Positions 1 to 64,000 of a DNA stretch of 64,000 nt are shown in pieces. The stretch's first letter is position 1. Every line of letters starts with the position of its first letter. Origin of the DNA: Roseivirga sp. BDSF3-8. Lineage in GTDB: Bacteria > Bacteroidota > Bacteroidia > Cytophagales > Cyclobacteriaceae. The stretch is taken from positions 3,241,001 through 3,305,000 of the forward strand of contig NZ_JBGNFV010000001.1 in NCBI RefSeq assembly GCF_041449215.1, given 5' to 3'. Made by a program: the position numbers and the translations under genes. The notes beneath the pieces are model-generated. The model was not told the origin of the DNA. It made no database searches and worked only from the letters and a program-made list of their open reading frames with translations.

Positions 1-773
1 TCATGTCCGGTGAAGAGGCTGAACTTCAGATGGATGAGCTTACGGAGATCACTGAATACATCCAGGATAAAGCGGGTGACGATGCTGAGGTAATATTCGG
101 TCACGGTATAGATACGGATCTGGGTCATAGCCTGCGTGTTACGGTGATTGCTACGGGCTTTGACAGTGACTACCGCAGTGATGACCAGGGGGCTAACGCG
201 GGCCGTAAGGTCTATGACCTGGAGAGCAATAAGCAGATCAGTCTTTTTGAGGAAGAAAAAGCGGAGAAAGCGTCCACTTCATCTTCTGCTCAGGCGGAAG
301 AGCGGCCAAGAACAGGGAGCACCTATACGTTTGATTCACCCCGTGCATCGGCAGACGAGTCTGGCAGAGACGCCAGGGCTGAAGCCGGACAGGAGTCTCA
401 GCCTGAGCCCCGCAACTTTATAGAGCTGGGAGAGGAGTATGAGATCATCGAAGAGTCTGACCACTCACGCGATGATGAGAAGGTGGAGAATACCCAGGCT
501 GATGAGGACTACCTGGAGATGAAACGCCGCCGTCTGGCTGACCAGGCACGGGAGCGTGTGCAGCGGCTTAAAGGGCTTTCGCACGGGATGCCCGCAAAAG
601 AGAACAACACAGAAAAATTCAGAGAAAAACTGGAAGTACCTGCTTACCTGAGAAGGAATGTGCGCCTTAGCGAACCTCCCCACTCAAGTGAAAGCCAGGT
701 GTCCCGGTTTAACCTGAACGATGATAACGAGATACTGGGAAACAACCGTTTCCTGCACGATAATGTGGACTGA
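1..773 (+). CDS. ftsZ: Cell division protein FtsZ, C-terminal part (5' end outside window)
   Basis: FtsZ is the tubulin-like GTPase that forms the cytoplasmic division ring. Only the end is here. The first ~53 visible residues match the C-terminal subdomain (MDELTEI, the HGID stretch, and VTVIATGF closing the fold). A long charged linker of roughly 180 residues follows, rich in Glu, Asp and Arg and probably disordered. The protein ends in FLHDNVD, the place of the short FtsZ tail peptide that binds membrane anchors in this phylum. The GTP-binding core lies upstream of the window, so the first ATG seen at position 3 is internal. The long linker is usual for Bacteroidota. The next gene is convergent and starts 5 bases after the stop. 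Confidence 0.95.
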   Translation, partial: MSGEEAELQMDELTEITEYIQDKAGDDAEVIFGHGIDTDLGHSLRVTVIATGFDSDYRSDDQGANAGRKVYDLESNKQISLFEEEKAEKASTSSSAQAEERPRTGSTYTFDSPRASADESGRDARAEAGQESQPEPRNFIELGEEYEIIEESDHSRDDEKVENTQADEDYLEMKRRRLADQARERVQRLKGLSHGMPAKENNTEKFREKLEVPAYLRRNVRLSEPPHSSESQVSRFNLNDDNEILGNNRFLHDNVD

Positions 774-778
774 TGGGG

Positions 779-1303
779 CTAAAAACCGATTAGCTGTTCA
801 GCCTGCGTTAATAGCAAATCTTTGTAAAGAGGGTTTGTAATTTTGTTCTCTGTCAACGCGCTCCCAATCTTTCCCATGCGGGGTTTGAGAGCGAGTACAT
901 GCATGCCCAGGTAATTAAGGATATCGGTCAGGTGGCTAAGGGCTAAACCTCCCCCCTGGTCTCCTGCCGATATTCCTACCAGGGCGCATTTTTTGTTTTT
1001 AAGACTGGACTGATAGTCCAGGCCATCAATAAAAGCCTTGAGTACGCCGGGGAAGGAGCCGTTGTATTCGGCGACTACAAATACGAATTTCTCAGATTCG
1101 TTTACCACCTTGGTGAACTCATTAAATTTTTTGTGTTTGCCTGTATTCTCGTAAAGGGCAGAAAAAAGGAAGTCATCCGGGAGGTCTGTGAGGTAGATAA
1201 TATTGGCCTCAATGCCGTGATCCTTAAGTATATCACGATACATTTCACTTACCTTTGCCGATACTGAGTTATTGCGGTTGGTTCCTGAGATAATGGTGTA
1301 CAT
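779..1303 (-). CDS. NADPH-dependent FMN reductase family protein
   Basis: A flavodoxin-like fold protein of 174 residues. Enzymes of this family use NAD(P)H to reduce FMN, quinones or azo compounds in the cytoplasm. The N-terminal phosphate-binding loop reads SGTNRNNS. The second FMN contact region, EYNGSFPGVLKAFIDG at about residues 97-112, is the family hallmark. A third loop, GISAGDQGGG, lies near residue 130. Length fits the family. The substrate cannot be read from the sequence. It is convergent with ftsZ and has no obvious operon partner. Confidence 0.88.
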   Translation of the reverse strand: MYTIISGTNRNNSVSAKVSEMYRDILKDHGIEANIIYLTDLPDDFLFSALYENTGKHKKFNEFTKVVNESEKFVFVVAEYNGSFPGVLKAFIDGLDYQSSLKNKKCALVGISAGDQGGGLALSHLTDILNYLGMHVLALKPRMGKIGSALTENKITNPLYKDLLLTQAEQLIGF

Positions 1304-1489
1304 GCCGCTAATTTAAGGCAGTATATTTTTTCCTGAAAATAAAATAGTAAGGACGCTTTTTCTTAGCGGGTTTAGGGGGGAGACTATAGAAGTAAAAGTG
1401 ATCTATGGAAAAAAACCTACCGGGCAGGTTTCCGGTAGAGGAATACTATATTTAGAGGGGTAAATAAAGGGGAATGGTAAGTATTGGAA

Positions 1490-2146
1490 TTATTGCCGGG
1501 CCACTAATCTTACGGAGATATCCACATCATCGTAGATTGCTTTATCTCCGAGACTTTTAAATATACTGCCTGAGCCGTAGCGTACATCCCACTTGGTCCG
1601 GTCAAACGTTATATCTGCAGAGGCGGTCACTGTGTTGCCATTATTGCTCAGCCCGGCAGGAAAGGTGATGCTGTTTGTTTTGCCTTTTATGGTCAGGTCT
1701 CCCGTTACCCGATACTGTTCCGTTTCTTCCTCATATGTGACATTGGTAATTACCAGTTTTGCTTCGGGATGGGTGGCGGTACCAAAAAAGTCTTCACTTC
1801 TGAGATGGCCCATTAGCTTGGCGCGGGAGTCTGGGTCTTCTATGTCTTCATTCTCCATGCTAGTCATGTCAATGATAAACATGCCCCCTTCAAGCTTATC
1901 ACCATCCACATTGAGATTGCCGGACTTAATTTTGACAGTGCCTGTATGGTTGCCTGTTAGTTTACGGCCTGTCCATTTTACTTCTGATGCCTCAGCGTCT
2001 ACCTGATATGAGTCTTCTTGAAACAATCCTGTGAAGGACATGTGCCGGAAATCTGAGCTCCGGCTATTCTCAGGGGTGTTAAAATTTAAAAAAATAGCGG
2101 TTACTGAAAATGCCAGTAATACAAGGAATAGTATATTCTTCTTCAT
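1490..2146 (-). CDS. YceI-like lipocalin-fold secreted protein
   Basis: A 218-residue exported protein of the YceI family, whose members form a beta-barrel that binds long isoprenoid or lipid chains. The chosen start gives a clear signal segment (MKKNILFLVLLAFSVTAIFL). The mature part carries family signatures: VDAEASEVKWTGRKLTG, the middle HLRSEDFFGTATHPEA and the late VTGDLTIKGKTNSI. An open reading frame continues upstream to 2344. Its extra 66 residues are mostly a GPAW(I/M) repeat made by a DNA tandem array and would precede the signal peptide, so that start is unlikely; an ATG at 2188 is also possible. The ligand is unknown. Confidence 0.88.
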   Translation of the reverse strand: MKKNILFLVLLAFSVTAIFLNFNTPENSRSSDFRHMSFTGLFQEDSYQVDAEASEVKWTGRKLTGNHTGTVKIKSGNLNVDGDKLEGGMFIIDMTSMENEDIEDPDSRAKLMGHLRSEDFFGTATHPEAKLVITNVTYEEETEQYRVTGDLTIKGKTNSITFPAGLSNNGNTVTASADITFDRTKWDVRYGSGSIFKSLGDKAIYDDVDISVRLVARQ

Positions 2147-2247
2147 CCTCTTTTCATTCCCCAGTTCAAAAAATGGTGTAGCATTCATATTACCATAAAC
2201 GATTTTCTGACCTAATATTCCCTGAGATTCTGCTGTTTTTTTTTGGT

Positions 2248-2351
2248 AAACCGGATGAGACTGGCCTATCCAGGCCGGGCCCATCCAGGCCGGGCCTATC
2301 CAGGCCGGACCCATCCAGGCCGGGCCTATCCAGGCCGGACCCATCCGGTTT
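2248..2351. repeat. 10-bp inverted repeat bracketing the tandem array
   Basis: AAACCGGATG at 2248-2257 and its perfect reverse complement CATCCGGTTT at 2342-2351 enclose the tandem array. The whole could fold as a large hairpin in pirin-YceI read-through RNA, or mark the ends of a small inserted element. No flanking target duplication was recognised. Confidence 0.8.
2264..2350. repeat. 15-bp GC-rich tandem repeat array
   Basis: Five full copies and one partial copy of a 15-base unit, GCCTATCCAGGCCGG, alternating with variants that begin GCCC or ACCC. Each unit contains GGCC..GGCC and can fold. The array is nearly identical from copy to copy, which suggests recent expansion. It lies between the pirin stop and the YceI start. 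Confidence 0.95.
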
Positions 2352-2361
2352 TAGCATTGGG

Positions 2362-3075
2362 TTAAAACTTCATTGGAACTTCAATAAGCAATAGTCTGGT
2401 ATTCTCGCTTACCTTCAGTAGAATGTCATTAGTTTCAGAGACTCCTAGTGCGTCACGTTTTTCCAGCTTTTTGCCTGCAATTTCAGCTTGACCTTCTATG
2501 ACAAAGGCAAAGACTCCATTGCCTGAACCATGCAGTTCATAGCTTAATTCTGTCTGCTTATCAAAGTAACCCACATGGTACCACGCATCCTGATTCAGGG
2601 TAAGTGAGGGAGCGTTCCCGTCAGGTGATACTACTTCCACGAGGCTGTTTTTTTGACCTTCAAAATCAAACTTCTTCTGACCATAGCGTGGCTCTATGTC
2701 TCTTTTTTTAGGAAACACCCAGGTTTGCAGCAAATTTACCTGCTCCTTTTCCGACGCATTCATCTCTGAGTGATATACGCCTGTGCCGGCGCTCATAAAC
2801 TGCACTTCACCGGGGGATATTACGCCCTCGTGGCCTGTGCTGTCTTTGTGACGAAGCCTTCCATCCAGCACCAGGGTGACAATCTCCATATTATCGTGCG
2901 GATGCTTTCCAAAGCCCGTGCCTCCCTGAACGATATCATCATTGAATACTCTAAGGGCTCCGAAGTGCATGCGCGAAGGATCATAGTAGTTGGCAAAACT
3001 GAAGGTGTGTTTCGCATTGAGCCAGCCGTGGTTTGCTGCTCCCCTCGTATCGGATTTATATTCAATAGTTTTCAT
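2362..3075 (-). CDS. Pirin family protein
   Basis: A bicupin protein of 237 residues. Bacterial pirins are cytoplasmic metal-binding proteins; some oxidise quercetin-like flavonols, others modulate partner enzymes. The first cupin has the family motif region WLNAKHTFSFANYYDPS and the metal ligands in GKHPHDNMEIVTLVLDG (about residues 56-72), with a later His in TGVYHSEM. The second cupin is degenerate, as usual in pirins. It shares a strand with the YceI gene, but the repeat array lies between them, so cotranscription is uncertain. Confidence 0.92.
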   Translation of the reverse strand: MKTIEYKSDTRGAANHGWLNAKHTFSFANYYDPSRMHFGALRVFNDDIVQGGTGFGKHPHDNMEIVTLVLDGRLRHKDSTGHEGVISPGEVQFMSAGTGVYHSEMNASEKEQVNLLQTWVFPKKRDIEPRYGQKKFDFEGQKNSLVEVVSPDGNAPSLTLNQDAWYHVGYFDKQTELSYELHGSGNGVFAFVIEGQAEIAGKKLEKRDALGVSETNDILLKVSENTRLLLIEVPMKF

Positions 3076-3286
3076 AACTTCAGATTCTTGTTACTCTGCT
3101 TATGTGTACGTACATGTAAAATTTTAGTTTCTCTATTTTGTACAATTTCAGTGGTGGGGCAACCGGGTTGGCAATTATGTCCCGGATCATTTACAAAGTG
3201 ATCACTCAGCCGTATATTTGAGTCCTGTTCCAAACCAAGGGGTTGGTTCACAGTTTTTAAGAAATTACAATAACGATATAAGGAAT

Positions 3287-4111
3287 ATGCTGCTTAAAGA
3301 AGCCCGTGAAGCCACAGAATTTTTACAGAACCAAACAGGCTCTTTTGTTCCTGATACGGGGGTAGTGCTGGGCACCGGCCTGGGAAGGCTTCTTGATGAT
3401 ATTGATATCTATCACAGTATATCATACGAAGACATTCCTCACTTTCCTGTTTCCACAGTGGAGAGTCATAGTGGCAAACTTATCTTTGGTGTGCTTAATG
3501 GCCATAAGCTTGTAGTGATGCAAGGGCGCTTTCATTATTATGAAGGCTATACGATGCAGCAGGTGACCTTCCCTGTACGGGTCATGAAACTACTGGGTAT
3601 ACGCAGGCTATTTATCTCTAATGCGGCTGGTGGGCTGAGTCCTGATTATAACATCAGCGATATTATGATCATCAATGACCACATTAACCTGCAGCCTGAA
3701 AATCCGCTGACGGGGCCTAATGAGGATGAATTTGGTGTCCGCTTCCCGGATATGAGTGATCCTTATGACCGGACCATGATCGATAAGGGACTGGAAATAG
3801 CTGCGAAGTACAGTATAAGGGCTCATGAAGGTGTTTATGTGGCAGTACCCGGCCCTAACCTGGAGACTAGGGCAGAGTACAAGTACCTGCGAACCATAGG
3901 GGCTGATGCGGTGGGCATGTCTACTGTACCTGAAAATATCGTAGCGAGGCATATGGGGCTTCCGGTTTTTGCGTTGTCGGTAATTACAGACCTATGTACG
4001 CCTGAGAAGATAAGGAAAGTAACGGTAGAGGAGGTCATCAAAGCAGCGATGGGGGCAGAGCCTGGTATGAAAAAAATCATGGAAGAGCTGATATCCTTAC
4101 AGACGGACTAA
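3287..4111 (+). CDS. punA: Purine nucleoside phosphorylase
   Basis: Cleaves purine (deoxy)ribonucleosides with phosphate to the free base and (deoxy)ribose 1-phosphate in purine salvage. The 274-residue protein is of the trimeric type. The phosphate-binding loop GTGLGRL is near residue 30, the GRFHYYEGY stretch near residue 80, the SNAAGGL motif near residue 110, and the purine-site GADAVGMSTVPE near residue 203. The frame runs up to a TTG at 3218, but ATG 3287 gives the normal N-terminus. TATATTTG at 3213-3220 resembles a Bacteroidota -7 box and would make the TTG start impossible. A strong hairpin follows the gene. Confidence 0.94.
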   Translation: MLLKEAREATEFLQNQTGSFVPDTGVVLGTGLGRLLDDIDIYHSISYEDIPHFPVSTVESHSGKLIFGVLNGHKLVVMQGRFHYYEGYTMQQVTFPVRVMKLLGIRRLFISNAAGGLSPDYNISDIMIINDHINLQPENPLTGPNEDEFGVRFPDMSDPYDRTMIDKGLEIAAKYSIRAHEGVYVAVPGPNLETRAEYKYLRTIGADAVGMSTVPENIVARHMGLPVFALSVITDLCTPEKIRKVTVEEVIKAAMGAEPGMKKIMEELISLQTD

Positions 4112-4160
4112 GATTCTGTCAATTGCCAGATTTTTTTTAGAAAAGATGACGTTATTAAAT

Positions 4161-4208
4161 GCCGGACCGGCTGTGGCGCCTTTATGCTGCGGAGGGTCCG
4201 GTTTTTTA
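4161..4208 (+). terminator. Rho-independent terminator after punA
   Basis: GCCGGACC and GGTCCGG (4162-4168 with 4195-4201) form the stem, followed by a T run (GGTTTTTTAATT). It separates punA from the C25 peptidase gene. Confidence 0.8.
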
Positions 4209-4373
4209 ATTATCTGTGCACCGGAACGATGCAGGAGGTATATTTGTAAAGAAATTGTGTGTCTGCAGCAGCAATTAGTGAAGATGGTATCACCTGTCTA
4301 TTATGGCTGACACGTTTTTTGAATAGATAGATAAGCAATTACCGGGTACAGATTCCGGCATTGAGTATAAAGT

Positions 4374-7300
4374 ATGGGCAAAGTAAAGGCATTAGGCATA
4401 ACCTGGTTTCTGTGTCTCATAGGAGGTGTAGTGCTAGGGAGGCAGTATGGTAATGAGTGGATAGACCCTAACCAGCAATACTTTAAGGTAAGTACTGCTG
4501 CTGATGGCATTCATCGCATTACGTATAACGACCTGATGCAGGTGGGTTTTCCTTTGGGGACAGATCCCCGCCGGATCAGGCTGTATCACCGTGGTGAGGA
4601 GGTTGCTATCCATGTACAGGGTCAGGAAGATGCCCGCCTTGATCCATCTGATTACGTAGAGTTTTACGGGAGGAAGAATGATGGCACACTTGATACAGAG
4701 CTCTATAAAAACGAGGCATCCCAGGCGAACCCTGACTTTAACCTCTATTCTGATACCACTGCTTATTTTCTGACTTATAGCCTCTTGCCGGAAAATGGGC
4801 GGCGTATGCCTTACTATAAGGAAAATAATACGGCAGGTTTGCCTCCTGTGGCATATCATAGCCACAGGGTGGTGGAGAGCTACCATGAGTTTTACAACTT
4901 TGGTGTTCATTATCCTGAAAATACCACGGGTCGTACCTTGCTTACAGTATTTGATGATGGAGAAGGGTGGCAGGCCAATTCAATAGGTAACGGTCAGTCC
5001 TTCACTTATACCATCCCTTCCCTGCATGCTCCTGCCGGCGGCGGACCTGTTCCTAAGTTGCGGGTGAAAATGCTGGGAAAGTCCAGCAATCCACACGATG
5101 TGACCATCAGGGCAGGTAATAGCAGCGGAAATACTACTTTTACGGGCTATGGAAGCCATCTTTATGAAACTGACCTGAGCCGTTCGGATTTTTCAGGGGG
5201 AAGCCTTCAGGTGACTGTCCGGGTCAACTCTACCGTTGGTGACTTTATTGGGGTCTCCTATATTGAGGTGGTGATGCCTCAGCAACCTGATATGGCAGGC
5301 AGGGATAGTTATGTATTCAATTTGCCTGCTGATGCCAATGGTAAAAGTTACCTTTCAGTAGGCAGCAGCCCTACCGGGGTCAGGTTATTTGATATTACGG
5401 ATCCTCATAACATAAGCCGTATAGGACTGAACGACCAAAACAGTTCGTTCAATGCGGTGATCAGGCAAACTGAAAACGGACGCAGGATACTTAGCTCCGG
5501 GCCCGGATATAAAGTTCCTGTGCTGAAGAAGGTGAGCTTTCCTGTGTACGACCTCAGTACTGCGGGTTTTATTATCCTTACCCACAAAGATCTGATGCAA
5601 CCGGGAGGATCATACGGGGATGTCATAGAAGCTTATGCCTCATACAGGCAATCACCCGAGGGTGGTGGGCATAAGGTATTGGTGGCAGATATCAATGATC
5701 TGTACAATGCCTTTAGCTATGGAGAGCGCACGCCGGTTGCTATATTCCGGTTTGTAAAATACCTCTACGAAAACTCTGATCCGAGGTATCTGTTCATCGT
5801 CGGTAAATCCATGAACTGGCATACCTTCTACCGGAGCCAGGGCAGAAGAATCTTTTACCGTGATGAGCCAGCATTGTACCAAAGGAGGGAGTTTGTGCCC
5901 ACTGCGGGTTCACCCGGTTCTGATGATGCTTTTTCGGCAGGGCTTGGCAGCACGACGGTGGAAGCAGCCATTCCTACGGGCCGGCTGAATGCTAACAGCC
6001 CCGCTGAGGTGGCGCATTACCTCGATAAGGTTAGGGAGATGGAAGCGAAGCCCTACGCTTTTTTGTGGCGTAAGGACATATTGCATCTGAGCGGTGGTAT
6101 CGATGAGGAGCAATCAATATTTCTGGACTACGTAAAGCAGTTTGAGGACATTGCCGAGGGTACTTTCCTAGGAGGGAGGGTAACGACCATCAGTAAAAAA
6201 ACGAATAATACGGTTGAGGCCATCAATATATCTGATGAGGTGAATAAAGGGCTGGGTATGGTGACCTTTTTCGGACACTCAGCACCGGCGGTTACTGATA
6301 TTGAAATCGGGTATGTGACAGATCCTGTTCTTGGCTATAATAATAAGGGCAAGTACCCGGTATTTCTGGTCAATGGATGTGAGGCGGGTGATATCTTTAA
6401 TACTAACTATACCTTTGGTGAAGACTGGCTGCAGGCCAAGGATAAAGGGGCTATGGCCTTTATGGCTCATAGTGACCTGGGCTACGCCAGCCTGCTCAGG
6501 TTATACAGTGACATTTTCTACCAGGTGGCATTTACCGACGAAGCGTTCCGCCATAAGGGCATCGGGGATGTAAAAAAAGAGGTGAGCAGTCGCTTTTTAA
6601 GGCTTGCCCCTCCCCTGGAGCAGGCAAGGGCTCAGGTTCAGCAGATTGTATTGCAGGGTGACCCTGCCTACCGGATATTCGGTGCCTCCTCTCCGGACTA
6701 TCACCTGGAGGGTGATCAGGCCTTTGTGACTTCTGAAGGGGGAGATGGGGTTTTTGCAGATGATGAATCATTTGTGCTTGCTGTGCCGGCACATAACTAC
6801 GGCCGGGCGGTAGCTGACTCACTAAATGTACAGGTAACCCGTACCCTGAGCGACAACACTCGTTTACCTGTGGAAGAATACACCTTCAGCCCGCTTTTCT
6901 ATTCCGATACTCTGTATATAGAGGTGGATGCCTCGCAAACGAATAACTTTGGAACTAACCGCTTTGAGGTGAGCATCGACGCGGAGGACCAGATCAGCGA
7001 GCTTAATGAAAATAATAATGACCTTGTATATGAGGTGTTTATTCCTCGCAGGGGTACGCTTAATCTTTTGCCAAACCCTTATGCTATTGTAAACGAGCAA
7101 CAGGTGCGCCTGATTACTCAGTCGGGGGCTATTGAGGCCGATAGCAGGGGGTTTATTTTTGAAATAGATACCAGCAGTAATTTCAACAGCCAGTTAAAGG
7201 TTCGCGAAACGGTGACCGGTGAGCAACTCGCCTTTATGGATATGAATCTGCCGGTAACTGAAGATAGTACGGTTTATTACTGGCGTACAAAATTTGCTGA

Positions 7301-9365
7301 GACGCGCGAGGGTGAAGTTAACGAGTGGACGAGCAGCAGCTTCTCTTATATTGGTAATGGTCCGGAGGGATGGGCCCAACTGGCATTTCCCCAGCTCAGT
7401 GAAAATACTACAGAAGGTCTTTTTCCTCGTAATTTTCAGCAGAACTGGGTTTTCCGGCCTGCTGAGACTTTTCTGCAGGTGACTACACAAGGAAGATACC
7501 ACCCGGAACTGGCCCCTGATAGAGTGGAGGTTACTATTAATAACCTGGCTTATATAATAGAAAACCGGCTATGTGCCATGAATGCCTACCATCTGATAGC
7601 TTTTGACCGTAATACGGCCAGGCCCTACCTGCCGATGGGCGATGAGGTGGTGTATAGCAGTGCCTGCGGTCGCCTCCCCCAGGTGATTGCTTCTTACACT
7701 TCTGACCATGTGGTGAATACTCCCTATATCAATACTTATTTTGACGCGCTAAAGACAGGGGACCAGGTGGTGATGTTTTCTACCAGTGGTCCCAGGGAGG
7801 ATTTTCCGCAGTCCGTTCTGAACAGGTTAGCTTCCGTAGGGGTATCTCCTGCCCAGCTTGAAGCCTTCGACCGAAATGAGCCTATTATCATTTTGGGTAA
7901 AAAGGGAGCTGCTGCAGGCACGGCCCAGGTAATCCTGGGAGATGAAAATACAGCCCTACCTCCCAGTGAGCAGCAGATCACACTGGATGCGATCATAACG
8001 GGCAGCGGTGATACAGGCACACTGTACAGCCCTCTGATAGGTCCTGCACTGGAATGGAAGAAGCTAACCGCACGGTGGAAGCAGGAATCAAATGATAATG
8101 TATCATTACGTGTATACGGGGTGGACTCAGCGTTTAATGAGCGCTTGCTGAATACTTACCAGAACCTGGGTACTTATCCGCTTGAGCTTGAAGCGGGAGA
8201 TTACCCCTACATTCGTCTGGAGGCTACGGCAAGTGATAGCGTAGAGCTGTCCGCACCCCAGCCAGCTATGTGGTTAGTAGATTACACCCCTGCACCTGAA
8301 GGGATAATCCTTACCGGTATGCCTGCTGCCCCGTCTGAGGCAGTACAGGAGGGGCGTTCAGTTGAAACGGGGTTTAGATTTGTGAATCTTACGGAAAGGC
8401 CTTTCCCGGATCCTTTTTACGTAAAAGCTACCCTTTATAATACCACAAGTGGCCGGACTGCCATCCAGGAAATCAGCGTTTCACCCCCTGCAGCATATGA
8501 CACGGTGGATTTTGCTCTCACCTGGGATACGCGGCACATGGCTGGCACTAATAACCTCAAAACCGAGGCTAACTCCGGCAGGCAGCCCGAGCAGAACTAT
8601 AATAATAATGTGCTGAACCAGATAGATGCCATCCATGTAGCGGGTGATGAGTTTCAGCCTGTACTGGACATCACTTTTGATGGTCGAAATATCCGTGACA
8701 TGGACTTTGTGCGGCCGGATCCGATGATAAACATCATGCTATATGATGAAAATAAGGCCTGGCTTAAGCAGGATACGCTGGGTACTCAGTTGCTATTGAA
8801 GGCTGATTGCGATAGCTGTTCATTTACCAAGATCAGCTTTTCAGACCCGGCAGTGAACTGGACCGGCGCCACAATAAACAGCCCCTTTACCGTTTCTTAT
8901 CAAAGCCCTGTACTGGCTGACGGTACCTACGTGTTGCGGTTTATAGGATCTGATGCGGCAGGGAATGCTTTGGGGCCTGAGCCTTATGAGGTCAGGTTCA
9001 GGGTAGACTCCGAACCTTCGGTGCTATATATGGCACCTTATCCAAATCCTTTTAGTAAGGATATCCACTTTCCTATACGGGTCACCGGGGCAGGTGGACC
9101 TGATCAGGTAAGGCTGGAATTAATGGATATGCAGGGGCGGAAAGTTTATGAGATTGAGATGAATGACCCTGCTACCAGCCTGGCAGGTGACAGGACGATG
9201 ACACTGAATTGGTCAGGGCAAAATAAAAGCGGGCAATATTTGCCCGCAGGTTTGTATATTTACCGATTCACTGTACTTAAAGACGGTGCTGAACTTCCTC
9301 AGGGTAGTCCTGAGTCCGGTGAAGACGTCACGGACAGGATAGGGAAGATCGTATTGATCCGCTGA
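4374..9365 (+). CDS. C25 (gingipain-like) cysteine peptidase, T9SS sortase PorU2-like
   Basis: A 1663-residue exported protein. An N-terminal hydrophobic signal (GITWFLCLIGGVVLG) is followed by a beta-rich PorU-type region. The peptidase C25 domain spans about residues 400-770, with the expected catalytic His in FFGHSAP (His635) and Cys in LVNGCEAGD (Cys669). Next come CARDB-like beta domains (about 780-890, ending ISELNENNND, and again near 1330-1420). The C-terminal domain starts near residue 1550 (YPNPFSKDI) and ends with a T9SS type A-like fold and KIVLIR. PorU is the outer-membrane sortase that removes T9SS sorting tails. Long paralogues with their own tail are called PorU2 and their substrates are not settled. 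A surface peptidase role is also possible. Confidence 0.85.
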   Translation: MGKVKALGITWFLCLIGGVVLGRQYGNEWIDPNQQYFKVSTAADGIHRITYNDLMQVGFPLGTDPRRIRLYHRGEEVAIHVQGQEDARLDPSDYVEFYGRKNDGTLDTELYKNEASQANPDFNLYSDTTAYFLTYSLLPENGRRMPYYKENNTAGLPPVAYHSHRVVESYHEFYNFGVHYPENTTGRTLLTVFDDGEGWQANSIGNGQSFTYTIPSLHAPAGGGPVPKLRVKMLGKSSNPHDVTIRAGNSSGNTTFTGYGSHLYETDLSRSDFSGGSLQVTVRVNSTVGDFIGVSYIEVVMPQQPDMAGRDSYVFNLPADANGKSYLSVGSSPTGVRLFDITDPHNISRIGLNDQNSSFNAVIRQTENGRRILSSGPGYKVPVLKKVSFPVYDLSTAGFIILTHKDLMQPGGSYGDVIEAYASYRQSPEGGGHKVLVADINDLYNAFSYGERTPVAIFRFVKYLYENSDPRYLFIVGKSMNWHTFYRSQGRRIFYRDEPALYQRREFVPTAGSPGSDDAFSAGLGSTTVEAAIPTGRLNANSPAEVAHYLDKVREMEAKPYAFLWRKDILHLSGGIDEEQSIFLDYVKQFEDIAEGTFLGGRVTTISKKTNNTVEAINISDEVNKGLGMVTFFGHSAPAVTDIEIGYVTDPVLGYNNKGKYPVFLVNGCEAGDIFNTNYTFGEDWLQAKDKGAMAFMAHSDLGYASLLRLYSDIFYQVAFTDEAFRHKGIGDVKKEVSSRFLRLAPPLEQARAQVQQIVLQGDPAYRIFGASSPDYHLEGDQAFVTSEGGDGVFADDESFVLAVPAHNYGRAVADSLNVQVTRTLSDNTRLPVEEYTFSPLFYSDTLYIEVDASQTNNFGTNRFEVSIDAEDQISELNENNNDLVYEVFIPRRGTLNLLPNPYAIVNEQQVRLITQSGAIEADSRGFIFEIDTSSNFNSQLKVRETVTGEQLAFMDMNLPVTEDSTVYYWRTKFAETREGEVNEWTSSSFSYIGNGPEGWAQLAFPQLSENTTEGLFPRNFQQNWVFRPAETFLQVTTQGRYHPELAPDRVEVTINNLAYIIENRLCAMNAYHLIAFDRNTARPYLPMGDEVVYSSACGRLPQVIASYTSDHVVNTPYINTYFDALKTGDQVVMFSTSGPREDFPQSVLNRLASVGVSPAQLEAFDRNEPIIILGKKGAAAGTAQVILGDENTALPPSEQQITLDAIITGSGDTGTLYSPLIGPALEWKKLTARWKQESNDNVSLRVYGVDSAFNERLLNTYQNLGTYPLELEAGDYPYIRLEATASDSVELSAPQPAMWLVDYTPAPEGIILTGMPAAPSEAVQEGRSVETGFRFVNLTERPFPDPFYVKATLYNTTSGRTAIQEISVSPPAAYDTVDFALTWDTRHMAGTNNLKTEANSGRQPEQNYNNNVLNQIDAIHVAGDEFQPVLDITFDGRNIRDMDFVRPDPMINIMLYDENKAWLKQDTLGTQLLLKADCDSCSFTKISFSDPAVNWTGATINSPFTVSYQSPVLADGTYVLRFIGSDAAGNALGPEPYEVRFRVDSEPSVLYMAPYPNPFSKDIHFPIRVTGAGGPDQVRLELMDMQGRKVYEIEMNDPATSLAGDRTMTLNWSGQNKSGQYLPAGLYIYRFTVLKDGAELPQGSPESGEDVTDRIGKIVLIR

Positions 9366-9575
9366 TCAGGAATTGTTTCCTGAGGCTCCTTTCTCTTCTA
9401 ACCGTGATTCTTTTACTGATTTGAGTTTTTCAGTGGGATTGTTTGCATGTTTTCTGTTTTGCCGCTCCGTACCGTCCTCTCGTTTTCGGCGAATGCGGTA
9501 AATGACAAAGAAAATGATGACCACGGGGATGGCCGCGGCCAGTATGGCTAGTATGATTGTGCTTACGTTTTCCAT
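9366..9575 (-). CDS. Small single-pass membrane protein
   Basis: A 69-residue protein with one transmembrane helix (about residues 6-26, STIILAILAAAIPVVIIFFV) followed by a strongly basic then mixed-charge cytoplasmic tail. No family is recognised. The stop codon lies immediately next to the stop of the convergent C25 peptidase gene with no spacer. The shape (short N-terminus, helix, RIRRKRE stop-transfer) supports a real gene, but there is no further evidence. Confidence 0.55.
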   Translation of the reverse strand: MENVSTIILAILAAAIPVVIIFFVIYRIRRKREDGTERQNRKHANNPTEKLKSVKESRLEEKGASGNNS

Positions 9576-9686
9576 ATGTTAATGCTTTACTGTTGCTATA
9601 ACTGAGGTATCCGGGGTATTGTTGGCAACTTATCCTGAAGAGGTACGGTCTTTGTTGTATTACCGGCGGTAATGATTTTACAGATT

Positions 9687-10328
9687 ATGATTCTAAAATA
9701 CACGCGGTTCCTTCTGCTTGTTTCTGTACTGTTAGTTTCAGGTTCAGCAGTATTTGCCCAGACTACCGAGCCGGGTAGGTTGCCATATGACCCTTACCGG
9801 CTTGAGAAAACCGAAGCCCTGACCAAAATGGATAAGGCTATCGCGCTGACTGATGCAGGTAAGTATACGGAAGCCAACGGGTATTTCCTGGAGGCTATGG
9901 ACCAGCTGGAAGTGTTACCTCCTGAGCTTTGCTATCACTTCGGGCGCAATAGTTACTACCTCAAAAAATATTCACAAAGCCTTAGCTGGCTATACAAGTA
10001 CCTGGAGCTGAAAGGTAGCCAGGGACGTTACTCTACAGAAGCAGGTAAGTTTATTGAAAAAGCCGAAAGTGGCCTTCGCCAGGAAAAGGAGGGATTGGTA
10101 AAAGTTTCGACTTTAACGGAGCCTTCTACAGAAGAATACTCCGTAGCTGCCCCGTGTGAAAAAGGGCAGCAGGTAAAGTGTCCTGTCTGTCATGGAGAGG
10201 GGGTGGTGATCACCCAAGGGGTGTTTGAAAATACCTACCGGACCTGCCCTTATGGAGATGATGGTGCTATGGCGTGTGAAACATTCATGCTGTTTCGCGA
10301 TGGCCGATTAACTCTTCCCGGAAACTAA
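9687..10328 (+). CDS. Secreted TPR-like protein with a C-terminal cysteine cluster
   Basis: A 213-residue exported protein of unknown function. The start at 9687 gives a good signal peptide (LLLVSVLLVSGSAVFAQ). A helical part resembling tetratricopeptide repeats follows (KMDKAIALTDAGKYTEANGY, then SLSWLYKYLELKG), typical of protein-protein contact. Near the end is CPVCHGEGVV, like one zinc-binding repeat of DnaJ, followed by TCPYGDDGAMAC. Together these four cysteines could bind one zinc ion. An upstream ATG at 9672 is also in frame. Confidence 0.7.
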   Translation: MILKYTRFLLLVSVLLVSGSAVFAQTTEPGRLPYDPYRLEKTEALTKMDKAIALTDAGKYTEANGYFLEAMDQLEVLPPELCYHFGRNSYYLKKYSQSLSWLYKYLELKGSQGRYSTEAGKFIEKAESGLRQEKEGLVKVSTLTEPSTEEYSVAAPCEKGQQVKCPVCHGEGVVITQGVFENTYRTCPYGDDGAMACETFMLFRDGRLTLPGN

Positions 10329-10371
10329 GAAAGCATAATCATCCCCTGCATTAACCCTGATTGTCCATTCA

Positions 10372-11478
10372 ATGGATGAATCCAAACCTGCCTCATACAA
10401 CAAAACGCAAAAAGCAGTAGCTGAAGGACCGTACGGCTCAACTTTATCAGGCAGCAGAGTCCTGCGACTCGCTCTGCTGATAATATGCTGCCTTATGCTG
10501 GGGCTTATTACGTTGTTATGGGCTTCTGTGGACATTCCTTTCGGTACTCTCATTAGCATACTAACGGGAGAAGACAGTGAGCATGCTTCCTGGAATATCA
10601 TCGTAAGGAATATCAGGCTTCCGAGGTTGCTAACGGCTTCTCTGGTAGGTCTGTGTCTGGGGCTGGCCGGCCTGCAGTTACAAACCCTTTTCAGAAACCC
10701 CCTGGCAAGTCCTTTTACCCTTGGTATTTCCAGCGGGGCCACGCTGGGGGTGGCTCTTACCATATGGATGGTGCCGGGAATGGCCTATTTTGGTGAAGCG
10801 GGAGTGGAGTGGGTCTCTAATCTAAGTACCATTTCCGGGGCTGCACTCGGAGCCTTTGGTATGCTGGGACTTATGCTTGCCATAGCCTACAGGGTAAAGG
10901 ATATGACTACTGTGCTCTTATTCGGGGTGATAGCCGGTGCTCTGATAGGGGCTCTCGTCACGGTGCTTGTCTATTTTGGTAACGAACGCGAAACGAGGGC
11001 TTTCGTTGAGTGGGGATTTGGCAGTTTTAATAAAGCAGGGTGGGCTGAGTTGCCCTTTTTTACTCTTGCCGCAGCAATAGGTCTGTTTCTTTGTATACTG
11101 GCCATAAAGCCCCTGAACGCCCTCTTGCTTGGTGAGCGTTATGCCCGTTCGCTGGGTGTATCACTTTCCCGTACCCGATTAATTATTATGGCTGGGGCGA
11201 GCATACTCGCCGGAGCTGTCATTGCCTATGCGGGGCCCATAGGGTTTATAGGTATTGCTGTGCCTCACCTATGCCGTGCGCTGTTTCACACTTCTGATCA
11301 TCGCTGGCTTGTGCCGGCTACGTGCTTTATGGGCATAGCCCTCGCACTGGCCTGCGGCTTGCTTGCTGAGTGGCCAGGTGCCAGCCAGTCCCTTCCGGTA
11401 AATGCGGCCACTGCTCTGGCGGGGGCTCCGGTAGCGGCTTGGGTGTTACTGAAGAGCAGGAAAGGAGGTTGGCTATGA
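10372..11478 (+). CDS. FecCD-type iron/cobalamin ABC transporter permease
   Basis: Inner-membrane permease of 368 residues with about ten hydrophobic helices, of the BtuC/FecCD family that imports siderophores, haem or cobalamin. Family signatures include RLPRLLTASLVGLCLGLAG (about residues 82-100), NPLASPFTLGISSGA, and near the end GPIGFIGIAVPHLCR, which contacts the ATPase. Its stop overlaps the ATPase start by ATGA, so the two are translationally coupled. No substrate-binding protein or TonB-dependent receptor gene lies nearby, so the substrate is not known. Confidence 0.92.
   Translation: MDESKPASYNKTQKAVAEGPYGSTLSGSRVLRLALLIICCLMLGLITLLWASVDIPFGTLISILTGEDSEHASWNIIVRNIRLPRLLTASLVGLCLGLAGLQLQTLFRNPLASPFTLGISSGATLGVALTIWMVPGMAYFGEAGVEWVSNLSTISGAALGAFGMLGLMLAIAYRVKDMTTVLLFGVIAGALIGALVTVLVYFGNERETRAFVEWGFGSFNKAGWAELPFFTLAAAIGLFLCILAIKPLNALLLGERYARSLGVSLSRTRLIIMAGASILAGAVIAYAGPIGFIGIAVPHLCRALFHTSDHRWLVPATCFMGIALALACGLLAEWPGASQSLPVNAATALAGAPVAAWVLLKSRKGGWL
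11461..11468 (+). promoter_or_regulatory. Strong Shine-Dalgarno site for the ABC ATPase
   Basis: AAAGGAGG lies 6 bases before ATG 11475, within the end of the permease gene. Bacteroidota seldom use such sites, so it helps to fix the start and suggests strong coupled translation. Confidence 0.6.
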
Positions 11479-12452
11479 GAGAAGTGGTACATGTAGAAAA
11501 TATTACGGTAGGCTACCCGCCTAAGGCGCCATTACTGGAGGCTGTAAACCTCAGCGTGACGGAGGGAAATATTGCCTGTATAGCAGGACGTAACGGCACC
11601 GGAAAAAGTACTCTCATGCGCACACTGGCTGGTATGCAAAAGCCTCTCGCGGGGCAGGTGACTGTTCAGGGAAAGCGCTTGAATGACATGAGTCCGCGTG
11701 AACTGGCACGCAAACTTGCTATAGTGACCACCGAGCGTATTGCCGCGGGTCACCTTCGCGTACATGAGCTGGTGGCACTAGGCCGTTACCCTTTTACGGG
11801 GCCCTTTGGCAGGCTTACATCTCATGATCGTGCAGTGGTGGAAAAGGTGATGCAAATCACTGGCTGTGATGACCTGGGAGGGCATTTTACCTATACGCTC
11901 AGTGATGGGCAGTGGCAACGGGTAATGATAGCGAGGGCTCTGGCCCAGGAGCCAGCCATTTTGCTGTTAGATGAGCCTACGAGTTTTCTTGACTGGCCAG
12001 GTAAGGCAGGTACTTTTACTATGCTTAGAAAACTGGCCATGGAAACGGGGCTGGCGGTAATCTATGCCAGCCATGATCTGGAAATGGCCCTGCCCGTGGC
12101 CGATAGGCTCTGGCTCCTGCACAATGGCCGGATAACTACGGGCCTGCCAGAAGATATGCTTCTTTCTGGTATATTGGAGCGGGCATTTGATTTACCCGAG
12201 GGCACGCTGGTCCATGGACACTATCCGGTGAATGATACGAAAGGACTGGAGGTGAGGGGGCCGGACCACCTGAAACGGCTTTTGGTCCAGGCACTCAGGC
12301 GGCAGGGGGAGAACCTGCCTGCCACCACAGGTATTATTGAAGCAGGCAAAAAAGATGGTCACCTGTCACTGGTGCTCGAAAGTAGCTGCTTTGGCAGAGA
12401 GACCTTTACATCAATTAACTCCCTGCTGAGTTTTTTGAAAAATTCAGGATGA
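11475..12452 (+). CDS. FecE/BtuD-type ABC transporter ATP-binding protein
   Basis: The 325-residue ATPase partner of the preceding permease. Visible motifs are Walker A GRNGTGKST, a signature LSDGQWQRV (Asp replaces the usual first Gly of LSGGQ), Walker B ILLLDEPTSFLDW and the H-loop ASHD. After the ATPase core (about 230 residues) comes an extra C-terminal part of some 90 residues with no recognised domain. The start at 11475 overlaps the permease stop and has a strong AAAGGAGG site 7-14 bases upstream, unusual in this phylum. The frame also opens upstream inside the permease gene, which is rejected. Confidence 0.9.
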   Translation: MREVVHVENITVGYPPKAPLLEAVNLSVTEGNIACIAGRNGTGKSTLMRTLAGMQKPLAGQVTVQGKRLNDMSPRELARKLAIVTTERIAAGHLRVHELVALGRYPFTGPFGRLTSHDRAVVEKVMQITGCDDLGGHFTYTLSDGQWQRVMIARALAQEPAILLLDEPTSFLDWPGKAGTFTMLRKLAMETGLAVIYASHDLEMALPVADRLWLLHNGRITTGLPEDMLLSGILERAFDLPEGTLVHGHYPVNDTKGLEVRGPDHLKRLLVQALRRQGENLPATTGIIEAGKKDGHLSLVLESSCFGRETFTSINSLLSFLKNSG

Positions 12453-12583
12453 TTGTGGTATTCCTGTGCATGTCGCGATCTATTCATTATTTTCACATTT
12501 ATCATAGTTACACTCGCTCTAAGAGCATCCGGCGGTAAGGGTTTGGCCGGAAAAAATGTAAATTGCGGATCGAAAGAAGGCGT

Positions 12584-14905
12584 ATGGAATATCTCGAACA
12601 TCTAAATGAACCTCAGAGAGAAGGCGTAGTCAATGTGGAAGGTCCCTGCATGATTATAGCAGGTGCCGGTTCGGGTAAGACAAGGGTGCTTACCTACCGC
12701 ATAGCGCACCTCATGAAAGCTCATGATGTTGATCCTTTTTCCATATTGTCGCTCACCTTTACTAATAAGGCTGCTAACGAGATGAAGCAGCGGATAGAAA
12801 GGGTGGTGGGCAGTGACGCGCGTAACCTCTGGATGGGGACCTTTCACTCCGTATTTGCCCGTATCCTCAGGCATGATGCTCACCGGATAGGCTATCCTAA
12901 TAACTTCACTATTTACGATACCGACGACAGCAAGTCACTTATCAAGGCTATAGTAAAAGAAATGGGGCTTGATGATAAGCTGTATAAGCCAAACGCTGTG
13001 CTGTCCCGTATTTCGGGGGCTAAGAATAACCTGGTAAGCTGGGAGGAGTATGTCCGTAACCCGCTTTACCGGGCAGATGACGAGGCGGCTATGAGACCTG
13101 AAATAGGCAGAATATATAAAACCTACCAGGAACGCTGCTTTACGTCGGGTGCCATGGACTTTGATGACCTGCTGTTTAACATGCACGTACTTCTGCGTGA
13201 TCATGATGACGTGAGGCACCGCTATCAGCACCGCTTCAAATATATTCTGGTGGATGAGTTTCAGGATACTAACCTTACTCAGTACATGATCACCCGTACC
13301 CTCAGCAAGGTGCATCAGAACATCTGTGTGGTGGGGGACGATGCCCAGAGTATCTATGCATTCCGCGGGGCTAATATTCAGAATATCCTGAATTTTGAGA
13401 AAGATCATCCTGATCTAAAAGTGATCAAACTGGAGCAGAACTACCGTTCTACCCAGAATATCGTAAACGCAGCCAACTCGGTCATTGCCAAAAACAGCGC
13501 CCAGCTTCCTAAGAATGTATGGACGGCTAATACAGATGGTGAACTGGTGGAGGTGGTTAAGACTACCAGTGACAATGAGGAGGGAAAGATTGTGGCAAGC
13601 CAGATTTTTGAAGAAAAGAATAATCTGCAGCTCAGCTACGATGACTTTGCCGTACTGTACCGTACTAATAGCCAGTCCCGTGCGATAGAGGAGGCCTTGC
13701 GACGCAGCAATATACCTTACGTGATCATCGGAGGAGTATCTTTTTACCAGCGCCGTGAGATAAAAGATCTTTTGGCTTACTTACGCTTTGTGGTAAACCC
13801 GCTGGATGAGCAGGCCTTCCGCAGGATCGTGAATCTGCCAAAGAGGGGGGTAGGCGCGACGTCGGTTGATAAGATCGTAAATGCGACCTTTGAGAATAAC
13901 CGGCCCCTGTGGGATGTGATCACCAATGTGCATGCTTACATGTCTGGTCGTGCAGCCAATGCTGTTGCCTCATTTGCCGAAATGATAGACAATTTCCGCA
14001 GTATGACGGAGCGCAAAGATGCCTTTGAGATGGCCAGTCATGTAGCCAAGGTATCGGGTCTGCTGCGTGAGCTTTACGAAGACAAGACGGTGGAGGGGCT
14101 TAACCGATACGAGAACGTACAGGAACTCCTCAATGCCATTAAGGAATATGTGGATAATCCTGAAAATGAAGACAAGAGTCTGGGAGCATTCCTGCAGGAG
14201 GTAGCGCTGCTGACAGACGCCGATAATAAGAAGAAAAAGGACGATGGCCTGCCGAAGGTTACCCTTATGACCATTCACATGGCTAAAGGCCTTGAGTTCA
14301 AAAACGTGTTTGTAGTAGGACTGGAAGAAGACCTCTTTCCAAGCCAGATGATGCTCGAAAGCCGTGCTGACCTGGAAGAGGAGAGGAGGCTTTTTTATGT
14401 AGCTATTACGCGTGCTATGAATAAGCTGTTTCTTACCTACGCCCTCTCTCGCTACCGGTTTGGCCGGCTGAAAAATTGTGAGCCGAGCAGGTTTCTGGAA
14501 GAAATAGACCCTTCGTTTGTGCGAATTAACCGCCGTAGCGGTACGGTAAGTCCTGCCGGTATGCTGCGCCGGGGAGGGACGCTGCCGGGTGGGGCCACCG
14601 CTGGCAAAAGCTTTGAAGGTAGCGGATATGCCCGCAACCTGGTCAGGGGGGCTCAACGTGACCACCAGAATAACCGCAGTGCAAAACAGACGAATAACGC
14701 CCGCTATAAGCCAAGTGCTGACTTTACCCCGAGCGATACCTCTAACCTGAAAGAAGGCCAGCGTGTGGAACATGCCAAGTTCGGTATGGGTACTGTGGTC
14801 AAAATGGACACGGCCGGAGCCAACAGAAAGGCCAGTGTGCTGTTTGAAGAAGCGGGAGAAAAAACACTGCTACTTAGTTTTGCCCGTCTCAGAATAGTAG
14901 ATTAG
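12584..14905 (+). CDS. UvrD/PcrA-type superfamily 1 DNA helicase
   Basis: A 773-residue 3'-5' helicase for DNA repair and replication restart. It shows the Q-motif region LNEPQREGV, Walker A AGAGSGKTRVLTYRI, motif Ic GTFHSVFARI, motif II VDEFQDTN, motif III VGDDAQSIYAFRGA, motif IV QNYRS, motif V TIHMAKGLEF and motif VI YVAITRA. The C-terminal end RVEHAKFGMGTVV is the Tudor-like domain that in PcrA binds RNA polymerase. ATG 12584 puts the Q motif at the usual distance. It stands alone and a weak hairpin follows. Confidence 0.95.
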   Translation: MEYLEHLNEPQREGVVNVEGPCMIIAGAGSGKTRVLTYRIAHLMKAHDVDPFSILSLTFTNKAANEMKQRIERVVGSDARNLWMGTFHSVFARILRHDAHRIGYPNNFTIYDTDDSKSLIKAIVKEMGLDDKLYKPNAVLSRISGAKNNLVSWEEYVRNPLYRADDEAAMRPEIGRIYKTYQERCFTSGAMDFDDLLFNMHVLLRDHDDVRHRYQHRFKYILVDEFQDTNLTQYMITRTLSKVHQNICVVGDDAQSIYAFRGANIQNILNFEKDHPDLKVIKLEQNYRSTQNIVNAANSVIAKNSAQLPKNVWTANTDGELVEVVKTTSDNEEGKIVASQIFEEKNNLQLSYDDFAVLYRTNSQSRAIEEALRRSNIPYVIIGGVSFYQRREIKDLLAYLRFVVNPLDEQAFRRIVNLPKRGVGATSVDKIVNATFENNRPLWDVITNVHAYMSGRAANAVASFAEMIDNFRSMTERKDAFEMASHVAKVSGLLRELYEDKTVEGLNRYENVQELLNAIKEYVDNPENEDKSLGAFLQEVALLTDADNKKKKDDGLPKVTLMTIHMAKGLEFKNVFVVGLEEDLFPSQMMLESRADLEEERRLFYVAITRAMNKLFLTYALSRYRFGRLKNCEPSRFLEEIDPSFVRINRRSGTVSPAGMLRRGGTLPGGATAGKSFEGSGYARNLVRGAQRDHQNNRSAKQTNNARYKPSADFTPSDTSNLKEGQRVEHAKFGMGTVVKMDTAGANRKASVLFEEAGEKTLLLSFARLRIVD

Positions 14906-14908
14906 GGA

Positions 14909-14948
14909 TAAATAGGAGTACTAATTGCCCGCATCTCCCCTATTTTTA
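14909..14948 (+). terminator. Possible terminator after the helicase gene
   Basis: AAATAGGAG (14910-14918) pairs with CTCCCCTATTT (14935-14945) with one bulge, followed by TT. The stem is AT-rich and of moderate strength. Confidence 0.5.
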
Positions 14949-15006
14949 GGAGGGCCAAACATTATTTTTATATTTTTGCTTACTACCATAACCGGATGAT
15001 ATCCTA

Positions 15007-15630
15007 ATGTTCGAATATAATACCCAACAATCTAACCTCATACTTAAAGAGTACGGACGCAATGTGCAAAGGCTCGTTAAGTACATCAAAACGCTGGAGG
15101 ATCGCGAAAAGCGCACCCGCTATGCGTATACCATTATTGAGCTGATGAAGCAGATAAACCCTGCTATGCAAAACTCTCCGGAGTATGCGCAAAAGCTGTG
15201 GGATGACCTGTACATCATGTCGGGCTTTGATCTGGAAGTAGACAGCCCCTACCCCATGCCGGAAGAGGAGGTGCTGGGCCGCAGGCCTCAGCGTGTGGAT
15301 TACAACCTCTACAATATCAAATACAAGCACTATGGTAAAAACATCGAATTACTTATCGAGGAAGCCATAAAGCTAGAGGACCCCCAGGAAAAAGAGCAGG
15401 CTATAATCCAGATAGGAAAGCTTATGAAGACATTTTACTCAGCTTACAACAGCGAGGTAAGTGACGATAAGCAAATCCTGATCGACCTCCGTAAGTTGTC
15501 CGGAGGTAAGCTTGACCTGAATGAGGAATTATTGAATAAGGGCAACCTTTTTGATTCACAAAGAAACAGAAGTCACCATAAGAACTACCAGCGTAAGTCC
15601 GGAGGAAAACAGCGAAGAAGACATAATTAA
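15007..15630 (+). CDS. DUF4290 domain-containing protein
   Basis: A 207-residue cytoplasmic protein, mostly helical, with the DUF4290 start (FEYNTQQSNLILKEYGRN) and internal TRYAYTIIELMKQINP. The family is found mainly in Bacteroidota and often precedes murA; its role is unknown. The stop overlaps the murA start by one base (TAATG), indicating translational coupling. The C-terminal tail is basic (QRKSGGKQRRRHN), which might bind nucleic acid or membrane. TATTTTTG at 14971-14978 resembles a -7 promoter box, though no TTG is seen at the right distance. Confidence 0.9.
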   Translation: MFEYNTQQSNLILKEYGRNVQRLVKYIKTLEDREKRTRYAYTIIELMKQINPAMQNSPEYAQKLWDDLYIMSGFDLEVDSPYPMPEEEVLGRRPQRVDYNLYNIKYKHYGKNIELLIEEAIKLEDPQEKEQAIIQIGKLMKTFYSAYNSEVSDDKQILIDLRKLSGGKLDLNEELLNKGNLFDSQRNRSHHKNYQRKSGGKQRRRHN

Positions 15631-16937
15631 TGGCAACATTCACAGTACACGGCGGCAGCCGCTTACAAGGCGAGATTGTACCACAGGGAGCGAAAAACGA
15701 GGCACTACAAATACTCTGTGCCGTGCTTATCACTCCCGAACCCGTAACCATTCATAAAATCCCTGACATCCGCGATGTCAATAAGCTCATAGAACTTTTG
15801 GGAGATATGGGTGTGCAGGTGGAAAAGGTGGGTGAAGAGTCCTACCGGTTCACTGCTGCTAACGTGGATGTTACCTACCTGGAGTCACCTGAGTTTAAGC
15901 AAAAAGCTGCTTCACTACGTGGGTCCATCATGATACTGGGCCCGCTACTGGCGCGCTTTGGCAAAGGAAAAATACCCAAGCCAGGAGGAGATAAAATTGG
16001 TCGCCGCCGCCTGGATACTCATTTTCTGGGGTTTCAGAAACTGGGGGCACGTTTTGATTATGACTCTTCTGACAGTTTCTATACCATAGATGCTTCCGAC
16101 CTTCGCGGCACTTACATGCTGCTGGACGAGGCCTCGGTAACCGGTACGGCAAACGTACTGCTGTCTGCCGTGATGGCAAAGGGAAAAACCACTATCTATA
16201 ATGCTGCCTGTGAGCCCTATATTCAGCAGCTCTGTAAGATGCTCAACAGGATGGGAGCTAAGATCAGTGGCATAGGCAGTAACTTGCTTACTATTGAAGG
16301 TGTGGAATACCTCGGCGGTACGGAGCATACTATGCTTCCCGATATGATCGAGATCGGTTCATTCATTGGTATGGCTGCCATGACCCAGTCCGAGATCACT
16401 ATCAAAGACGCACGGGTGGATCAGTTGGGTATGATACCTGACATCTTCAGGAGATTAGGTATTAAGCTGGAGATCCGAGGAGACGATATCTTCGTGCCTG
16501 CACAGGAGTCTTATGAGATAGAGACCTTCATAGATGGTTCCATCATGACGATTGCGGATGCTCCCTGGCCTGGTTTCACGCCAGATTTGCTTAGCATAGT
16601 CCTCGTAGTAGCCACTCAGGCCAAAGGTACTGTACTCATCCACCAGAAAATGTTCGAAAGCCGGCTTTTCTTCGTGGATAAACTTATTGACATGGGCGCG
16701 CAGATCATACTTTGTGACCCTCACAGGGCTACTGTTATCGGCCTGGATCGCAAGCAGCCTCTGCGAGGCATTTCCATGACCTCACCCGACATTCGTGCCG
16801 GTGTATCCCTACTGATAGCGGCTATGTCAGCCAGTGGCACGAGCACCATTTATAATGTGGAGCAGATAGACCGCGGGTACCAGCATATCGATAAACGACT
16901 CAGGGCACTGGGTGCCAGGATCGAAAGAGAAGAATAG
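15630..16937 (+). CDS. murA: UDP-N-acetylglucosamine 1-carboxyvinyltransferase
   Basis: First committed step of peptidoglycan synthesis: transfers enolpyruvate from PEP to UDP-GlcNAc in the cytoplasm. The 435-residue protein has the family N-terminus (GGSRLQGEIVPQGAKNEAL), the catalytic-loop region LLARFGKGKIPKPGG and late TSPDIRAGVSLLIAAM. The residue normally Cys in the loop (Cys115 in E. coli) is Asp here (Asp121, in PGGDKIG). In other bacteria a Cys-to-Asp MurA is active but not alkylated by fosfomycin, so intrinsic resistance at target level is expected. It is coupled to the DUF4290 gene by a one-base overlap. Confidence 0.97.
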   Translation: MATFTVHGGSRLQGEIVPQGAKNEALQILCAVLITPEPVTIHKIPDIRDVNKLIELLGDMGVQVEKVGEESYRFTAANVDVTYLESPEFKQKAASLRGSIMILGPLLARFGKGKIPKPGGDKIGRRRLDTHFLGFQKLGARFDYDSSDSFYTIDASDLRGTYMLLDEASVTGTANVLLSAVMAKGKTTIYNAACEPYIQQLCKMLNRMGAKISGIGSNLLTIEGVEYLGGTEHTMLPDMIEIGSFIGMAAMTQSEITIKDARVDQLGMIPDIFRRLGIKLEIRGDDIFVPAQESYEIETFIDGSIMTIADAPWPGFTPDLLSIVLVVATQAKGTVLIHQKMFESRLFFVDKLIDMGAQIILCDPHRATVIGLDRKQPLRGISMTSPDIRAGVSLLIAAMSASGTSTIYNVEQIDRGYQHIDKRLRALGARIEREE

Positions 16938-16947
16938 GATTTGCCCT

Positions 16948-17463
16948 GTGAGGCTGGAACTGGATAAATGTACCGTCAGGCCCTGGACATTAGCCGATGT
17001 CCGGGATCTGGTAAGGTATGCGAATGACAAGGCTGTTTGGGCTAATCTGCGGAATCATTTTCCCCATCCTTACACTGAAGGCGATGCCCGTCAGTATATC
17101 AACTTCAGCAATTCACAAAAACCACTTTGCAACTATGCCATTGAGGTAAATGGCCGTGCGGCAGGCAGTGTGGGCTTCCTCCTGAAAAAGGACGTATATG
17201 CTAATAGTATCGAACTGGGCTATTGGCTGGCAAAAGAGTTTTGGGGACAAGGCATCACTACCTGTGCTGTGAGGGCGATGGTAAGTTACATCTGGAAAGA
17301 GTTTGACCCTATCAGGGTATATGCCTGTTGTTTTGACTGGAATAAGGCTTCAGGTAAAGTATTAACCAAATGTGGCTTTCATCTGGAAGCCAGGTTGGAA
17401 AGACACGTGGTCAAGGATGGCAGGTTAGGGGATGAGCTGATTTATGCCATGATCAAAAAATAA
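16948..17463 (+). CDS. GNAT N-acetyltransferase (RimJ/RimL-like)
   Basis: A 171-residue acetyltransferase. The pattern (KCTVRPWTLADVRDLVRYAN, ELGYWLAKEFWGQGITTCAVRAMVSY, ASGKVLTKCGF) is that of the GNAT branch that includes ribosomal-protein N-acetylases RimJ/RimL, but many relatives act on small molecules. The acetyl-CoA loop corresponds to FWGQGIT. GTG 16948, ten bases after the murA stop, is preferred. An in-frame GTG at 16912 would overlap murA. Probably cotranscribed with murA. Confidence 0.85.
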   Translation: MRLELDKCTVRPWTLADVRDLVRYANDKAVWANLRNHFPHPYTEGDARQYINFSNSQKPLCNYAIEVNGRAAGSVGFLLKKDVYANSIELGYWLAKEFWGQGITTCAVRAMVSYIWKEFDPIRVYACCFDWNKASGKVLTKCGFHLEARLERHVVKDGRLGDELIYAMIKK

Positions 17464-17491
17464 GGGAACACCCCGTTTGAGATGCTCCCTT
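17461..17491. terminator. Bidirectional hairpin between convergent genes
   Basis: TAAGGGA at the left and TCCCTTA at the right form a stem that extends with mismatches (GGGAACAC against GATGCTCCC). It lies between the convergent GNAT and DUF4136 genes. Confidence 0.55.
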
Positions 17492-17525
17492 ACACCTGAT
17501 GTTTAATCAGTGAAATATTAGATGA

Positions 17526-18146
17526 TTAGTAATCATTTGACTTGAAAGGTCTTCCGTTCTCACCGGCTACAGTGGGACCGAGATTACGGAAGGCAAGAAA
17601 TCTTTCGGTAAGTTGGGCTACACCCATACGAATTTGTGATCTCTGTTCGCTAAGACTGCCATTGTCATCGACTACACCTAAGGCATATCCTTCCCACACT
17701 ACTTCACCGGTATTAGCATCTACTACATTCATTACTATAGTACCCTCATTAAGAGTAGCTTTATCAGCATAGCTATCGCTCATCCATAAAAATACGGCAT
17801 CTTCGGTAGCCATGTAAGCTTGTGTTTCATACTCGCTATCAAACATATGATAGTTAATAATGACATCAGCATTCTGGCCGTTTGCATTAGCCATACCACT
17901 GGCGTCCATTTCATGCTCCAGGGCATCTTCTATCATAGCACTAGGTATACCGTTCATAGCTAACCAGCTGTCCTGGTTCATATTTCCCATGTCGGTAATA
18001 AAGCTATAGGTGTCATAGTCTTCAAAGTCTCCATTCTCCAGGTACCTTACTTCAACGTCAAGGTCTGCAGGATTCATAGTCTTATCTTGTGCCATGGCCG
18101 GAATAGCCATTACCATTACTAAAAAGGTTAAAAAATTTCGTTTCAT
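17526..18146 (-). CDS. DUF4136 domain-containing exported protein
   Basis: A 206-residue exported protein. A signal peptide (MKRNFLTFLVMVMAIPAMAQ) is followed by a DUF4136 pattern: DVEVRYLENGDFEDYDTYSF early, IEDALEHEMDASGMA, and ADVIINYHMF in the middle. Many DUF4136 proteins are lipoproteins, but this one has no lipobox Cys and looks periplasmic or secreted. Function is unknown. An ATG two codons upstream (18152) is equally possible. Confidence 0.82.
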   Translation of the reverse strand: MKRNFLTFLVMVMAIPAMAQDKTMNPADLDVEVRYLENGDFEDYDTYSFITDMGNMNQDSWLAMNGIPSAMIEDALEHEMDASGMANANGQNADVIINYHMFDSEYETQAYMATEDAVFLWMSDSYADKATLNEGTIVMNVVDANTGEVVWEGYALGVVDDNGSLSEQRSQIRMGVAQLTERFLAFRNLGPTVAGENGRPFKSNDY

Positions 18147-18285
18147 AATCACGACTTTAAATTAGACATTCGCTATATGTACTTTCAACAGCCTAGCTTA
18201 TGATTTGTTTAAGATGTGTTGATTCTATTAGCTTGGTTTTAAGTCTTTTGAAGTTCAAAAAACGGGTCTTTTCCGCTATATAGCC

Positions 18286-19020
18286 ATGCCTACGCCCTAT
18301 TTCGATTTTAAGCAATTCCGGGTTTATCATGATAAATCGGGGCTTCCCGTGACCACTGAAGCCTGTCTTTTCGGAGCCATCATCGGACAGCATTTTTATG
18401 CTGGACCCTCCTCCTTTTCCGCGCTGGACATTGGGGCGGGTTCAGGCCTGCTTTCGCTCATGGTAGCTCAGGAGTGCATGGGTGCTGATATTGATGCTGT
18501 GGAGATATTTTCAGAGGCTGCCGTGCAGGCAGGTGAAAATATACAAATCAGTCCCTGGCAAAGAAGGGTGAAGGTATATAACCAATCTATTAAAGAATTT
18601 TCAAATGGGTCTGCTAAGGAGGTTTACGAACTTATTTTTTCCAATCCGCCCTTTTATCACCAGTACCTGCAAAATAAAAATAATGCTCCTCGAACCCGGG
18701 CCATGCACACTACTAGCCTTGGATATGAAGAACTCGCTGCGATTGCTTACAGGCTTCTGAAATTCACAGGTAGCTTTTTCGTTATTTACCCCTCCGTTCA
18801 GATGGATATCTTTCTTCCCCTAGCCGAAAGGGCAGGTCTCTACCCCGCCTCCTTCTGGCACATTCATCAGAAAGAGACAAGCGCCCGGTGGCGGGTAGCG
18901 GCTGAGTTTAAAAAAGAAAAAACCGCCCCCCGCACTGAAAAAATCATAATTCATGATGCAGGAGGCGGTTATCATCCGCGCTATATAAGCTACCTGAAGC
19001 CTTTTTATCTTAAGCTGTAA
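18286..19020 (+). CDS. tRNA1(Val) adenine-37 N6-methyltransferase-like protein
   Basis: A 244-residue class I methyltransferase of the YfiC/TrmN6 type, which makes N6-methyladenosine at position 37 of a valine tRNA in E. coli. The start FDFKQFRVYHDKSGLPVTTEACLFGA is typical. SAM motif I is ALDIGAGSGLLSLMVAQ (about residues 46-62), and the amino-methyltransferase motif is NPPF (in LIFSNPPFYHQ). Its stop is directly adjacent to the stop of the convergent next gene. The tRNA target is inferred from the family. Confidence 0.88.
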   Translation: MPTPYFDFKQFRVYHDKSGLPVTTEACLFGAIIGQHFYAGPSSFSALDIGAGSGLLSLMVAQECMGADIDAVEIFSEAAVQAGENIQISPWQRRVKVYNQSIKEFSNGSAKEVYELIFSNPPFYHQYLQNKNNAPRTRAMHTTSLGYEELAAIAYRLLKFTGSFFVIYPSVQMDIFLPLAERAGLYPASFWHIHQKETSARWRVAAEFKKEKTAPRTEKIIIHDAGGGYHPRYISYLKPFYLKL

Positions 19021-20373
19021 TCAGGCAGTTTGTGGTTCGTCAACTATCTCATGCAGGTCTGTAAATTTCATTCCGAGTGTTTCCAGTTCGGCGAGTACGG
19101 GGTCATATATTTCTTTGTGGATTGGAATGTGCACCCCTTTCAATGATATGCGGCCCTCCAGCATCAGTTTGGCTGTTATCCCCAGTGGCAGACCCACCGT
19201 TTTTGCCATTCCGGTACGTACCTGATCATCCCCTTGCACCACCATAGAGCTGGTGAGCCGGTGTACAGCCCCTTCCAGTTCATAATCAAATATGTGCTGC
19301 ATCACAATCATGTCCTTATCTTCGGGCTTCAGTGTCCATTTCTCTTCCAGGATATGCTGCAGGATATGAGCAGGAGAGCCCTTGGCCACAGGGAGTGGCT
19401 TTTCTTCAAAAAGCCCAAGCCAGCGAAGGGCATTAAATACTTCCCCGTTTTCATCAATACCTGTAGTCGCACATACTTTTTGCTCTACCGTCATGCCCTC
19501 ATCGTAGCGGAGGAACAGGTTAGTAAATTCGCGATAAGTCATGTCCGGTGTCGAATCTATCTCAAATGAATCGTCCGTCATACCCAGGTCTATCAGCGTT
19601 TGCCATGCCTGGCAGTACCCTGGTCTCCGCAGTGTGCCTCTCAATATAGTGGTGGTATCCTGTATGCCATATAATTCCCGATAGGCAAGGGAATCCCGGT
19701 TAGCATAGCCGTCGAAGTCACCATATCCTTCCACGCTCATTCGGTCGGTTCGGGTAAATAGTTGATGGTAAGGTATATACTTATACTTACCGTGCCGCAG
19801 ATAACGGGCTGTTGCTTTACCTGCCAGTACCACATTACGAGGGTTCCATGTGAATTTATAGTGCCAGGGGTTATTATCAGATTCAGGTGCGATAAGTCCG
19901 CCGGTGTATGACCTGAAACCAGTAAGCCGTCCCCCTTTTGCCCTGATTTCATCTATGGCCTGCATGGCTGTCATATGATCTATTCCGGGGTCCAGGCCAC
20001 ATTCTTTAATGAACAGTAGACCGGCATCTTTCACCGCCTTTTCCATACCCCGGATATCCTCATTCACATAGCTTGCCGAGAGCATGTTTTTTCCGTGTTT
20101 CAGGCATGATTTGGCGACATCTGTGTGCAAAAACACCGGTAACATGGATATTACCAGGTCGGCCTTCATGATGAGCACATCGCGGGTATTCTCATCATGA
20201 ATATCCAGGCCCTGGGCGGTGCCGTTTTTGTTACCGGCCAGTTTAGCCAGTGCCAGTTCTTCCGATTGGTCGCAGAGAGTGATTTGCCAGTTGTTTTTTT
20301 CGCTTTCCTGTAGCAAATAGTCAATTAGTACAGAGCTGGATCTACCGGCTCCGAATATCACTATGTTTTTCAT
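19021..20373 (-). CDS. Saccharopine dehydrogenase family protein
   Basis: A 450-residue NAD(P)-dependent enzyme. The N-terminal Rossmann loop is VIFGAGRSSSVLIDYLL. The internal region KECGLDPGIDHMTAMQAIDE and the C-terminal PLGITAKLMLEG match the glutamate-forming saccharopine dehydrogenase family. In lysine breakdown that enzyme oxidises saccharopine to glutamate and aminoadipate semialdehyde, but bacterial relatives vary. The open frame extends upstream to 20469, and ATG 20373 is chosen because the Rossmann strand then begins at residue 2. It diverges from the cytidine deaminase gene with about 145 bases between. Confidence 0.9.
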   Translation of the reverse strand: MKNIVIFGAGRSSSVLIDYLLQESEKNNWQITLCDQSEELALAKLAGNKNGTAQGLDIHDENTRDVLIMKADLVISMLPVFLHTDVAKSCLKHGKNMLSASYVNEDIRGMEKAVKDAGLLFIKECGLDPGIDHMTAMQAIDEIRAKGGRLTGFRSYTGGLIAPESDNNPWHYKFTWNPRNVVLAGKATARYLRHGKYKYIPYHQLFTRTDRMSVEGYGDFDGYANRDSLAYRELYGIQDTTTILRGTLRRPGYCQAWQTLIDLGMTDDSFEIDSTPDMTYREFTNLFLRYDEGMTVEQKVCATTGIDENGEVFNALRWLGLFEEKPLPVAKGSPAHILQHILEEKWTLKPEDKDMIVMQHIFDYELEGAVHRLTSSMVVQGDDQVRTGMAKTVGLPLGITAKLMLEGRISLKGVHIPIHKEIYDPVLAELETLGMKFTDLHEIVDEPQTA

Positions 20374-20518
20374 TGGGTCCTGTTTTCGTCGGCTCTCAAT
20401 TTTGGGATATTTTGCCGGACGGGCAAATAAACCCCTCTTTTTAAAGGCTGCAAAATTAAAGGCAACCATTCGCTCCTATTTCCGTACAATAACTTCCTTT
20501 TACTTTATTAAAGGTAAT

Positions 20519-21034
20519 ATGATGAAAGATGAGAAGACTGGCGCGGATAGCAAAGCAATGAATGTACCCTATACATTATATAGCGAAGAAGACCTGCCTG
20601 CAGAAATAAGCAGGCTTTTTGCCAGTGCCAGGGAGGCAACCGCCCAGTCGTACGTACCATATTCTTCATTCCGCGTTGGTTCAGCCATTGCGATGGAAGA
20701 CGGACAGGTGGTTACGGGAAGTAATCAGGAAAATGCCAGTTTTCCTGCGGGCATCTGCTCTGAACGGGTAGGGCTGGTTAAAGCAAGTACGCTGCATCCG
20801 GGAGTTAAAATGATGCGGATTGCTATCGTGGCTATTCCTGATTCAGGTAATATTCCGGTACCTGTTACGCCCTGTGGCATTTGCAGGCAAAGTCTGCTGG
20901 AGTATGAAGTACGACAAGACAGCCCTCTTGAGGTATGGTTCTATACCAGTGAGAATAAATACGCCTGTATTCCTTCCTCATCCTTTCTTTTGCCATTTTC
21001 CTTTACTAAAAACGACCTGAAGTCTATCGGTTAA
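20519..21034 (+). CDS. cdd: Cytidine deaminase
   Basis: Deaminates cytidine and deoxycytidine to uridines in pyrimidine salvage. The 171-residue protein has the substrate region YSSFRVGSAI, the zinc/catalytic motif in NASFPAGICSER (Cys and catalytic Glu, with Ser where Ala is usual in CAE) and the second zinc motif PCGICRQ. It is somewhat longer than the ~130-residue tetrameric enzymes. ATG 20519 is followed by a second ATG at 20522. The frame runs upstream into the divergent gene but contains no plausible coding start there. Confidence 0.9.
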   Translation: MMKDEKTGADSKAMNVPYTLYSEEDLPAEISRLFASAREATAQSYVPYSSFRVGSAIAMEDGQVVTGSNQENASFPAGICSERVGLVKASTLHPGVKMMRIAIVAIPDSGNIPVPVTPCGICRQSLLEYEVRQDSPLEVWFYTSENKYACIPSSSFLLPFSFTKNDLKSIG

Positions 21035-21423
21035 TCTCCCCATCAGTTGCTGGCTCTTATTAACCCCGTAGTAGCCAGTGTTTTACAATGGGTTATTTAT
21101 GTGTTGCTCCAAGTCAGGAAATGTAATATCTTTTGTAAAAAGAAGATTTAGCTATAATCATTTCCCTTCCTCCTGACGTTTTGGCCTGTACCATACGGGC
21201 CGCAGACATTCTATTCCCCCTCATTTCCTCAATGTGAACAAAACCTTCCATTGTGATATATGCACCATTATTACACGGTTTTTTACTATCGAATCAACAA
21301 TTTTTGCACGTAAGCCTTCCGAAGTAAGCATCGGCATATAGAGTTTTCGCTCGCTTCGGGGCTCGACTTAAGATAAGAATGAGTATAAATCGAACCGCGG
21401 GTGTACCGCAAACGGGCAACAAG
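21035..21423. other. Gene-free stretch before the signalling block
   Basis: No convincing gene or tRNA is seen in these 389 bases. GTCAGGA at 21113-21119 and TCCTGAC at 21171-21177 form an inverted repeat whose inner AATG/CATT also pair. The sequence between them is AT-rich. A GTAAGC repeat occurs near 21310 and 21325. The promoter of the CheR-to-ABC block is expected here but was not pinned down. Confidence 0.5.
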
Positions 21424-22248
21424 ATGCATGAGATCGAAATATCGGAGTTGAGGCGATTGACAGAGGTAATTAAGTTGTACCACAATTACGACTTCACCAA
21501 TTATGCTATTTCCTCTTTCAAAAGGCGCGTATCCCGTATTCTGGATTTATATAAAATTCCTTCAGTAGACCTTCTGATTAAAAAGATCAGGGAAGAGGAT
21601 GGCTTTTTCAATACATTTCTTGAAGAGCTCACGGTGAATGTTACTGAGATGTTCCGTGACCCCAGCTTCTGGAGGGAAATTCGCGACCAGGTGATACCGA
21701 ATATCCTGCTTAACCATAACCAGATATCTATCTGGCATGCTGGCTGTAGCAGTGGTGAGGAAGTGTTTTCTATGGCGATATTGCTGAAAGAGATGGGTAT
21801 TCATCACAAGGCGAAGATTATAGCCACTGACATTGACCGTGCCATTCTGGATCGTGCTAAATCCGGTGAGTACCAGCTAAAGCACATGGACCTGAATGAG
21901 AAGAACTATATCCGCTTCCAGGGAAAGAGTTCTCTAAAGGACTACTACAAGGAAGATAACGGAAAAGTGTATATGGATAAAAGCCTCGTGAATAATGTTT
22001 CGTGGCGTGAGCATGACCTTGTACGGGGTGTGGTTTTCAATAAGTTCGACCTCGTTTTGTGCCGCAATGTCATGATCTACTTTAACCAGACACTTCAGAA
22101 TGTGGTGCTTAAGAAAATTCACGAAAGCCTTTTCCGCTACAGCTACCTGTGTATTGGCTCAAAGGAGTCGCTCATATGGTGTGAGATAGCCAATAAGTTT
22201 ATCGTGGTAAACAACGAAGAAAAAATCTATAAAAAGATAAAAGACTAA
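21424..22248 (+). CDS. CheR-type protein methyltransferase
   Basis: A 274-residue SAM-dependent methyltransferase. Classical CheR methylates glutamates on chemoreceptors. The N-terminal all-helical domain (about 1-85) ends before NVTEMFRDPSFW, the usual start of the catalytic domain. SAM motif I is WHAGCSSGEEVFSMAIL, and the closing motif is LVLCRNVMIYFN. ATG 21424 is used; an upstream in-frame ATG at 21379 adds 15 residues unlike the family. It is followed 21 bases later by a CheB domain protein. No methyl-accepting chemoreceptor gene is in the window, so the methylated target is open; the adjacent sensor phosphatase is one candidate. Confidence 0.92.
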   Translation: MHEIEISELRRLTEVIKLYHNYDFTNYAISSFKRRVSRILDLYKIPSVDLLIKKIREEDGFFNTFLEELTVNVTEMFRDPSFWREIRDQVIPNILLNHNQISIWHAGCSSGEEVFSMAILLKEMGIHHKAKIIATDIDRAILDRAKSGEYQLKHMDLNEKNYIRFQGKSSLKDYYKEDNGKVYMDKSLVNNVSWREHDLVRGVVFNKFDLVLCRNVMIYFNQTLQNVVLKKIHESLFRYSYLCIGSKESLIWCEIANKFIVVNNEEKIYKKIKD

Positions 22249-22269
22249 GAACAAGCTTAAAGCCCGGCA

Positions 22270-22866
22270 ATGGGACGATTTAACGTTAATAATCAGTACA
22301 AGGCCATCGTGATAGGCGGGTCGGCCGGAAGCTTTCAGGGTATTACGCGCATACTGTCGTCGATTCCTGAGGACTTCACCCTACCCATTATCATGTGCCT
22401 TCACCGGCTTAAGCATGTTCGCAATGGCTTTGTAGAGGCCCTTTCTATTAAAAGCATAAATGCTGTAAAGGAGCCTTATGATAAAGAACCGGTAAAGAAG
22501 AAGAATGTCTACCTGGCCCCTGCAAACTACCACCTGAGCGTGGAACTTGGCCATACCTTTTCATTGAGTACAGAGGAAATGGTCAATAACAGCAGGCCAA
22601 GTATAGACATCACACTGGAGACGGCGGCTTATGTTTATCGCAATAAGCTCATCGGAATCCTGCTTTCGGGAGCCAATCGTGATGGCGCTATGGGGATGAA
22701 ACGCATCAAAGACAGGGGCGGACTGACCATAGTACAGGACCCGGCAGAGTGCATGATCGAAACCATGCCCGCGGCCGCCCTTAAGCTCACAGAAATAGAT
22801 TATACGCTGAAAGTAGATGAGATCATCAGCTTTCTGCTCGAATTAGATAAGTGTTATAAAAGTTGA
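22270..22866 (+). CDS. Stand-alone CheB methylesterase domain protein
   Basis: CheB removes methyl esters (and deamidates glutamine) on receptors. At 198 residues this protein is only the catalytic domain, with no receiver domain, so phospho-control of the classical kind is absent. The catalytic triad is visible: Ser18 in GGSAGS, His45 in CLHR and Asp138 in GANRDGAMGM. It is four bases from the next gene, so one transcript is very likely. It pairs with the CheR gene just upstream. Confidence 0.92.
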   Translation: MGRFNVNNQYKAIVIGGSAGSFQGITRILSSIPEDFTLPIIMCLHRLKHVRNGFVEALSIKSINAVKEPYDKEPVKKKNVYLAPANYHLSVELGHTFSLSTEEMVNNSRPSIDITLETAAYVYRNKLIGILLSGANRDGAMGMKRIKDRGGLTIVQDPAECMIETMPAAALKLTEIDYTLKVDEIISFLLELDKCYKS

Positions 22867-22870
22867 TCAT

Positions 22871-23734
22871 ATGAAGGCCCTAAGCAAAAGTCTGAGCCTT
22901 ATTTTCATCCTGCTTTTTATTGCCGGCATCGTGGCCGGGGCTTACTTTATGTATACCCTGCCGGACGATTTGGTAACAGAAACCAGTGTGGTAGATCTTA
23001 GCGAGATTGCTGAGGTAGACCCCTTTCTGAGCAGACTGAATATTATTCTCGGCATAGCAGCATTTTCAGGCCTGGTGGCCATTGTCATGCTCATGGCAAA
23101 TGCTAATAAGCAGGCAGAAAATGTAGTGTATGTGGAAAAGTTTACGGATGAGAGTGCCTCCGCAAGTACCTCAGTTAATGAGGATACTGAAGGAGATGTC
23201 GCTGGTAGTCACAGTGAACTTGATAGTGTGGTGCGTGAAGCTATAGCAGAAGGAGGAAGTGCGAAGCACCAAGCCGAGCAGGTACTCTCTGCTATTTCTA
23301 ATAAGCTGGAGGCAAGCCAGGGAGCTATGTACCTCGCCAGATATGGCAGTGAGGTGCGTAAGATTGAGCTTTTCGCCTCATATGCTTTTATCATGCCCGA
23401 AAGTGCTTCACTCGTATACGAGTTTGGAGAGGGACTTGCCGGCCAGGCAGCTAAGGAAGGTAAAGCGGTGAATATTACCGCCGTGCCAGACGGATACCTT
23501 AAAATACTCAGCGGACTGGGTAGCAGTACACCAACCAACCTGGCCATTATCCCCTTCATGAAGGGCAAGATGGTGGCTGGCGTGGTCGAGATTGCCTCTT
23601 TTAAGCCTTTCCGGGGTAAGGACATCAAAGCGCTGGAGCAGGCATTTTCCATACTGCCCGAAGCGGTTGGGTTTGACGCCGACCAGTCAGTAAGTGAAGA
23701 AGCCTCAGTAGGGCAGGAACTTGTAAATGAATAA
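22871..23734 (+). CDS. Membrane-anchored GAF domain protein
   Basis: A 287-residue protein with two transmembrane helices (about residues 7-27 and 58-77) joined by a short acidic periplasmic loop. An acidic linker follows, then one GAF domain (about 120-275), with EFGEGLAGQAAKEGKAVNI and IPFMKGKMVAGVVEIAS as signature stretches. GAF domains bind small ligands or partner proteins. A very similar GAF pattern (RFAEGLVGQAA, GVLEFAGF) is inside the next protein, suggesting that one arose from the other or that they pair. The gene lies between CheB and the sensor phosphatase with 4- and 15-base gaps. Confidence 0.85.
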   Translation: MKALSKSLSLIFILLFIAGIVAGAYFMYTLPDDLVTETSVVDLSEIAEVDPFLSRLNIILGIAAFSGLVAIVMLMANANKQAENVVYVEKFTDESASASTSVNEDTEGDVAGSHSELDSVVREAIAEGGSAKHQAEQVLSAISNKLEASQGAMYLARYGSEVRKIELFASYAFIMPESASLVYEFGEGLAGQAAKEGKAVNITAVPDGYLKILSGLGSSTPTNLAIIPFMKGKMVAGVVEIASFKPFRGKDIKALEQAFSILPEAVGFDADQSVSEEASVGQELVNE

Positions 23735-23749
23735 ACGCCAGGATATCGT

Positions 23750-26700
23750 ATGTTCAGGAAAATAAAAATAGGAAGTAAGATTACGGCGGTACTACTCACA
23801 GTAGTGACCCTCACTATTGCAGCCGTAAGCTTCATTACCTACAATTTCAGTAAAAAAGCCCTGGAGGAGAAGTACACCGAGAGCCTGAGCGTTATACTTA
23901 AGCTCAAAAAGGATAAGATCACCTACTTCTTCGAGCAGGCCGGCACGGACGCCAGGGTACTTCGCCGCAGCGATATTACCCAGTCAAACCTTGAGTGGCT
24001 GACTTCAGGCGAAGACAGCCTTACCCAAATGGCGACGGACAGGCTCGATAACTTTATTGCGCCATATTTTGAAGCAGGAAGGTATCATAACATCCTTTTG
24101 GCGGGAGCAGATGGGCAGGTCTACTATAGTTATAACCGTAACGTAATCTCTTCGGGCAGTTACCTTACCGACCCGGATGGTGTGACTTTTGCCAAAGGAA
24201 CTGAAAACCCCTACTTCAGCCATATTTTCAAGCAGGGGGATGCTCATTACCTGCTTCACGCACTACCTATGCAGGGGGGCGGAAGCAGTGCCATGCTTAT
24301 CATGCAAATAGACATGGCGCCGATATATACCGTATTATCTGATACTACTGGTCTCGGCAATACAGGCGAGGTACTCATAGGAAGAGAGAAAAATAATAAA
24401 GCCATATTTCTCAATCCTCTTCGTCACGATGAGGGGGAATTCCTTACCAAGGGTGTTTATATTGGCGAAAAGGCTGGTGTACCGTTACAGAAAGCCGTAA
24501 GTGGTGAGAGTGGAATAGCGATAGACACAGACTACCGGAAGCAGGAAATTCTTGCTGCCTGGGACTACATACCTTCGATGAACTGGGGTATCGTGACCAA
24601 GATTGATACGGCAGAGATTTACGGTGAGGTGGAAAACCTCCTGTGGAAGTTTCTCATGGCCGGTGCCATTATCCTGGTACTTGCTACTATGATTGCCTTT
24701 ATCTTCTCCAGGATACTCATTGACCCCGTATTGGACCTTAAAGGAACCTTAAGCCTGCTGGGCAAAGGGGTGCTTCCTGATAAGGTAAAGAAGAAAAGTA
24801 ATGACGAAATCGGTGAAATGGCCGGTGCCATTGATAACCTTGTGCAGTCACTGAAGCGCACAGCCCGTTTCGCTCACCAGATCGGAAAGGGGGATTTCGA
24901 TGCCGATTTCCAGCCTCTGAGCCAGGATGATACCCTGGGTACGGCGCTTATTAACATGCGCGAAAGTATTCAGGAAGCAGAGAAGCGCGATAAGGAACGT
25001 AACTGGATCGTGACCGGCGTAGCTGAACTGGGTAATATCCTTCGTGCGCATGATGACCTCGAAAAGCTCGGTGATGAAATTACTGCCTTTGTATCCGAGA
25101 AGATTGGCGCCATACAGGGAGCCTTCTACGTGGTCAACGATGATGACCCGAATGATGTCTTCATCGAAATGAAGGCGAGTTATGCCTACCATAAAAAGAA
25201 ATACCTCAGTGGACGGTACCGTTTTGCTGAAGGACTTGTAGGGCAGGCGGCGATTGAGCAGGACACCCTGCTTCGCACAGAGATACCTCATGATTATGTA
25301 ACTGTTACTTCCGGACTTCTCGGAGACCAGCGCCCTACCTGTCTGCTGCTTGTGCCCCTTATCACTGATGAAAAGGTCTATGGAGTGCTTGAGTTTGCCG
25401 GATTTAACCGCTTTAATGCCAGTCAGGTAAAATTCGTTCAGGAGATCAGCCTCATTATCGCCCGTACTATCTTTAACATAAAAGTAAACGAGCGTACCCG
25501 TAACTTACTCGAAGAGTCTCAGCACATGAGTAATGAGCTCCAGGAGCAGCAGGAGATCCTGCGCCAGAATGCCGAGGAAATGGAGGCCACCCAGGAGGAG
25601 CTGCGTAGAACTAACCAGCAGCTTGAGGACCAGATAGAAGAGGTAAACCGCGGGCAGAAGCGTATGCAGCTACTGCTTGAGAATGCCTCTGAGGTAATTA
25701 TGATCTATGAGTCTGATAATAGCGTACGCTACGTATCTCCTTCGGTTGAGCGTATCCTTGGATACAGCCAGCAGGAGCTTGTAGGGCGCACAGATCTTGA
25801 ACACGTTGATCCCGATTACCGTGACGTATTCGAGGATATGTTCAAAGACCTGCACGCTAACCCTGCTGATTCGGTAACCATCCAGTATGTATATCACCGC
25901 AAAGACGGGGAGGACATCTGGCTTGAAGCTACCGGTAAGAACCTTCTCAGTGACCCGGCTATTCAGGGTATTCTGATAAATACCCGTGATATTACCGAGA
26001 GAAGGCGTGCGGAACAGGAACAGCGGATGCGTAGCCAGATGCAGGCTCTTTCCGAAAACTCACCAGACCTTATTACCCGACTCAACGACGAGGGATCGAT
26101 CTTCTATATCAACCCGACCATTGAGTCTTACACAGGGTATAATCCCACGCACTTCCTGCAGAAGAATATCACGGAGACCGATCTGGAGCAAAGAGTGGTA
26201 GATCAGTGGCTCAACATCCTGCAGACAGTAGGTGAGTCTAATGAGAAAGTTAAGATGGAAATGGACTTTCCTAGCCCAATGGGGCCTCGCATCATGCAGG
26301 TGAATGCCATTCCGGAATTTAACGAAGAAAATAAGTTTGAGTCCGTGCTCGTAGTGAGCCACGACATTACAGAGCGAAAGCATATTGAGCTGGAGATTCA
26401 GAATAAGAATAAGAAGATCACAGAGTCTATCAATTATGCGAAGCGTATCCAGGGAGCTATTCTGCCTGATAACCATGTGATACGCCGCAGGCTGCCGGAA
26501 AGCTTTATCTTCTATAAGGCTCGTGATGTGGTGTCCGGAGACTTCCCCTGGTACATGCAGATGGGAGACGATCTCTACATCGCTGCCGTAGACTGTACCG
26601 GCCACGGTGTACCTGGCGCTTTGATATCACTTATCGGATACTTCCTTCTCAATGATATCGTACGAAGCCGTAAGGTGTCGGATCCGGGTGTCATCCTTGA

Positions 26701-27169
26701 CCTCCTTGATGAGGGTGTAACTCAGACGCTTCGACAGGACAGAGATGACTCCAAGACAAAAGACGGTATGGATATCGCCCTTTGTAAGATCAACACCAAA
26801 ACTAATGAACTACAGTACGCCGGTGCCCACCGACCGCTGTATGTAATGAAGGAAGGTGAACTCGAAGAGATAAAAGGTAACCGCTTCCCTATCGGTGGCG
26901 GACGCTATAAAAATCAGACCAACTTCACCAATACTACATTGGAAATGAAGGAGGGAGATTCCGTATTTTTCTGTTCTGACGGCTTCCCTGACCAGTTTGG
27001 TGGGCCCGACAACAGGAAGTTCGGACCTAAGAGACTGCGGAACCTAATCCGTGAAACACAGCACCTGCCCATGGAAGAAATGCACGATGTATTCGACCGT
27101 GAATGGGAAGGCTGGAGAGGCGATCACAAGCAGACCGATGATGTACTATTGATAGGCATTAGGTTCTGA
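23750..27169 (+). CDS. Cache-HAMP-GAF-PAS-PAS sensor with PP2C (SpoIIE) phosphatase output
   Basis: A 1139-residue sensor phosphatase. Order: transmembrane helix (about 10-32), periplasmic Cache-like sensor (33-296), second helix (297-320), HAMP (320-390), GAF (425-580), coiled coil (583-645, rich in Glu/Gln), PAS 1 (645-765), PAS 2 (765-885), a short coiled coil ending INYAKRIQGAILP, and a PP2C/SpoIIE phosphatase (915-1139). Phosphatase metal motifs are VSGDFPW, VDCTGHGVPGA, FCSDGFPDQFGG and QTDDVLL. Such enzymes dephosphorylate a serine or threonine on a small antagonist protein. Here the kinase and SiaC follow directly, so SiaC is the expected substrate, as for SiaA in Pseudomonas. Confidence 0.9.
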   Translation: MFRKIKIGSKITAVLLTVVTLTIAAVSFITYNFSKKALEEKYTESLSVILKLKKDKITYFFEQAGTDARVLRRSDITQSNLEWLTSGEDSLTQMATDRLDNFIAPYFEAGRYHNILLAGADGQVYYSYNRNVISSGSYLTDPDGVTFAKGTENPYFSHIFKQGDAHYLLHALPMQGGGSSAMLIMQIDMAPIYTVLSDTTGLGNTGEVLIGREKNNKAIFLNPLRHDEGEFLTKGVYIGEKAGVPLQKAVSGESGIAIDTDYRKQEILAAWDYIPSMNWGIVTKIDTAEIYGEVENLLWKFLMAGAIILVLATMIAFIFSRILIDPVLDLKGTLSLLGKGVLPDKVKKKSNDEIGEMAGAIDNLVQSLKRTARFAHQIGKGDFDADFQPLSQDDTLGTALINMRESIQEAEKRDKERNWIVTGVAELGNILRAHDDLEKLGDEITAFVSEKIGAIQGAFYVVNDDDPNDVFIEMKASYAYHKKKYLSGRYRFAEGLVGQAAIEQDTLLRTEIPHDYVTVTSGLLGDQRPTCLLLVPLITDEKVYGVLEFAGFNRFNASQVKFVQEISLIIARTIFNIKVNERTRNLLEESQHMSNELQEQQEILRQNAEEMEATQEELRRTNQQLEDQIEEVNRGQKRMQLLLENASEVIMIYESDNSVRYVSPSVERILGYSQQELVGRTDLEHVDPDYRDVFEDMFKDLHANPADSVTIQYVYHRKDGEDIWLEATGKNLLSDPAIQGILINTRDITERRRAEQEQRMRSQMQALSENSPDLITRLNDEGSIFYINPTIESYTGYNPTHFLQKNITETDLEQRVVDQWLNILQTVGESNEKVKMEMDFPSPMGPRIMQVNAIPEFNEENKFESVLVVSHDITERKHIELEIQNKNKKITESINYAKRIQGAILPDNHVIRRRLPESFIFYKARDVVSGDFPWYMQMGDDLYIAAVDCTGHGVPGALISLIGYFLLNDIVRSRKVSDPGVILDLLDEGVTQTLRQDRDDSKTKDGMDIALCKINTKTNELQYAGAHRPLYVMKEGELEEIKGNRFPIGGGRYKNQTNFTNTTLEMKEGDSVFFCSDGFPDQFGGPDNRKFGPKRLRNLIRETQHLPMEEMHDVFDREWEGWRGDHKQTDDVLLIGIRF

Positions 27170-27264
27170 TACACAACAAGATTTGTTGTTTGACCTGATT
27201 TCCTGCATTAAGCGCCAGATGGCTGATTTAGCAGGTAGGTGAAAAAAATTAATTTTGAAACGAA

Positions 27265-27834
27265 GTGGATAATCAAGTATTAACGGAAAAACCGATGAAG
27301 TACATTTATGAGCTTCATAAGACCATGCTAGCCCGTAACCTCATCTTGGTATACGAAGGGGAATTCACCCAGGAGATCACCAAGTCGGTACTGGCCATGG
27401 CAGAGCGTAACATGGATTCGATGGGAGAAGAGTCCAGCATTAAGCGTAAAGTGTTTAATGTGATGGTGGAGTGCCTCCAGAATATTGTAAAGCATGCTGA
27501 TGATAAGGCAGAAGACGTAGAGCGTCAGACGGCTATTTTCATGATAGGCAAGCAGGAGGACGAATACATTATTATTTCCGGTAATCCTATCCGGAATGAA
27601 TTTGTGCCTAACCTTCGCGAAAAACTCGAGCGTATTAATGGTTTGGACAAAGACGGTCTTAAGCAGCTTTACAAGGATATCATCAAAAACACCGAGATAT
27701 CGGACAAAGGTGGCGCAGGGCTAGGGTTTGTTGACATGGCGCGAAAGTCAGGACGTCCGTTGGAATTTGACTTTGAACCTATCAACGACCAGCAGTCTTT
27801 CTTCTCACTTACGACCAAAATCGCAAGACTTTAA
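27265..27834 (+). CDS. SiaB-like protein kinase (anti-sigma-factor-kinase fold)
   Basis: A 189-residue GHKL-fold kinase like SiaB, which phosphorylates SiaC. The N box is VMVECLQNIVKHADD (catalytic Glu and Mg-binding Asn), and the glycine-rich lid is GGAGLGFVDMARKSG. GTG 27265 is used, with ATG 27295 the alternative; the GTG version adds a short polar start. TAATTTTG at 27250-27257 resembles a -7 promoter element, but it would sit too close to the GTG, which slightly favours the ATG if it is real. SiaC follows 23 bases later. Confidence 0.88.
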   Translation: MDNQVLTEKPMKYIYELHKTMLARNLILVYEGEFTQEITKSVLAMAERNMDSMGEESSIKRKVFNVMVECLQNIVKHADDKAEDVERQTAIFMIGKQEDEYIIISGNPIRNEFVPNLREKLERINGLDKDGLKQLYKDIIKNTEISDKGGAGLGFVDMARKSGRPLEFDFEPINDQQSFFSLTTKIARL

Positions 27835-27857
27835 ATAAACGCTAACAACTGGAAACT

Positions 27858-28220
27858 ATGGAAATCATAAATCTGGAGGGTACTGAAGATACCCCAAAGA
27901 TCCTGTTGGATAAAGGAAACGGCATTTTCGAAATATCCGGTCGTTCCCTTCCTGAGGATTCTGCTGAATTTTACGGGCCCGTTCTCGACTGGATTGGTGC
28001 CTACAGCGAAGATCCCAACCCTTCTACCAACTTTGTATTTAAGCTGGAGTATTTCAACACGGCATCTTCCAAACTTATTCTGGATGTACTGAGCGCATTG
28101 GAGGATGTTGACAATATCTCTATTGACTGGTATTTCCATGAGGATGATGAGGACATGGAAGAAGCAGGTGAGGAATTCAGCGAACTGGTAGAAATTCCGT
28201 TCGAATTTAAAACTTACTAA
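27858..28220 (+). CDS. SiaC-like regulatory phosphoprotein (DUF1987)
   Basis: A 120-residue phospho-switch protein. The typical start is INLEGTEDTPKILLDKGNG, and the core is FKLEYFNTASSKLILDVL. Thr68 in that core falls at the same number and place as the threonine phosphorylated by SiaB in Pseudomonas SiaC. In Pseudomonas, unphosphorylated SiaC activates the diguanylate cyclase SiaD. No GGDEF gene is present here, so the partner is unknown; the adjacent ABC transporter is a candidate. The C-terminal part is acidic (HEDDEDMEEAGEE). Confidence 0.92.
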   Translation: MEIINLEGTEDTPKILLDKGNGIFEISGRSLPEDSAEFYGPVLDWIGAYSEDPNPSTNFVFKLEYFNTASSKLILDVLSALEDVDNISIDWYFHEDDEDMEEAGEEFSELVEIPFEFKTY

Positions 28221-28313
28221 GGAGTGCCGGATGCTTCCGGTACTTCCGTTTCATTTTACCAACTTTCATTATATCCGGCCCTGCCCTGAGGCAAGGCACA
28301 GGAATCGTACACC

Positions 28314-31300
28314 ATGAGCGAAGAAATACTTAAAGCACTCACTCAGCTATTCGCCATTATTACCAAGCAGGACGGTGGGGTTACCGAGACAGAGCGTAAC
28401 TTCGTGATCGGCTTTTTCCAGCAGGAGCTGGACCAGGATTCTGTTAAGGAATACCTGGAACTGTACGATAAATACGTAGGATATAACGAGGAAGAAAAAG
28501 ATGCTTCCGTAAAGAAGGAGCGTAAGCTTACTTCCGTACGTGACTCCGTAAGAACGCTGGGAATCTGTAAAAAGATTAACAAGACCCTCACCCAAAAGCA
28601 GAAGGTCGTTGTATTGGTGAAGCTACTGGAGCTGGTGGGCTCCGATGGCAACTACACCTCCCAGCGTATGGAGATCATAGATACCGTCTCCAACGTATTT
28701 AAGGTTGGTAAGGAAGAATATAAGCTCATCGAAGGTTTTGTACTTAAAGAAAACAGCGAAGAGCTTCCTTTTGCAGATATTCTCACTGTTTCTAACAGTA
28801 GCCAGGCTACCGGAGAGGCCAAACATATGGAGGCTGAGGTAGAAGGCGAGATTATCTTTATGAACGTGCGGAGTGTGGATATGTATTTCGTAAAATACAT
28901 AGGTCCCCAGGAAGTAATGCTCAACGGCTTTATTATGAAGAGCCGTCAGGTTTACCTCTTCAGCCACGGTAGCACGATCAAAACCCCTCTTGGTTCTGCC
29001 CTGTACTACAGCGATCTTATTTCGCAGTTTATCAGTGGCTTTACTGCTCACAATATTTCCTTTAATGCAAATGATCTCGAATTCCGGTTCCCTAACGGGG
29101 CCATTGGCCTTCGGGATATCAATATCAGTGAAGGCCCCGGCAGGCTCATTGGTATCATGGGAGCCAGTGGAGCAGGTAAGACCACCCTGCTCAATGTGTT
29201 GGCGGGTATTGAAAAGCCGAGTAAAGGTGAGGTACTCATCAATGGCTTCAATGTCCACTCAGAGAAGGATAAAATAGAGGGAGTAGTAGGGTATGTGGCG
29301 CAGGATGACCTCCTGATTGAAGAGCTTACCGTGTACCAAAACCTCTACTATAATGCCAAGCTCTGCTTCGCGGACATGAGTGAGGAGGAGCTGGATAAGC
29401 GCGTAATGGACGTGCTTACCAGCCTCGGACTTGAGCAGCGCAAAGACCTTAAGGTAGGTAGCGTGCTGGACAAGACTATTTCAGGTGGGCAGCGTAAGCG
29501 ACTTAATATAGCCCTGGAGCTTATTCGTGAGCCTGCAGTCCTTTTTGTGGATGAGCCAACCTCGGGACTCTCCTCACGTGACTCTGAAAATGTGATTGAC
29601 CTCCTGAAAGAACTTTCTCTTAAAGGAAAGCTCATTTATGTGGTTATTCACCAGCCCAGCTCAGACATCTATAAGATGTTTGACAAAATGTACCTGCTGG
29701 ATACCGGCGGCTATCCTGTTTTCTATGGTAATCCTGTGGAAGCGGTTACCTATTTTAAATCCATCACCAACCAGGTAGACCGCGAGCGGGGTCAGTGTCA
29801 CACCTGTGGTAATGTAAACCCTGAGCAGATATTTAATATCATCGAAGCCAAGGTGGTGGATGAGTACGGGCAGTTGACCAATAAGCGTAAGGTGAACCCC
29901 ACAAAGTGGCACGAGTTTTATAACCAAAACTTTAATATAAAGCGCGTACCGGAAGTAAAAGAGGTTCCCCCTAAAGCACTTAATATCCCTAACAAGCTGA
30001 AGCAAACCCTGATCTTCACTACCAGGGATATGCTCAGTAAGCTCAGTAACCGACAGTACCTGCTTATCAATTTGCTGGAAGCACCTGTCCTGGCTATCAT
30101 CCTGGCATTCATCATCAGGTACAAGAGTGCACCCGGAGAGGGTGGTTACCTCTTCCGGTTTAATGAAAACATTCCGGCTTTCATGCTCATGTCGATCGTG
30201 GTGGCCCTCTTCATGGGGCTGTCAGTCTCTGCTGAAGAGATCATTCGCGACAGGAAAATACTCAGACGTGAAAGCTTCCTCAATCTGAGCTGGAACAGTT
30301 ATCTGTCTTCCAAGATTGTGATCCTGTTCCTGATGTCCGCCATTCAGACCTTTACCTTTGTGGTGATAGGTCACCTCATACTTGAGATACAGGGCATGAC
30401 ATTTGCCTTCTGGGCTGTTCTCTTTACCGTAAGCTGTTTTGCCAATGTGCTGGGGCTCAATATTTCCAGTGCATTCAATAGCGCCGTTACCGTGTATATT
30501 CTCATACCCATGCTGCTCATCCCTCAGATGATACTCAGTGGCTTGCTCTTTAGCTTTGATAAGCTGAATGACACCATCAGTACCCGCGGTAAGGTGCCTA
30601 TTGTGGCCGACCTTATGGCCAGCCGCTGGGCCTATGAGGCTATGACTGTGTATCAGTATAAGAATAACCCCTATGAATCACCCATATTCACGCTGGAGCA
30701 GCGTGAGCGCCAGGCTGATTTCAAGGCTGCTTTCTTTGCCGGCAAGCTTCGCGAAAAGGTGCAGAGTATCATGAATAACCTTGAGGCTGAGGACGACAGC
30801 ACCCGCAGAGTACTATCTTATGACCTGTACATGCTTCGCAGCGAGTTGCAAAAGGAAAGTTATACCGAAGGCCTGGAAGATCTGGATCTGGAAAAGGACC
30901 TGACTCCGGAAACGATGAATGCTGAGACCGAATCAAAATTAAGGCAGTATATAGACGGGCTGGAAGAGCACTACAAAACGCTATTTAACGATGCGGTCTC
31001 CAAGAAAGAAAAAATGGTCTACCTGCTAGAGAAGGATTATGATTACAATATCAATGAATTCAAGAACAGGTACTTTAATGAAAGCCTGTCAGATCTGGTG
31101 CGTAATGTGAGTGTAAAAGAGCGAATACTGGAATATGACGGCCGGCTGATTCAACAGGTAGATCCGATATTCCTGACGCCTGAAGCCCCGGATCATGCGT
31201 TGGATTACCGTGCCCACTTCTTTGCACCTTCCAAGCATCTGTTCGGCAGGTACTTTGATACCTTCGGATTCAATCTGACAGTAATATGGTGCATGACCCT

Positions 31301-31379
31301 GCTGCTATACGCAATGCTCTATTTCGAAATACTGGATAAGGCACTGGGAGCATTCGGTAAGATCAGATTTAAAAAATAA
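28314..31379 (+). CDS. TerB-like domain fused to ABCG-type ABC transporter
   Basis: A 1021-residue protein. Residues about 1-150 form a helical TerB-like domain with acidic metal-binding-like turns (KQDGGVTETE; GSDGNYTSQ). A region of about 110 residues precedes the ATPase. The ATPase has Walker A GASGAGKTT near residue 282, signature ISGGQRKR, Walker B VLFVDEPTSGL and H-loop VIHQPSSD, as in ABCG/ABC-2 exporters. A CHTCGNVNPEQ motif near 498 could bind metal. Transmembrane helices cluster at about 590-770, then a long helical cytoplasmic or coiled segment, and one last helix near 990-1010. Substrate unknown. Its place 93 bases after SiaC suggests it is the switch output, which is inference. 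Confidence 0.88.
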   Translation: MSEEILKALTQLFAIITKQDGGVTETERNFVIGFFQQELDQDSVKEYLELYDKYVGYNEEEKDASVKKERKLTSVRDSVRTLGICKKINKTLTQKQKVVVLVKLLELVGSDGNYTSQRMEIIDTVSNVFKVGKEEYKLIEGFVLKENSEELPFADILTVSNSSQATGEAKHMEAEVEGEIIFMNVRSVDMYFVKYIGPQEVMLNGFIMKSRQVYLFSHGSTIKTPLGSALYYSDLISQFISGFTAHNISFNANDLEFRFPNGAIGLRDINISEGPGRLIGIMGASGAGKTTLLNVLAGIEKPSKGEVLINGFNVHSEKDKIEGVVGYVAQDDLLIEELTVYQNLYYNAKLCFADMSEEELDKRVMDVLTSLGLEQRKDLKVGSVLDKTISGGQRKRLNIALELIREPAVLFVDEPTSGLSSRDSENVIDLLKELSLKGKLIYVVIHQPSSDIYKMFDKMYLLDTGGYPVFYGNPVEAVTYFKSITNQVDRERGQCHTCGNVNPEQIFNIIEAKVVDEYGQLTNKRKVNPTKWHEFYNQNFNIKRVPEVKEVPPKALNIPNKLKQTLIFTTRDMLSKLSNRQYLLINLLEAPVLAIILAFIIRYKSAPGEGGYLFRFNENIPAFMLMSIVVALFMGLSVSAEEIIRDRKILRRESFLNLSWNSYLSSKIVILFLMSAIQTFTFVVIGHLILEIQGMTFAFWAVLFTVSCFANVLGLNISSAFNSAVTVYILIPMLLIPQMILSGLLFSFDKLNDTISTRGKVPIVADLMASRWAYEAMTVYQYKNNPYESPIFTLEQRERQADFKAAFFAGKLREKVQSIMNNLEAEDDSTRRVLSYDLYMLRSELQKESYTEGLEDLDLEKDLTPETMNAETESKLRQYIDGLEEHYKTLFNDAVSKKEKMVYLLEKDYDYNINEFKNRYFNESLSDLVRNVSVKERILEYDGRLIQQVDPIFLTPEAPDHALDYRAHFFAPSKHLFGRYFDTFGFNLTVIWCMTLLLYAMLYFEILDKALGAFGKIRFKK

Positions 31380-31431
31380 TGCAACTTCCGGTGTCATGTA
31401 ATAAATACCGGATAGTCGCAGGAAAATACCA

Positions 31432-31462
31432 TTGTCTAACGAAAACCTAATCTCTATTTTTG
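31432..31462 (+). promoter_or_regulatory. Bacteroidota-type promoter upstream of the lipoprotein gene
   Basis: TTG at 31432-31434, a 20-base spacer and TATTTTTG at 31455-31462 match the -33/-7 consensus of this phylum. Transcription would begin near 31468, about 15 bases before ATG 31483. Confidence 0.6.
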
Positions 31463-31482
31463 TTCAGGTTAATTTAGGATGT

Positions 31483-32382
31483 ATGAATAGATTTTATCTC
31501 GCTTGCGCCGGTCTGTTTCTGTTTGCCTGTGGCAGCAGTAACACTCCTAACGAACAGGCTCTTCTGGATAGCCTGGATACTGTTGAGGAAGAAGCGCCAA
31601 TGCTCTCTGATGAGCTTGTTGGTGGTATTTTGCAGCAGATTCCTGCTCCATTGGAGATATCTGTATTAATTAAAGAAGCAGGAGCTAATTATGATAATGC
31701 ACTGCTTAACGATCCCGAAAAAGCGGCTAATTATAATAGCAACTTTAAAAGGGCGCTGAACCTGGGGGTTTATGGCACGGATCTTGGTTACACGAATATA
31801 TATGAGCAGAACCAGGATGCAATGTCGTATCTCAATAGTGTGAAAGACCTTGCGGATGGCCTCAGTATCGGACAGTTTTTTGACTTCCGTACGATTAAGC
31901 AACTGGCCACCAATAGCAGTAACCTGGACAGTCTGCTCCTGATCACTACCAGGAACTTTAATGATATCAACGGGTACCTGCAGGAACAAAAGCGAAGCAA
32001 CCTGAGCGTCTTATTGCTCACGGGTGGCTGGCTGGAGGCCATGCATATACTTACTGAGGTGTCTGAAAAAAGCCCTGATAACCGTGAGCTCATGGAGCGT
32101 ATCGGTGAGCAGAAGATCATTTTGGAAAACATTATGCTGTTGCTCGATAACTATGCAAAAGGTGATCCCCAGATTGCAGAATTAGCTGAAAACATGAAAG
32201 GGTTGCAGACGGCGTTCGAAAAAATTCAGATCACTACTATCTACGCCGAACCTACTTCTAAAGTAGTGGACGGTGTGCTGGTAATCGAAGATAATAGCAA
32301 GACTACCATAGACATAACTCAGGAGGATGTGGATAATATTAAGAAGGCCACAGATTCAATAAGAAATCTTATCATCGGATAA
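31483..32382 (+). CDS. Outer-envelope lipoprotein of unknown function
   Basis: A 299-residue lipoprotein: MNRFYLACAGLFLFACGSS gives a signal with the lipobox LFAC. The mature part is helical and acidic, with repeated LDSL/LDNY-like segments and no recognised domain. An in-frame ATT/TTG-region start at 31432 is rejected because it falls inside the predicted promoter and precedes the signal peptide. It has its own promoter just after the ABC transporter gene and is probably cotranscribed with the next secreted protein (19-base gap). Confidence 0.75.
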   Translation: MNRFYLACAGLFLFACGSSNTPNEQALLDSLDTVEEEAPMLSDELVGGILQQIPAPLEISVLIKEAGANYDNALLNDPEKAANYNSNFKRALNLGVYGTDLGYTNIYEQNQDAMSYLNSVKDLADGLSIGQFFDFRTIKQLATNSSNLDSLLLITTRNFNDINGYLQEQKRSNLSVLLLTGGWLEAMHILTEVSEKSPDNRELMERIGEQKIILENIMLLLDNYAKGDPQIAELAENMKGLQTAFEKIQITTIYAEPTSKVVDGVLVIEDNSKTTIDITQEDVDNIKKATDSIRNLIIG

Positions 32383-32400
32383 AAACGCACGGCAGATCTT

Positions 32401-32835
32401 ATGAAAAACCTATTATTTATCATAGCGGCACTCTTTTGCTTTACAGCTTTTTCTTCTTCGGAAGTGAGTGCCCAGTGCAGCAGTGAGCAACTGACGGATG
32501 CCTGTATCCCTAAGCTTCAGAATGGCTATACCTTTCTGAAGAGCTACCAGATTGACGGTAAAGACGGAGCTAAGAATAAGGTGGAATACAGCTATGTATT
32601 TACCAAAGGCGCTCAGTATATGATCAATATTTGCTCAGAAGGGCAGGGAACTGACGGTATCGTAGTGACGCTCTATGACAGCAACCGTAAAAAGATGGTT
32701 TCTAGCCTGGTCAATGGTCAGTATATTTCCGCCATAGCCTATCCCTGCAATAATACAGGTATATACTACATTACCTTTACCTTTGACGACAGTAATAAGT
32801 ACTGCGGAGGTAGCGTGCTGGGATTCAAACGCTAA
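32401..32835 (+). CDS. Secreted cysteine-containing protein
   Basis: A 144-residue exported protein, function not recognised. The signal peptide ends near VSAQ. The mature part has six cysteines (QCSS, DACIP, NICSE, YPCNN, KYCGG) and an all-beta look, ending GVLVF-like strands (GSVLGFKR). The even number of cysteines suggests disulfides in the periplasm or outside. The middle SEGQGTDGIVVTLYDSNRKK resembles the small beta-sandwich domains of some exported proteins, but no family can be named. A clear terminator follows. Confidence 0.7.
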   Translation: MKNLLFIIAALFCFTAFSSSEVSAQCSSEQLTDACIPKLQNGYTFLKSYQIDGKDGAKNKVEYSYVFTKGAQYMINICSEGQGTDGIVVTLYDSNRKKMVSSLVNGQYISAIAYPCNNTGIYYITFTFDDSNKYCGGSVLGFKR

Positions 32836-32861
32836 TTGCCCATATCCGAAAGATGATATAT

Positions 32862-32895
32862 AAAAAGGCTGCCCTTGATAGGGGGCAGCCTTTTC
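32862..32895 (+). terminator. Rho-independent terminator
   Basis: AAAAAGGCTGCCC and GGGCAGCCTTTT form a strong stem with a loop of TTGATAGG, followed by a T run. It closes the transcript of the secreted-protein pair. Confidence 0.9.
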
Positions 32896-33048
32896 CTATT
32901 TCTGGCCTGTTTAGTGGCCTTCTTGCCACTAAGCGTAACTCCTTTCGCCACACGAAACTTTAGCCTCTCCATAGCTCATTTACTAAGCAAATCTTTATAT
33001 CTACCCATGCATGCTATGATGGTTCTGTAAGGTTGAGTGTAAAGAGGG

Positions 33049-33792
33049 TTATTTGAGCACGAGCTCCCCGTACCCACTTTCTGTTACTTCGACCGTACCT
33101 GGCTGGCCAAGGCAATAGACACTTCCAGTCGACTCTATCGTGCCCCTGATCCGCTTATCAGCTCGCAGAAACATGTCGTTGCTTCCCCGGTGCTGAATTT
33201 CCGTCAGGCTTGAGCGCAGATTTTCCGAGTGAAGGATAGCATCATTGAAATAATGATGAGCCGTAAACGTATGTACACTGCCTGAGAGCATAACATTGGC
33301 TAGCGAATTATTAAGATAGAAAATATCTTTTCCAGTGATATTCAGGTCTATATCGCCCGTGCCAGCCAGCACCCTGATGTCCAGGCTGTCAGTCAGAAAC
33401 ACCCCTTCCGACCGGATAGAACCCGAGCCTCTTTGCGTTAGCTCTCTTAGTGAGGGGCGGCTTATATGTACAGTAATGTCAGCATACTCTCTTACCCAAT
33501 TGCAGGAGGTACGGTCGTCTATCCTTAGCACACCTTGTTCTACTTCCAGTGTAATTTCCTCTATTAGTTTCTCGCCAGCCCGCAGACTAACCTTTTGTTC
33601 AGTACCGCTGGTTAGGACTACTTCCACCATTCCCCTTACCTCGATAGCAGAAAAGGAGGGGAGTGATACCTCTCTGTCCACTATCTCTCCTCGTTGTTTA
33701 AAACAATCAGGCGCGTCGGGGTCGTTGCATGCCGTTACCAGTCCTGCAAGTACAATTATGCAGGATAAAATGTGTCTTCTTATATCCTCCAT
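33049..33792 (-). CDS. GIN-domain (DUF2807) lipoprotein
   Basis: A 247-residue lipoprotein with lipobox LVTAC followed by a head GIN domain (DUF2807), a right-handed beta-helix-like fold. The characteristic start is REVSLPSFSAIEVRGMVEVVLTSG, then repeated short strands (RGSGSIRSEGVF, LAGTGDIDLNITG, LSGSVHTFTA). Such proteins are common in Bacteroidota; function is unsettled and adhesion is often proposed. The start at 33792 lies inside the last codons of the PagL-type gene (13-base overlap), so they are coupled. Other in-frame ATGs upstream (33804, 33870) would not give a proper lipoprotein signal. Confidence 0.85.
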   Translation of the reverse strand: MEDIRRHILSCIIVLAGLVTACNDPDAPDCFKQRGEIVDREVSLPSFSAIEVRGMVEVVLTSGTEQKVSLRAGEKLIEEITLEVEQGVLRIDDRTSCNWVREYADITVHISRPSLRELTQRGSGSIRSEGVFLTDSLDIRVLAGTGDIDLNITGKDIFYLNNSLANVMLSGSVHTFTAHHYFNDAILHSENLRSSLTEIQHRGSNDMFLRADKRIRGTIESTGSVYCLGQPGTVEVTESGYGELVLK

Positions 33793-34943
33793 CCGACGCC
33801 GCATTCTACCGCATCGGCATTTGCCAGGTGCGTTTTTAACATGAGGGATGCAAAGCCCCCCTTTCCCCAATAATATTTGAGCCCGTACCGCTGGTATACC
33901 GGTTTATCACGATTGTACGGTGCATAAATGTAAAACCCCGCCTGGGTGACAATAGATAGGCGGTTGATCAGCAGTTCATGGCCCGCTATGATTCCTATCC
34001 GGCGGTAATCGGGCTTATTCCCCTGCTGTAGCTCGCGGTCCCATCTGATCTCCTCGCGGCTAGCACGGCTGAAGAATCCTTCAATACCTATCTGCAAGGC
34101 ACTACGCTGACTGGCGCGATAATCTGCATACGTTGTGGCCACCATAAAAGGGTAGCGGGGCAGACCCAGAGGTTCTATTTCCTTCACACCTCCACTTAAA
34201 AGTATATTGATGTGCCAGCGCCGATCCGGAATGATCCAGGCCGGCCGGTCTTTATATTCCGGTTCCTTAGCCTCAAGCCGGTAAGCTATACCCGTATTTA
34301 TTCCCGGTATGTTAATTCCCTTGTTAGGTTTGGAAATGGCCCCGTTAGAAAAATGAGTGAGAGAGACCGAAAGGCTGGACTCCCACTGTGGGTGGAAACG
34401 AAAGGCATAGCTAAGGCGGCTTTGTAAAGCAAATGTGAGGGTACTGCCCAGGAGGTTATTCTTATTATTTTCTTCCCGGTCATAGGGCGTGGTATGGTAG
34501 CCTGCACCAAAGCCAACGCGCCAGCGCAGGGTATGATCGCTTTTACGTAAGAAATAGACGTCATAAAAACCCAGCAGGCCAACAGACTTGCCCAGCTCTT
34601 CGTTTTGATAGTCGAAATAGGTCAGAGAGAGTCCCGCATCCGGATAATTATAGATTGCCTCCCAGTCATTATAACCATAAGTATGCTGGCGAAAATCCAA
34701 TTGCAGTCCACGGGGGTGACTATCGACGAGGTGGGCCACGCTGGGGGCGTGCTGCATGATGAAACCGTAAAAAGGCTGAATGTCAAGGCTGTGTGTATGC
34801 CTGATGGTGTCCTTGGGCTTACTCTCCTGATGCTGGCGGCCCTCCACCTTGCTAAACACAAATAAAAAAAGCAATATTGTACCGGTTGCTATCCGAAAAA
34901 CGGCTTTTTGGTGATAGGTGACCCGGGGTTTTGCCTCCGCCAT
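33780..34943 (-). CDS. Acyloxyacyl hydrolase / PagL-type lipid A deacylase
   Basis: A 387-residue outer-membrane beta-barrel enzyme of the PagL type, which removes the 3-O-linked acyl chain from lipid A. After a signal segment (GTILLFLFVFSKVEG) come alternating beta strands. The family catalytic motif is THFSNGA, with the expected His197 and Ser199. It is longer than Proteobacterial PagL (about 170 residues), as is usual in Bacteroidota. The end overlaps the GIN lipoprotein gene. It is divergent from the SDR gene with only about 44 bases between starts. Confidence 0.85.
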   Translation of the reverse strand: MAEAKPRVTYHQKAVFRIATGTILLFLFVFSKVEGRQHQESKPKDTIRHTHSLDIQPFYGFIMQHAPSVAHLVDSHPRGLQLDFRQHTYGYNDWEAIYNYPDAGLSLTYFDYQNEELGKSVGLLGFYDVYFLRKSDHTLRWRVGFGAGYHTTPYDREENNKNNLLGSTLTFALQSRLSYAFRFHPQWESSLSVSLTHFSNGAISKPNKGINIPGINTGIAYRLEAKEPEYKDRPAWIIPDRRWHINILLSGGVKEIEPLGLPRYPFMVATTYADYRASQRSALQIGIEGFFSRASREEIRWDRELQQGNKPDYRRIGIIAGHELLINRLSIVTQAGFYIYAPYNRDKPVYQRYGLKYYWGKGGFASLMLKTHLANADAVECGVGWRI

Positions 34944-34987
34944 ACCTGGTGTATCGGTTTTTAATTTGTAAAACTACATTTTTTCAT

Positions 34988-35680
34988 ATGGAAATTCGCG
35001 ACAAACTAGCCATAGTTACGGGCGTAAGTAAGGGAATAGGCCTTGCAGTAGCCAAAGCATTGCTTGACGAAGGGGCCTTTGTGGCCGGATGGAGTCGTAG
35101 CAAGCCAGACCTTGCACATGACCGCTTTCATTTTTTTGAAACAGACGTTACCGGTTTCGATCATGTACAAAACAGCTACGAGGCTACCTGTAATCATTTT
35201 GGAAAAGACCCGGTAATACTGGTTAATAATGCCGGACTTGGATATAATGGTAAGGTGGAAGAAATCGATATGGAAAAGTGGCATACCATGTTTGATGTGA
35301 ATGTGCATGGACTCTTCTACTGTACGCGCACGGCTGTACCGGCCATGAAAAAGGCAGGTGAGGCCCATATTATCAATATAGCCTCTATTGCCGGCCTTAA
35401 CGGAATTGAGGAAATGAGCGGATATGTAGCCTCCAAGCATGCCGTAAGGGGCATTAGCCATTCGCTTATGAAAGAGCTTAGGAATGATGGCATTAAAGTT
35501 ACGTGCGTATACCCTGGCTCTGTGGAAACTGACTTCTTCAATAACATAACCGGAAGTAGTGGCAGCTCGAATAAGATGAGGGCTGAGGATGTCGCCACCA
35601 CAGTGGTGGAAACTCTGAGGACCCATCCTAACTACCTCATAGCTGATGTGGAAATGCGTCCTCTGCAACCTAAAAAGTAA
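34988..35680 (+). CDS. Short-chain dehydrogenase/reductase
   Basis: A 230-residue NAD(P)-dependent oxidoreductase. It has the cofactor loop TGVSKGIG near residue 12, NNAG in ILVNNAGLG, the catalytic Ser in IINIASIAG and the YxxxK in YVASKHA. It resembles the 3-oxoacyl reductase branch, but the substrate cannot be read. ATG 34988 is used because the frame upstream overlaps the divergent PagL-type gene. It lies 7 bases before gldA and probably shares its transcript. Confidence 0.9.
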   Translation: MEIRDKLAIVTGVSKGIGLAVAKALLDEGAFVAGWSRSKPDLAHDRFHFFETDVTGFDHVQNSYEATCNHFGKDPVILVNNAGLGYNGKVEEIDMEKWHTMFDVNVHGLFYCTRTAVPAMKKAGEAHIINIASIAGLNGIEEMSGYVASKHAVRGISHSLMKELRNDGIKVTCVYPGSVETDFFNNITGSSGSSNKMRAEDVATTVVETLRTHPNYLIADVEMRPLQPKK

Positions 35681-35687
35681 TGATTAA

Positions 35688-36632
35688 GTGTCTGTAAGCG
35701 TAAGACAACTCACTAAGACCTATGGCAGCCAGCAGGCTGTGGATACTATCTCCTTTGAGGTAAATAAGGGGGAGGTATTAGGGTTTCTCGGGCCTAACGG
35801 AGCGGGTAAATCCACTACCATGAAGATAGCCACCTGCTACCTGCCCCCTACTGCCGGAACCGTACTGGTAGAAGGCCATGACGTGCTTCATCAGCCCATG
35901 GCTGTGCGAAAGAGTGTGGGCTACCTGCCTGAGCACAATCCTCTCTACCTGGATATGTACGTTCATGAGTACTTGCGCTTTACAGGCTCATTATATGACA
36001 TGCGGGGTAGCGTGCTACGCCAGCGTGTGAAAGACATGGTGCATACGGTGGGGCTGGGTCTGGAGCAGAATAAAAAGATAGGAGCGCTCAGTAAGGGCTA
36101 TCGCCAGCGCGTAGGGCTGGCCCAGGCACTGCTGCACGATCCGCCGGTACTTATCCTTGATGAGCCCACCACCGGGCTGGACCCTAACCAGCTTGCAGAG
36201 ATACGGGGACTTATCAAGAGCCTGAGTAGTGATAAGACGGTAATCTTCAGCACTCATATCATGCAGGAAGTGCAGGCTATGTGTGACCGGGTGATTATAA
36301 TTAACCGCGGACAAATCGTTGCAGATAGCCCCGTGGCCGCCCTGAGTGGTCGTGCTGCAGGCCAGCGCCTGCTGGTAGAATTTACTGAACCTGTGGCCGA
36401 TACGGTGATAGAAACAGCTCCCGGAGTAGCTGGAAGTAAGCAGGTAGGCCCTAACCTGTATGAGTTACATGCCGCCAAAGAAAGGGCAGACATCCGCGCA
36501 GATGTTTTTCGCTGGGCAGTGGGGGCAGGGCTTATCATCGTAGGCATGCAGGAGCAGAAGAGCGACCTCGAAAGTATTTTCCAGGAACTTACCGGTGCCC
36601 ATATGGTGCCGAAAAATGCAGAGGCATCATGA
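35688..36632 (+). CDS. gldA: Gliding-motility ABC transporter ATPase GldA
   Basis: ATPase of the GldA-GldF-GldG transporter, which is needed for gliding in Flavobacterium johnsoniae. The 314-residue protein has Walker A GPNGAGKSTTMKI, signature LSKGYRQR, Walker B VLILDEPTTGLDP and H-loop FSTHIMQE, with a C-terminal extension typical of ABC-2 exporter ATPases (about 80 residues). The start is GTG, 7 bases after the SDR gene, and its stop overlaps the gldF start (ATGA). Confidence 0.93.
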   Translation: MSVSVRQLTKTYGSQQAVDTISFEVNKGEVLGFLGPNGAGKSTTMKIATCYLPPTAGTVLVEGHDVLHQPMAVRKSVGYLPEHNPLYLDMYVHEYLRFTGSLYDMRGSVLRQRVKDMVHTVGLGLEQNKKIGALSKGYRQRVGLAQALLHDPPVLILDEPTTGLDPNQLAEIRGLIKSLSSDKTVIFSTHIMQEVQAMCDRVIIINRGQIVADSPVAALSGRAAGQRLLVEFTEPVADTVIETAPGVAGSKQVGPNLYELHAAKERADIRADVFRWAVGAGLIIVGMQEQKSDLESIFQELTGAHMVPKNAEAS

Positions 36633-37357
36633 TCAGTGTCCTTAAAAAAGAAATAGACAGTTTTCTGGATTCCCTGGTGGCCTATGTGGTAATCGTTGTC
36701 TTTCTTACAGGCATTGGGCTGCTTATGTGGGTCTTTCCCGAAACCAGTGTACTGGAATATGGCTATGCAGATATGGGTACCCTGTTCTCATACGGGCCCT
36801 ACGTATTCATGTTTCTGATACCCGCCATCACCATGCGCACATTTGCTGAGGAGCGGCGGGCCGGTACCATGGAGCTTTTACTTACTAAGCCTCTTTCCGA
36901 CTGGCAGATTATCCTGGGTAAATACCTTTCTGCCTTTTTGCTTGTATTCTTTGCCGTACTGCCCACGCTTATCTACTATTATTCTATTTACGAATTAGGT
37001 CAGCCAGAAGGCAATGTGGATTCTGCCGGCGTATTTGGCTCCTACCTGGGGCTGCTTTTGCTCGGAGGCGTATTTGCTGCCATAGGCATTTTCTCCTCTG
37101 CGCTGGCCAGTAACCAGATAGTGGCCTTTATCATTGCGGTATTTCTCTGCTTTCTGCTATACAGCGGGCTGGGGTCATTTGCAGCTATCAATGACTGGGG
37201 AAGCCTTTCTTACTTTTTGGAGCAGGCAGGCTTGCTATACCATTACCAGGCTCTGGGCAAGGGACTGGTGGATAGCCGCAATGTAATCTACCTTATCAGT
37301 GTCATCCTGCTTATGCTTGCCCTGACCAGACTTATAATCGGATCGAGAAAATGGTAA
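36629..37357 (+). CDS. gldF: Gliding-motility ABC transporter permease GldF
   Basis: Six-helix inner-membrane permease (242 residues) of the GldA-GldF-GldG transporter. It starts MISVLKKEIDSFLDSLVAYV, as in GldF proteins. TFAEERRAGTMELLLTKPLSDW (about residues 70-91) is the ABC-2 coupling segment. It overlaps gldA by four bases and gldG by seven, so all three are translationally coupled. Confidence 0.93.
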   Translation: MISVLKKEIDSFLDSLVAYVVIVVFLTGIGLLMWVFPETSVLEYGYADMGTLFSYGPYVFMFLIPAITMRTFAEERRAGTMELLLTKPLSDWQIILGKYLSAFLLVFFAVLPTLIYYYSIYELGQPEGNVDSAGVFGSYLGLLLLGGVFAAIGIFSSALASNQIVAFIIAVFLCFLLYSGLGSFAAINDWGSLSYFLEQAGLLYHYQALGKGLVDSRNVIYLISVILLMLALTRLIIGSRKW

Positions 37358-39039
37358 ATCTGGACAGCAAAAAAACTGAAGACCTGTTACGGTTTTTCGT
37401 GCTCTTTGCCGCACTTATTCTGGCAAATATGCTTGGTGACCGTTTCTTTTTCCGGGCAGACCTTACGGAGGAGCAGCGCTATACCATTAACGAAGCCACC
37501 AAAGAGCTACTTACCAGCCTAGAGGATCCGGTGTATGTGGAGGTTTACCTGGAAGGTGAGTTTCCCTCAGGGTTTCAGCGTTTGCAACGTAGTATACGTG
37601 AGACGTTAGAAGAGTTTCGTGCCTATGCGGGTGATAATATACAGTTTAAGTTTGTAGACCCTAACCTGGCAGCCAGTGCCAGTGGCAGGCAGGAGTTTTA
37701 CCAGCGGCTGGCCAGGCTGGGAATTCAGCCTACCAATCTGTATGATACGGAAGATGGCGGCCGCACGGAAAAACTCATTTTCCCCGGTGCTCTGGTCGCT
37801 TACGGCGGAGAAGAAACCGGCGTATTACTACTGAAAGGTAACCAGGGGGCCTCTCCTGAGGAGCGGCTCAACCAGAGTGTAGAGGGACTGGAATACGAAC
37901 TGGCCACAGCAATCCGCAAGGTGACCGGTGGAAGCAAGCCTCGTATTGGCTGGCTCCAGGGACATGGAGAGTCCGACAGCATCAGCTACCAGGGCGTACA
38001 GGAAGTATTGCAGGAGTTTTACCGGCTGGATAAGGCCGATCTGACTGAAAGTGAGAACCTGCTGGGCTACGATGCCATTATAATGGCCAAGCCACGCCGC
38101 GCCTTTAACCGGGACGATCGCTACAAGCTGGACCAGTACGTGATGAATGGCGGGAACCTGCTTATGTTTCTGGATGGTCTTAAGGTGGAGGAGGACAGCC
38201 TTAACCGGGAGTCATACCTGGCTTTTCCGCAGGACCTTCAATTGCGGAATATGCTCTTTCGCTATGGCGTACGTATAAACGAAGACCTGATACAGGACCT
38301 GAATGCGGCCCCTTTTCCCGTAGTAACTGGCTATATGGGTAATCAGCCACAGATCAGGCTTTTGCCCTGGCCATTTTACCCACTCATGAACCGGTACAGC
38401 AATCATCCCATTACCCGTAATCTGGATGCCGTGCTGGGAAGGTACGTTAGTAGCGTAGATACGGTAAAAGCAGAGGGCATTACCAAGACACCGCTTATTT
38501 ACACCAGCCAGTATACACGGGTGCTGCCGGCGCCGGTGGAAGTAAGTTATAACTCCATGCGCCGGGATATGCAGCCGGAAAGCTTCCAGGATCCCGCACA
38601 GCCAGTTGCCTGGCTCCTTGAAGGTCCCTTTACTTCCTCATTCCGAAACCGCATATTACCTCAGGTTGCAAACAGTCGCTCTTACCGGGAAACGGGAGAG
38701 CCGGCGAAGATACTGGTGACCAGTGATGGCGATCTGCTCGCCTCTCAGCTCAGTCCCCGTACCCGGCAGCGTGTGCCCCTGGGAGTAGATCCCTACACCC
38801 AGACAGATTTTGCTAACGATGATTTCCTGCTGAATGCCCTCGCTTACATGCTGGATGAGGACGGCCTTATTGCTGCCAGGAACAAGCGCATCAGTATAAG
38901 GCCGCTGGATGCTCCCGAAGTTGAAGAAAGTGCCCTGAAATGGCAGCTATTCAACCTCCTCACGCCTGTCATCATCGTGGTATTATTTGGGGTGATAAGA
39001 TATTTTTACAGAAGAAATAAATACGCCACATTCAAATGA
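37351..39039 (+). CDS. gldG: Gliding-motility ABC transporter substrate-binding protein GldG
   Basis: A 562-residue membrane-anchored extracytoplasmic subunit. A short N-terminus is followed by one helix (FFVLFAALILANMLG), the large soluble region with the GldG pattern (FRADLTEEQRYTINEATKELL; GWLQGHGES near residue 206; MNGGNLLMFLDGLK near 265), and a C-terminal helix (LFNLLTPVIIVVLFGVIRYF). It ends on the gldF/gldG/DUF4340 overlap chain. It resembles the IFT52/GldG family of proteins with a fallen glutamine-amidotransferase-like fold, and no catalytic Cys is visible. Confidence 0.92.
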   Translation: MVNLDSKKTEDLLRFFVLFAALILANMLGDRFFFRADLTEEQRYTINEATKELLTSLEDPVYVEVYLEGEFPSGFQRLQRSIRETLEEFRAYAGDNIQFKFVDPNLAASASGRQEFYQRLARLGIQPTNLYDTEDGGRTEKLIFPGALVAYGGEETGVLLLKGNQGASPEERLNQSVEGLEYELATAIRKVTGGSKPRIGWLQGHGESDSISYQGVQEVLQEFYRLDKADLTESENLLGYDAIIMAKPRRAFNRDDRYKLDQYVMNGGNLLMFLDGLKVEEDSLNRESYLAFPQDLQLRNMLFRYGVRINEDLIQDLNAAPFPVVTGYMGNQPQIRLLPWPFYPLMNRYSNHPITRNLDAVLGRYVSSVDTVKAEGITKTPLIYTSQYTRVLPAPVEVSYNSMRRDMQPESFQDPAQPVAWLLEGPFTSSFRNRILPQVANSRSYRETGEPAKILVTSDGDLLASQLSPRTRQRVPLGVDPYTQTDFANDDFLLNALAYMLDEDGLIAARNKRISIRPLDAPEVEESALKWQLFNLLTPVIIVVLFGVIRYFYRRNKYATFK

Positions 39040-39986
39040 ATCGCCGACAAACCAATATGCGCCTGCTGGTTATTCTAGGTGTGCTCATCGCTGCCATTAT
39101 GGTACTGGTGACCACGGATGAGAGCAGAGATCGTGTGAACATACAGAATGTGTCTTTTGCCGTGCCGGACACCGGCGCTATCCGTCAGGTGACGCTTTTT
39201 CAGCCTGATGATACGGTAAGGTTGGAACGAACCAATAGCGGCTGGCAGGTCAACGGCCAATACCCTATGGATGCTAACCTGTCTAATGTCCTTCTTTCCC
39301 TGCTGTCGCAGGTGTCCGTTCAGCGGCCTGTGGCTAGCTCGCAGGCTGAGGAAATCAGGCAAAGGCTTGACTCGGCGGGGGTAGAAGTTCAGATCATTAC
39401 GGAAACCGGCGAAGAAAGCCGGTTTATCACGGGAGGTAATGCCACCCAGACATTAAGTTACTTCCTGCCACGGCAAGGCGAAACGCCGTATGTAGTGTAC
39501 ATTCCCGGTTATGATAGCTATGTCAGCGGTTTATTTACTATCCCTACGCAGGACTGGCGAAATAAGACCGTGCTGAATGCGGGCCCGCGCGAACTGCAGC
39601 GAATGGCGGTGAGGTACCCTGAAAATCCCGGGCAGAACTTCGAGATTACTATTGGTGATGAGGCTATCAGTGTGAGTAACGTCCAAAGACTGGATACGGC
39701 CGCCTTGTTTAACTACCTGCAGCGGGCCACCTTCTTTGAAGCAGACAATTACGTACAGCCGGGCGCTAACGCAGCTTATGACAGCCTGGCCCGGACAGAG
39801 CCTTACGCCATTGTAGAGATATACACGCTATCCGGCAGAGAGCCACAGCAGCTAAAGCTCTTTTACCGCCTCGATGAAGATGGCTACTTCCTGGGAGAAA
39901 CCAGTGAAGGTGAGCTGGTACGTATACAGGCCCGCCGGCTTGTGCCTGTATTACGTCAGCGTGACTTTTTCGAAAAAGACAGGTAG
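39036..39986 (+). CDS. DUF4340 domain-containing membrane protein
   Basis: A 316-residue protein with one N-terminal helix (LLVILGVLIAAIMVLV) and a soluble beta-rich DUF4340 region (AIRQVTLFQPDDTVRLERTN, then GWQVNGQYPMDANLSNVLLSLLS). DUF4340 genes frequently follow gldG-like genes, and here the starts overlap by ATGA, so it is very probably a fourth component of the GldAFG transporter. Its role is not known. Confidence 0.85.
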   Translation: MNRRQTNMRLLVILGVLIAAIMVLVTTDESRDRVNIQNVSFAVPDTGAIRQVTLFQPDDTVRLERTNSGWQVNGQYPMDANLSNVLLSLLSQVSVQRPVASSQAEEIRQRLDSAGVEVQIITETGEESRFITGGNATQTLSYFLPRQGETPYVVYIPGYDSYVSGLFTIPTQDWRNKTVLNAGPRELQRMAVRYPENPGQNFEITIGDEAISVSNVQRLDTAALFNYLQRATFFEADNYVQPGANAAYDSLARTEPYAIVEIYTLSGREPQQLKLFYRLDEDGYFLGETSEGELVRIQARRLVPVLRQRDFFEKDR

Positions 39987-39989
39987 CCT

Positions 39990-41138
39990 TTATCTACGGC
40001 TGCCATGGTACATTTCGTATTCCAGCAGGCGGCACTCTATTCGTCCGTTCATAAAGGGTATTTTGCGGCTTGTACGCAGCCCGATCTTTTTAGCCAGGTC
40101 CATATTACCGGTAAATACGTAGCCCGTATAGCCCGCTGCCTCTTGCTTAAAGAAATCCCCTATTGCTTTATAGGTAGGCTGCAGCCGCTCCGCTTCGCCC
40201 AGGCGTTCTCCGTATTCAGGGTTCATAAAGATCACACCTTCCTCCTCCGGTAGTTGCGTTTCGCGGAAGTCGCACACCTCGAAGGTGATCATATCCCTTA
40301 CTCCCGCCTCGGCTGCGTTGGCTTCTGCTGCCCGTATAGCCCGCTGGTCCCGGTCTGTGGCTATGATCGTAGGCATCGGCCCCTTGCTGCCAGCCTGCCG
40401 CCTGGCCAGGTCGGTAAGCTCTTCGAACCGGGCCCTTCTGAACCACTTACAGTGCATAAATCCGAAATTGTCACGATGCAGGCCCGGGGGCTGATTTTTT
40501 GCCATCAGCGCCGCCTCTATCGCCAGGGTGCCCGATCCGCACATCGGATTTACAAAAGGCTGCTTTTTATCCCACACCGAGGCAAGAATAGTAGAGGCTG
40601 CCAGTGACTCCATCATAGGCGCCTTGTGCGGGTTTTTGCGATAGCCATGCTTGGCAATTACCTCGCCGCTGGTATCCAGGTAAATCATTCCCTCCTTTTC
40701 CGTCCAGAAAAGATAAAGCACCGTACCATGCCGGCTTGGTCCGCTGTCCGGCCTGCGGCCGTAGTATTTCTGAAGACTGTCAACCACAGCGTCCTTAACC
40801 ACCCGGTTAGGGTAGCTTGTATCGCGCACTTCCGCGTGTTTTACAAAACTATCCACATGCAGGTATCCATTCGCCCGGAGCAGTCGTGGCCATGAGTAGC
40901 TGAAGACCTCATCATACAGTGCTTTGGAGTCTTTGGCCGTAAACCGCTTGAGTTGGTAAAGCACCCTGGTAGCGGTACGAAGAAACAGGTTAAGCCGGAT
41001 GCAGTCCTCAAAGTCGCCTTCGATTTCCACGCCGGTGGCATTATGGTTCAATACCTTGTAATCCATCGATTCTACTTCGGTCTTCAGGTGGTCCCCCAGC
41101 AAGGGCAGACATTGTATTCGGATACGGCTGCGTTTCAT
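39990..41138 (-). CDS. THUMP-domain rRNA methyltransferase (RlmL N-terminal-like)
   Basis: A 382-residue methyltransferase similar to the N-terminal half of RlmL, which makes N2-methylguanosine in 23S rRNA. The THUMP RNA-binding domain is in the first third (VEIEGDFEDCIRLNLFLRTATRVLYQL). The Rossmann catalytic domain has NPMCGSGTLAIEAALMA and the amino-methyl motif FMNPEYGERLG, with Glu where Pro is usual in NPPY; this variant may be a Bacteroidota trait. It is convergent with DUF4340. The first ATG at 41138 is used and homologous length supports it. Confidence 0.88.
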   Translation of the reverse strand: MKRSRIRIQCLPLLGDHLKTEVESMDYKVLNHNATGVEIEGDFEDCIRLNLFLRTATRVLYQLKRFTAKDSKALYDEVFSYSWPRLLRANGYLHVDSFVKHAEVRDTSYPNRVVKDAVVDSLQKYYGRRPDSGPSRHGTVLYLFWTEKEGMIYLDTSGEVIAKHGYRKNPHKAPMMESLAASTILASVWDKKQPFVNPMCGSGTLAIEAALMAKNQPPGLHRDNFGFMHCKWFRRARFEELTDLARRQAGSKGPMPTIIATDRDQRAIRAAEANAAEAGVRDMITFEVCDFRETQLPEEEGVIFMNPEYGERLGEAERLQPTYKAIGDFFKQEAAGYTGYVFTGNMDLAKKIGLRTSRKIPFMNGRIECRLLEYEMYHGSRR

Positions 41139-41349
41139 AAGCTTTTCTTATCAGATGGCAAAAATGCTAAAAATTGACGGGCATGTAAGGGAGCAGCGCC
41201 GGAAATTACCCGGACTACCATAATGATTAGGTGTATCGGGCTTAGTGCCAGGCTTTTTCAGCGCCTTCCGACTCCTAATTACGGTTTGGCAGCCCATCGC
41301 AAGGCTTTACGATTATTCCTCCCCGCAGGAAATTTTTCATAGCCCCTTA

Positions 41350-41367
41350 CCTCACAATGGTGTGAGG
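41350..41367. repeat. Short palindrome upstream of the DUF4494 gene
   Basis: CCTCAC and GTGAGG separated by six bases (AATGGT), 51 bases before ATG 41418. It could be a regulator site or a small hairpin. No further evidence. Confidence 0.4.
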
Positions 41368-41417
41368 ATTTTTACGTATCTTTCGGATCGTATCTTGTTA
41401 AAAATCATTTCCATTTC

Positions 41418-41969
41418 ATGAAAATCTGGTTTATCTGTAAAGTAAAATACGCAAAGGAAGACGATAAGGGCATTTTGAAAAACGTTTCGGAAAACTACCT
41501 GGTAGATGCCGTTTCGTTTACAGAAGCAGAGGCGAGGATATATGACGAGTTAGGCAGCATCATCCGTGGCGACTTCCAGGTAACCAATATCAGCAAAAGC
41601 AACATTGTGGACGTGTTCCACTATGATGATATAGACATCTGGCATAAGTGTAAGATCACGTATGTGGTAGCTGATGAGGACAGCGGTAAGGAGAAAAAAG
41701 TTACCCAGGTCATGCTCGTATCTGCCCATGACGTGAAGGAAGCATATGACCGTATTCGGGAGAGCCTGAATAATATGCTCGTTTCCTTCCGCATCCCTGA
41801 AGTGATAGAGAGCAATATCGTGGAGATCTTCCCCTATGTGTCCGATGAGGATAAAGAGCCTGAGATCCCGGAAAACTTCCGCAGACTTGAGTCAGACGAA
41901 GCGGCAGAACTCAAAAATGAGACTACTGACGAGGAGGAAAATACTCCGGTAGAAGAGGAGACAGAATAA
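41418..41969 (+). CDS. DUF4494 domain-containing protein
   Basis: A 183-residue cytoplasmic protein with the DUF4494 pattern (MKIWFICKVKYAKEDDKG, SENYLVDAVSFTEAEARIY). It has two similar halves: IDIWHKCKITYVV near residue 73 echoes the start, and HDVKEAYDRIRESLNNML echoes the TEAEARIYDEL segment. This suggests an internal duplication. An acidic tail ends the protein. Family members are confined mostly to Bacteroidota and have no known function. A strong terminator follows. Confidence 0.87.
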   Translation: MKIWFICKVKYAKEDDKGILKNVSENYLVDAVSFTEAEARIYDELGSIIRGDFQVTNISKSNIVDVFHYDDIDIWHKCKITYVVADEDSGKEKKVTQVMLVSAHDVKEAYDRIRESLNNMLVSFRIPEVIESNIVEIFPYVSDEDKEPEIPENFRRLESDEAAELKNETTDEEENTPVEEETE

Positions 41970-41997
41970 AGCCTGTTTCTCAGAATAATGAAATTAG

Positions 41998-42025
41998 AAA
42001 GCTGCCTTAAAGGGCGGCTTTTTTT
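41998..42025 (+). terminator. Rho-independent terminator after DUF4494
   Basis: AAAGCTGCC and GGGCGGCTTT stem (with a G-T pair) around TTAAA, then a T7 run. It marks the left edge of the AT-rich accessory block. Confidence 0.85.
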
Positions 42026-42212
42026 ATGTCTATACGAATATTGAAGAAAAACCGAATAGTCGCTGCATCTAACAATGTTATAAATAATAGCCGGGACACT
42101 AATTAGATTCAGGGTTGTAGGCCGCTTCAACTTTTGTGTGATTTAACAGAAAAGTGCTATGTATTCGGCTATAATTCTTATACTTACCATTGGGTACGAT
42201 TAAAATAAGCAC

Positions 42213-42953
42213 TTGGGAATACTCATAATAATATTGTTTTTACTTGCTGTTGTAGTAATTCTATCAATTCCATCAGGGTTGACCTATTTACTATATCGAT
42301 ACCTGAGAAAAAAAGGAGAAAAACCAAAAAAAATAGGACTAGCACTTTTTGTCTTGACAACTGCCTTGATGGTCTATATTGGCATTGATTCAGCAATGAA
42401 AGGTTTTGGCTTTGGTCCTGAATATGAAACTGAAATAATTAGTCAAGATATTGGAGGTAAGCTGATTTGTGAATCAGTTTATATTGCTGACCATCACTCT
42501 TGGCAGTATAATATTGACTATAAATATGTCAATCAAATTGGAGACACTTTAGATTTCGGTGATGGTGGCTACTATGGACGGGAATGGAATAAAGACGAAC
42601 AGATACGTCAGTTCAACGATTGGCTTATACTAAAAACAGGAGCTTGGCATGGATCAGACAGAATCAATTTGAGAAATAACAAAACTGATAAAGCCATAAC
42701 CTACGATATTGATAGCCGATTTATTGAAAGTCAAGAATTATGGGAAAAACAAAATATCAATTCATTGCTCAATTATTGCTGTGCTGAATCATTTGTAAAA
42801 ACAATAAAGGACAATCAAATAATTGTTGACTACAAATATCGAATTAAGGAAAACGAACCTGATGAATACGGTAAAAGACAAATTATATTTGAAATTGACG
42901 AAAAATCAGGTGACTTAAAAATGAAAAAAATAACTAATGCCAACCATGGCTAA
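42213..42953 (+). CDS. Membrane protein of unknown function
   Basis: A 246-residue protein with two transmembrane helices (about residues 2-24 and 44-62) and a soluble C-terminal region of ~180 residues rich in Asn, Asp and Tyr (YNIDYKYVNQIGDTLDFGDGG). The start is a TTG; no nearer ATG fits. No family is recognised. Its base composition is clearly more AT-rich than the genes before 42 kb, as with the next six features, suggesting acquisition. The boundary motif described in the findings lies 90 bases upstream. Confidence 0.6.
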   Translation: MGILIIILFLLAVVVILSIPSGLTYLLYRYLRKKGEKPKKIGLALFVLTTALMVYIGIDSAMKGFGFGPEYETEIISQDIGGKLICESVYIADHHSWQYNIDYKYVNQIGDTLDFGDGGYYGREWNKDEQIRQFNDWLILKTGAWHGSDRINLRNNKTDKAITYDIDSRFIESQELWEKQNINSLLNYCCAESFVKTIKDNQIIVDYKYRIKENEPDEYGKRQIIFEIDEKSGDLKMKKITNANHG

Positions 42954-43021
42954 GAAAACATAGGACGGATAAGGCTTTTAGAAAGGTTCGATCATTTAGC
43001 AAAATCTAGTTCTGGTGGACA

Positions 43022-43435
43022 ATGAATCGCTTCGAAAGCCTTACGTTTCTTAGCCGGGACCGTTATGCTCAAATTGAAATGACTACCTATTTAAGTAACA
43101 GAATAAAACTTGATGAATGGAGAAGGTCGTTAGCCTTCGGGGTAATATCCTTTGCCTTGAGCATTGTTTTATACCTAAAACATCCAGTAGATCCTTCATA
43201 TGCTGGCTCAAATTTTTCATTCAATTTAACTTTCTTTTTCCCTGTTTTAGGTCTTGTGGTATTAATGGGAATTATGTCATTCAGATACCTAATAAGGTAT
43301 CTGAAAAACTTGATGGACTATGATATAAAATATAAAAACCTACGGTTAGCAAGTCTAATCTTCTTTAATCTACCATTCGTATTTCATCTGGTTCTTATTT
43401 TCGTAATAATATTTATCTTACTATTTGATTTTTAA
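43022..43435 (+). CDS. Small multi-pass membrane protein of unknown function
   Basis: A 137-residue protein with three hydrophobic segments (about residues 36-54, 64-86 and 112-134). The N-terminal 35 residues are polar (FESLTFLSRDRYAQIEMTTY). No family is recognised. AT-rich like its neighbours and 68 bases after the previous gene. Confidence 0.55.
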   Translation: MNRFESLTFLSRDRYAQIEMTTYLSNRIKLDEWRRSLAFGVISFALSIVLYLKHPVDPSYAGSNFSFNLTFFFPVLGLVVLMGIMSFRYLIRYLKNLMDYDIKYKNLRLASLIFFNLPFVFHLVLIFVIIFILLFDF

Positions 43436-43488
43436 GACGACGGCGAATTAAAAACTGAGTACAATAATAGCTATACCCTATAGGGGTT

Positions 43489-43540
43489 TGGTGAGCTAAG
43501 TTCTTTCACTACGGGGGACAATTCCTCACTTAGATCACCA
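43489..43540. repeat. Imperfect inverted repeat at a cassette boundary
   Basis: TGGTGAGCTAAGT (43489-43501) and ACTTAGATCACCA (43528-43540) are complementary at 12 of 13 positions around a 26-base loop. Directly after it comes the boundary motif CATTGTATGGCC at 43544. It may be a folded recombination site or a remnant of a mobile element end. Confidence 0.6.
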
Positions 43541-43576
43541 TACCATTGTATGGCCTGTGCATTGGCAACTATTAAA

Positions 43577-43960
43577 ATGAGAATATTACTAACCATAATT
43601 ATTAGTGCCTCTTTGGTTGGTTGTACCTCGATCAACATTGAGGGTACTTGGAAAGTAACAGGGACAAGTGGAGAGAGCATAACCATGATAGGGGACGGGG
43701 GTTTGATATTTAAACCTGAGTATAAAGTTTCACTTGATGGAAGTAAAATGAGAATCACCTCTGAAGACCAGACTCTTTTGGAGGAGTATTATTACGAATA
43801 TTCAAAAAATCAATTGACCATCCTCTACTCTGACTTTGGGATTCCTGTGACAGTTGAACGAAAAGATGAGGATGAAATTTATCTATATGGCGGTGGTTGG
43901 GGAAACTCAATAGAAGAACAAAATAAAAGTTACTTCTTTATGGTTTTGAAGAAAAGATAA
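43577..43960 (+). CDS. Small lipocalin-like lipoprotein
   Basis: A 127-residue lipoprotein with signal and lipobox LVGC. The mature part starts with IEGTWKVTG, typical of lipocalin-like domains (G-x-W near the start), followed by beta strands. The ligand is unknown. ATG 43577 gives the signal peptide directly; the frame extends upstream to 43550 without a signal. AT-rich accessory gene. Confidence 0.62.
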   Translation: MRILLTIIISASLVGCTSINIEGTWKVTGTSGESITMIGDGGLIFKPEYKVSLDGSKMRITSEDQTLLEEYYYEYSKNQLTILYSDFGIPVTVERKDEDEIYLYGGGWGNSIEEQNKSYFFMVLKKR

Positions 43961-44001
43961 AAGCTGTCAATAAGGTGTATAACCAAAAGGACAATTACCG
44001 C

Positions 44002-44454
44002 ATGAAGAATCTCGTTCTCTTATTATTAACCTTGAATATTTCATCTGTAATGGGTCAGAACCTGAACAAGAGAAACGATAAGATTCAGGTAACATCTACC
44101 GAAGCAATTGACTTGAATGAACTGTGTATAAACCTTAGCGAAGAACTGGGATGGCACACAACAATGATTCCTATATTTCACGATGGAAAAGTTGATCAAT
44201 CACATTTCCCTGTAAAGGCTGGGATTTACAATCTGACCATGAACTATCGGGACAGTTTGTTTTATAAGGAAGTCGTACTGTGCAGATTTGATCCTGAATC
44301 CGAAAAGCTTTCCTTTAACTTCTATGAGGAGAACCAAAGAGTATTTTGCCGAATTACCTCAATACAAGCACCAGAACTCAATAAGGAAATTGTATTAAGT
44401 GAACTTGATGAGGAATTGAAGGAACTAATTGACAAACTGGACAGCGGGGATTAA
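44002..44454 (+). CDS. Exported protein of unknown function
   Basis: A 150-residue exported protein with signal MKNLVLLLLTLNISSVMGQ. The mature part is acidic with no recognised domain. An upstream GTG at 43975 is possible but would precede the signal. It follows the lipocalin-like gene by 41 bases and may share its transcript. Confidence 0.55.
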   Translation: MKNLVLLLLTLNISSVMGQNLNKRNDKIQVTSTEAIDLNELCINLSEELGWHTTMIPIFHDGKVDQSHFPVKAGIYNLTMNYRDSLFYKEVVLCRFDPESEKLSFNFYEENQRVFCRITSIQAPELNKEIVLSELDEELKELIDKLDSGD

Positions 44455-44913
44455 ATATATGGAGATGCTTCAGTAATTTTCACTTATTGTTTTATTGAAT
44501 GTTTGTGACCCACCAACAAACTACATAGAGGATTCAATTTTATCACCTAATTTGAATTTTCAGTGTTAGTAAACAGAACTACGAAACTAAAATTTGCTAG
44601 AGCGATATTAATGGTTGAAGATAAGAGAATTGTTCAACCAGCCGAAATTGAAACTCAATTTGGGGATGCCATGAAGTGAGGAATTGGCTAGTATGACAAC
44701 AATACTATCGTAGCACAAAGCCGCTGAGAGAGATTGGTGTTTTCGACTGACTTTAGTTCGCAGGATTTTTCATCTTTTTATACGCAGTGCCATTTTGAAC
44801 CGTTGTGAGCCTCGGAAGATTTCATTAATTAGTGCTATTCATTAGCTGCGGAAAAGCGCCCGATAGCTGGTCATTGAAGTTCATTAGAAAAATGATAAAA
44901 AGACTTATAAATT
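44455..44913. other. Gene-free AT-rich stretch before abiH
   Basis: Nothing convincing is coded in these 459 bases. A GTG-started frame of 38 codons at 44563-44679 reads like a fragment of a small protein (ILMVEDKRIVQPAEIETQFG) but has no support. The boundary motif CGTTGTGAGCC is at 44801-44811, preceded by TACGCAGTGCCA, a context also seen before the motif at 45922. Confidence 0.5.
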
Positions 44914-45810
44914 ATGATTGAAAACAACCACTTATATATTATTGGAAATGGTTTCGATAGACATCATGGTTTTCCGACTTCTTATTGTGACTTTGAAAAC
45001 TTCATGGAAGGTTGGTCAAGAGAGATATATTGCGAAATACATGAATTTTGGAATTTTAATGTAATTGATGGTAGATGGTGTGACTTTGAAAATGATTTAT
45101 CTTCATACAATAGCATTAAATTGTATAATGAGTGTGCTAAGTACTACAGTACTCCTGAAGATATAGCTGATAAATGTTCAGTCGTAACAGAGCAAATCTA
45201 CACGGGGATAACCAAATGCTTCTTGGAATGGATTAAAAGCATACAATTAAAACCAAGAACTAAACGGTTATTAATGAATCAAGAGGCTCAATACATCACC
45301 TTTAACTACACAAGAACACTTCAAGATATATATAAAATACCTGAAAGTTCAATTTGGCACATACATGGCTCTTGTCTCGATAATGATGTGATTTTTGGGC
45401 ATAAAGTGAACCAAAAAATTGAATACAATTACAGTGACGGTACAGGAATGCCATCAACACAAAAAGAATGGGAGGAAGATGCTTGGCGATTCGCAAAGCT
45501 ACCACTTATCAAACTTAGAAAAAAAACAGAACAAGTAATAAAACAAAATAGAACGCAATTCCTGCGATACCAAGATTTAGGAACTATATATGTTCTTGGT
45601 CACTCACTTGCTGATGTTGATTTGCCATATTTTGAAATGATTCAAGCTAAAAATAAGCAATCTAAATGGAATGTTTCATATTATAATGATTCTGAGCAAG
45701 AGCATCTGTGTTCTCAATTAATAAAAGTTGGAGTACTAGAATCGCAAATTAAGATGATCAAAATGAATGATCTAGATACGACAATAGAAAAAACTACAAC
45801 ACTTCAATAA
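44914..45810 (+). CDS. AbiH-family abortive-infection protein
   Basis: A 298-residue protein of the AbiH family, named for a lactococcal phage-exclusion protein. The N-terminal signature is LYIIGNGFDRHHGFPTSYCDF, and the middle QYITFNYTRTLQDIYKI with WHIHGS (near residue 149) is conserved in the family. Near the end LGTIYVLGHSLADVDLPYF is another family block. AbiH blocks phage propagation by an unknown mechanism. It is AT-rich and lies beside a broken restriction-modification gene, consistent with a small defence cluster. Confidence 0.87.
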   Translation: MIENNHLYIIGNGFDRHHGFPTSYCDFENFMEGWSREIYCEIHEFWNFNVIDGRWCDFENDLSSYNSIKLYNECAKYYSTPEDIADKCSVVTEQIYTGITKCFLEWIKSIQLKPRTKRLLMNQEAQYITFNYTRTLQDIYKIPESSIWHIHGSCLDNDVIFGHKVNQKIEYNYSDGTGMPSTQKEWEEDAWRFAKLPLIKLRKKTEQVIKQNRTQFLRYQDLGTIYVLGHSLADVDLPYFEMIQAKNKQSKWNVSYYNDSEQEHLCSQLIKVGVLESQIKMIKMNDLDTTIEKTTTLQ

Positions 45811-45945
45811 ATATATGTCAAGCGGAGCGGTTCAGTAAATTTGAACTTTAAAGCATTTAATTAACAAAGCAGCAGTTTGATAGTGAAGAGCCTTGAAATC
45901 CCACACTACGCATAGCCAAACCGTTGTATACAAGCTAATAGCTAT

Positions 45946-46386
45946 GTGAAAGATAGAATTGAAAAACTTGTTGGGTATGCTCTGAGCCTTGATGGAGATG
46001 AAAAAGGCGAAGCTCAAGTGTTTTGTGATAGGTTTTTCCAAGTATTTGGAGATGGAGGCTACAAAGAAGCGGGTGCAACTCTTGAATTTCGTATAAAGAC
46101 AAAAAGAAAGACAAACTTCGCTGATTTACTGTGGGGGAATCGTGTTTTAATCGAAATTAAAAAGAAAGGTGCACAGCTTCCAAGTCACCGCACTCAAATA
46201 TTTGATTGTTGGAGGAAACTAAGACCTGATCAACCGAAGTACTTACTTGTGTAAATTTTAGGATTAAATCTTGAAGTTGCGGGTAGAATACGAAATGGAG
46301 AAGAAGTCCAAGCCCCTGGTTTACCTGAATGCGTAAAAGAAAAAAAAGAGTTTGTGAGTGAAGATTGTATTAAAATGCTAAAATAG
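45946..46386 (+). pseudogene. Collapsed MmeI-like (type IIG) restriction-modification gene
   Basis: A GTG-started frame of 102 codons resembles the N-terminal part of single-chain restriction-modification enzymes: KGEAQVFCDRFFQVFG, then NFADLLWGNRVLIEIKKKG, which holds a D-x-ExK nuclease core. It ends at TAA 46252-46254. The same frame continues directly to 46386 with LNLEVAGRIRNGEEVQAPGL and SEDCIKML, which reads like the C-terminus of such enzymes. The ~800-residue methyltransferase and recognition parts are missing. An internal deletion has therefore joined the two ends, leaving a dead gene. The family assignment rests on remembered patterns and is less certain than the break itself. Confidence 0.65.
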
Positions 46387-46412
46387 AAAAACGGCCAGTG
46401 TACAAAAAAGTA

Positions 46413-46471
46413 TAAATGGCTATGCTCGCTATCGCTCGTACAGTGTTTATTCAGTCATTGTAAGCCATTTA
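46413..46471. repeat. 9-bp inverted repeat enclosing a boundary motif
   Basis: TAAATGGCT (46413-46421) and AGCCATTTA (46463-46471) are perfect reverse complements with 41 bases between. The inner part holds CATTGTAAGCC at 46456-46466. It marks the right edge of the AT-rich block. Confidence 0.6.
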
Positions 46472-46585
46472 GGGAAACTACACATTATAAGCCTCCCCCA
46501 AAACCGAACCGTTCAAAGTAGAGAAATAGCGCCGGGAGGTCAGGCCGGCCATATTTAATGAATTGCTCTATAGAAACCCAACCTG

Positions 46586-47749
46586 CTACTCCACCACCAC
46601 CCGTGGTAACTCCTGCGGAAGGCGGGTAAGTAGCTCGTAGTTCAATTGATTGCTCATTTGCTCGAAGCTTGCCACGCTAATACTGTTTTCACCCTGGTGG
46701 CCTATCAATACCACCTCATCGCCACGCATGGCATCTTCTACCTCCGTCACATCCACCATCACCAGGTTCATGTTCACAATACCCAGCACAGGCGTTACCT
46801 TGCCCCTGATCAGGGCATTTCCCTGGTTACTGAAATTACGTGAAAAGCCGTAGGCGTAACCGATAGGGATTACCGCGATAACCATATCCTTTTGTGCCTG
46901 GTAGGCGGTGCCATACCCCACAAACTCTCCGAACCGTACCCGCTTCAGCGTCATGATATAGCTTTTCCAGGAGATGACTCGCCGCAACGGATCCTGCTGA
47001 CCTATACGCCCCTGCACCATGCAGCGTATCATGGTCTCTTTGCTGGGCCAGAAGCCATACAGCAGTATGCCCACCCGCACCATATTGTACTGGAAGTCAG
47101 GGTAGGAGATAAGTGTAGCTGAGCAGCCCACATGCACCCTCTTCGCCTGAAACCCGTGATTCTGAAAGTGCTCCTGCAGTTCCCTGAACTTAGCGGACTG
47201 ATCTGCCACACGAGTGTGATTGCTTATACTCTCAGACCCGGCAAAGTGGGTACAGAAGCCCTCCAGGATGAAATGCTCACGGTACGCGTCCAGCAGGTCA
47301 ATCGCGGCCGGCAGGTTTGCTTCTTCCAGTCCCGTACGGTTCATGCCCGTTTCCAGTTCTAGGTGGATCCGCGCTAGCTTCCCTATTGATTCGGCAGCTT
47401 TCAGTGCAGCCTCCAGTCGCTCCAGATCGAAGACGTAAAACTGCATTTCTCTCTCTATCACCTGCGGGAGGTCTTCATCCGCCACCTGGCCCATGATCAT
47501 GAGCTCGTAATCCGTGGTGGAGAGGCTTTTTTGCACCCTGTCGGCCTCAGTACTGCTAAATACACTAAAGTGTCGTATACCAGCCTTATGAGCCAGGGGT
47601 ACGAACTGCTCTATACCATGGCCATAGGCATTTCCTTTCACGACAGCAGACAGCTGCACATCAGGAGCCATTTGGGTTTTTACAAAAAATATATTGTGCC
47701 TCAGCGCAGACTCGCTGAGTTCGATCCGCGAATGCGAAATCATGGGCAT
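46586..47749 (-). CDS. alr: Alanine racemase
   Basis: PLP enzyme interconverting L- and D-alanine for peptidoglycan. The 387-residue protein has the PLP-lysine in AVVKGNAYGHG (Lys38), the catalytic Tyr region FVGYGTAYQAQKD and the barrel motif LELETGMNRTG. It is the last gene of a minus-strand run that begins with the symporter, 10 bases after the M20 peptidase gene. A second, different racemase is two genes upstream, so this one may be dedicated to the operon or be the housekeeping copy. Confidence 0.94.
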   Translation of the reverse strand: MPMISHSRIELSESALRHNIFFVKTQMAPDVQLSAVVKGNAYGHGIEQFVPLAHKAGIRHFSVFSSTEADRVQKSLSTTDYELMIMGQVADEDLPQVIEREMQFYVFDLERLEAALKAAESIGKLARIHLELETGMNRTGLEEANLPAAIDLLDAYREHFILEGFCTHFAGSESISNHTRVADQSAKFRELQEHFQNHGFQAKRVHVGCSATLISYPDFQYNMVRVGILLYGFWPSKETMIRCMVQGRIGQQDPLRRVISWKSYIMTLKRVRFGEFVGYGTAYQAQKDMVIAVIPIGYAYGFSRNFSNQGNALIRGKVTPVLGIVNMNLVMVDVTEVEDAMRGDEVVLIGHQGENSISVASFEQMSNQLNYELLTRLPQELPRVVVE

Positions 47750-47759
47750 TAGTGGTTAA

Positions 47760-48923
47760 CTAGTGATGGTTGAGTCCGCCTAACACCTTCTCGATCAGAG
47801 ACAGGTATATGCGCACACCTGTAGGAATTAACTCATCAGGAAAATCATAGTTTTCAGCATGGAGGTCAGGCACATCGTTTCCTGCACCAAGGCCGAAAAA
47901 CGACCCTTTGCTATCCTTAAGATAGTGGCCGAAATCTTCAGACCAGGGGAATGCCTCTTCCAGCCTTTGGCTGCTAAACCCGGCCGCAGCTACGGCGTCT
48001 TCCAGGATAGTTGTGGCCTCCTCATTATTCGTAGTGGCAGGAAACTTTTCACTTAGCGAAACCCTGACCCTAAGGCCGTATTTTTCCCCGATAGACCGTC
48101 CAATACGCTCTGCTGCCTGCACCAGATTTTCCATTCCTTCCGAGGTGATGCTCCTTATTGTGGCGCTTACAGTGGAGTTACCCGGAGCAACGCCAAAGGC
48201 TTTTTCGCCCAATCGGGCGTGTACAACTGTACATAGTGGCCTTATTTCCAGGGAAAACCCCTTAGGCAATGCATTCAATGCTACTATTAATTCACTAACA
48301 GCCAATGCCGGGCTTTTACCAGTGTGTGGCGTACCGGCGTGGGCAGTTTTTCCTTTGTAATCAATGGTGATGCCGCAGGACGCACTGGCAAAATGAGAGG
48401 CACGTGTGAAGGCTGTGTGATTAGTGTATTTCGGTAGATTGTGAATGCCAAAAATATAGTCTGGTTTGAGTGAAGCGTAGCGTTCGTCAGCTATAACCTG
48501 TTCAGCTCCTTTGCCTGTTTCCTCGGCAGGCTGGAAAAGCAGTACAAGCCGACCCTTAGCCGGCTTGTACTGCTTCATTTTAAGGCCTGCCCCTGCTACC
48601 ATAGCCGTATGGCCATCATGGCCGCATTTATGACTTATTGCTTCATGAATGCTCCTGTGGGCAAAGTCGTTTTCCTCCACAATAGGCAGGGCGTCAATAT
48701 CTGCCCTTAACATAAGCGTAGGGCCGGGTTCAGTACCATTATAAACTAATGCAAGCCCTGTACCGCCCAGACTAGGGTGTACTTCATCAGGACGACTATC
48801 ACGAAGGAATTCACTTAGGATCAAAGGGGTTCCGTACTCTTTTCCGGAAAGCTCCGGCTCCCTGTGCAGCCGTCTTCTCAGTGCCACAAGAGAGCGCGTC
48901 TCTTCGGCAGTAAGGTGTTTCAT
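47760..48923 (-). CDS. M20D family amidohydrolase (N-acyl amino acid hydrolase)
   Basis: A 387-residue metallo-amidohydrolase related to hippurate hydrolase and amino-acid deacylases. The metal-binding motif is SHKCGHDGHTAM near residue 95, the QPAEETGKGAEQVI stretch near residue 130 carries the general base, and HNLP and the late GAGNDVPDLHAENYDF provide further ligands. It would release an amino acid from an N-acyl form in the cytoplasm (no signal peptide). It overlaps the racemase gene by four bases. Confidence 0.9.
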   Translation of the reverse strand: MKHLTAEETRSLVALRRRLHREPELSGKEYGTPLILSEFLRDSRPDEVHPSLGGTGLALVYNGTEPGPTLMLRADIDALPIVEENDFAHRSIHEAISHKCGHDGHTAMVAGAGLKMKQYKPAKGRLVLLFQPAEETGKGAEQVIADERYASLKPDYIFGIHNLPKYTNHTAFTRASHFASASCGITIDYKGKTAHAGTPHTGKSPALAVSELIVALNALPKGFSLEIRPLCTVVHARLGEKAFGVAPGNSTVSATIRSITSEGMENLVQAAERIGRSIGEKYGLRVRVSLSEKFPATTNNEEATTILEDAVAAAGFSSQRLEEAFPWSEDFGHYLKDSKGSFFGLGAGNDVPDLHAENYDFPDELIPTGVRIYLSLIEKVLGGLNHH

Positions 48924-49993
48924 TCAGTTACTTTCTTTTCTATATAGTGACTGTTTAAAATAGCAAGAGCCCCCATATATTTCAGCTTGAATTTTATCTG
49001 GTCGCCCACCTTCATCTTTTCAGGGTTGGTACCCAGATCCAGTACCAGCATGTCTGAACTGGCACCTACTATTTCAAAATCATGCCCCTCTAATATGAGA
49101 TATTTAGGGTCTATGTCCAACAGGCCTATGTCCAGGATGGCACGATAAGCGGTTTGTCCATATAGCGATTCATCTATTTCAGTTACCTCACCTTGAGGGT
49201 TCGCGGCCAGCTCTCCGATAGGGACTACGGGTTTTTTAGTGATCTCGATAATTTCAGTGAAGAGCTCAAAAACATCATCATGCATGCCCGGGATCACCCC
49301 TTCATTAAAAAGGTCAGCTCCAAAATACAGCGTTTCTCCCACACGGAAGTGATTTACCCCTTTGGGTAATTGCTTGTTTAGCAATAAGGGAATAGTCACA
49401 CTGGTACCACCACTGACCCAGGGTATTTCCTTGCCAAACTTCAGTTCAATTATTTGCTTATAAAGACTGAGCTGGATCAGCTTGTCCTGTGAAGGCATGA
49501 CACCGTGAAGGCAGTTCAGATTTGTACCCAGGCCGATTATCTCCAGGTTAGGGAGTTCAAACACTTTAGCATAGAACTCGATCAGATGATCCCCCATGAC
49601 CCCTTCTCGCAAGTCTCCCGTTTCAATCATAATTATGACCTTATGAGTCTTGCCCTGTTTAGTAGCCTCATCACTCAGGAGCTTCATCGTAAAGTACTCC
49701 GTATTCATGCTTACATCAGCATACTGGATCACATCCGGAATACTTCTGCGAGCCGGGGGCTTAATGTAGCAGGTTTGTACAGAGTTATCGATCTCTTTGA
49801 CTCGCTTAAGATTACTGATCCGTGAATCGTGTATTTCTTTACACCCCAGATTTATCAGTTCCTTAAGATACCTTCTGTTACCACAAAGAATCTTCGAGAC
49901 TATGCCCCAGGAGATTTCACTTCCTGCAAAAGTTTGCTGAAGGAAATCGAAGTTTTCTTTAAGTTTATGCCGATATAGTTTCAGGTAAGCCAT
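48920..49993 (-). CDS. Alanine/ornithine racemase family PLP enzyme
   Basis: A 357-residue fold-type III PLP enzyme related to ornithine racemase and YhfX rather than to Alr. The PLP lysine is in GIVSKILCGN (Lys34). The typical stretches KEIHDSRISNLKRV, MIETGDLREGV and SGGTSVT follow, and the C-terminus is beta-rich (LVLDLGTNPEKMKVGDQIKFK). It would racemise a free amino acid; the side chain cannot be predicted. It overlaps the M20 gene and starts two bases after the GNAT stop. Confidence 0.85.
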   Translation of the reverse strand: MAYLKLYRHKLKENFDFLQQTFAGSEISWGIVSKILCGNRRYLKELINLGCKEIHDSRISNLKRVKEIDNSVQTCYIKPPARRSIPDVIQYADVSMNTEYFTMKLLSDEATKQGKTHKVIIMIETGDLREGVMGDHLIEFYAKVFELPNLEIIGLGTNLNCLHGVMPSQDKLIQLSLYKQIIELKFGKEIPWVSGGTSVTIPLLLNKQLPKGVNHFRVGETLYFGADLFNEGVIPGMHDDVFELFTEIIEITKKPVVPIGELAANPQGEVTEIDESLYGQTAYRAILDIGLLDIDPKYLILEGHDFEIVGASSDMLVLDLGTNPEKMKVGDQIKFKLKYMGALAILNSHYIEKKVTE

Positions 49994-49995
49994 GC

Positions 49996-50448
49996 TTATT
50001 TCGTGTATCTCATCTCCAGATATTTATTTGTGAAGCCCAGGCGTTCGTAAAGCCTTTTGGCAGGGTTATCGGGTTCAACGTGAAGTGCAACGGCACCCTT
50101 AGCCATATCCAGTGCCCTTTCCATTAGTTGCTTTCCAATGCCTTTTCCCCGCTGGTCCTGATGTACAGCAATATATACAAGAAGGTTTTCCGGCACGAAG
50201 CCCTCCATTCCTGTCTTATTTATTACTACGGCTCCTTTAATATCTCCATTTTCACGCGCCACCAGTACAAAACCACCCTGATGGGCAAAGTCGCTGAGAG
50301 CGTAATCCAGGCACTTCATAATGTCCTCTTTAGGATCACCATACTTACCCAGATGCTCAAACAGAAATGTGGCTATCTCGTCTTTCTGAAGAAAGGTTGG
50401 AGTGTCTATTGCGCTCAGTACCTGAAATTCCATTGTTGCTGTTTGCAT
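49996..50448 (-). CDS. GNAT N-acetyltransferase
   Basis: A 150-residue acetyltransferase. The acetyl-CoA loop is QDQRGKGIGKQLMERAL (about residues 94-110) and the C-terminal KRLYERLGF closes the fold. The acceptor is unknown; with a deacylase and racemases next to it, an amino-acid amino group is a reasonable guess. The start lies inside the symporter gene: the two overlap by 92 bases in different frames (77 if the second ATG at 50433 is used). Confidence 0.85.
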   Translation of the reverse strand: MQTATMEFQVLSAIDTPTFLQKDEIATFLFEHLGKYGDPKEDIMKCLDYALSDFAHQGGFVLVARENGDIKGAVVINKTGMEGFVPENLLVYIAVHQDQRGKGIGKQLMERALDMAKGAVALHVEPDNPAKRLYERLGFTNKYLEMRYTK

Positions 50449-51862
50449 TATGTTTATCGGGAAATAAATAAGATATTACTATAAATACGATTAAAGCCGC
50501 TGTAAGGCCGAAAATATTTGCATCCAATTTATACGGTAAGGCTATATCACTCAGGATAAGCACCACCGTGGTCACACCACCGATCAGCATAGCCCAGAAT
50601 GCTCCGGCCGCACTGCTCTTTTTCCAAAAAAGCGCCCCTAAAACCGGTATAAAAAGTCCGGATACCATAAAGGCATAAGAATACAGCATAAGTCCGAGGA
50701 CCTCCGTCATCTGAGTAGCCAGGAGCAAGGCAAGGCCACCTAGTATGAAGGTGGCTATTTGTGAATAGCGAAGATGATGTTTAGAGTTCATTCCCCTCTC
50801 ACCAATTAGATCAGTCATTACATTACCACTGGCTGCCATCAGGCAACTATCTGCTGTTGATAAAATAGCGCTGAAATAAGCTGACATCATCAGACCTAGT
50901 ATACCAGCAGGCAATATGGTACGTAATAGTAACGGAAGTCCGGTTTCTGCGTCCATTGTGGCGGCAGAAAAGTCTCCTAATAAGCCTTGCTCAGCAGCCA
51001 CGCGTGACATTAGGCCGAGCATTACACCCATGAAGGCCATAATTGGCCACTCAAACAGACCTGCATAAAACCAGGCTTTCTTTGCTGATTTAACATCTTT
51101 GGTGGCATAGATACGCTGATAGAGGGTCATGCCCACAAACCATATAGGGATGATAGTAACCCCCCAGTTCAGTAAGTCCGTCCACGTAAGATTGCTCATA
51201 GATACCATCTCAGCCGGTACCGTTTCGGTAATGCCTTCCCAGCCACCAACAGCTACCCATGCCATAGGGATACCAATAAAAATAAGTCCGGCCATCAGGA
51301 TGATCCACTGGATAGTATCTGTATAGATGACAGCTTTTAATCCACCCATAACAGTATACACCACTGCCACGATACCCATCACGAGAAGTGCAGTGGTCAT
51401 GTCCATGGTAGGAAATGTACCATTAGCCAGTTTGGCACCCGCCAGTATCTGTGAACTGGTAAATCCAGTGTAGCCTATTGCTGAAATGATACCTGCCAGT
51501 AGGGCAACCCTGGCACCATACCAGTGGCCAAACAGTTGGGGAAAGGTTAGAAATTTGGCAAATGCACTATTTCCTTTAATTTTTGGTATCAGAAGTACGG
51601 CTGCAAGCCAGGCTCCTATAAGTCCGGTAAAAAGCATCCAGCTGCCTGCAAGACCTATGGTAAACCCAAGGCCCCCAAGGCCTATGCTAAAGCCACCCCC
51701 TACATCTGTTGCTACTACCGAAAGTCCTACATGAAGACTACCCATTTTTCGACCGCCAACATAGTAGTCATCCTGATCTTTATTTTTCCCCATGAAGTAA
51801 TATCCGACGCCGAGCATACCGATCATGTACGCTATAAATATTAGCAGGTCAATTAGTTGCAT
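50357..51862 (-). CDS. Sodium:solute symporter
   Basis: A 501-residue SSS-family inner-membrane transporter with about 13 helices, coupling Na+ entry to solute uptake. The start MQLIDLLIFIAYMIGMLGVG, the loop GGRKMGSLHVGLSVVATDVGGG and the AILSTADSCLMAASGNV segment are typical. The last ~30 residues after FPDKH are polar and lie in the region shared with the GNAT gene, so the stop may once have been earlier. Substrate unknown; the operon suggests an amino acid or acylated amino acid. A palindrome upstream is a likely regulator site. Confidence 0.92.
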   Translation of the reverse strand: MQLIDLLIFIAYMIGMLGVGYYFMGKNKDQDDYYVGGRKMGSLHVGLSVVATDVGGGFSIGLGGLGFTIGLAGSWMLFTGLIGAWLAAVLLIPKIKGNSAFAKFLTFPQLFGHWYGARVALLAGIISAIGYTGFTSSQILAGAKLANGTFPTMDMTTALLVMGIVAVVYTVMGGLKAVIYTDTIQWIILMAGLIFIGIPMAWVAVGGWEGITETVPAEMVSMSNLTWTDLLNWGVTIIPIWFVGMTLYQRIYATKDVKSAKKAWFYAGLFEWPIMAFMGVMLGLMSRVAAEQGLLGDFSAATMDAETGLPLLLRTILPAGILGLMMSAYFSAILSTADSCLMAASGNVMTDLIGERGMNSKHHLRYSQIATFILGGLALLLATQMTEVLGLMLYSYAFMVSGLFIPVLGALFWKKSSAAGAFWAMLIGGVTTVVLILSDIALPYKLDANIFGLTAALIVFIVISYLFPDKHNANSNNGISGTERNRHSNLSSERRDSHISV

Positions 51863-51911
51863 GAAGTAGACTGGGATTTAATGATAGGAATGCAATTTTT
51901 GCTAAGTAGAT

Positions 51912-51934
51912 AACAAAATTTATGTGATTTTGTT
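51912..51934 (-). promoter_or_regulatory. Likely MarR operator before the symporter operon
   Basis: AACAAAAT and ATTTTGTT, perfect inverted repeats with a 7-base spacer, 50 bases before the symporter ATG. A TAAATTTG box on the minus strand (51945-51952) lies just upstream, so a bound regulator would block transcription start. A MarR gene is adjacent. Confidence 0.55.
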
Positions 51935-51944
51935 TCTGCACGAA

Positions 51945-51952
51945 CAAATTTA
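51945..51952 (-). promoter_or_regulatory. Possible -7 promoter box of the symporter operon
   Basis: TAAATTTG on the minus strand fits the TAnnTTTG consensus. No TTG is seen at the exact -33 distance, so it is only suggestive. Confidence 0.4.
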
Positions 51953-51975
51953 GTTAAAAAATCTATTAATGTGAA

Positions 51976-52479
51976 TTAAACTGCATCTCCGGATTGATTG
52001 CCCTTGTTTTCCTGGAATTCCTCGGCCATGAGGAGAGGAGATGCCTCAATCTGATCGATACCCAGAAACACAGTTAGCATATATAGTGATTCGTTGATTT
52101 TTTTCTGCTCAGCGTCAGGGGCTTCTGACAGCTTTTTGATAAGTCTGACCTGGATAGGATCGGGGATAGTGCTTAACATATTCAGGCTATGCGTAGTAAG
52201 GCCTACATAGCTAGTTCGCTTATCATTTTTTTTTGGAAGACGCTCCAACAGGTTTTTTTTGACCATCCTGTCTACCACCCCAGTTACTGTGCTGCGACTA
52301 AGGTTAAGTTGCTCACACAGTTCTTTTTGGGTTACCTGCTGTTGAGGAGTTACCTGAAGCCGGCGTAAAACCAGGAGTTGGGTAATCGTAAGCCCATGCT
52401 CTTTCTGCAGCTTTTTGGATTCTAGGTTCAGCGCCCTGATAATCTTTCGGATGTTCCGTAATATGTCTTCCGTATGCAT
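51976..52479 (-). CDS. MarR family transcriptional regulator
   Basis: A 167-residue winged-helix repressor-type protein. The DNA-binding part is TITQLLVLRRLQVTPQQQVTQKEL..LNLSRSTVTGVVDRMVKKNLLERLPKKNDKRTSYVGLT (recognition helix in SRSTVTGVVDRM). Members sense small ligands and repress nearby genes. It sits 113 bases upstream of the symporter operon on the same strand, with a palindrome in between, so that operon is the likely target. Confidence 0.92.
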   Translation of the reverse strand: MHTEDILRNIRKIIRALNLESKKLQKEHGLTITQLLVLRRLQVTPQQQVTQKELCEQLNLSRSTVTGVVDRMVKKNLLERLPKKNDKRTSYVGLTTHSLNMLSTIPDPIQVRLIKKLSEAPDAEQKKINESLYMLTVFLGIDQIEASPLLMAEEFQENKGNQSGDAV

Positions 52480-52495
52480 CGCTCTGAAAAAATAA

Positions 52496-52522
52496 AAGCC
52501 GGCAGAGAGACTCTGCCGGCTT
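52496..52522 (-). terminator. Rho-independent terminator of the sdh operon
   Basis: AAGCCGGCAGAG and CTCTGCCGGCTT form a perfect 12-bp stem with a 3-base loop. On the minus strand it is followed by TTATTTTTTC, placing it after sdhB and before the MarR gene. Confidence 0.9.
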
Positions 52523-52547
52523 AAATACTTATCAACGCATAATTTTG

Positions 52548-53300
52548 TTATACGTTTTCTGATGTTGCTTTAGCACCCAGGTATTCGGCATTCAGCTTAG
52601 CAATGTTTTCAAGCTTGATCTCCTTAGGGCACTCGGCTGAGCATGCACCTGTATTGGTACAAGCTCCGAAACCTTCGGCATCCATTTGTGCCACCATTTT
52701 TTCAGCTCTGCTCTTGCGCTCTACCTGGCCCTGGGGCAGCCATGCAAGCTGCGATACCTTAGCACTTACGAACAGCATAGCAGAAGCATTTTTACATGCA
52801 GCTACGCAGGCACCGCAGCCAATACATGTAGCCGCGTCGAATGCCTTATCCGCCACGTTTTTGGGTATTGGAATCTCATTGGCATCAGGTGTACCACCGG
52901 TATTAACGCTTACATATCCGCCGGACTCAATGATCCGGTCGAAAGATGAACGGTTGGTTACCAGGTCCTTAACCACAGGAAATGCCTTGGCTCTCCAGGG
53001 TTCTATGGTAATGCTTTGTCCGTCCTTGAAGGCTCTCATGTGAAGCTGGCAGGCAGTAGTACCTTTCCAGGGGCCATGAGGCCGTCCATTAATATATAGA
53101 CTACAGCTACCGCAAATACCTTCACGGCAGTCGTGATCGAATTCTACAGGATCTTCGCCTTTAGCTACCAGTTGCTCGTTAAGCACATCCAGCATTTCCA
53201 GAAAAGACATCTCCGGAATGATGTCATCGACTTCGTAGCCTACGAATTTACCTTTATCAGTGGCGTTCTTCTGACGCCATATATTCAGAGTAAGTTTCAT
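52548..53300 (-). CDS. sdhB: Succinate dehydrogenase / fumarate reductase iron-sulfur subunit
   Basis: Carries electrons from the flavoprotein to the membrane subunit of complex II. The 250-residue protein has the [2Fe-2S] motif CREGICGSC (with a later Cys in TTACQLH), and two ferredoxin-like motifs, [15 protein letters not shown] and [15 protein letters not shown], for the [4Fe-4S] and [3Fe-4S] clusters. It is last in sdhCAB, one base after sdhA. Confidence 0.96.
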
Positions 53301-53301
53301 A

Positions 53302-55236
53302 TTACTTGTAGCTTCTTTGCGTCAACTTGACGTTCTCGAATACGAGTTCTTCTTTTTGGAGTGTTTCCGGGGCTTCCGGTCCGTTATACTGCCATGCACC
53401 TACGAATGAGAAATCCTCATCGTTACGCAAGGCTTCACCCTCTTCCGTCTGGTACTCCTCACGGAAGTGTCCGCCACAGCTTTCCTCTCTCATCAGGGCA
53501 TCGTCGATCATCAACTCACCCAGCTCAAGGAAGTCCGCCACACGGCCTGCTTTTTCCAGTGACTGGTTCAGCTCATCATTTGTACCTGTCACTTTCACAT
53601 TCTTCCAGAACTCTTCGCGAATCTCTTTCACCTTGCCTTTGGCATATTTCAGACCCTCGGCATTTCTGGACATACCGCAGTATTCCCACATCACTTTACC
53701 GAGTTCGCGGTGGAAAGTATCCACTGACTTAGTACCGTTGATGCTCAGGAGCTTATTTATCTGGCTATTGACCCGGCCTTCAGCTTCTTTAAACGCCTCA
53801 TGGTCCGTAGGTATCTTGTCGTATTTTACGTTTGCCAGGTAATTACCAATTGTGTAAGGAATCACAAAATACCCGTCGGCAAGTCCCTGCATCAGGGCAG
53901 AGGCTCCCAGGCGGTTTGCTCCGTGGTCACTAAAGTTAGCCTCACCGGCAGCAAACAGACCTGGTACACTTGTCATCAGGTTATAATCTACCCACAGGCC
54001 ACCCATAGTATAGTGTACCGCAGGGTATATACGCATAGGTACTTCATACGGGTTCTCACCGGTAATCTTCTCGTACATCTCGAACAGGTTACCGTATTTG
54101 GCAGAGATGGTATCACGTCCATCGCGTCTGATGGCATCGGCAAAGTCCAGATATACGGCAAGGCCGGTTTTACCTACTCCGCGACCCTCATCGCACACAT
54201 ACTTGGCATTACGTGAAGCCACATCACGGGGCACCAGGTTACCAAATGAAGGGTAACGACGCTCCAGGTAGTAGTCACGCTTATCTTCAGCCAGTTCACT
54301 GGCTTTTATTTCCCCTTTACGAATCTTTTCCGCATCCTTCACATCCTTAGGGACCCATACACGCCCGTCATTACGGAGCGATTCAGACATAAGGGTAAGC
54401 TTAGATTGGTGGTCACCACTTACAGGAATACAGGTAGGGTGTATCTGAGTAAAGCATGGGTTAGCAAAAAGAGCACCATGCTTGTGGGCACGCCACGCCG
54501 CCGTAGCGTTAGAGCCCATGGCATTAGTACTCAGGTAGAATACGTTGCCATACCCTCCGCTGGCCAGGATCACTGCGTGAGCAGAGTGTGACTCAACTTT
54601 ACCGGTGATCAGGTTGCGCGTTACAATTCCGCGGGCTTGCCCGTCCACCATAACCAGGTCTAGCATTTCCGTGCGGGGAAACATCTGAACTTTGCCATTA
54701 GCTACCTGGCGGCTCAGGGCGCTGTATGCTCCCAGCAAAAGCTGCTGGCCAGTCTGGCCCCTTGCATAAAATGTCCGGGATACCTGAGCCCCACCAAATG
54801 ACCTGTTTGAAAGTAGTCCGCCATATTCCCGGGCAAATGGAACCCCCTGGGCCACGCACTGGTCAATGATATTGACACTTACTTCAGCCAGGCGGTATAC
54901 ATTAGACTCACGGCTACGGTAGTCACCACCTTTAATAGTATCGTAAAATAAACGGTATATGCTGTCGCCGTCGTTCTGATAGTTCTTGGCAGCATTGATA
55001 CCACCCTGAGCTGCAATAGAGTGCGCCCGGCGGGGGCTATCCTGAAAACAGAATGCTTTTACGTTATAACCAAGCTCTGCCAGAGAGGCTGCGGCAGAAG
55101 CGCCGGCGAGGCCCGTGCCTACTACTATGATATCGTACTTACGCTTGTTGGCAGGGTTTACAAGCTTAACGTTAAATTTATGTCTGGTCCACTTATCGGC
55201 TAGGGGGCCTTCGGGAGATTTGCTATCGAAATTCAT
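53302..55236 (-). CDS. sdhA: Succinate dehydrogenase / fumarate reductase flavoprotein subunit
   Basis: Oxidises succinate to fumarate with covalent FAD in the cytoplasmic arm of complex II. The 644-residue protein has the FAD loop [18 protein letters not shown], the FAD-attachment His region [18 protein letters not shown], the substrate site QIHPTCIP and the C-terminal RFREE-like [11 protein letters not shown]. Length and order with SdhC and SdhB fit the B-type (Bacteroides/Bacillus-like) enzyme. Confidence 0.97.
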
Positions 55237-55249
55237 ACTCTTTCGGTTT

Positions 55250-55939
55250 TTAGCCCAGTGATTTAATATACATTACTACTGCGAGCGATGCGAAAAGGGC
55301 GGGAACGATAATGGCGAAGGCCAGTCCGACCTTTTTAACAAGTGGCAGATACTTAGAATGTCTTAGTCCGAGGGTTCTGAATGCGCTCTGGAACCCATGA
55401 GCAAGGTGAAGTGCCAGGAATACCATCAGCACCACGTAGATGGCTGTATACCACCATTGTGCAAATGCTGCATTTACGATCCTGTAAAGATCTTTTACCT
55501 CGCCTACACTTTCATAGGTAACCGGCGGTACTTCACCCCACTTCATCTCGTACCAGAAACTTCTGAGGTGAATAACAAGGAAGATGGCAATCAGCGTTCC
55601 CAGAATACCCATGTTACGGCTGATCCAGGAGCTGTTCTCATTTGCCCGGCTTACTTTATAACCTACAGGGCGCGCCTTGTTGTTATAAATAGTAAGTGAG
55701 ATGGCATAAAAAATGTGCAGAAGAATACCCGCATATAAAACGTAGCGGATAACCTGAACCAACTGGTTCGTGGTCATAAATTCTGCGTATTCGTTAAATG
55801 CCTTTCCTCCGTCGGATTTGAGCAACAGAAAGTTACCGGAAAGGTGCCCGACAAGGAAAATTATCAGGAACAAACCCGACAGGGACATTACTACCTTTTT
55901 ACCTATCGAACTTGTTAGTGTTTGTGCAAACCAACTCAT
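55250..55939 (-). CDS. sdhC: Succinate dehydrogenase cytochrome b subunit
   Basis: Membrane anchor of complex II, 229 residues, five helices, expected to hold two haems b through His residues in [29 protein letters not shown] and [10 protein letters not shown]. It passes electrons to menaquinone. The start is ATG 55939; an in-frame extension to 56071 is rejected because it runs through the promoter and is not family-like. First gene of sdhCAB. Confidence 0.95.
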
Positions 55940-56478
55940 ACGTGTATGTATGTTAATTTTTTGCTGTAAAATATAAGAGTCGGCCAAAATTAGTGTCGGA
56001 ACCCTTAGTAAACAATCGAACGGAACTATTTTAAAAGATTCTAAATAGGGAAGGCATATAGGGAACTGCAATCGTTTTAAAGTGTCCCCCGGCGCAATCC
56101 CGGATTGAGCGCCACAGGATGGTAGTTATTGTTTGAACGAGAGGTTATAGTATCTGGTTTGGTAATTTTCAAATTTTTTTGAAAGAACTTAAAAGTCTGA
56201 TATTCAGAAGTAAGTTTTTATAAAATATTCTGCGGGTATGACCCGATATAAATTGTCGTATTTTTAAACAAAGACCTTCGGCGGGTTACCAGGCCCTATT
56301 CAGTTGGTATTTGCTGCAGAAAAATGTGTACTTTCGTATATTGGAAGACGGATATTATCGTTTAAAAAGCGGCTTCCGTCAGGCTGGGATAAAGGTACCT
56401 TTTTTCCTGATTGCTCGTTTAAAACAGAAACAAGCAACAGCAAACCGGAGGCTTTTCGGACTTTTTAGTGGTTTGAGC
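55940..56478. other. Intergenic region between sdhC and the T9SS surface protein
   Basis: 539 bases without a convincing gene. It holds the sdh promoter and a stem-loop at 56091-56113 (GGCGCAATC against GATTGAGCGCC, one bulge). The frame that opens at TTG 56311 is an upstream extension of the next gene and is not thought to be coding. Confidence 0.6.
55985..56015 (-). promoter_or_regulatory. Promoter of the sdhCAB operon
   Basis: On the minus strand, TTG (56013-56015), a 20-base spacer and TAATTTTG (55985-55992) match the Bacteroidota -33/-7 consensus. It gives a leader of about 40 bases before the sdhC ATG. Confidence 0.65.
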
Positions 56479-59322
56479 ATGAGTAAACTATCTGTACGAT
56501 TCCTGTTTTTCTTAGGCATATTCATTTTCGGGGTGGTAGGTGCTACCCTCGCTACCCATATCAGAGCAGGTGAGATTACTGCTGTAAGAGACCTGTCTTC
56601 TCCGGGTACACTCAAATATAATTTCGTACTTACCGGCTATACTGATACAGGTTCTACTGTGGAGTTTGGAGGTGGTGAGATTGATTTTGGTGATGGCACA
56701 GTCATTCAATTGACTACTACAGAGTTTGCTGTAAAGGAAGCATTGGGTAATCAGATAGAGCTCACCATTTTTGAGTTTGATCATACCTTTCAGGCTGCAG
56801 GTACCTATACCATTCGTTTCCGCGAGTTCAACCGAAACGAAGGGGTGGTAAATATGGACAATTCCGTAAACACCCCTTTTTATATTGAGACCCAACTGGT
56901 GATTGATCCCTTCTTCGGTATTAATAATTCGCCTGTTCTAGATAATCCTCCTATAGATGATGCAGCCGTTGGCGTTCTGTTTACGCACAACCCCGGCGCC
57001 TACGATATAGATGGCGATAGCCTCGCCTACCGCCTCGTGGTATGTAAGCAAGACGTAAACACGCCTGTAGCAAATTACCGTTTTCCTAACAACCCCGAAT
57101 TTGGCGGTACCCGCGAAGATGGCGGCACTCCCACAACCTTTACGCTGGATCCGGTAACGGGTACCCTGGAGTGGAATGCTCCCGGCACTCCCGGCGAGTA
57201 TAACCTAGCCTTTATAGTAGAAGAGTGGCGAAATATAGACGGACAATGGTACCGGCTGGGGTACGTCACGCGTGACATGCAGGTAGATGTAGTGGAAACG
57301 GACAACAACCGCCCTGAGCTGATCATCCCTCCCGACACATGCGTTACGGCCGGCACTTTTCTGCAAGACATACCCTTCATAGGAATAGACCCCGACGGCG
57401 ATCGTGTGCTTATGTCCAGCAGTGGGGGAGTATACAATATTATTAACTCTCCGGCCTATTATATCCTGGAACCCGATGGGCCACAGGAGAGTCCGGATAC
57501 CCTTTATTTCAACTGGCAAACAAATTGCGATCACGTCCGTGAACGTCCTTACCAGGTGCTGGTAAAGGTAGAGGATAACCCTGGTTCGGGTGAAGGCACC
57601 AGCCTGGCTACTTTCGAAACATGGAATGTGACCGTCGTGGGCCCGGCGCCGGAAGGCATTACGGCCCAGGTGGCCAATGACCGGAGCGTGGAACTTAACT
57701 GGGATGATTATACATGCGATAATGCCATACGCATGCAGGTATGGCGCCGTGTGGGACCTTTTGACGTAACTCCGGACAATTGTGATACAGGTATTCCCGA
57801 TGGAAGTGGCTATGAACTCATAGACGAAGTAGACATTGGCTCCACCAGCTACCTTGATGACGGTGGGGGAGAGGGCCTTGCTCCCGGGTCCATTTATTGT
57901 TACCGCATTGTAGCCGTATTCCCTCAGCCAAAGGGAGGAGAGAGTTACGCCTCTGTTGAAGTTTGTGTGGAAATTAAAGCAGAAGCCCCGGTCATTCTTA
58001 ATGCAGATATTCAAAATACCGGTACTACGGACGGGGAAGTTTATGTCCGCTGGACAGCCCCCTTTGACCTTGATCCGGTAAACTTCCCTCCGCCCTATCG
58101 CTATGTGGTAGAACGCGGGCAGAGGATTGACGCAGAGCCTGGCCAGGAAGTATTCACTACTGAGAGCAGTGATCCTGTAATTGATTTTGTGGACACAGGG
58201 CTTAACACCGAAGAACAGATTTACACCTACCGTGTATTACTCACCGCAAGTCAGGCAAATGGAGGAACACCCATAGATACGTCAGCTACTGCCTCCACGG
58301 TGAGAGCCGATATTCGCGCCTCCATGAGGGAACTTACCCTTCTCTGGGATGCCGAAGTGCCCTGGAGCCTGATTACCAATGACTATCCTACCCATGATGT
58401 ATATAGAAATAATGTTGATCCGGCAGATCCGGATGCGTTCATCATGTATTCATCGGTTAATGTAACCTCCGAAGGCCTTATTTTTACAGATGATGGCAGC
58501 ATGATCAATGAGCCATTGGACGATGATACAGAGTATTGCTACTTTGTAACCACCCGCGGGTCGTATGGTACGGATGCACTGGATCCTTATGATCCGCTCA
58601 TTAACCGTTCTCAGATCATATGTGCGGTGCCTAACGATACAGTGCCGCCCTGTCCGCCTGTGGCTCTTACCATTCCTAACGCCAATACCCCTGAGTCATG
58701 TGAGAACTTTCTCCTGGATAAGCCCTGTGATTTCAATGACTTTCAGAATACCATTACCTGGTCCCGCCAGCTAGGTAATGCCTGTGATGAGGACGTAGTA
58801 CGCTATGAGGTATACTTCAGCCCTGACGGCAGTGATGATAATTACGACTTCCTGTCACTTACCACCGATACCATATTTGTTCATCGTGGGCTGTCATCCT
58901 TTGCGGGCTGCTACCGTATACGTGCCATAGACCGTTCCGGTGAAGTGAGTGGTTTCAGTGACCCAGTGTGTAATGACAATTGCCCCAGTTTCGAACTGCC
59001 TAACGTGATTACCCTGAATGGTGATAGTTTCAATGACTTATTTCAGCCATTTAACGGAATGAGTGAAGATGGCACCTATCGTTGTCCCCGTTTTGTGCGC
59101 CGTGTTCAGTTACAGGTGGTAAATCGCTGGGGTAAGGAAGTGTACTCATTTGATTCTAACGATAGCGAGAACTCCATCTTTATAAATTGGGACGGCCGTA
59201 TGAATAATGGAGATGACGTCAGCACCGGAGTTTATTACTACGAAGCAGAAGTAGAGTATGACGTGCTGGACCCCAGCCAGGCCACTCAGACCCTGAAAGG
59301 ATGGATACAGATATTCCGGTAA
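56479..59322 (+). CDS. Large exported protein with gliding-motility (T9SS type B) C-terminal domain
   Basis: A 947-residue surface or secreted protein. The signal peptide (VRFLFFLGIFIFGVVGATLA) is followed by PKD/cadherin-like and Fn3-like beta domains: an early FGDGTVIQL region, PGAYDIDGDSLAYRLVVC and DPVTGTLEWNAPGTPGEYNL in the first 350 residues, then several Fn3-like units. The C-terminal ~100 residues are a T9SS type B sorting domain (VITLNGDSFNDLFQP, VVNRWGKEVYSFD, NWDGRMNNGDDVSTGVYYYE). It is therefore exported by the type IX system. Ligand unknown. The next gene's ATG lies inside its last codons. Confidence 0.88.
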   Translation: MSKLSVRFLFFLGIFIFGVVGATLATHIRAGEITAVRDLSSPGTLKYNFVLTGYTDTGSTVEFGGGEIDFGDGTVIQLTTTEFAVKEALGNQIELTIFEFDHTFQAAGTYTIRFREFNRNEGVVNMDNSVNTPFYIETQLVIDPFFGINNSPVLDNPPIDDAAVGVLFTHNPGAYDIDGDSLAYRLVVCKQDVNTPVANYRFPNNPEFGGTREDGGTPTTFTLDPVTGTLEWNAPGTPGEYNLAFIVEEWRNIDGQWYRLGYVTRDMQVDVVETDNNRPELIIPPDTCVTAGTFLQDIPFIGIDPDGDRVLMSSSGGVYNIINSPAYYILEPDGPQESPDTLYFNWQTNCDHVRERPYQVLVKVEDNPGSGEGTSLATFETWNVTVVGPAPEGITAQVANDRSVELNWDDYTCDNAIRMQVWRRVGPFDVTPDNCDTGIPDGSGYELIDEVDIGSTSYLDDGGGEGLAPGSIYCYRIVAVFPQPKGGESYASVEVCVEIKAEAPVILNADIQNTGTTDGEVYVRWTAPFDLDPVNFPPPYRYVVERGQRIDAEPGQEVFTTESSDPVIDFVDTGLNTEEQIYTYRVLLTASQANGGTPIDTSATASTVRADIRASMRELTLLWDAEVPWSLITNDYPTHDVYRNNVDPADPDAFIMYSSVNVTSEGLIFTDDGSMINEPLDDDTEYCYFVTTRGSYGTDALDPYDPLINRSQIICAVPNDTVPPCPPVALTIPNANTPESCENFLLDKPCDFNDFQNTITWSRQLGNACDEDVVRYEVYFSPDGSDDNYDFLSLTTDTIFVHRGLSSFAGCYRIRAIDRSGEVSGFSDPVCNDNCPSFELPNVITLNGDSFNDLFQPFNGMSEDGTYRCPRFVRRVQLQVVNRWGKEVYSFDSNDSENSIFINWDGRMNNGDDVSTGVYYYEAEVEYDVLDPSQATQTLKGWIQIFR

Positions 59323-59744
59323 ATCAACCGGATCATGCACACGCCCTCAGCAAAGATATTGTCCTTTTTGACGGCGTGTGTAATCTGTGCCACGGAGCGG
59401 TCAACTTCATAATTGACCGTGACCCTGCTGGCCGCTACCATTTTGCCTCCCTTCAAAGCGAACCCGGCAGGGAGCTTCTTCAGAAGTATGATGTAGATCC
59501 TGATAAGATTGATAGTGTGGTACTTGTGAGGGCTGATATGGTCTTCACAAAAAGCCGGGCAGCCCTGGAGATTTCCCGTTACCTTCGTGGCCCGTGGCCC
59601 CTTCTGTATGTATTTAAAATAGTACCCTCTTTCATAGCCGATGCTATTTATGACCTGGTTGCACGAAACCGGTATAAGTGGTTTGGTAAACAGGACCAGT
59701 GCCGCATGCCCGATGCGGCCCTCAGAAGGCGATTTATTGCCTGA
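59301..59744 (+). CDS. DCC-type thiol-disulfide oxidoreductase-like protein (DUF393)
   Basis: A 147-residue protein with the family motif FDGVCNLCHGAVNFIIDRD, in which DGVCNLC holds a CxxC pair, and FASLQSEPGRELL after it. The family is predicted to act on thiols; activity is unproven. Its start overlaps the end of the T9SS surface protein by 22 bases. A start nearer the motif (ATG is absent until late) is not available, so the first 17 polar residues are kept. Confidence 0.85.
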   Translation: MDTDIPVNQPDHAHALSKDIVLFDGVCNLCHGAVNFIIDRDPAGRYHFASLQSEPGRELLQKYDVDPDKIDSVVLVRADMVFTKSRAALEISRYLRGPWPLLYVFKIVPSFIADAIYDLVARNRYKWFGKQDQCRMPDAALRRRFIA

Positions 59745-59834
59745 AACAACCCGCCCCTCCTAACGCTTGTATTGTAGTAACTTAAACCATTATCTTCACG
59801 CGGTTTTTAAATACGCAACATAATAACCACGATC

Positions 59835-60722
59835 ATGAAAAAGGCCTACATTTTTCCCGGCCAGGGAAGTCAGTACCAGGGTATGGGTAAAGCACTGTAT
59901 GAAAGCAATCCCCGTGCAAAAGAACTTTTTGATAAGGCAGACGAGATTCTCGGGTTTTCCATCAAAGAGGTGATGTTTACCGGTTCTGATGAAGATCTGA
60001 AGCAGACCAACGTTACCCAGCCTGCTATCTTTCTACACAGTGTGGCTATTGCGGAAACCACAGAAAACTTTGCCCCTGATATGGTGGCAGGTCACTCTCT
60101 GGGTGAGATTAGTGCCCTGGTCGCTGCTAAGGCAATCTCATTTGAAGATGGACTTAAGCTGGTAGCCCAGCGGGCAAACGCCATGCAAAAGGCTTGCGAG
60201 GCTAACCCCTCCACCATGGCGGCTATTCTGGCCCTTACAGATGATCAGGTTAAGGAAATATGTGCCGGAATTGATGATACTGTAGTCGCGGCCAACTTCA
60301 ACTCACCCGGGCAGGTAGTTATATCAGGTACCCACCGCGGTATAGAGGAGGCTTGCGAAAAAGCTAAAGCCGAAGGTGCCAGACGCGCCATGGTGCTCAA
60401 GGTAGGTGGTGCTTTCCACAGCCCTTTGATGGAGCCGGCTCGTGAGGAACTGGAAAAAGCTATTCGCGAAACCACCTTCAAAGAGCCCATTTGCCCCGTA
60501 TATCAAAATGTAGATGCGCGCCCCCATACTGAGGTAGAGACCATTAAGAGCAATCTTATTGCCCAGTTAACAGCTCCTGTCCGGTGGACACAAACAGTAG
60601 AGCATATGCACAATGACGGCGCATCCGAATTTATCGAATGTGGTCCTGGTAAAGTGCTGCGCGGGCTGGTAAAGAAGATTGTGAAGGATGCAGAACTTTC
60701 GGGGTTAGATACAGAGGCCTGA
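59835..60722 (+). CDS. fabD: Malonyl-CoA:ACP transacylase
   Basis: Loads malonate on acyl carrier protein for fatty acid synthesis. The 295-residue protein has the N-terminal FPGQGSQYQGMGKALYE, the catalytic Ser in VAGHSLGEISAL, the Arg/His region AQRANAMQKACE and the late GGAFHSPLM with catalytic His. Other fab genes are not next to it. A strong terminator follows. Confidence 0.96.
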   Translation: MKKAYIFPGQGSQYQGMGKALYESNPRAKELFDKADEILGFSIKEVMFTGSDEDLKQTNVTQPAIFLHSVAIAETTENFAPDMVAGHSLGEISALVAAKAISFEDGLKLVAQRANAMQKACEANPSTMAAILALTDDQVKEICAGIDDTVVAANFNSPGQVVISGTHRGIEEACEKAKAEGARRAMVLKVGGAFHSPLMEPAREELEKAIRETTFKEPICPVYQNVDARPHTEVETIKSNLIAQLTAPVRWTQTVEHMHNDGASEFIECGPGKVLRGLVKKIVKDAELSGLDTEA

Positions 60723-60740
60723 GCAGGCTAATTGAATGCT

Positions 60741-60781
60741 ACCAGGCCTGTGAAGCCTCAGCCCTGCAGGCCTGGTTTTAT
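60741..60781 (+). terminator. Rho-independent terminator after fabD
   Basis: ACCAGGCCTG (60741-60750) and CAGGCCTGGT (60767-60776) pair perfectly over ten bases, followed by TTTA. The hairpin is also usable by the convergent folK transcript. Confidence 0.85.
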
Positions 60782-60786
60782 ACTCA

Positions 60787-61269
60787 TCACAAATGGGGCC
60801 ATACCCTTAACTTGTCAGGACATACATTCAGCATCTGCTCTTGCGTGAGCCCTGAAAAAGGGTGGGCCTGTGCCCCGGCAAGTTCAGCCAGGGGCACAAG
60901 CGTAAATCTGCGATTGGCAATTTCCGGATGTGGAACTACCAGGCTTTCACTTTTATATATGAGGTCATTGTAATAAAGGATATCCATATCAATAAGCCGC
61001 TCCCCCCATTTCACATGCCTGATACGGCCCATTTCTTCCTCCGATGCCAGTAACAGGGTCAGCAGTTCTTCAGGAAGCAGAGAGGTTTCTACTTTTAACA
61101 CTTGGTTAAGAAAGGCTGGCTGCTCCGAAATTCCCCACGGCTCAGTCTCATACACTTTTGAAGATTCTACAATTTCGCAGCCTCCGCCCTGCAGAAGGTT
61201 TGCAGCAAGCCGGAGGTTGGATAACCGGTTTCCCAGGTTGCTCCCTAACAAAAGAAATATTCCATTCAT
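60787..61269 (-). CDS. folK: 2-amino-4-hydroxy-6-hydroxymethyldihydropteridine diphosphokinase
   Basis: Transfers pyrophosphate from ATP to hydroxymethyl-dihydropterin in folate synthesis. The 160-residue protein has LLLGSNLGNRLSNL at the start, VYETEPWG, FLNQVLKVET, and the key RLIDMDILYYND with the metal Asp residues, then VPHPEIANRRFTLVPL. ATG 61269 is used; an ATG three codons upstream is also in frame. Convergent with fabD, divergent from sppA. Confidence 0.95.
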   Translation of the reverse strand: MNGIFLLLGSNLGNRLSNLRLAANLLQGGGCEIVESSKVYETEPWGISEQPAFLNQVLKVETSLLPEELLTLLLASEEEMGRIRHVKWGERLIDMDILYYNDLIYKSESLVVPHPEIANRRFTLVPLAELAGAQAHPFSGLTQEQMLNVCPDKLRVWPHL

Positions 61270-61354
61270 CAGGTGCAAAATTCGTCCCTAACAAAACAAT
61301 TTCCTATTAGCAGACCTCCTTATTACTTTAGTATGGCAAATTAGCTAACGATAT

Positions 61355-63103
61355 ATGAAAACTTTCTTTAAAGTAGTTTTGGGCTGTCTGGTGGCCCTTT
61401 TCGTTTTCGTCATCTTCTGGATTTTTCTCTTTTCAGCACTAGTGGCGGGTAGCGAAGATACTATTACGGTGGCAGATAACTCCGTTCTTTACCTCAAGCT
61501 GGATGGTCCTCTCAAGGAAAGAGTGCCCGACATGCCTTTTGACCCAAGTGACATATTCGGTGGGCCTACTCCCATAGGCCTTGTGGATATGGTAGAGGCC
61601 ATAGACCATGCCCGTGAGGACGACAATATTAAAGGTATATATATAGAGCCCGGTATCTTTACTGCCGGATATGGTCATCTCAAAGAAATACGTGATGCCC
61701 TCATTGAATTTAAAGAAAGTGGAAAGTTCGTATTAGCATACTCTGAGTTCTTCACCGAAAGCAGCTACTACCTATGCTCTGCAGCAGACGAGGTATATAT
61801 CATGCCCGAAGGGTTTTTTGAGCTGAATGGTCTTTCGTCAGAGGTAACCTTTATTAAAGGTACCCTGGAAAAGTTAAACGTAGAGCCGGAAATCTTCAGA
61901 GTAGGAGAATACAAAGGCGCTGTGGAGACCTTTTTGCGTAAAGATTTGAGCCAGGAGAACAGGGAGCAGATAGAAAGTTACCTCAACAGTATATACGATA
62001 CCTACCTGGAAGAAGTAAGTGCCAGCCGCGGAATAGAAACGTCCAGGTTGCGTACCATTTCAGACTCCATGCTGGTGCGTAAAAACCAGGATGCAGTGGA
62101 TATGAAACTACTCACCGGCCTTGCTTATTCCAGTGAAGTTCAGAATATGCTCAAGGAAAAGACCGGTATAGAAGCGGATGATGAGCTGGAGCTTATCGAG
62201 CATGATGACTACCGCTCAAGCTTCAGGACTGATGGTGACTTCAGTACCCGTATTGCCGTGATAGTGGCTGATGGCGACATCGTAAGTGGCGAGAGCTCTG
62301 ATGGTATGGTCGGCTCTTTCACTATCGCTGAAGAACTACGTAAGGCGCGCGAAAATGACCGTGTAAAAGCAGTGGTAATCCGTATCAACTCACCCGGTGG
62401 CAGCGCCCTGGCGTCTGACGTTATGTGGAATGAAGTGCGCCTCACAGCTGCAGAGAAACCCGTAATCGCCTCCATGAGTAATGTAGCTGCTTCCGGTGGT
62501 TACTACCTGGCCATGGCTGCCGATACCATTATGGCCCAGCCAAATACCGTTACCGGTTCAATTGGTATTTTCCTCCTCCGTTTCAATGCCCAGGGACTGC
62601 TAAATGAGCATCTCGGTGTGACCACAGACGTAGTCAATACAGGCAGGTATTCGGATATCCTTACTATGAGCCGCCCCCTTTCCGAGCAGGAAAGAGAGAT
62701 CATCCAAAAGCAGGTTAATGAAGGCTACCAGACCTTTATCAGCAAAGCAGCAGAGGGACGGAATATGAATTTGAGCCAGATGAAAGAATTGGCCGCAGGA
62801 CGCGTATGGTCCGGTAGCGAAGCCTTAGAGCGTGGTTTGATAGACAAACTGGGGGGATTGCAGGACGCCATTTCAGTAGCTGCCTCCTCTGCCGGACTGG
62901 AAGATGGTGACTACAGCGTGCGCTATTACCCCGAAGAAAAAGACTTCTTTACCAAGCTGGCAGAAGGCTTTAACTCTAAAACGGAAGAGCGTATTGCCCG
63001 CCAGCAACTTGGCGAGTATTACCAATACCTGAAGCTCATGAAAAAGCTGAACTCCTACCAGGGTATGCAGGCAAGGATGCCGTTTGAGATGCAGGTAAAA
63101 TAA
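61355..63103 (+). CDS. sppA: Signal peptide peptidase SppA (67-kDa type)
   Basis: Inner-membrane serine peptidase that degrades released signal peptides in the periplasm. The 582-residue protein has an N-terminal helix (VVLGCLVALFVFVIFWIFLF), a first half carrying the general-base Lys in RVGEYKGAVETF and a second half with the nucleophile Ser in SNVAASGGYYLAMAAD, preceded by VVIRINSPGGSALASDVM. The two-half architecture is that of the long SppA type. A terminator follows. Confidence 0.95.
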   Translation: MKTFFKVVLGCLVALFVFVIFWIFLFSALVAGSEDTITVADNSVLYLKLDGPLKERVPDMPFDPSDIFGGPTPIGLVDMVEAIDHAREDDNIKGIYIEPGIFTAGYGHLKEIRDALIEFKESGKFVLAYSEFFTESSYYLCSAADEVYIMPEGFFELNGLSSEVTFIKGTLEKLNVEPEIFRVGEYKGAVETFLRKDLSQENREQIESYLNSIYDTYLEEVSASRGIETSRLRTISDSMLVRKNQDAVDMKLLTGLAYSSEVQNMLKEKTGIEADDELELIEHDDYRSSFRTDGDFSTRIAVIVADGDIVSGESSDGMVGSFTIAEELRKARENDRVKAVVIRINSPGGSALASDVMWNEVRLTAAEKPVIASMSNVAASGGYYLAMAADTIMAQPNTVTGSIGIFLLRFNAQGLLNEHLGVTTDVVNTGRYSDILTMSRPLSEQEREIIQKQVNEGYQTFISKAAEGRNMNLSQMKELAAGRVWSGSEALERGLIDKLGGLQDAISVAASSAGLEDGDYSVRYYPEEKDFFTKLAEGFNSKTEERIARQQLGEYYQYLKLMKKLNSYQGMQARMPFEMQVK

Positions 63104-63126
63104 TTCATTCCAACAGGAAATAAGTT

Positions 63127-63161
63127 TAAGCGGGGTAGTATTGAACTGCTCCGCTTTTTTT
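63127..63161 (+). terminator. Rho-independent terminator after sppA
   Basis: AAGCGGGGTAG and CTGCTCCGCTT form the stem (with G-T pairs) around TATTGAA, followed by a T8 run. Confidence 0.85.
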
Positions 63162-63246
63162 TATAAATACTCACCCAGAAAATATGGAAAATATCACTGG
63201 ACCGTATCAATATGGAACAGTTTGTGCTTTCTTTAATTATCAGATA

Positions 63247-63999
63247 ATGAAAATTAAGACTATGAATACCAAACGCATATTTTTTCTGGGGCTGATGCTC
63301 ACATTTTTCTTCAGCTCCTGCCAGAATGACGCCATCGCTCAAAGTAGTGGTAATGAAAACGGAGGCCTGCAGGTAAGCGGCGTAGGCCAAATGAGCGTTC
63401 TGCCAGACCTCATGGAGACATACATCAACGTACAGGCAGAAGCAAAGGAGTTTCAGGAAGCCGTCACCTCACTAAGAGGCATGACGGACGGTATCGTAAA
63501 GCACCTTGAGGACAACGGCTTTAAACAAGACGATATAGAGACCCTGCGCATGTCCGTCAATAAAAACTATGAATACCGCGATGGGAGAAGGATCGATATG
63601 GGGTACATAGCTACTCAGCGAATTCAGCTAACCTCAGACTATTCTGCTAAGAAACTGGGCGAGGTAGTGGACATCATGGGCAAAAGTCCTGTAGAGGTTC
63701 CTTTTTCATTTGGCTTCACCCTGAAAGATGAGAGCAGAGAAAAGTACCGAGAAGAATTGATAGGGATGGCCGTAAAAGATGCCCGGAGTAAAGCCGATGT
63801 ACTTGCTAAGGCAGCCGGCGTAAAGCTCAGGTCCATCCGCAATATATCGTATGGAAATGCAAATGATTACCGCCCCATTATGCGCACTGAAATGGCCATG
63901 TACGATGCTGCCGGTAAAAACGAAGGTAATGTGAACCTGGAGGTGGAAGAGATGGAGCTCGAAGAGCGTGTAAATGTCGAGTGGATCATAAACGACTAA
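63247..63999 (+). CDS. SIMPL-domain lipoprotein
   Basis: A 250-residue lipoprotein: the signal RIFFLGLMLTFFFSSC has a Cys right after it, and the mature protein is a SIMPL domain (DUF541). The family marks are VSGVGQMSVLPDLMETYINVQ at the start, KNYEYRDGRRIDMGYIATQRIQL in the middle and GMAVKDARSKADVLAKAAGVKL near the end. Relatives are periplasmic or envelope-linked with roles in oxidative stress or, in eukaryotes, signalling. ATG 63247 and 63262 are both possible starts. The gene ends just inside the window. Confidence 0.9.
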   Translation: MKIKTMNTKRIFFLGLMLTFFFSSCQNDAIAQSSGNENGGLQVSGVGQMSVLPDLMETYINVQAEAKEFQEAVTSLRGMTDGIVKHLEDNGFKQDDIETLRMSVNKNYEYRDGRRIDMGYIATQRIQLTSDYSAKKLGEVVDIMGKSPVEVPFSFGFTLKDESREKYREELIGMAVKDARSKADVLAKAAGVKLRSIRNISYGNANDYRPIMRTEMAMYDAAGKNEGNVNLEVEEMELEERVNVEWIIND

Positions 64000-64000
64000 G

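Follow-up and report, generated by a model that had tools for sequence, protein, structure and literature searches.

Nine genes on one strand of the Roseivirga sp. BDSF3-8 genome encode a chemotaxis-type methyltransferase and methylesterase, a SiaA/B/C-type partner switch of the sort that controls biofilms by protein phosphorylation, an ABCG transporter with a TerB domain, a lipoprotein and a small, probably secreted protein. They lie in the 64,000-nt stretch of DNA analysed here (the window). The best explanation of the whole, to which we give about an even chance, is that they are transcribed as a single unit serving an envelope transporter under signal control and, with the same even balance, that a methylation-tuned phosphatase sets the phosphorylation of SiaC, which in turn gates the exporter.

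Genes and their order

The preliminary description had listed seven same-strand genes with gaps of 4 to 95 bases, and their positions, strand (+), domains and key residues were all confirmed. The lipoprotein and the small secreted protein, with a terminator at the end, extend the unit from seven genes to nine. The features are as follows:

21424..22248, +, stand-alone CheR methyltransferase (Pfam CheR, 1.2e-41; start from comparison with relatives)
22270..22866, +, CheB methylesterase domain with no receiver, triad Ser18/His45/Asp138 (Pfam CheB_methylest, 6.7e-48; triad conserved)
22871..23734, +, membrane GAF protein, GAFtm (Pfam GAF_2)
23750..27169, +, SiaA-like sensor phosphatase, Cache-HAMP-GAF-coil-PAS-PAS-PP2C (domain matches; PP2C Asp conserved)
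25559..25603, +, post-GAF coil codons (residues 604-618), candidate methylation helix (column conservation; motif counts mixed)
27265..27834, +, SiaB-type protein kinase (DUF6272), GTG start (PF19788, 7.9e-47; NF038262; 6kko chain A, 1.5e-15)
27858..28220, +, SiaC (DUF1987), Thr68 codon at 28059-28061 (PF09345, 4e-39; aligned to the 6kko/6kkp/7e6g sequence)
28221..28246, +, hairpin in the SiaC/transporter gap, 11-bp stem
28314..31379, +, TerB-ABCG half-transporter (Pfam domains, membrane prediction, structure model)
31483..32382, +, lipoprotein of no Pfam family, ORF opening at 31432 (lipobox Cys is ORF residue 33)
32401..32835, +, small protein, probably secreted, of no Pfam family (comes after the lipoprotein gene in 108 loci)
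32863..32894, +, terminator at the operon end, 14-bp stem

The mechanical ORF for CheR opens at 21379, while the 14 relatives shown (of 85 aligned) begin near 21424, so that the start given earlier is probably right.

In the mechanism we propose, an extracellular ligand would bind the SiaA-like phosphatase at its variable Cache domain. Thr68 of SiaC would be phosphorylated by SiaB and the phosphate removed by the phosphatase. Methylation by CheR and demethylation by the receiver-less CheB, at glutamates in the coil after the GAF domain or else in a partner protein (GAFtm, for instance), would reset the sensor to report changes and not levels. SiaC in its unphosphorylated form would bind the transporter in the cytosol, TerB being the likeliest site, and so switch the ABCG exporter, whose partners in the periplasm would be the lipoprotein and the secreted protein. 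No GGDEF cyclase and no MCP/CheW array was found in this genome as a client for the signalling parts.

Sequence comparison showed that the genes stay together in Cytophagales and Bacteroidales. For transporters of the window's clade (ABC-I), the TerB-ABCG gene has a linked SiaC in 48/51 loci, as opposed to 0/10 for the ABC-II paralogues; SiaB-SiaC-ABC are contiguous in 45/51 ABC-I loci (13/13 families) and all seven genes in 34/51 (10/13 families). These ABC-I regions were hand-picked from the listed matches at about one per genus (51 loci including the window, 47 genera; 60 regions in all with paralogues), and loci truncated by contig ends were scored as lacking the genes. Among the 80 named loci listed of 588 matches, SiaC lies upstream in 66 and all nine genes are present in 43. 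The gene-order search proposed in the preliminary description thus found the order conserved and the genes regularly neighbours among relatives, and linkage, contiguity and named-locus counts together rule out an accident of gene order. The claim of a single module is therefore strongly supported; as judged from these comparisons, the operon is an old one and is retained in many environmental bacteria, with a well-supported gene order.

A partner switch with no cyclase

The sensor matches dCache_1-HAMP-GAF-PAS-PAS-SpoIIE/PP2C in Pfam, as had been described, with the dCache_1 match at 30.9 bits falling below the Pfam cut-off of 45. The six PP2C aspartates are present in 100/100 module phosphatases, Glu69 of SiaB in 109/110 and the two Gly of its Gly-rich box in 110/110, and Thr68 of SiaC, which aligns with the solved Pseudomonas SiaC, in 113/114. 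Test values from these key-residue counts, and from the hairpin and coil-motif counts below, overstate independence because a few loci were entered twice (e.g. L046/L117, L059/L152) and genomes are related. SiaB is over the cut-off of NCBIfam SiaB_fam_kinase (NF038262; 190.5 bits vs 85). The sensor, SiaB and SiaC are all under the NCBIfam equivalog cut-offs for the Pseudomonas proteins, the sensor scoring 230 bits with NF038263 prot_phos_SiaA, whose cut-off is 700. The assignment of a SiaB-type kinase and of a SiaC with Thr68 at the expected site is borne out by the family matches and conserved residues.

The earlier statement that no SiaD is encoded here extends to the whole genome, with no GGDEF match, and to 0/116 SiaC-bearing genomes among 194 drawn from the order; GGDEF was detected (E<=0.001) in one of the 194, a genome without SiaC. 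We therefore consider that SiaC operates here without a SiaD-type cyclase, and action of SiaC on a distant diguanylate cyclase is ruled out by the absence of GGDEF matches.

That SiaC instead gates the transporter, as the preliminary description had suggested, is the best available reading, and this output step is a prediction drawn from the linkage of the genes, their occurrence in the same genomes and the added constraint seen on TerB. Of the 194 genomes, 111 have both SiaC and a transporter of the family (ABC-I and ABC-II pooled), 5 have SiaC only, 2 the transporter only and 76 neither. At matched core identity, the TerB domains of SiaC-linked transporters were more conserved, at 0.46, 0.51 and 0.53 in three bins, compared with 0.31, 0.38 and 0.40 for the ABC-II comparison set, which mixes paralogues. 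The excess was gone in the closest bin (0.61 vs 0.59, one side having only three pairs), a smaller excess was seen for the linker in two of four bins, and the periplasmic insert showed none.

Rate covariation gave no support for the SiaC-transporter step. The partial correlation between SiaC and TerB, from 93 loci thinned to 86, was -0.13 (bootstrap -0.23 to 0.01) and changed sign among subsets (-0.23 to +0.14), while that between SiaC and SiaB was +0.29 overall; the measure is a weak one, because the known pair SiaC-PP2C scores only +0.12. A TerB-coil correlation of +0.40 was dropped since it fell to +0.08 once families f15, f22 and f16 were left out.

The missing SiaC-TerB covariation would fit an alternative that we regard as unlikely, namely that the SiaC target lies elsewhere in the cell and that the transporter, not switched by SiaC, is expressed along with it because the two serve a common physiological end. 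The 30 best-scoring SiaC genes of the order, all outside the module, point the same way: 29 adjoin SiaB, none adjoins the transporter (within 1.5 kb), and SiaB is the only common neighbour as judged by labels and by eye, so that SiaC can act in trans. One genome (G020, locus L190) also keeps CheR-CheB-GAFtm-PP2C-SiaB-SiaC without the transporter adjoining, and a hairpin separates the signalling and transporter genes (below). Against such a distant target stand the near-identical genome sets of SiaC and the transporter family, the 48/51 linkage and the extra TerB constraint.

CheR, CheB and the candidate methylation site

The description of CheB as receiver-less with an intact triad held up: the Pfam search found no receiver domain, and Ser18, His45 and Asp138 are kept in 86, 87 and 88 of 88 module CheB proteins, the remainder being gaps. 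In CheR, the motif residues Arg229 and Asn230 (ORF numbering) are present in 85/85 module proteins, and other motif positions vary.

The window's genome had 0 matches to MCPsignal and 0 to the CheW domain, CheA being covered through its CheW-like domain. This suggests that CheR and CheB serve something that is not a chemoreceptor array, and service to an MCP elsewhere is ruled out for this genome. Neither domain was above cut-off in 9/15 genomes with the module CheR, and in five of those nine (G014, G019, G021, G036, G037) the module CheR was the sole CheR over the cut-off. These five genomes, together with the kept CheB triad and CheR motif residues, argue against CheR and CheB being left over from a chemotaxis pathway since lost, or serving other CheR-linked proteins encoded elsewhere, which we consider very improbable even though the window's genome has two further strong CheR matches (in reading frames of 1491 and 1651 codons) and one weak one.

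The preliminary description had proposed that CheR and CheB provide adaptation for a sensor outside chemotaxis. The absence of MCPsignal and CheW above cut-off in 9/15 genomes gives this indirect support, as does a Glu-Glu coil motif found in the GAF/PAS sensors of these operons in 19/19 loci with CheR and 1/5 without, although few CheR-less loci stand behind the comparison: a crude filter on loci cut by contig ends leaves only one GAF/PAS and two phosphatase rows without CheR. In the phosphatase, residues 601-620 have a mean column conservation of 0.79, compared with 0.23-0.48 for 20-residue blocks of the Cache region; the coil is thus among the better conserved stretches of that protein and the Cache domain is variable. 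The motif, defined post hoc after the sequences were seen, is missing in 20/86 CheR-bearing module loci, including all CheR-bearing f15 and f22 loci sampled, the EE pair of the coil is lost in some loci that still keep CheR, and eight ORFs labelled GAF/PAS sensors beside CheR outside Sia operons (L177, L178, L182, L184, L188, L192, L193) are without it. It did not hold up as a sign of CheR neighbourhood in general, being found in 2/20 CheR regions (L185, L194), both beside module genes. On this mixed evidence, a methylation site on the post-GAF coil is a guess.

The most specific form of the proposal is that CheR and CheB methylate a GAF-linked coiled coil (QNxEExxATQEE) and not a chemoreceptor, providing memory for a SiaC switch that gates an ABC exporter directly. 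We rate this improbable, and the judgement is a joint one on the same reading as chemotaxis-type adaptation for transport with no array, histidine kinase or second messenger. Because sensors beside CheR elsewhere are without the motif, the reading is confined to this operon.

CheR and CheB might instead act on GAFtm, or on the GAF/PAS sensor where present, with this partner relaying to the phosphatase; we see this as possible, somewhat short of likely. A CheR-CheB-GAFtm triple lies away from Sia genes at two loci (L179 and L186, in G001 and G018), which fits GAFtm as a methylation partner, and the 19/19 count for the GAF/PAS sensors is in keeping with those as substrates. The GAFtm coil, however, is not conserved and has no shared Glu pair or Glu motif in 92 aligned sequences, so that a methylation motif there was dropped; no GAF/PAS sensor is encoded in the operon of the window, and the better conserved coil is that of the phosphatase.

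The transporter and its partners

The gene following SiaC encodes a TerB-ABCG transporter, as had been described. Pfam, membrane prediction and a structure model agree on an NBD followed by an ABC2 membrane domain in one chain, with the ABCG fold; ABCG2 and ABCG5/G8 were the model's best PDB matches, and such a fold would point to a substrate that is lipid-like or hydrophobic. Two further parts are predicted: a beta domain (about 156-240) and, before the last membrane helix, a large periplasmic insert of ~200 residues (about 780-982).

The lipoprotein has an invariant lipobox Cys33 (25 aligned), and its model had no PDB match at E<=0.001. Pfam searches gave scattered weak matches, none common to more than 4/25 lipoprotein or more than 1/24 secreted-protein family members. 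The lipoprotein-family gene adjoins 47/51 transporters of the linked clade (ABC-I) and 5/10 others (ABC-II). Together with the predicted insert, this association would suit an envelope-work machine, in which the ABCG protein uses ATP to move its periplasmic helical insert with the lipoprotein and exports no small molecule. Such a role is doubtful, since the insert is the least conserved part of the transporter (identity about 0.27 in ABC-I) and the core has the standard ABCG fold.

Relation to known systems

The closest partner-switch system is SiaABCD of Pseudomonas aeruginosa (PMC7647112, PMC8457831). SiaC Thr68, the SiaB kinase Glu and Gly-rich box, and a membrane sensor with C-terminal PP2C are all present here; the differences are that no GGDEF/SiaD output was found here or in any SiaC genome among the 194, the ABCG transporter gene comes next, CheR, CheB and GAFtm precede, and the sensor carries a Cache, a GAF and two PAS domains. 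The second comparison system, CheR/CheB adaptation in chemotaxis (PMC7390727), shares a methyltransferase and a methylesterase that retain their key residues and are encoded beside a membrane-sensor gene, but here the genome has neither MCPsignal nor CheW-domain match and CheB has no receiver.

An ABC exporter with a regulatory domain encoded beside a kinase is also seen in Rv1747/PknF of Mycobacterium tuberculosis, a putative exporter and its adjoining modulating kinase, (PMC3908365, PMC5549992), with FHA domains and a serine/threonine kinase in place of TerB and a SiaB/SiaC switch. The NBD-then-TMD chain is that of the ABCG half-transporters (ABCG2, ABCG5/G8, ABCG1), which differ in having no TerB and beta domain in front, large periplasmic insert or lipoprotein partner gene.

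In the top-ranked, mostly non-subscription literature, we found no paper that describes SiaC together with an ABC transporter or CheR/CheB in Bacteroidota, nor an assigned role for the transporter, lipoprotein or secreted protein of this conserved operon; the Capnocytophaga SiaC of the literature is a sialidase. If the proposed mechanism is true, SiaC gains a non-cyclase output and CheR/CheB adaptation operates outside chemosensory arrays. The operon makes testable what SiaC partners with where GGDEF cyclases are absent, and what CheR modifies where chemoreceptors are absent.

Promoters, hairpins and the terminator

Promoter scans of the window gave 17 sites of the sigma-70 type (18.9 expected) and a single site, away from the operon, of the Bacteroidota-type pattern (1.45 expected). 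Terminator-like sites numbered 13 (9.5 expected).

The terminator region after gene nine folds at z -3.50, and a hairpin lies within 120 bases past the ninth gene in 74/108 loci (2.6 in shuffled sequences). For these hairpin counts the shuffles permuted units of two bases; another count permuted single bases. The SiaC-transporter gap folds at z -3.35, and strong hairpins were found in 19/92 SiaC-ABC gaps (1.1 expected), compared with 1/39 for SiaB-SiaC, 0/81 for PP2C-SiaB, 3/90 for ABC-Lipo, 1/35 for GAFtm-PP2C and 0/24 for Lipo-Unk. The SiaC-ABC hairpin is possibly a leaky terminator or a processing site, through which the signalling and transporter halves may differ in expression level. In the window itself, the PP2C-SiaB gap likewise gives a strong fold (z -2.94).

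Composition of the operon

The operon that begins with CheR and includes the TerB-ABCG transporter is real and old; its parts are known and their wiring is new, and a literature search found no description of it. The preliminary description had placed seven genes here, and ORFs were confirmed at those positions with the domains it had assigned. Pfam and NCBIfam matches identified CheR as the first gene product, a CheB without a receiver domain, a GAF membrane protein (named GAFtm), a sensor phosphatase (dCache-HAMP-GAF-PAS-PAS-SpoIIE), a SiaB-family kinase (DUF6272), SiaC and a TerB-ABC-ABC2 transporter. Against Pseudomonas proteins of solved structure, the window SiaC gave a match at 1.2e-15 and the window SiaB one at 1.5e-15. 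Key residues are nearly invariant across related loci: SiaC Thr68 (113/114), SiaB Glu69 (109/110), the CheB triad (86, 87 and 88 of 88) and seven PP2C sites of the phosphatase (100/100).

The operon is longer than seven genes, as a lipoprotein gene and then a small-protein gene come after the transporter in relatives. The lipobox cysteine of the lipoprotein is invariant (25 aligned), and the ninth-gene product is probably a small secreted protein. No convincing Pfam family was found for either, and a structure model of the lipoprotein (mean pLDDT 81) had no PDB match at E<=0.001. Downstream of the ninth gene, the window has a terminator with a 14-bp stem (folding z -3.50), and strong hairpins occupy this position at 74/108 loci, compared to 2.6 in shuffles. 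A second window hairpin is in the SiaC-transporter gap (z -3.35). Strong hairpins were observed in 19/92 such gaps (1.1 expected), for which the median folding z was -1.84 (n=76), as opposed to 0.3, 0.41 and -0.22 for three other intergenic gaps. We infer that this hairpin may cause the transporter to be expressed less strongly than the switch.

Conservation and distribution

Among 194 genomes drawn from the Cytophagales, 116 have SiaC and 113 the transporter family (E<=1e-60), with both in 111, SiaC only in 5, the transporter only in 2 and neither in 76. Sixty regions around transporter hits were fetched and gene-labelled. A tree of 61 transporters had 51 on one side (ABC-I) and 10 on the other (ABC-II), with a same-strand SiaC nearby for 48/51 and 0/10, respectively; this linkage changed four times on the tree, compared to 11.9 when shuffled. 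The seven-gene order of the preliminary description proved to be conserved, being contiguous in 34/51 ABC-I loci (10/13 families). All nine genes are contiguous in 25/51, SiaB-SiaC-ABC in 45/51 (13/13 families) and transporter-lipoprotein in 47/51.

A scan of named genomes, from which 80 loci of 588 matches were retained, added loci from Marivirga, Fulvivirga, Cesiribacter, Persicobacter and Flexithrix, which we take to be Cytophagales, and from Bacteroidales, including Salinivirgaceae and other MAGs. SiaC is upstream of the transporter in 66/80 of these loci and all nine genes are present in 43/80. The Bacteroidales loci are often of a longer form, which has a GAF/PAS sensor and an additional CheR or CheB; the isolate Marinilabiliaceae JC017 (L155) has a long form, Carboxylicivirga (L150) has the operon from SiaB onwards only, and Flavobacteriia MAGs (L136, L149) lack the lipoprotein and small-protein genes. 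The distribution of the operon is wide but patchy, as the transporter was detected (E<=1e-60) in only 12/395 genomes drawn from the phylum, six via partial matches.

Variants were also noted. SiaC is tandemly duplicated ahead of the transporter in L055. In L072 and L073 (family f16), a YfiR/HmsC-like gene, which matched DUF4154 at 1.1e-35 in L073 (the only one tested), and a gene that by eye is TonB-receptor-like sit between GAFtm and the phosphatase, which suggests a different periplasmic input.

Missing partners of the switch and of CheR

The preliminary description had noted that no diguanylate cyclase is encoded alongside, and this extends to the whole genome, which has no GGDEF match. The search was positive in 8/14 control genomes and gave a single match among the 194 order genomes, in one (G030) itself without a SiaC match. 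The known SiaC target is thus missing. MCPsignal and CheW also had no match in the window's genome. In 15/39 genomes searched, a CheR lies no more than about 12 kb from the transporter; nine of these 15 have neither MCPsignal nor CheW above the cut-off, and five of those nine carry no CheR over the cut-off other than that of the module.

A candidate methylation site

Across 44 sensor sequences, the Cache region is variable, and the coil after the GAF domain (LRQNAEEMEATQEEL in the window), which in our view resembles chemoreceptor methylation helices, is among the better conserved stretches. For module operons with a GAF/PAS sensor, this Glu-Glu coil motif was present in 19/19 with CheR and 1/5 without; in L064, the CheR-less GAF/PAS locus that has the motif, the genome's CheR lies just beyond the end of the fetched region. 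The motif was in the phosphatase in 55/87 with CheR and 5/14 without (Fisher p 0.08), and any motif was present in 66/86 and 6/14 (p 0.02). The loci behind all of these counts are related to one another, and several are truncated where a contig or fetched region stops. The association of the motif with CheR gives indirect support to the earlier proposal of adaptation by sensor methylation, but the motif is missing in 20/86 CheR-bearing module loci and, outside the module, from eight GAF/PAS-labelled ORFs in seven CheR regions (two chosen as MCP controls). Two further findings count against it: CheR-CheB-GAFtm also occurs alone, away from Sia genes, and no Glu motif is conserved in GAFtm.

The transporter as a possible SiaC target

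The transporter model (pLDDT 79.6, pTM 0.66) has predicted TerB, beta, NBD and TMD domains and a periplasmic insert, with ABCG2 and ABCG5/G8 as the closest folds. With transporters matched by core identity, four bins held both SiaC-linked and unlinked members. In three of these bins TerB was better conserved in the linked ones, and 0/85 matched subsamples were as low as the unlinked TerB value. The linker showed a smaller excess in some bins and the periplasmic insert none. The extra TerB conservation is consistent with the earlier suggestion that SiaC gates the transporter, though no specific SiaC-TerB rate covariation was seen; SiaC-SiaB covariation was present overall. We give roughly even odds to the full mechanism, in which a methylation-tuned phosphatase would set SiaC phosphorylation and SiaC would gate the exporter. 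The boldest form, in which CheR and CheB methylate the GAF-linked coil and the SiaC switch directly gates the exporter, seems unlikely.

Other SiaC copies and neighboring genes

The window's genome has a 108-codon ORF (L004:1489-1815, minus strand; C1:5037661-5037987), adjoining a by-eye GroEL-like ORF, in which a SiaB start (profile 10-67) is fused to a SiaC end (profile 72-120) without the NTAS motif. Judged by sequence, this is an apparent in-frame deletion remnant, so that the module copy would be the one intact SiaC detected in this genome. Family f15 genomes (G047, G102, G129, G186) have at least 21 SiaC each, 21 being the most candidates scored per genome, and an opposite-strand SiaC-SiaB pair beside a PP2C-labelled ORF is just downstream of the operon in L098, L100 and L103.

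About 3 kb past the operon, an ABC ATPase gene and, after it, a gene with ABC_transp_aux and DUF7088 (window 35688-39039) resemble the gliding-motility GldA/GldG set. The window also encodes a Peptidase C25 protein (4374-9365) and a protein with a CHU_C type IX secretion signal (56311-59322), indicating that the organism has T9SS features.
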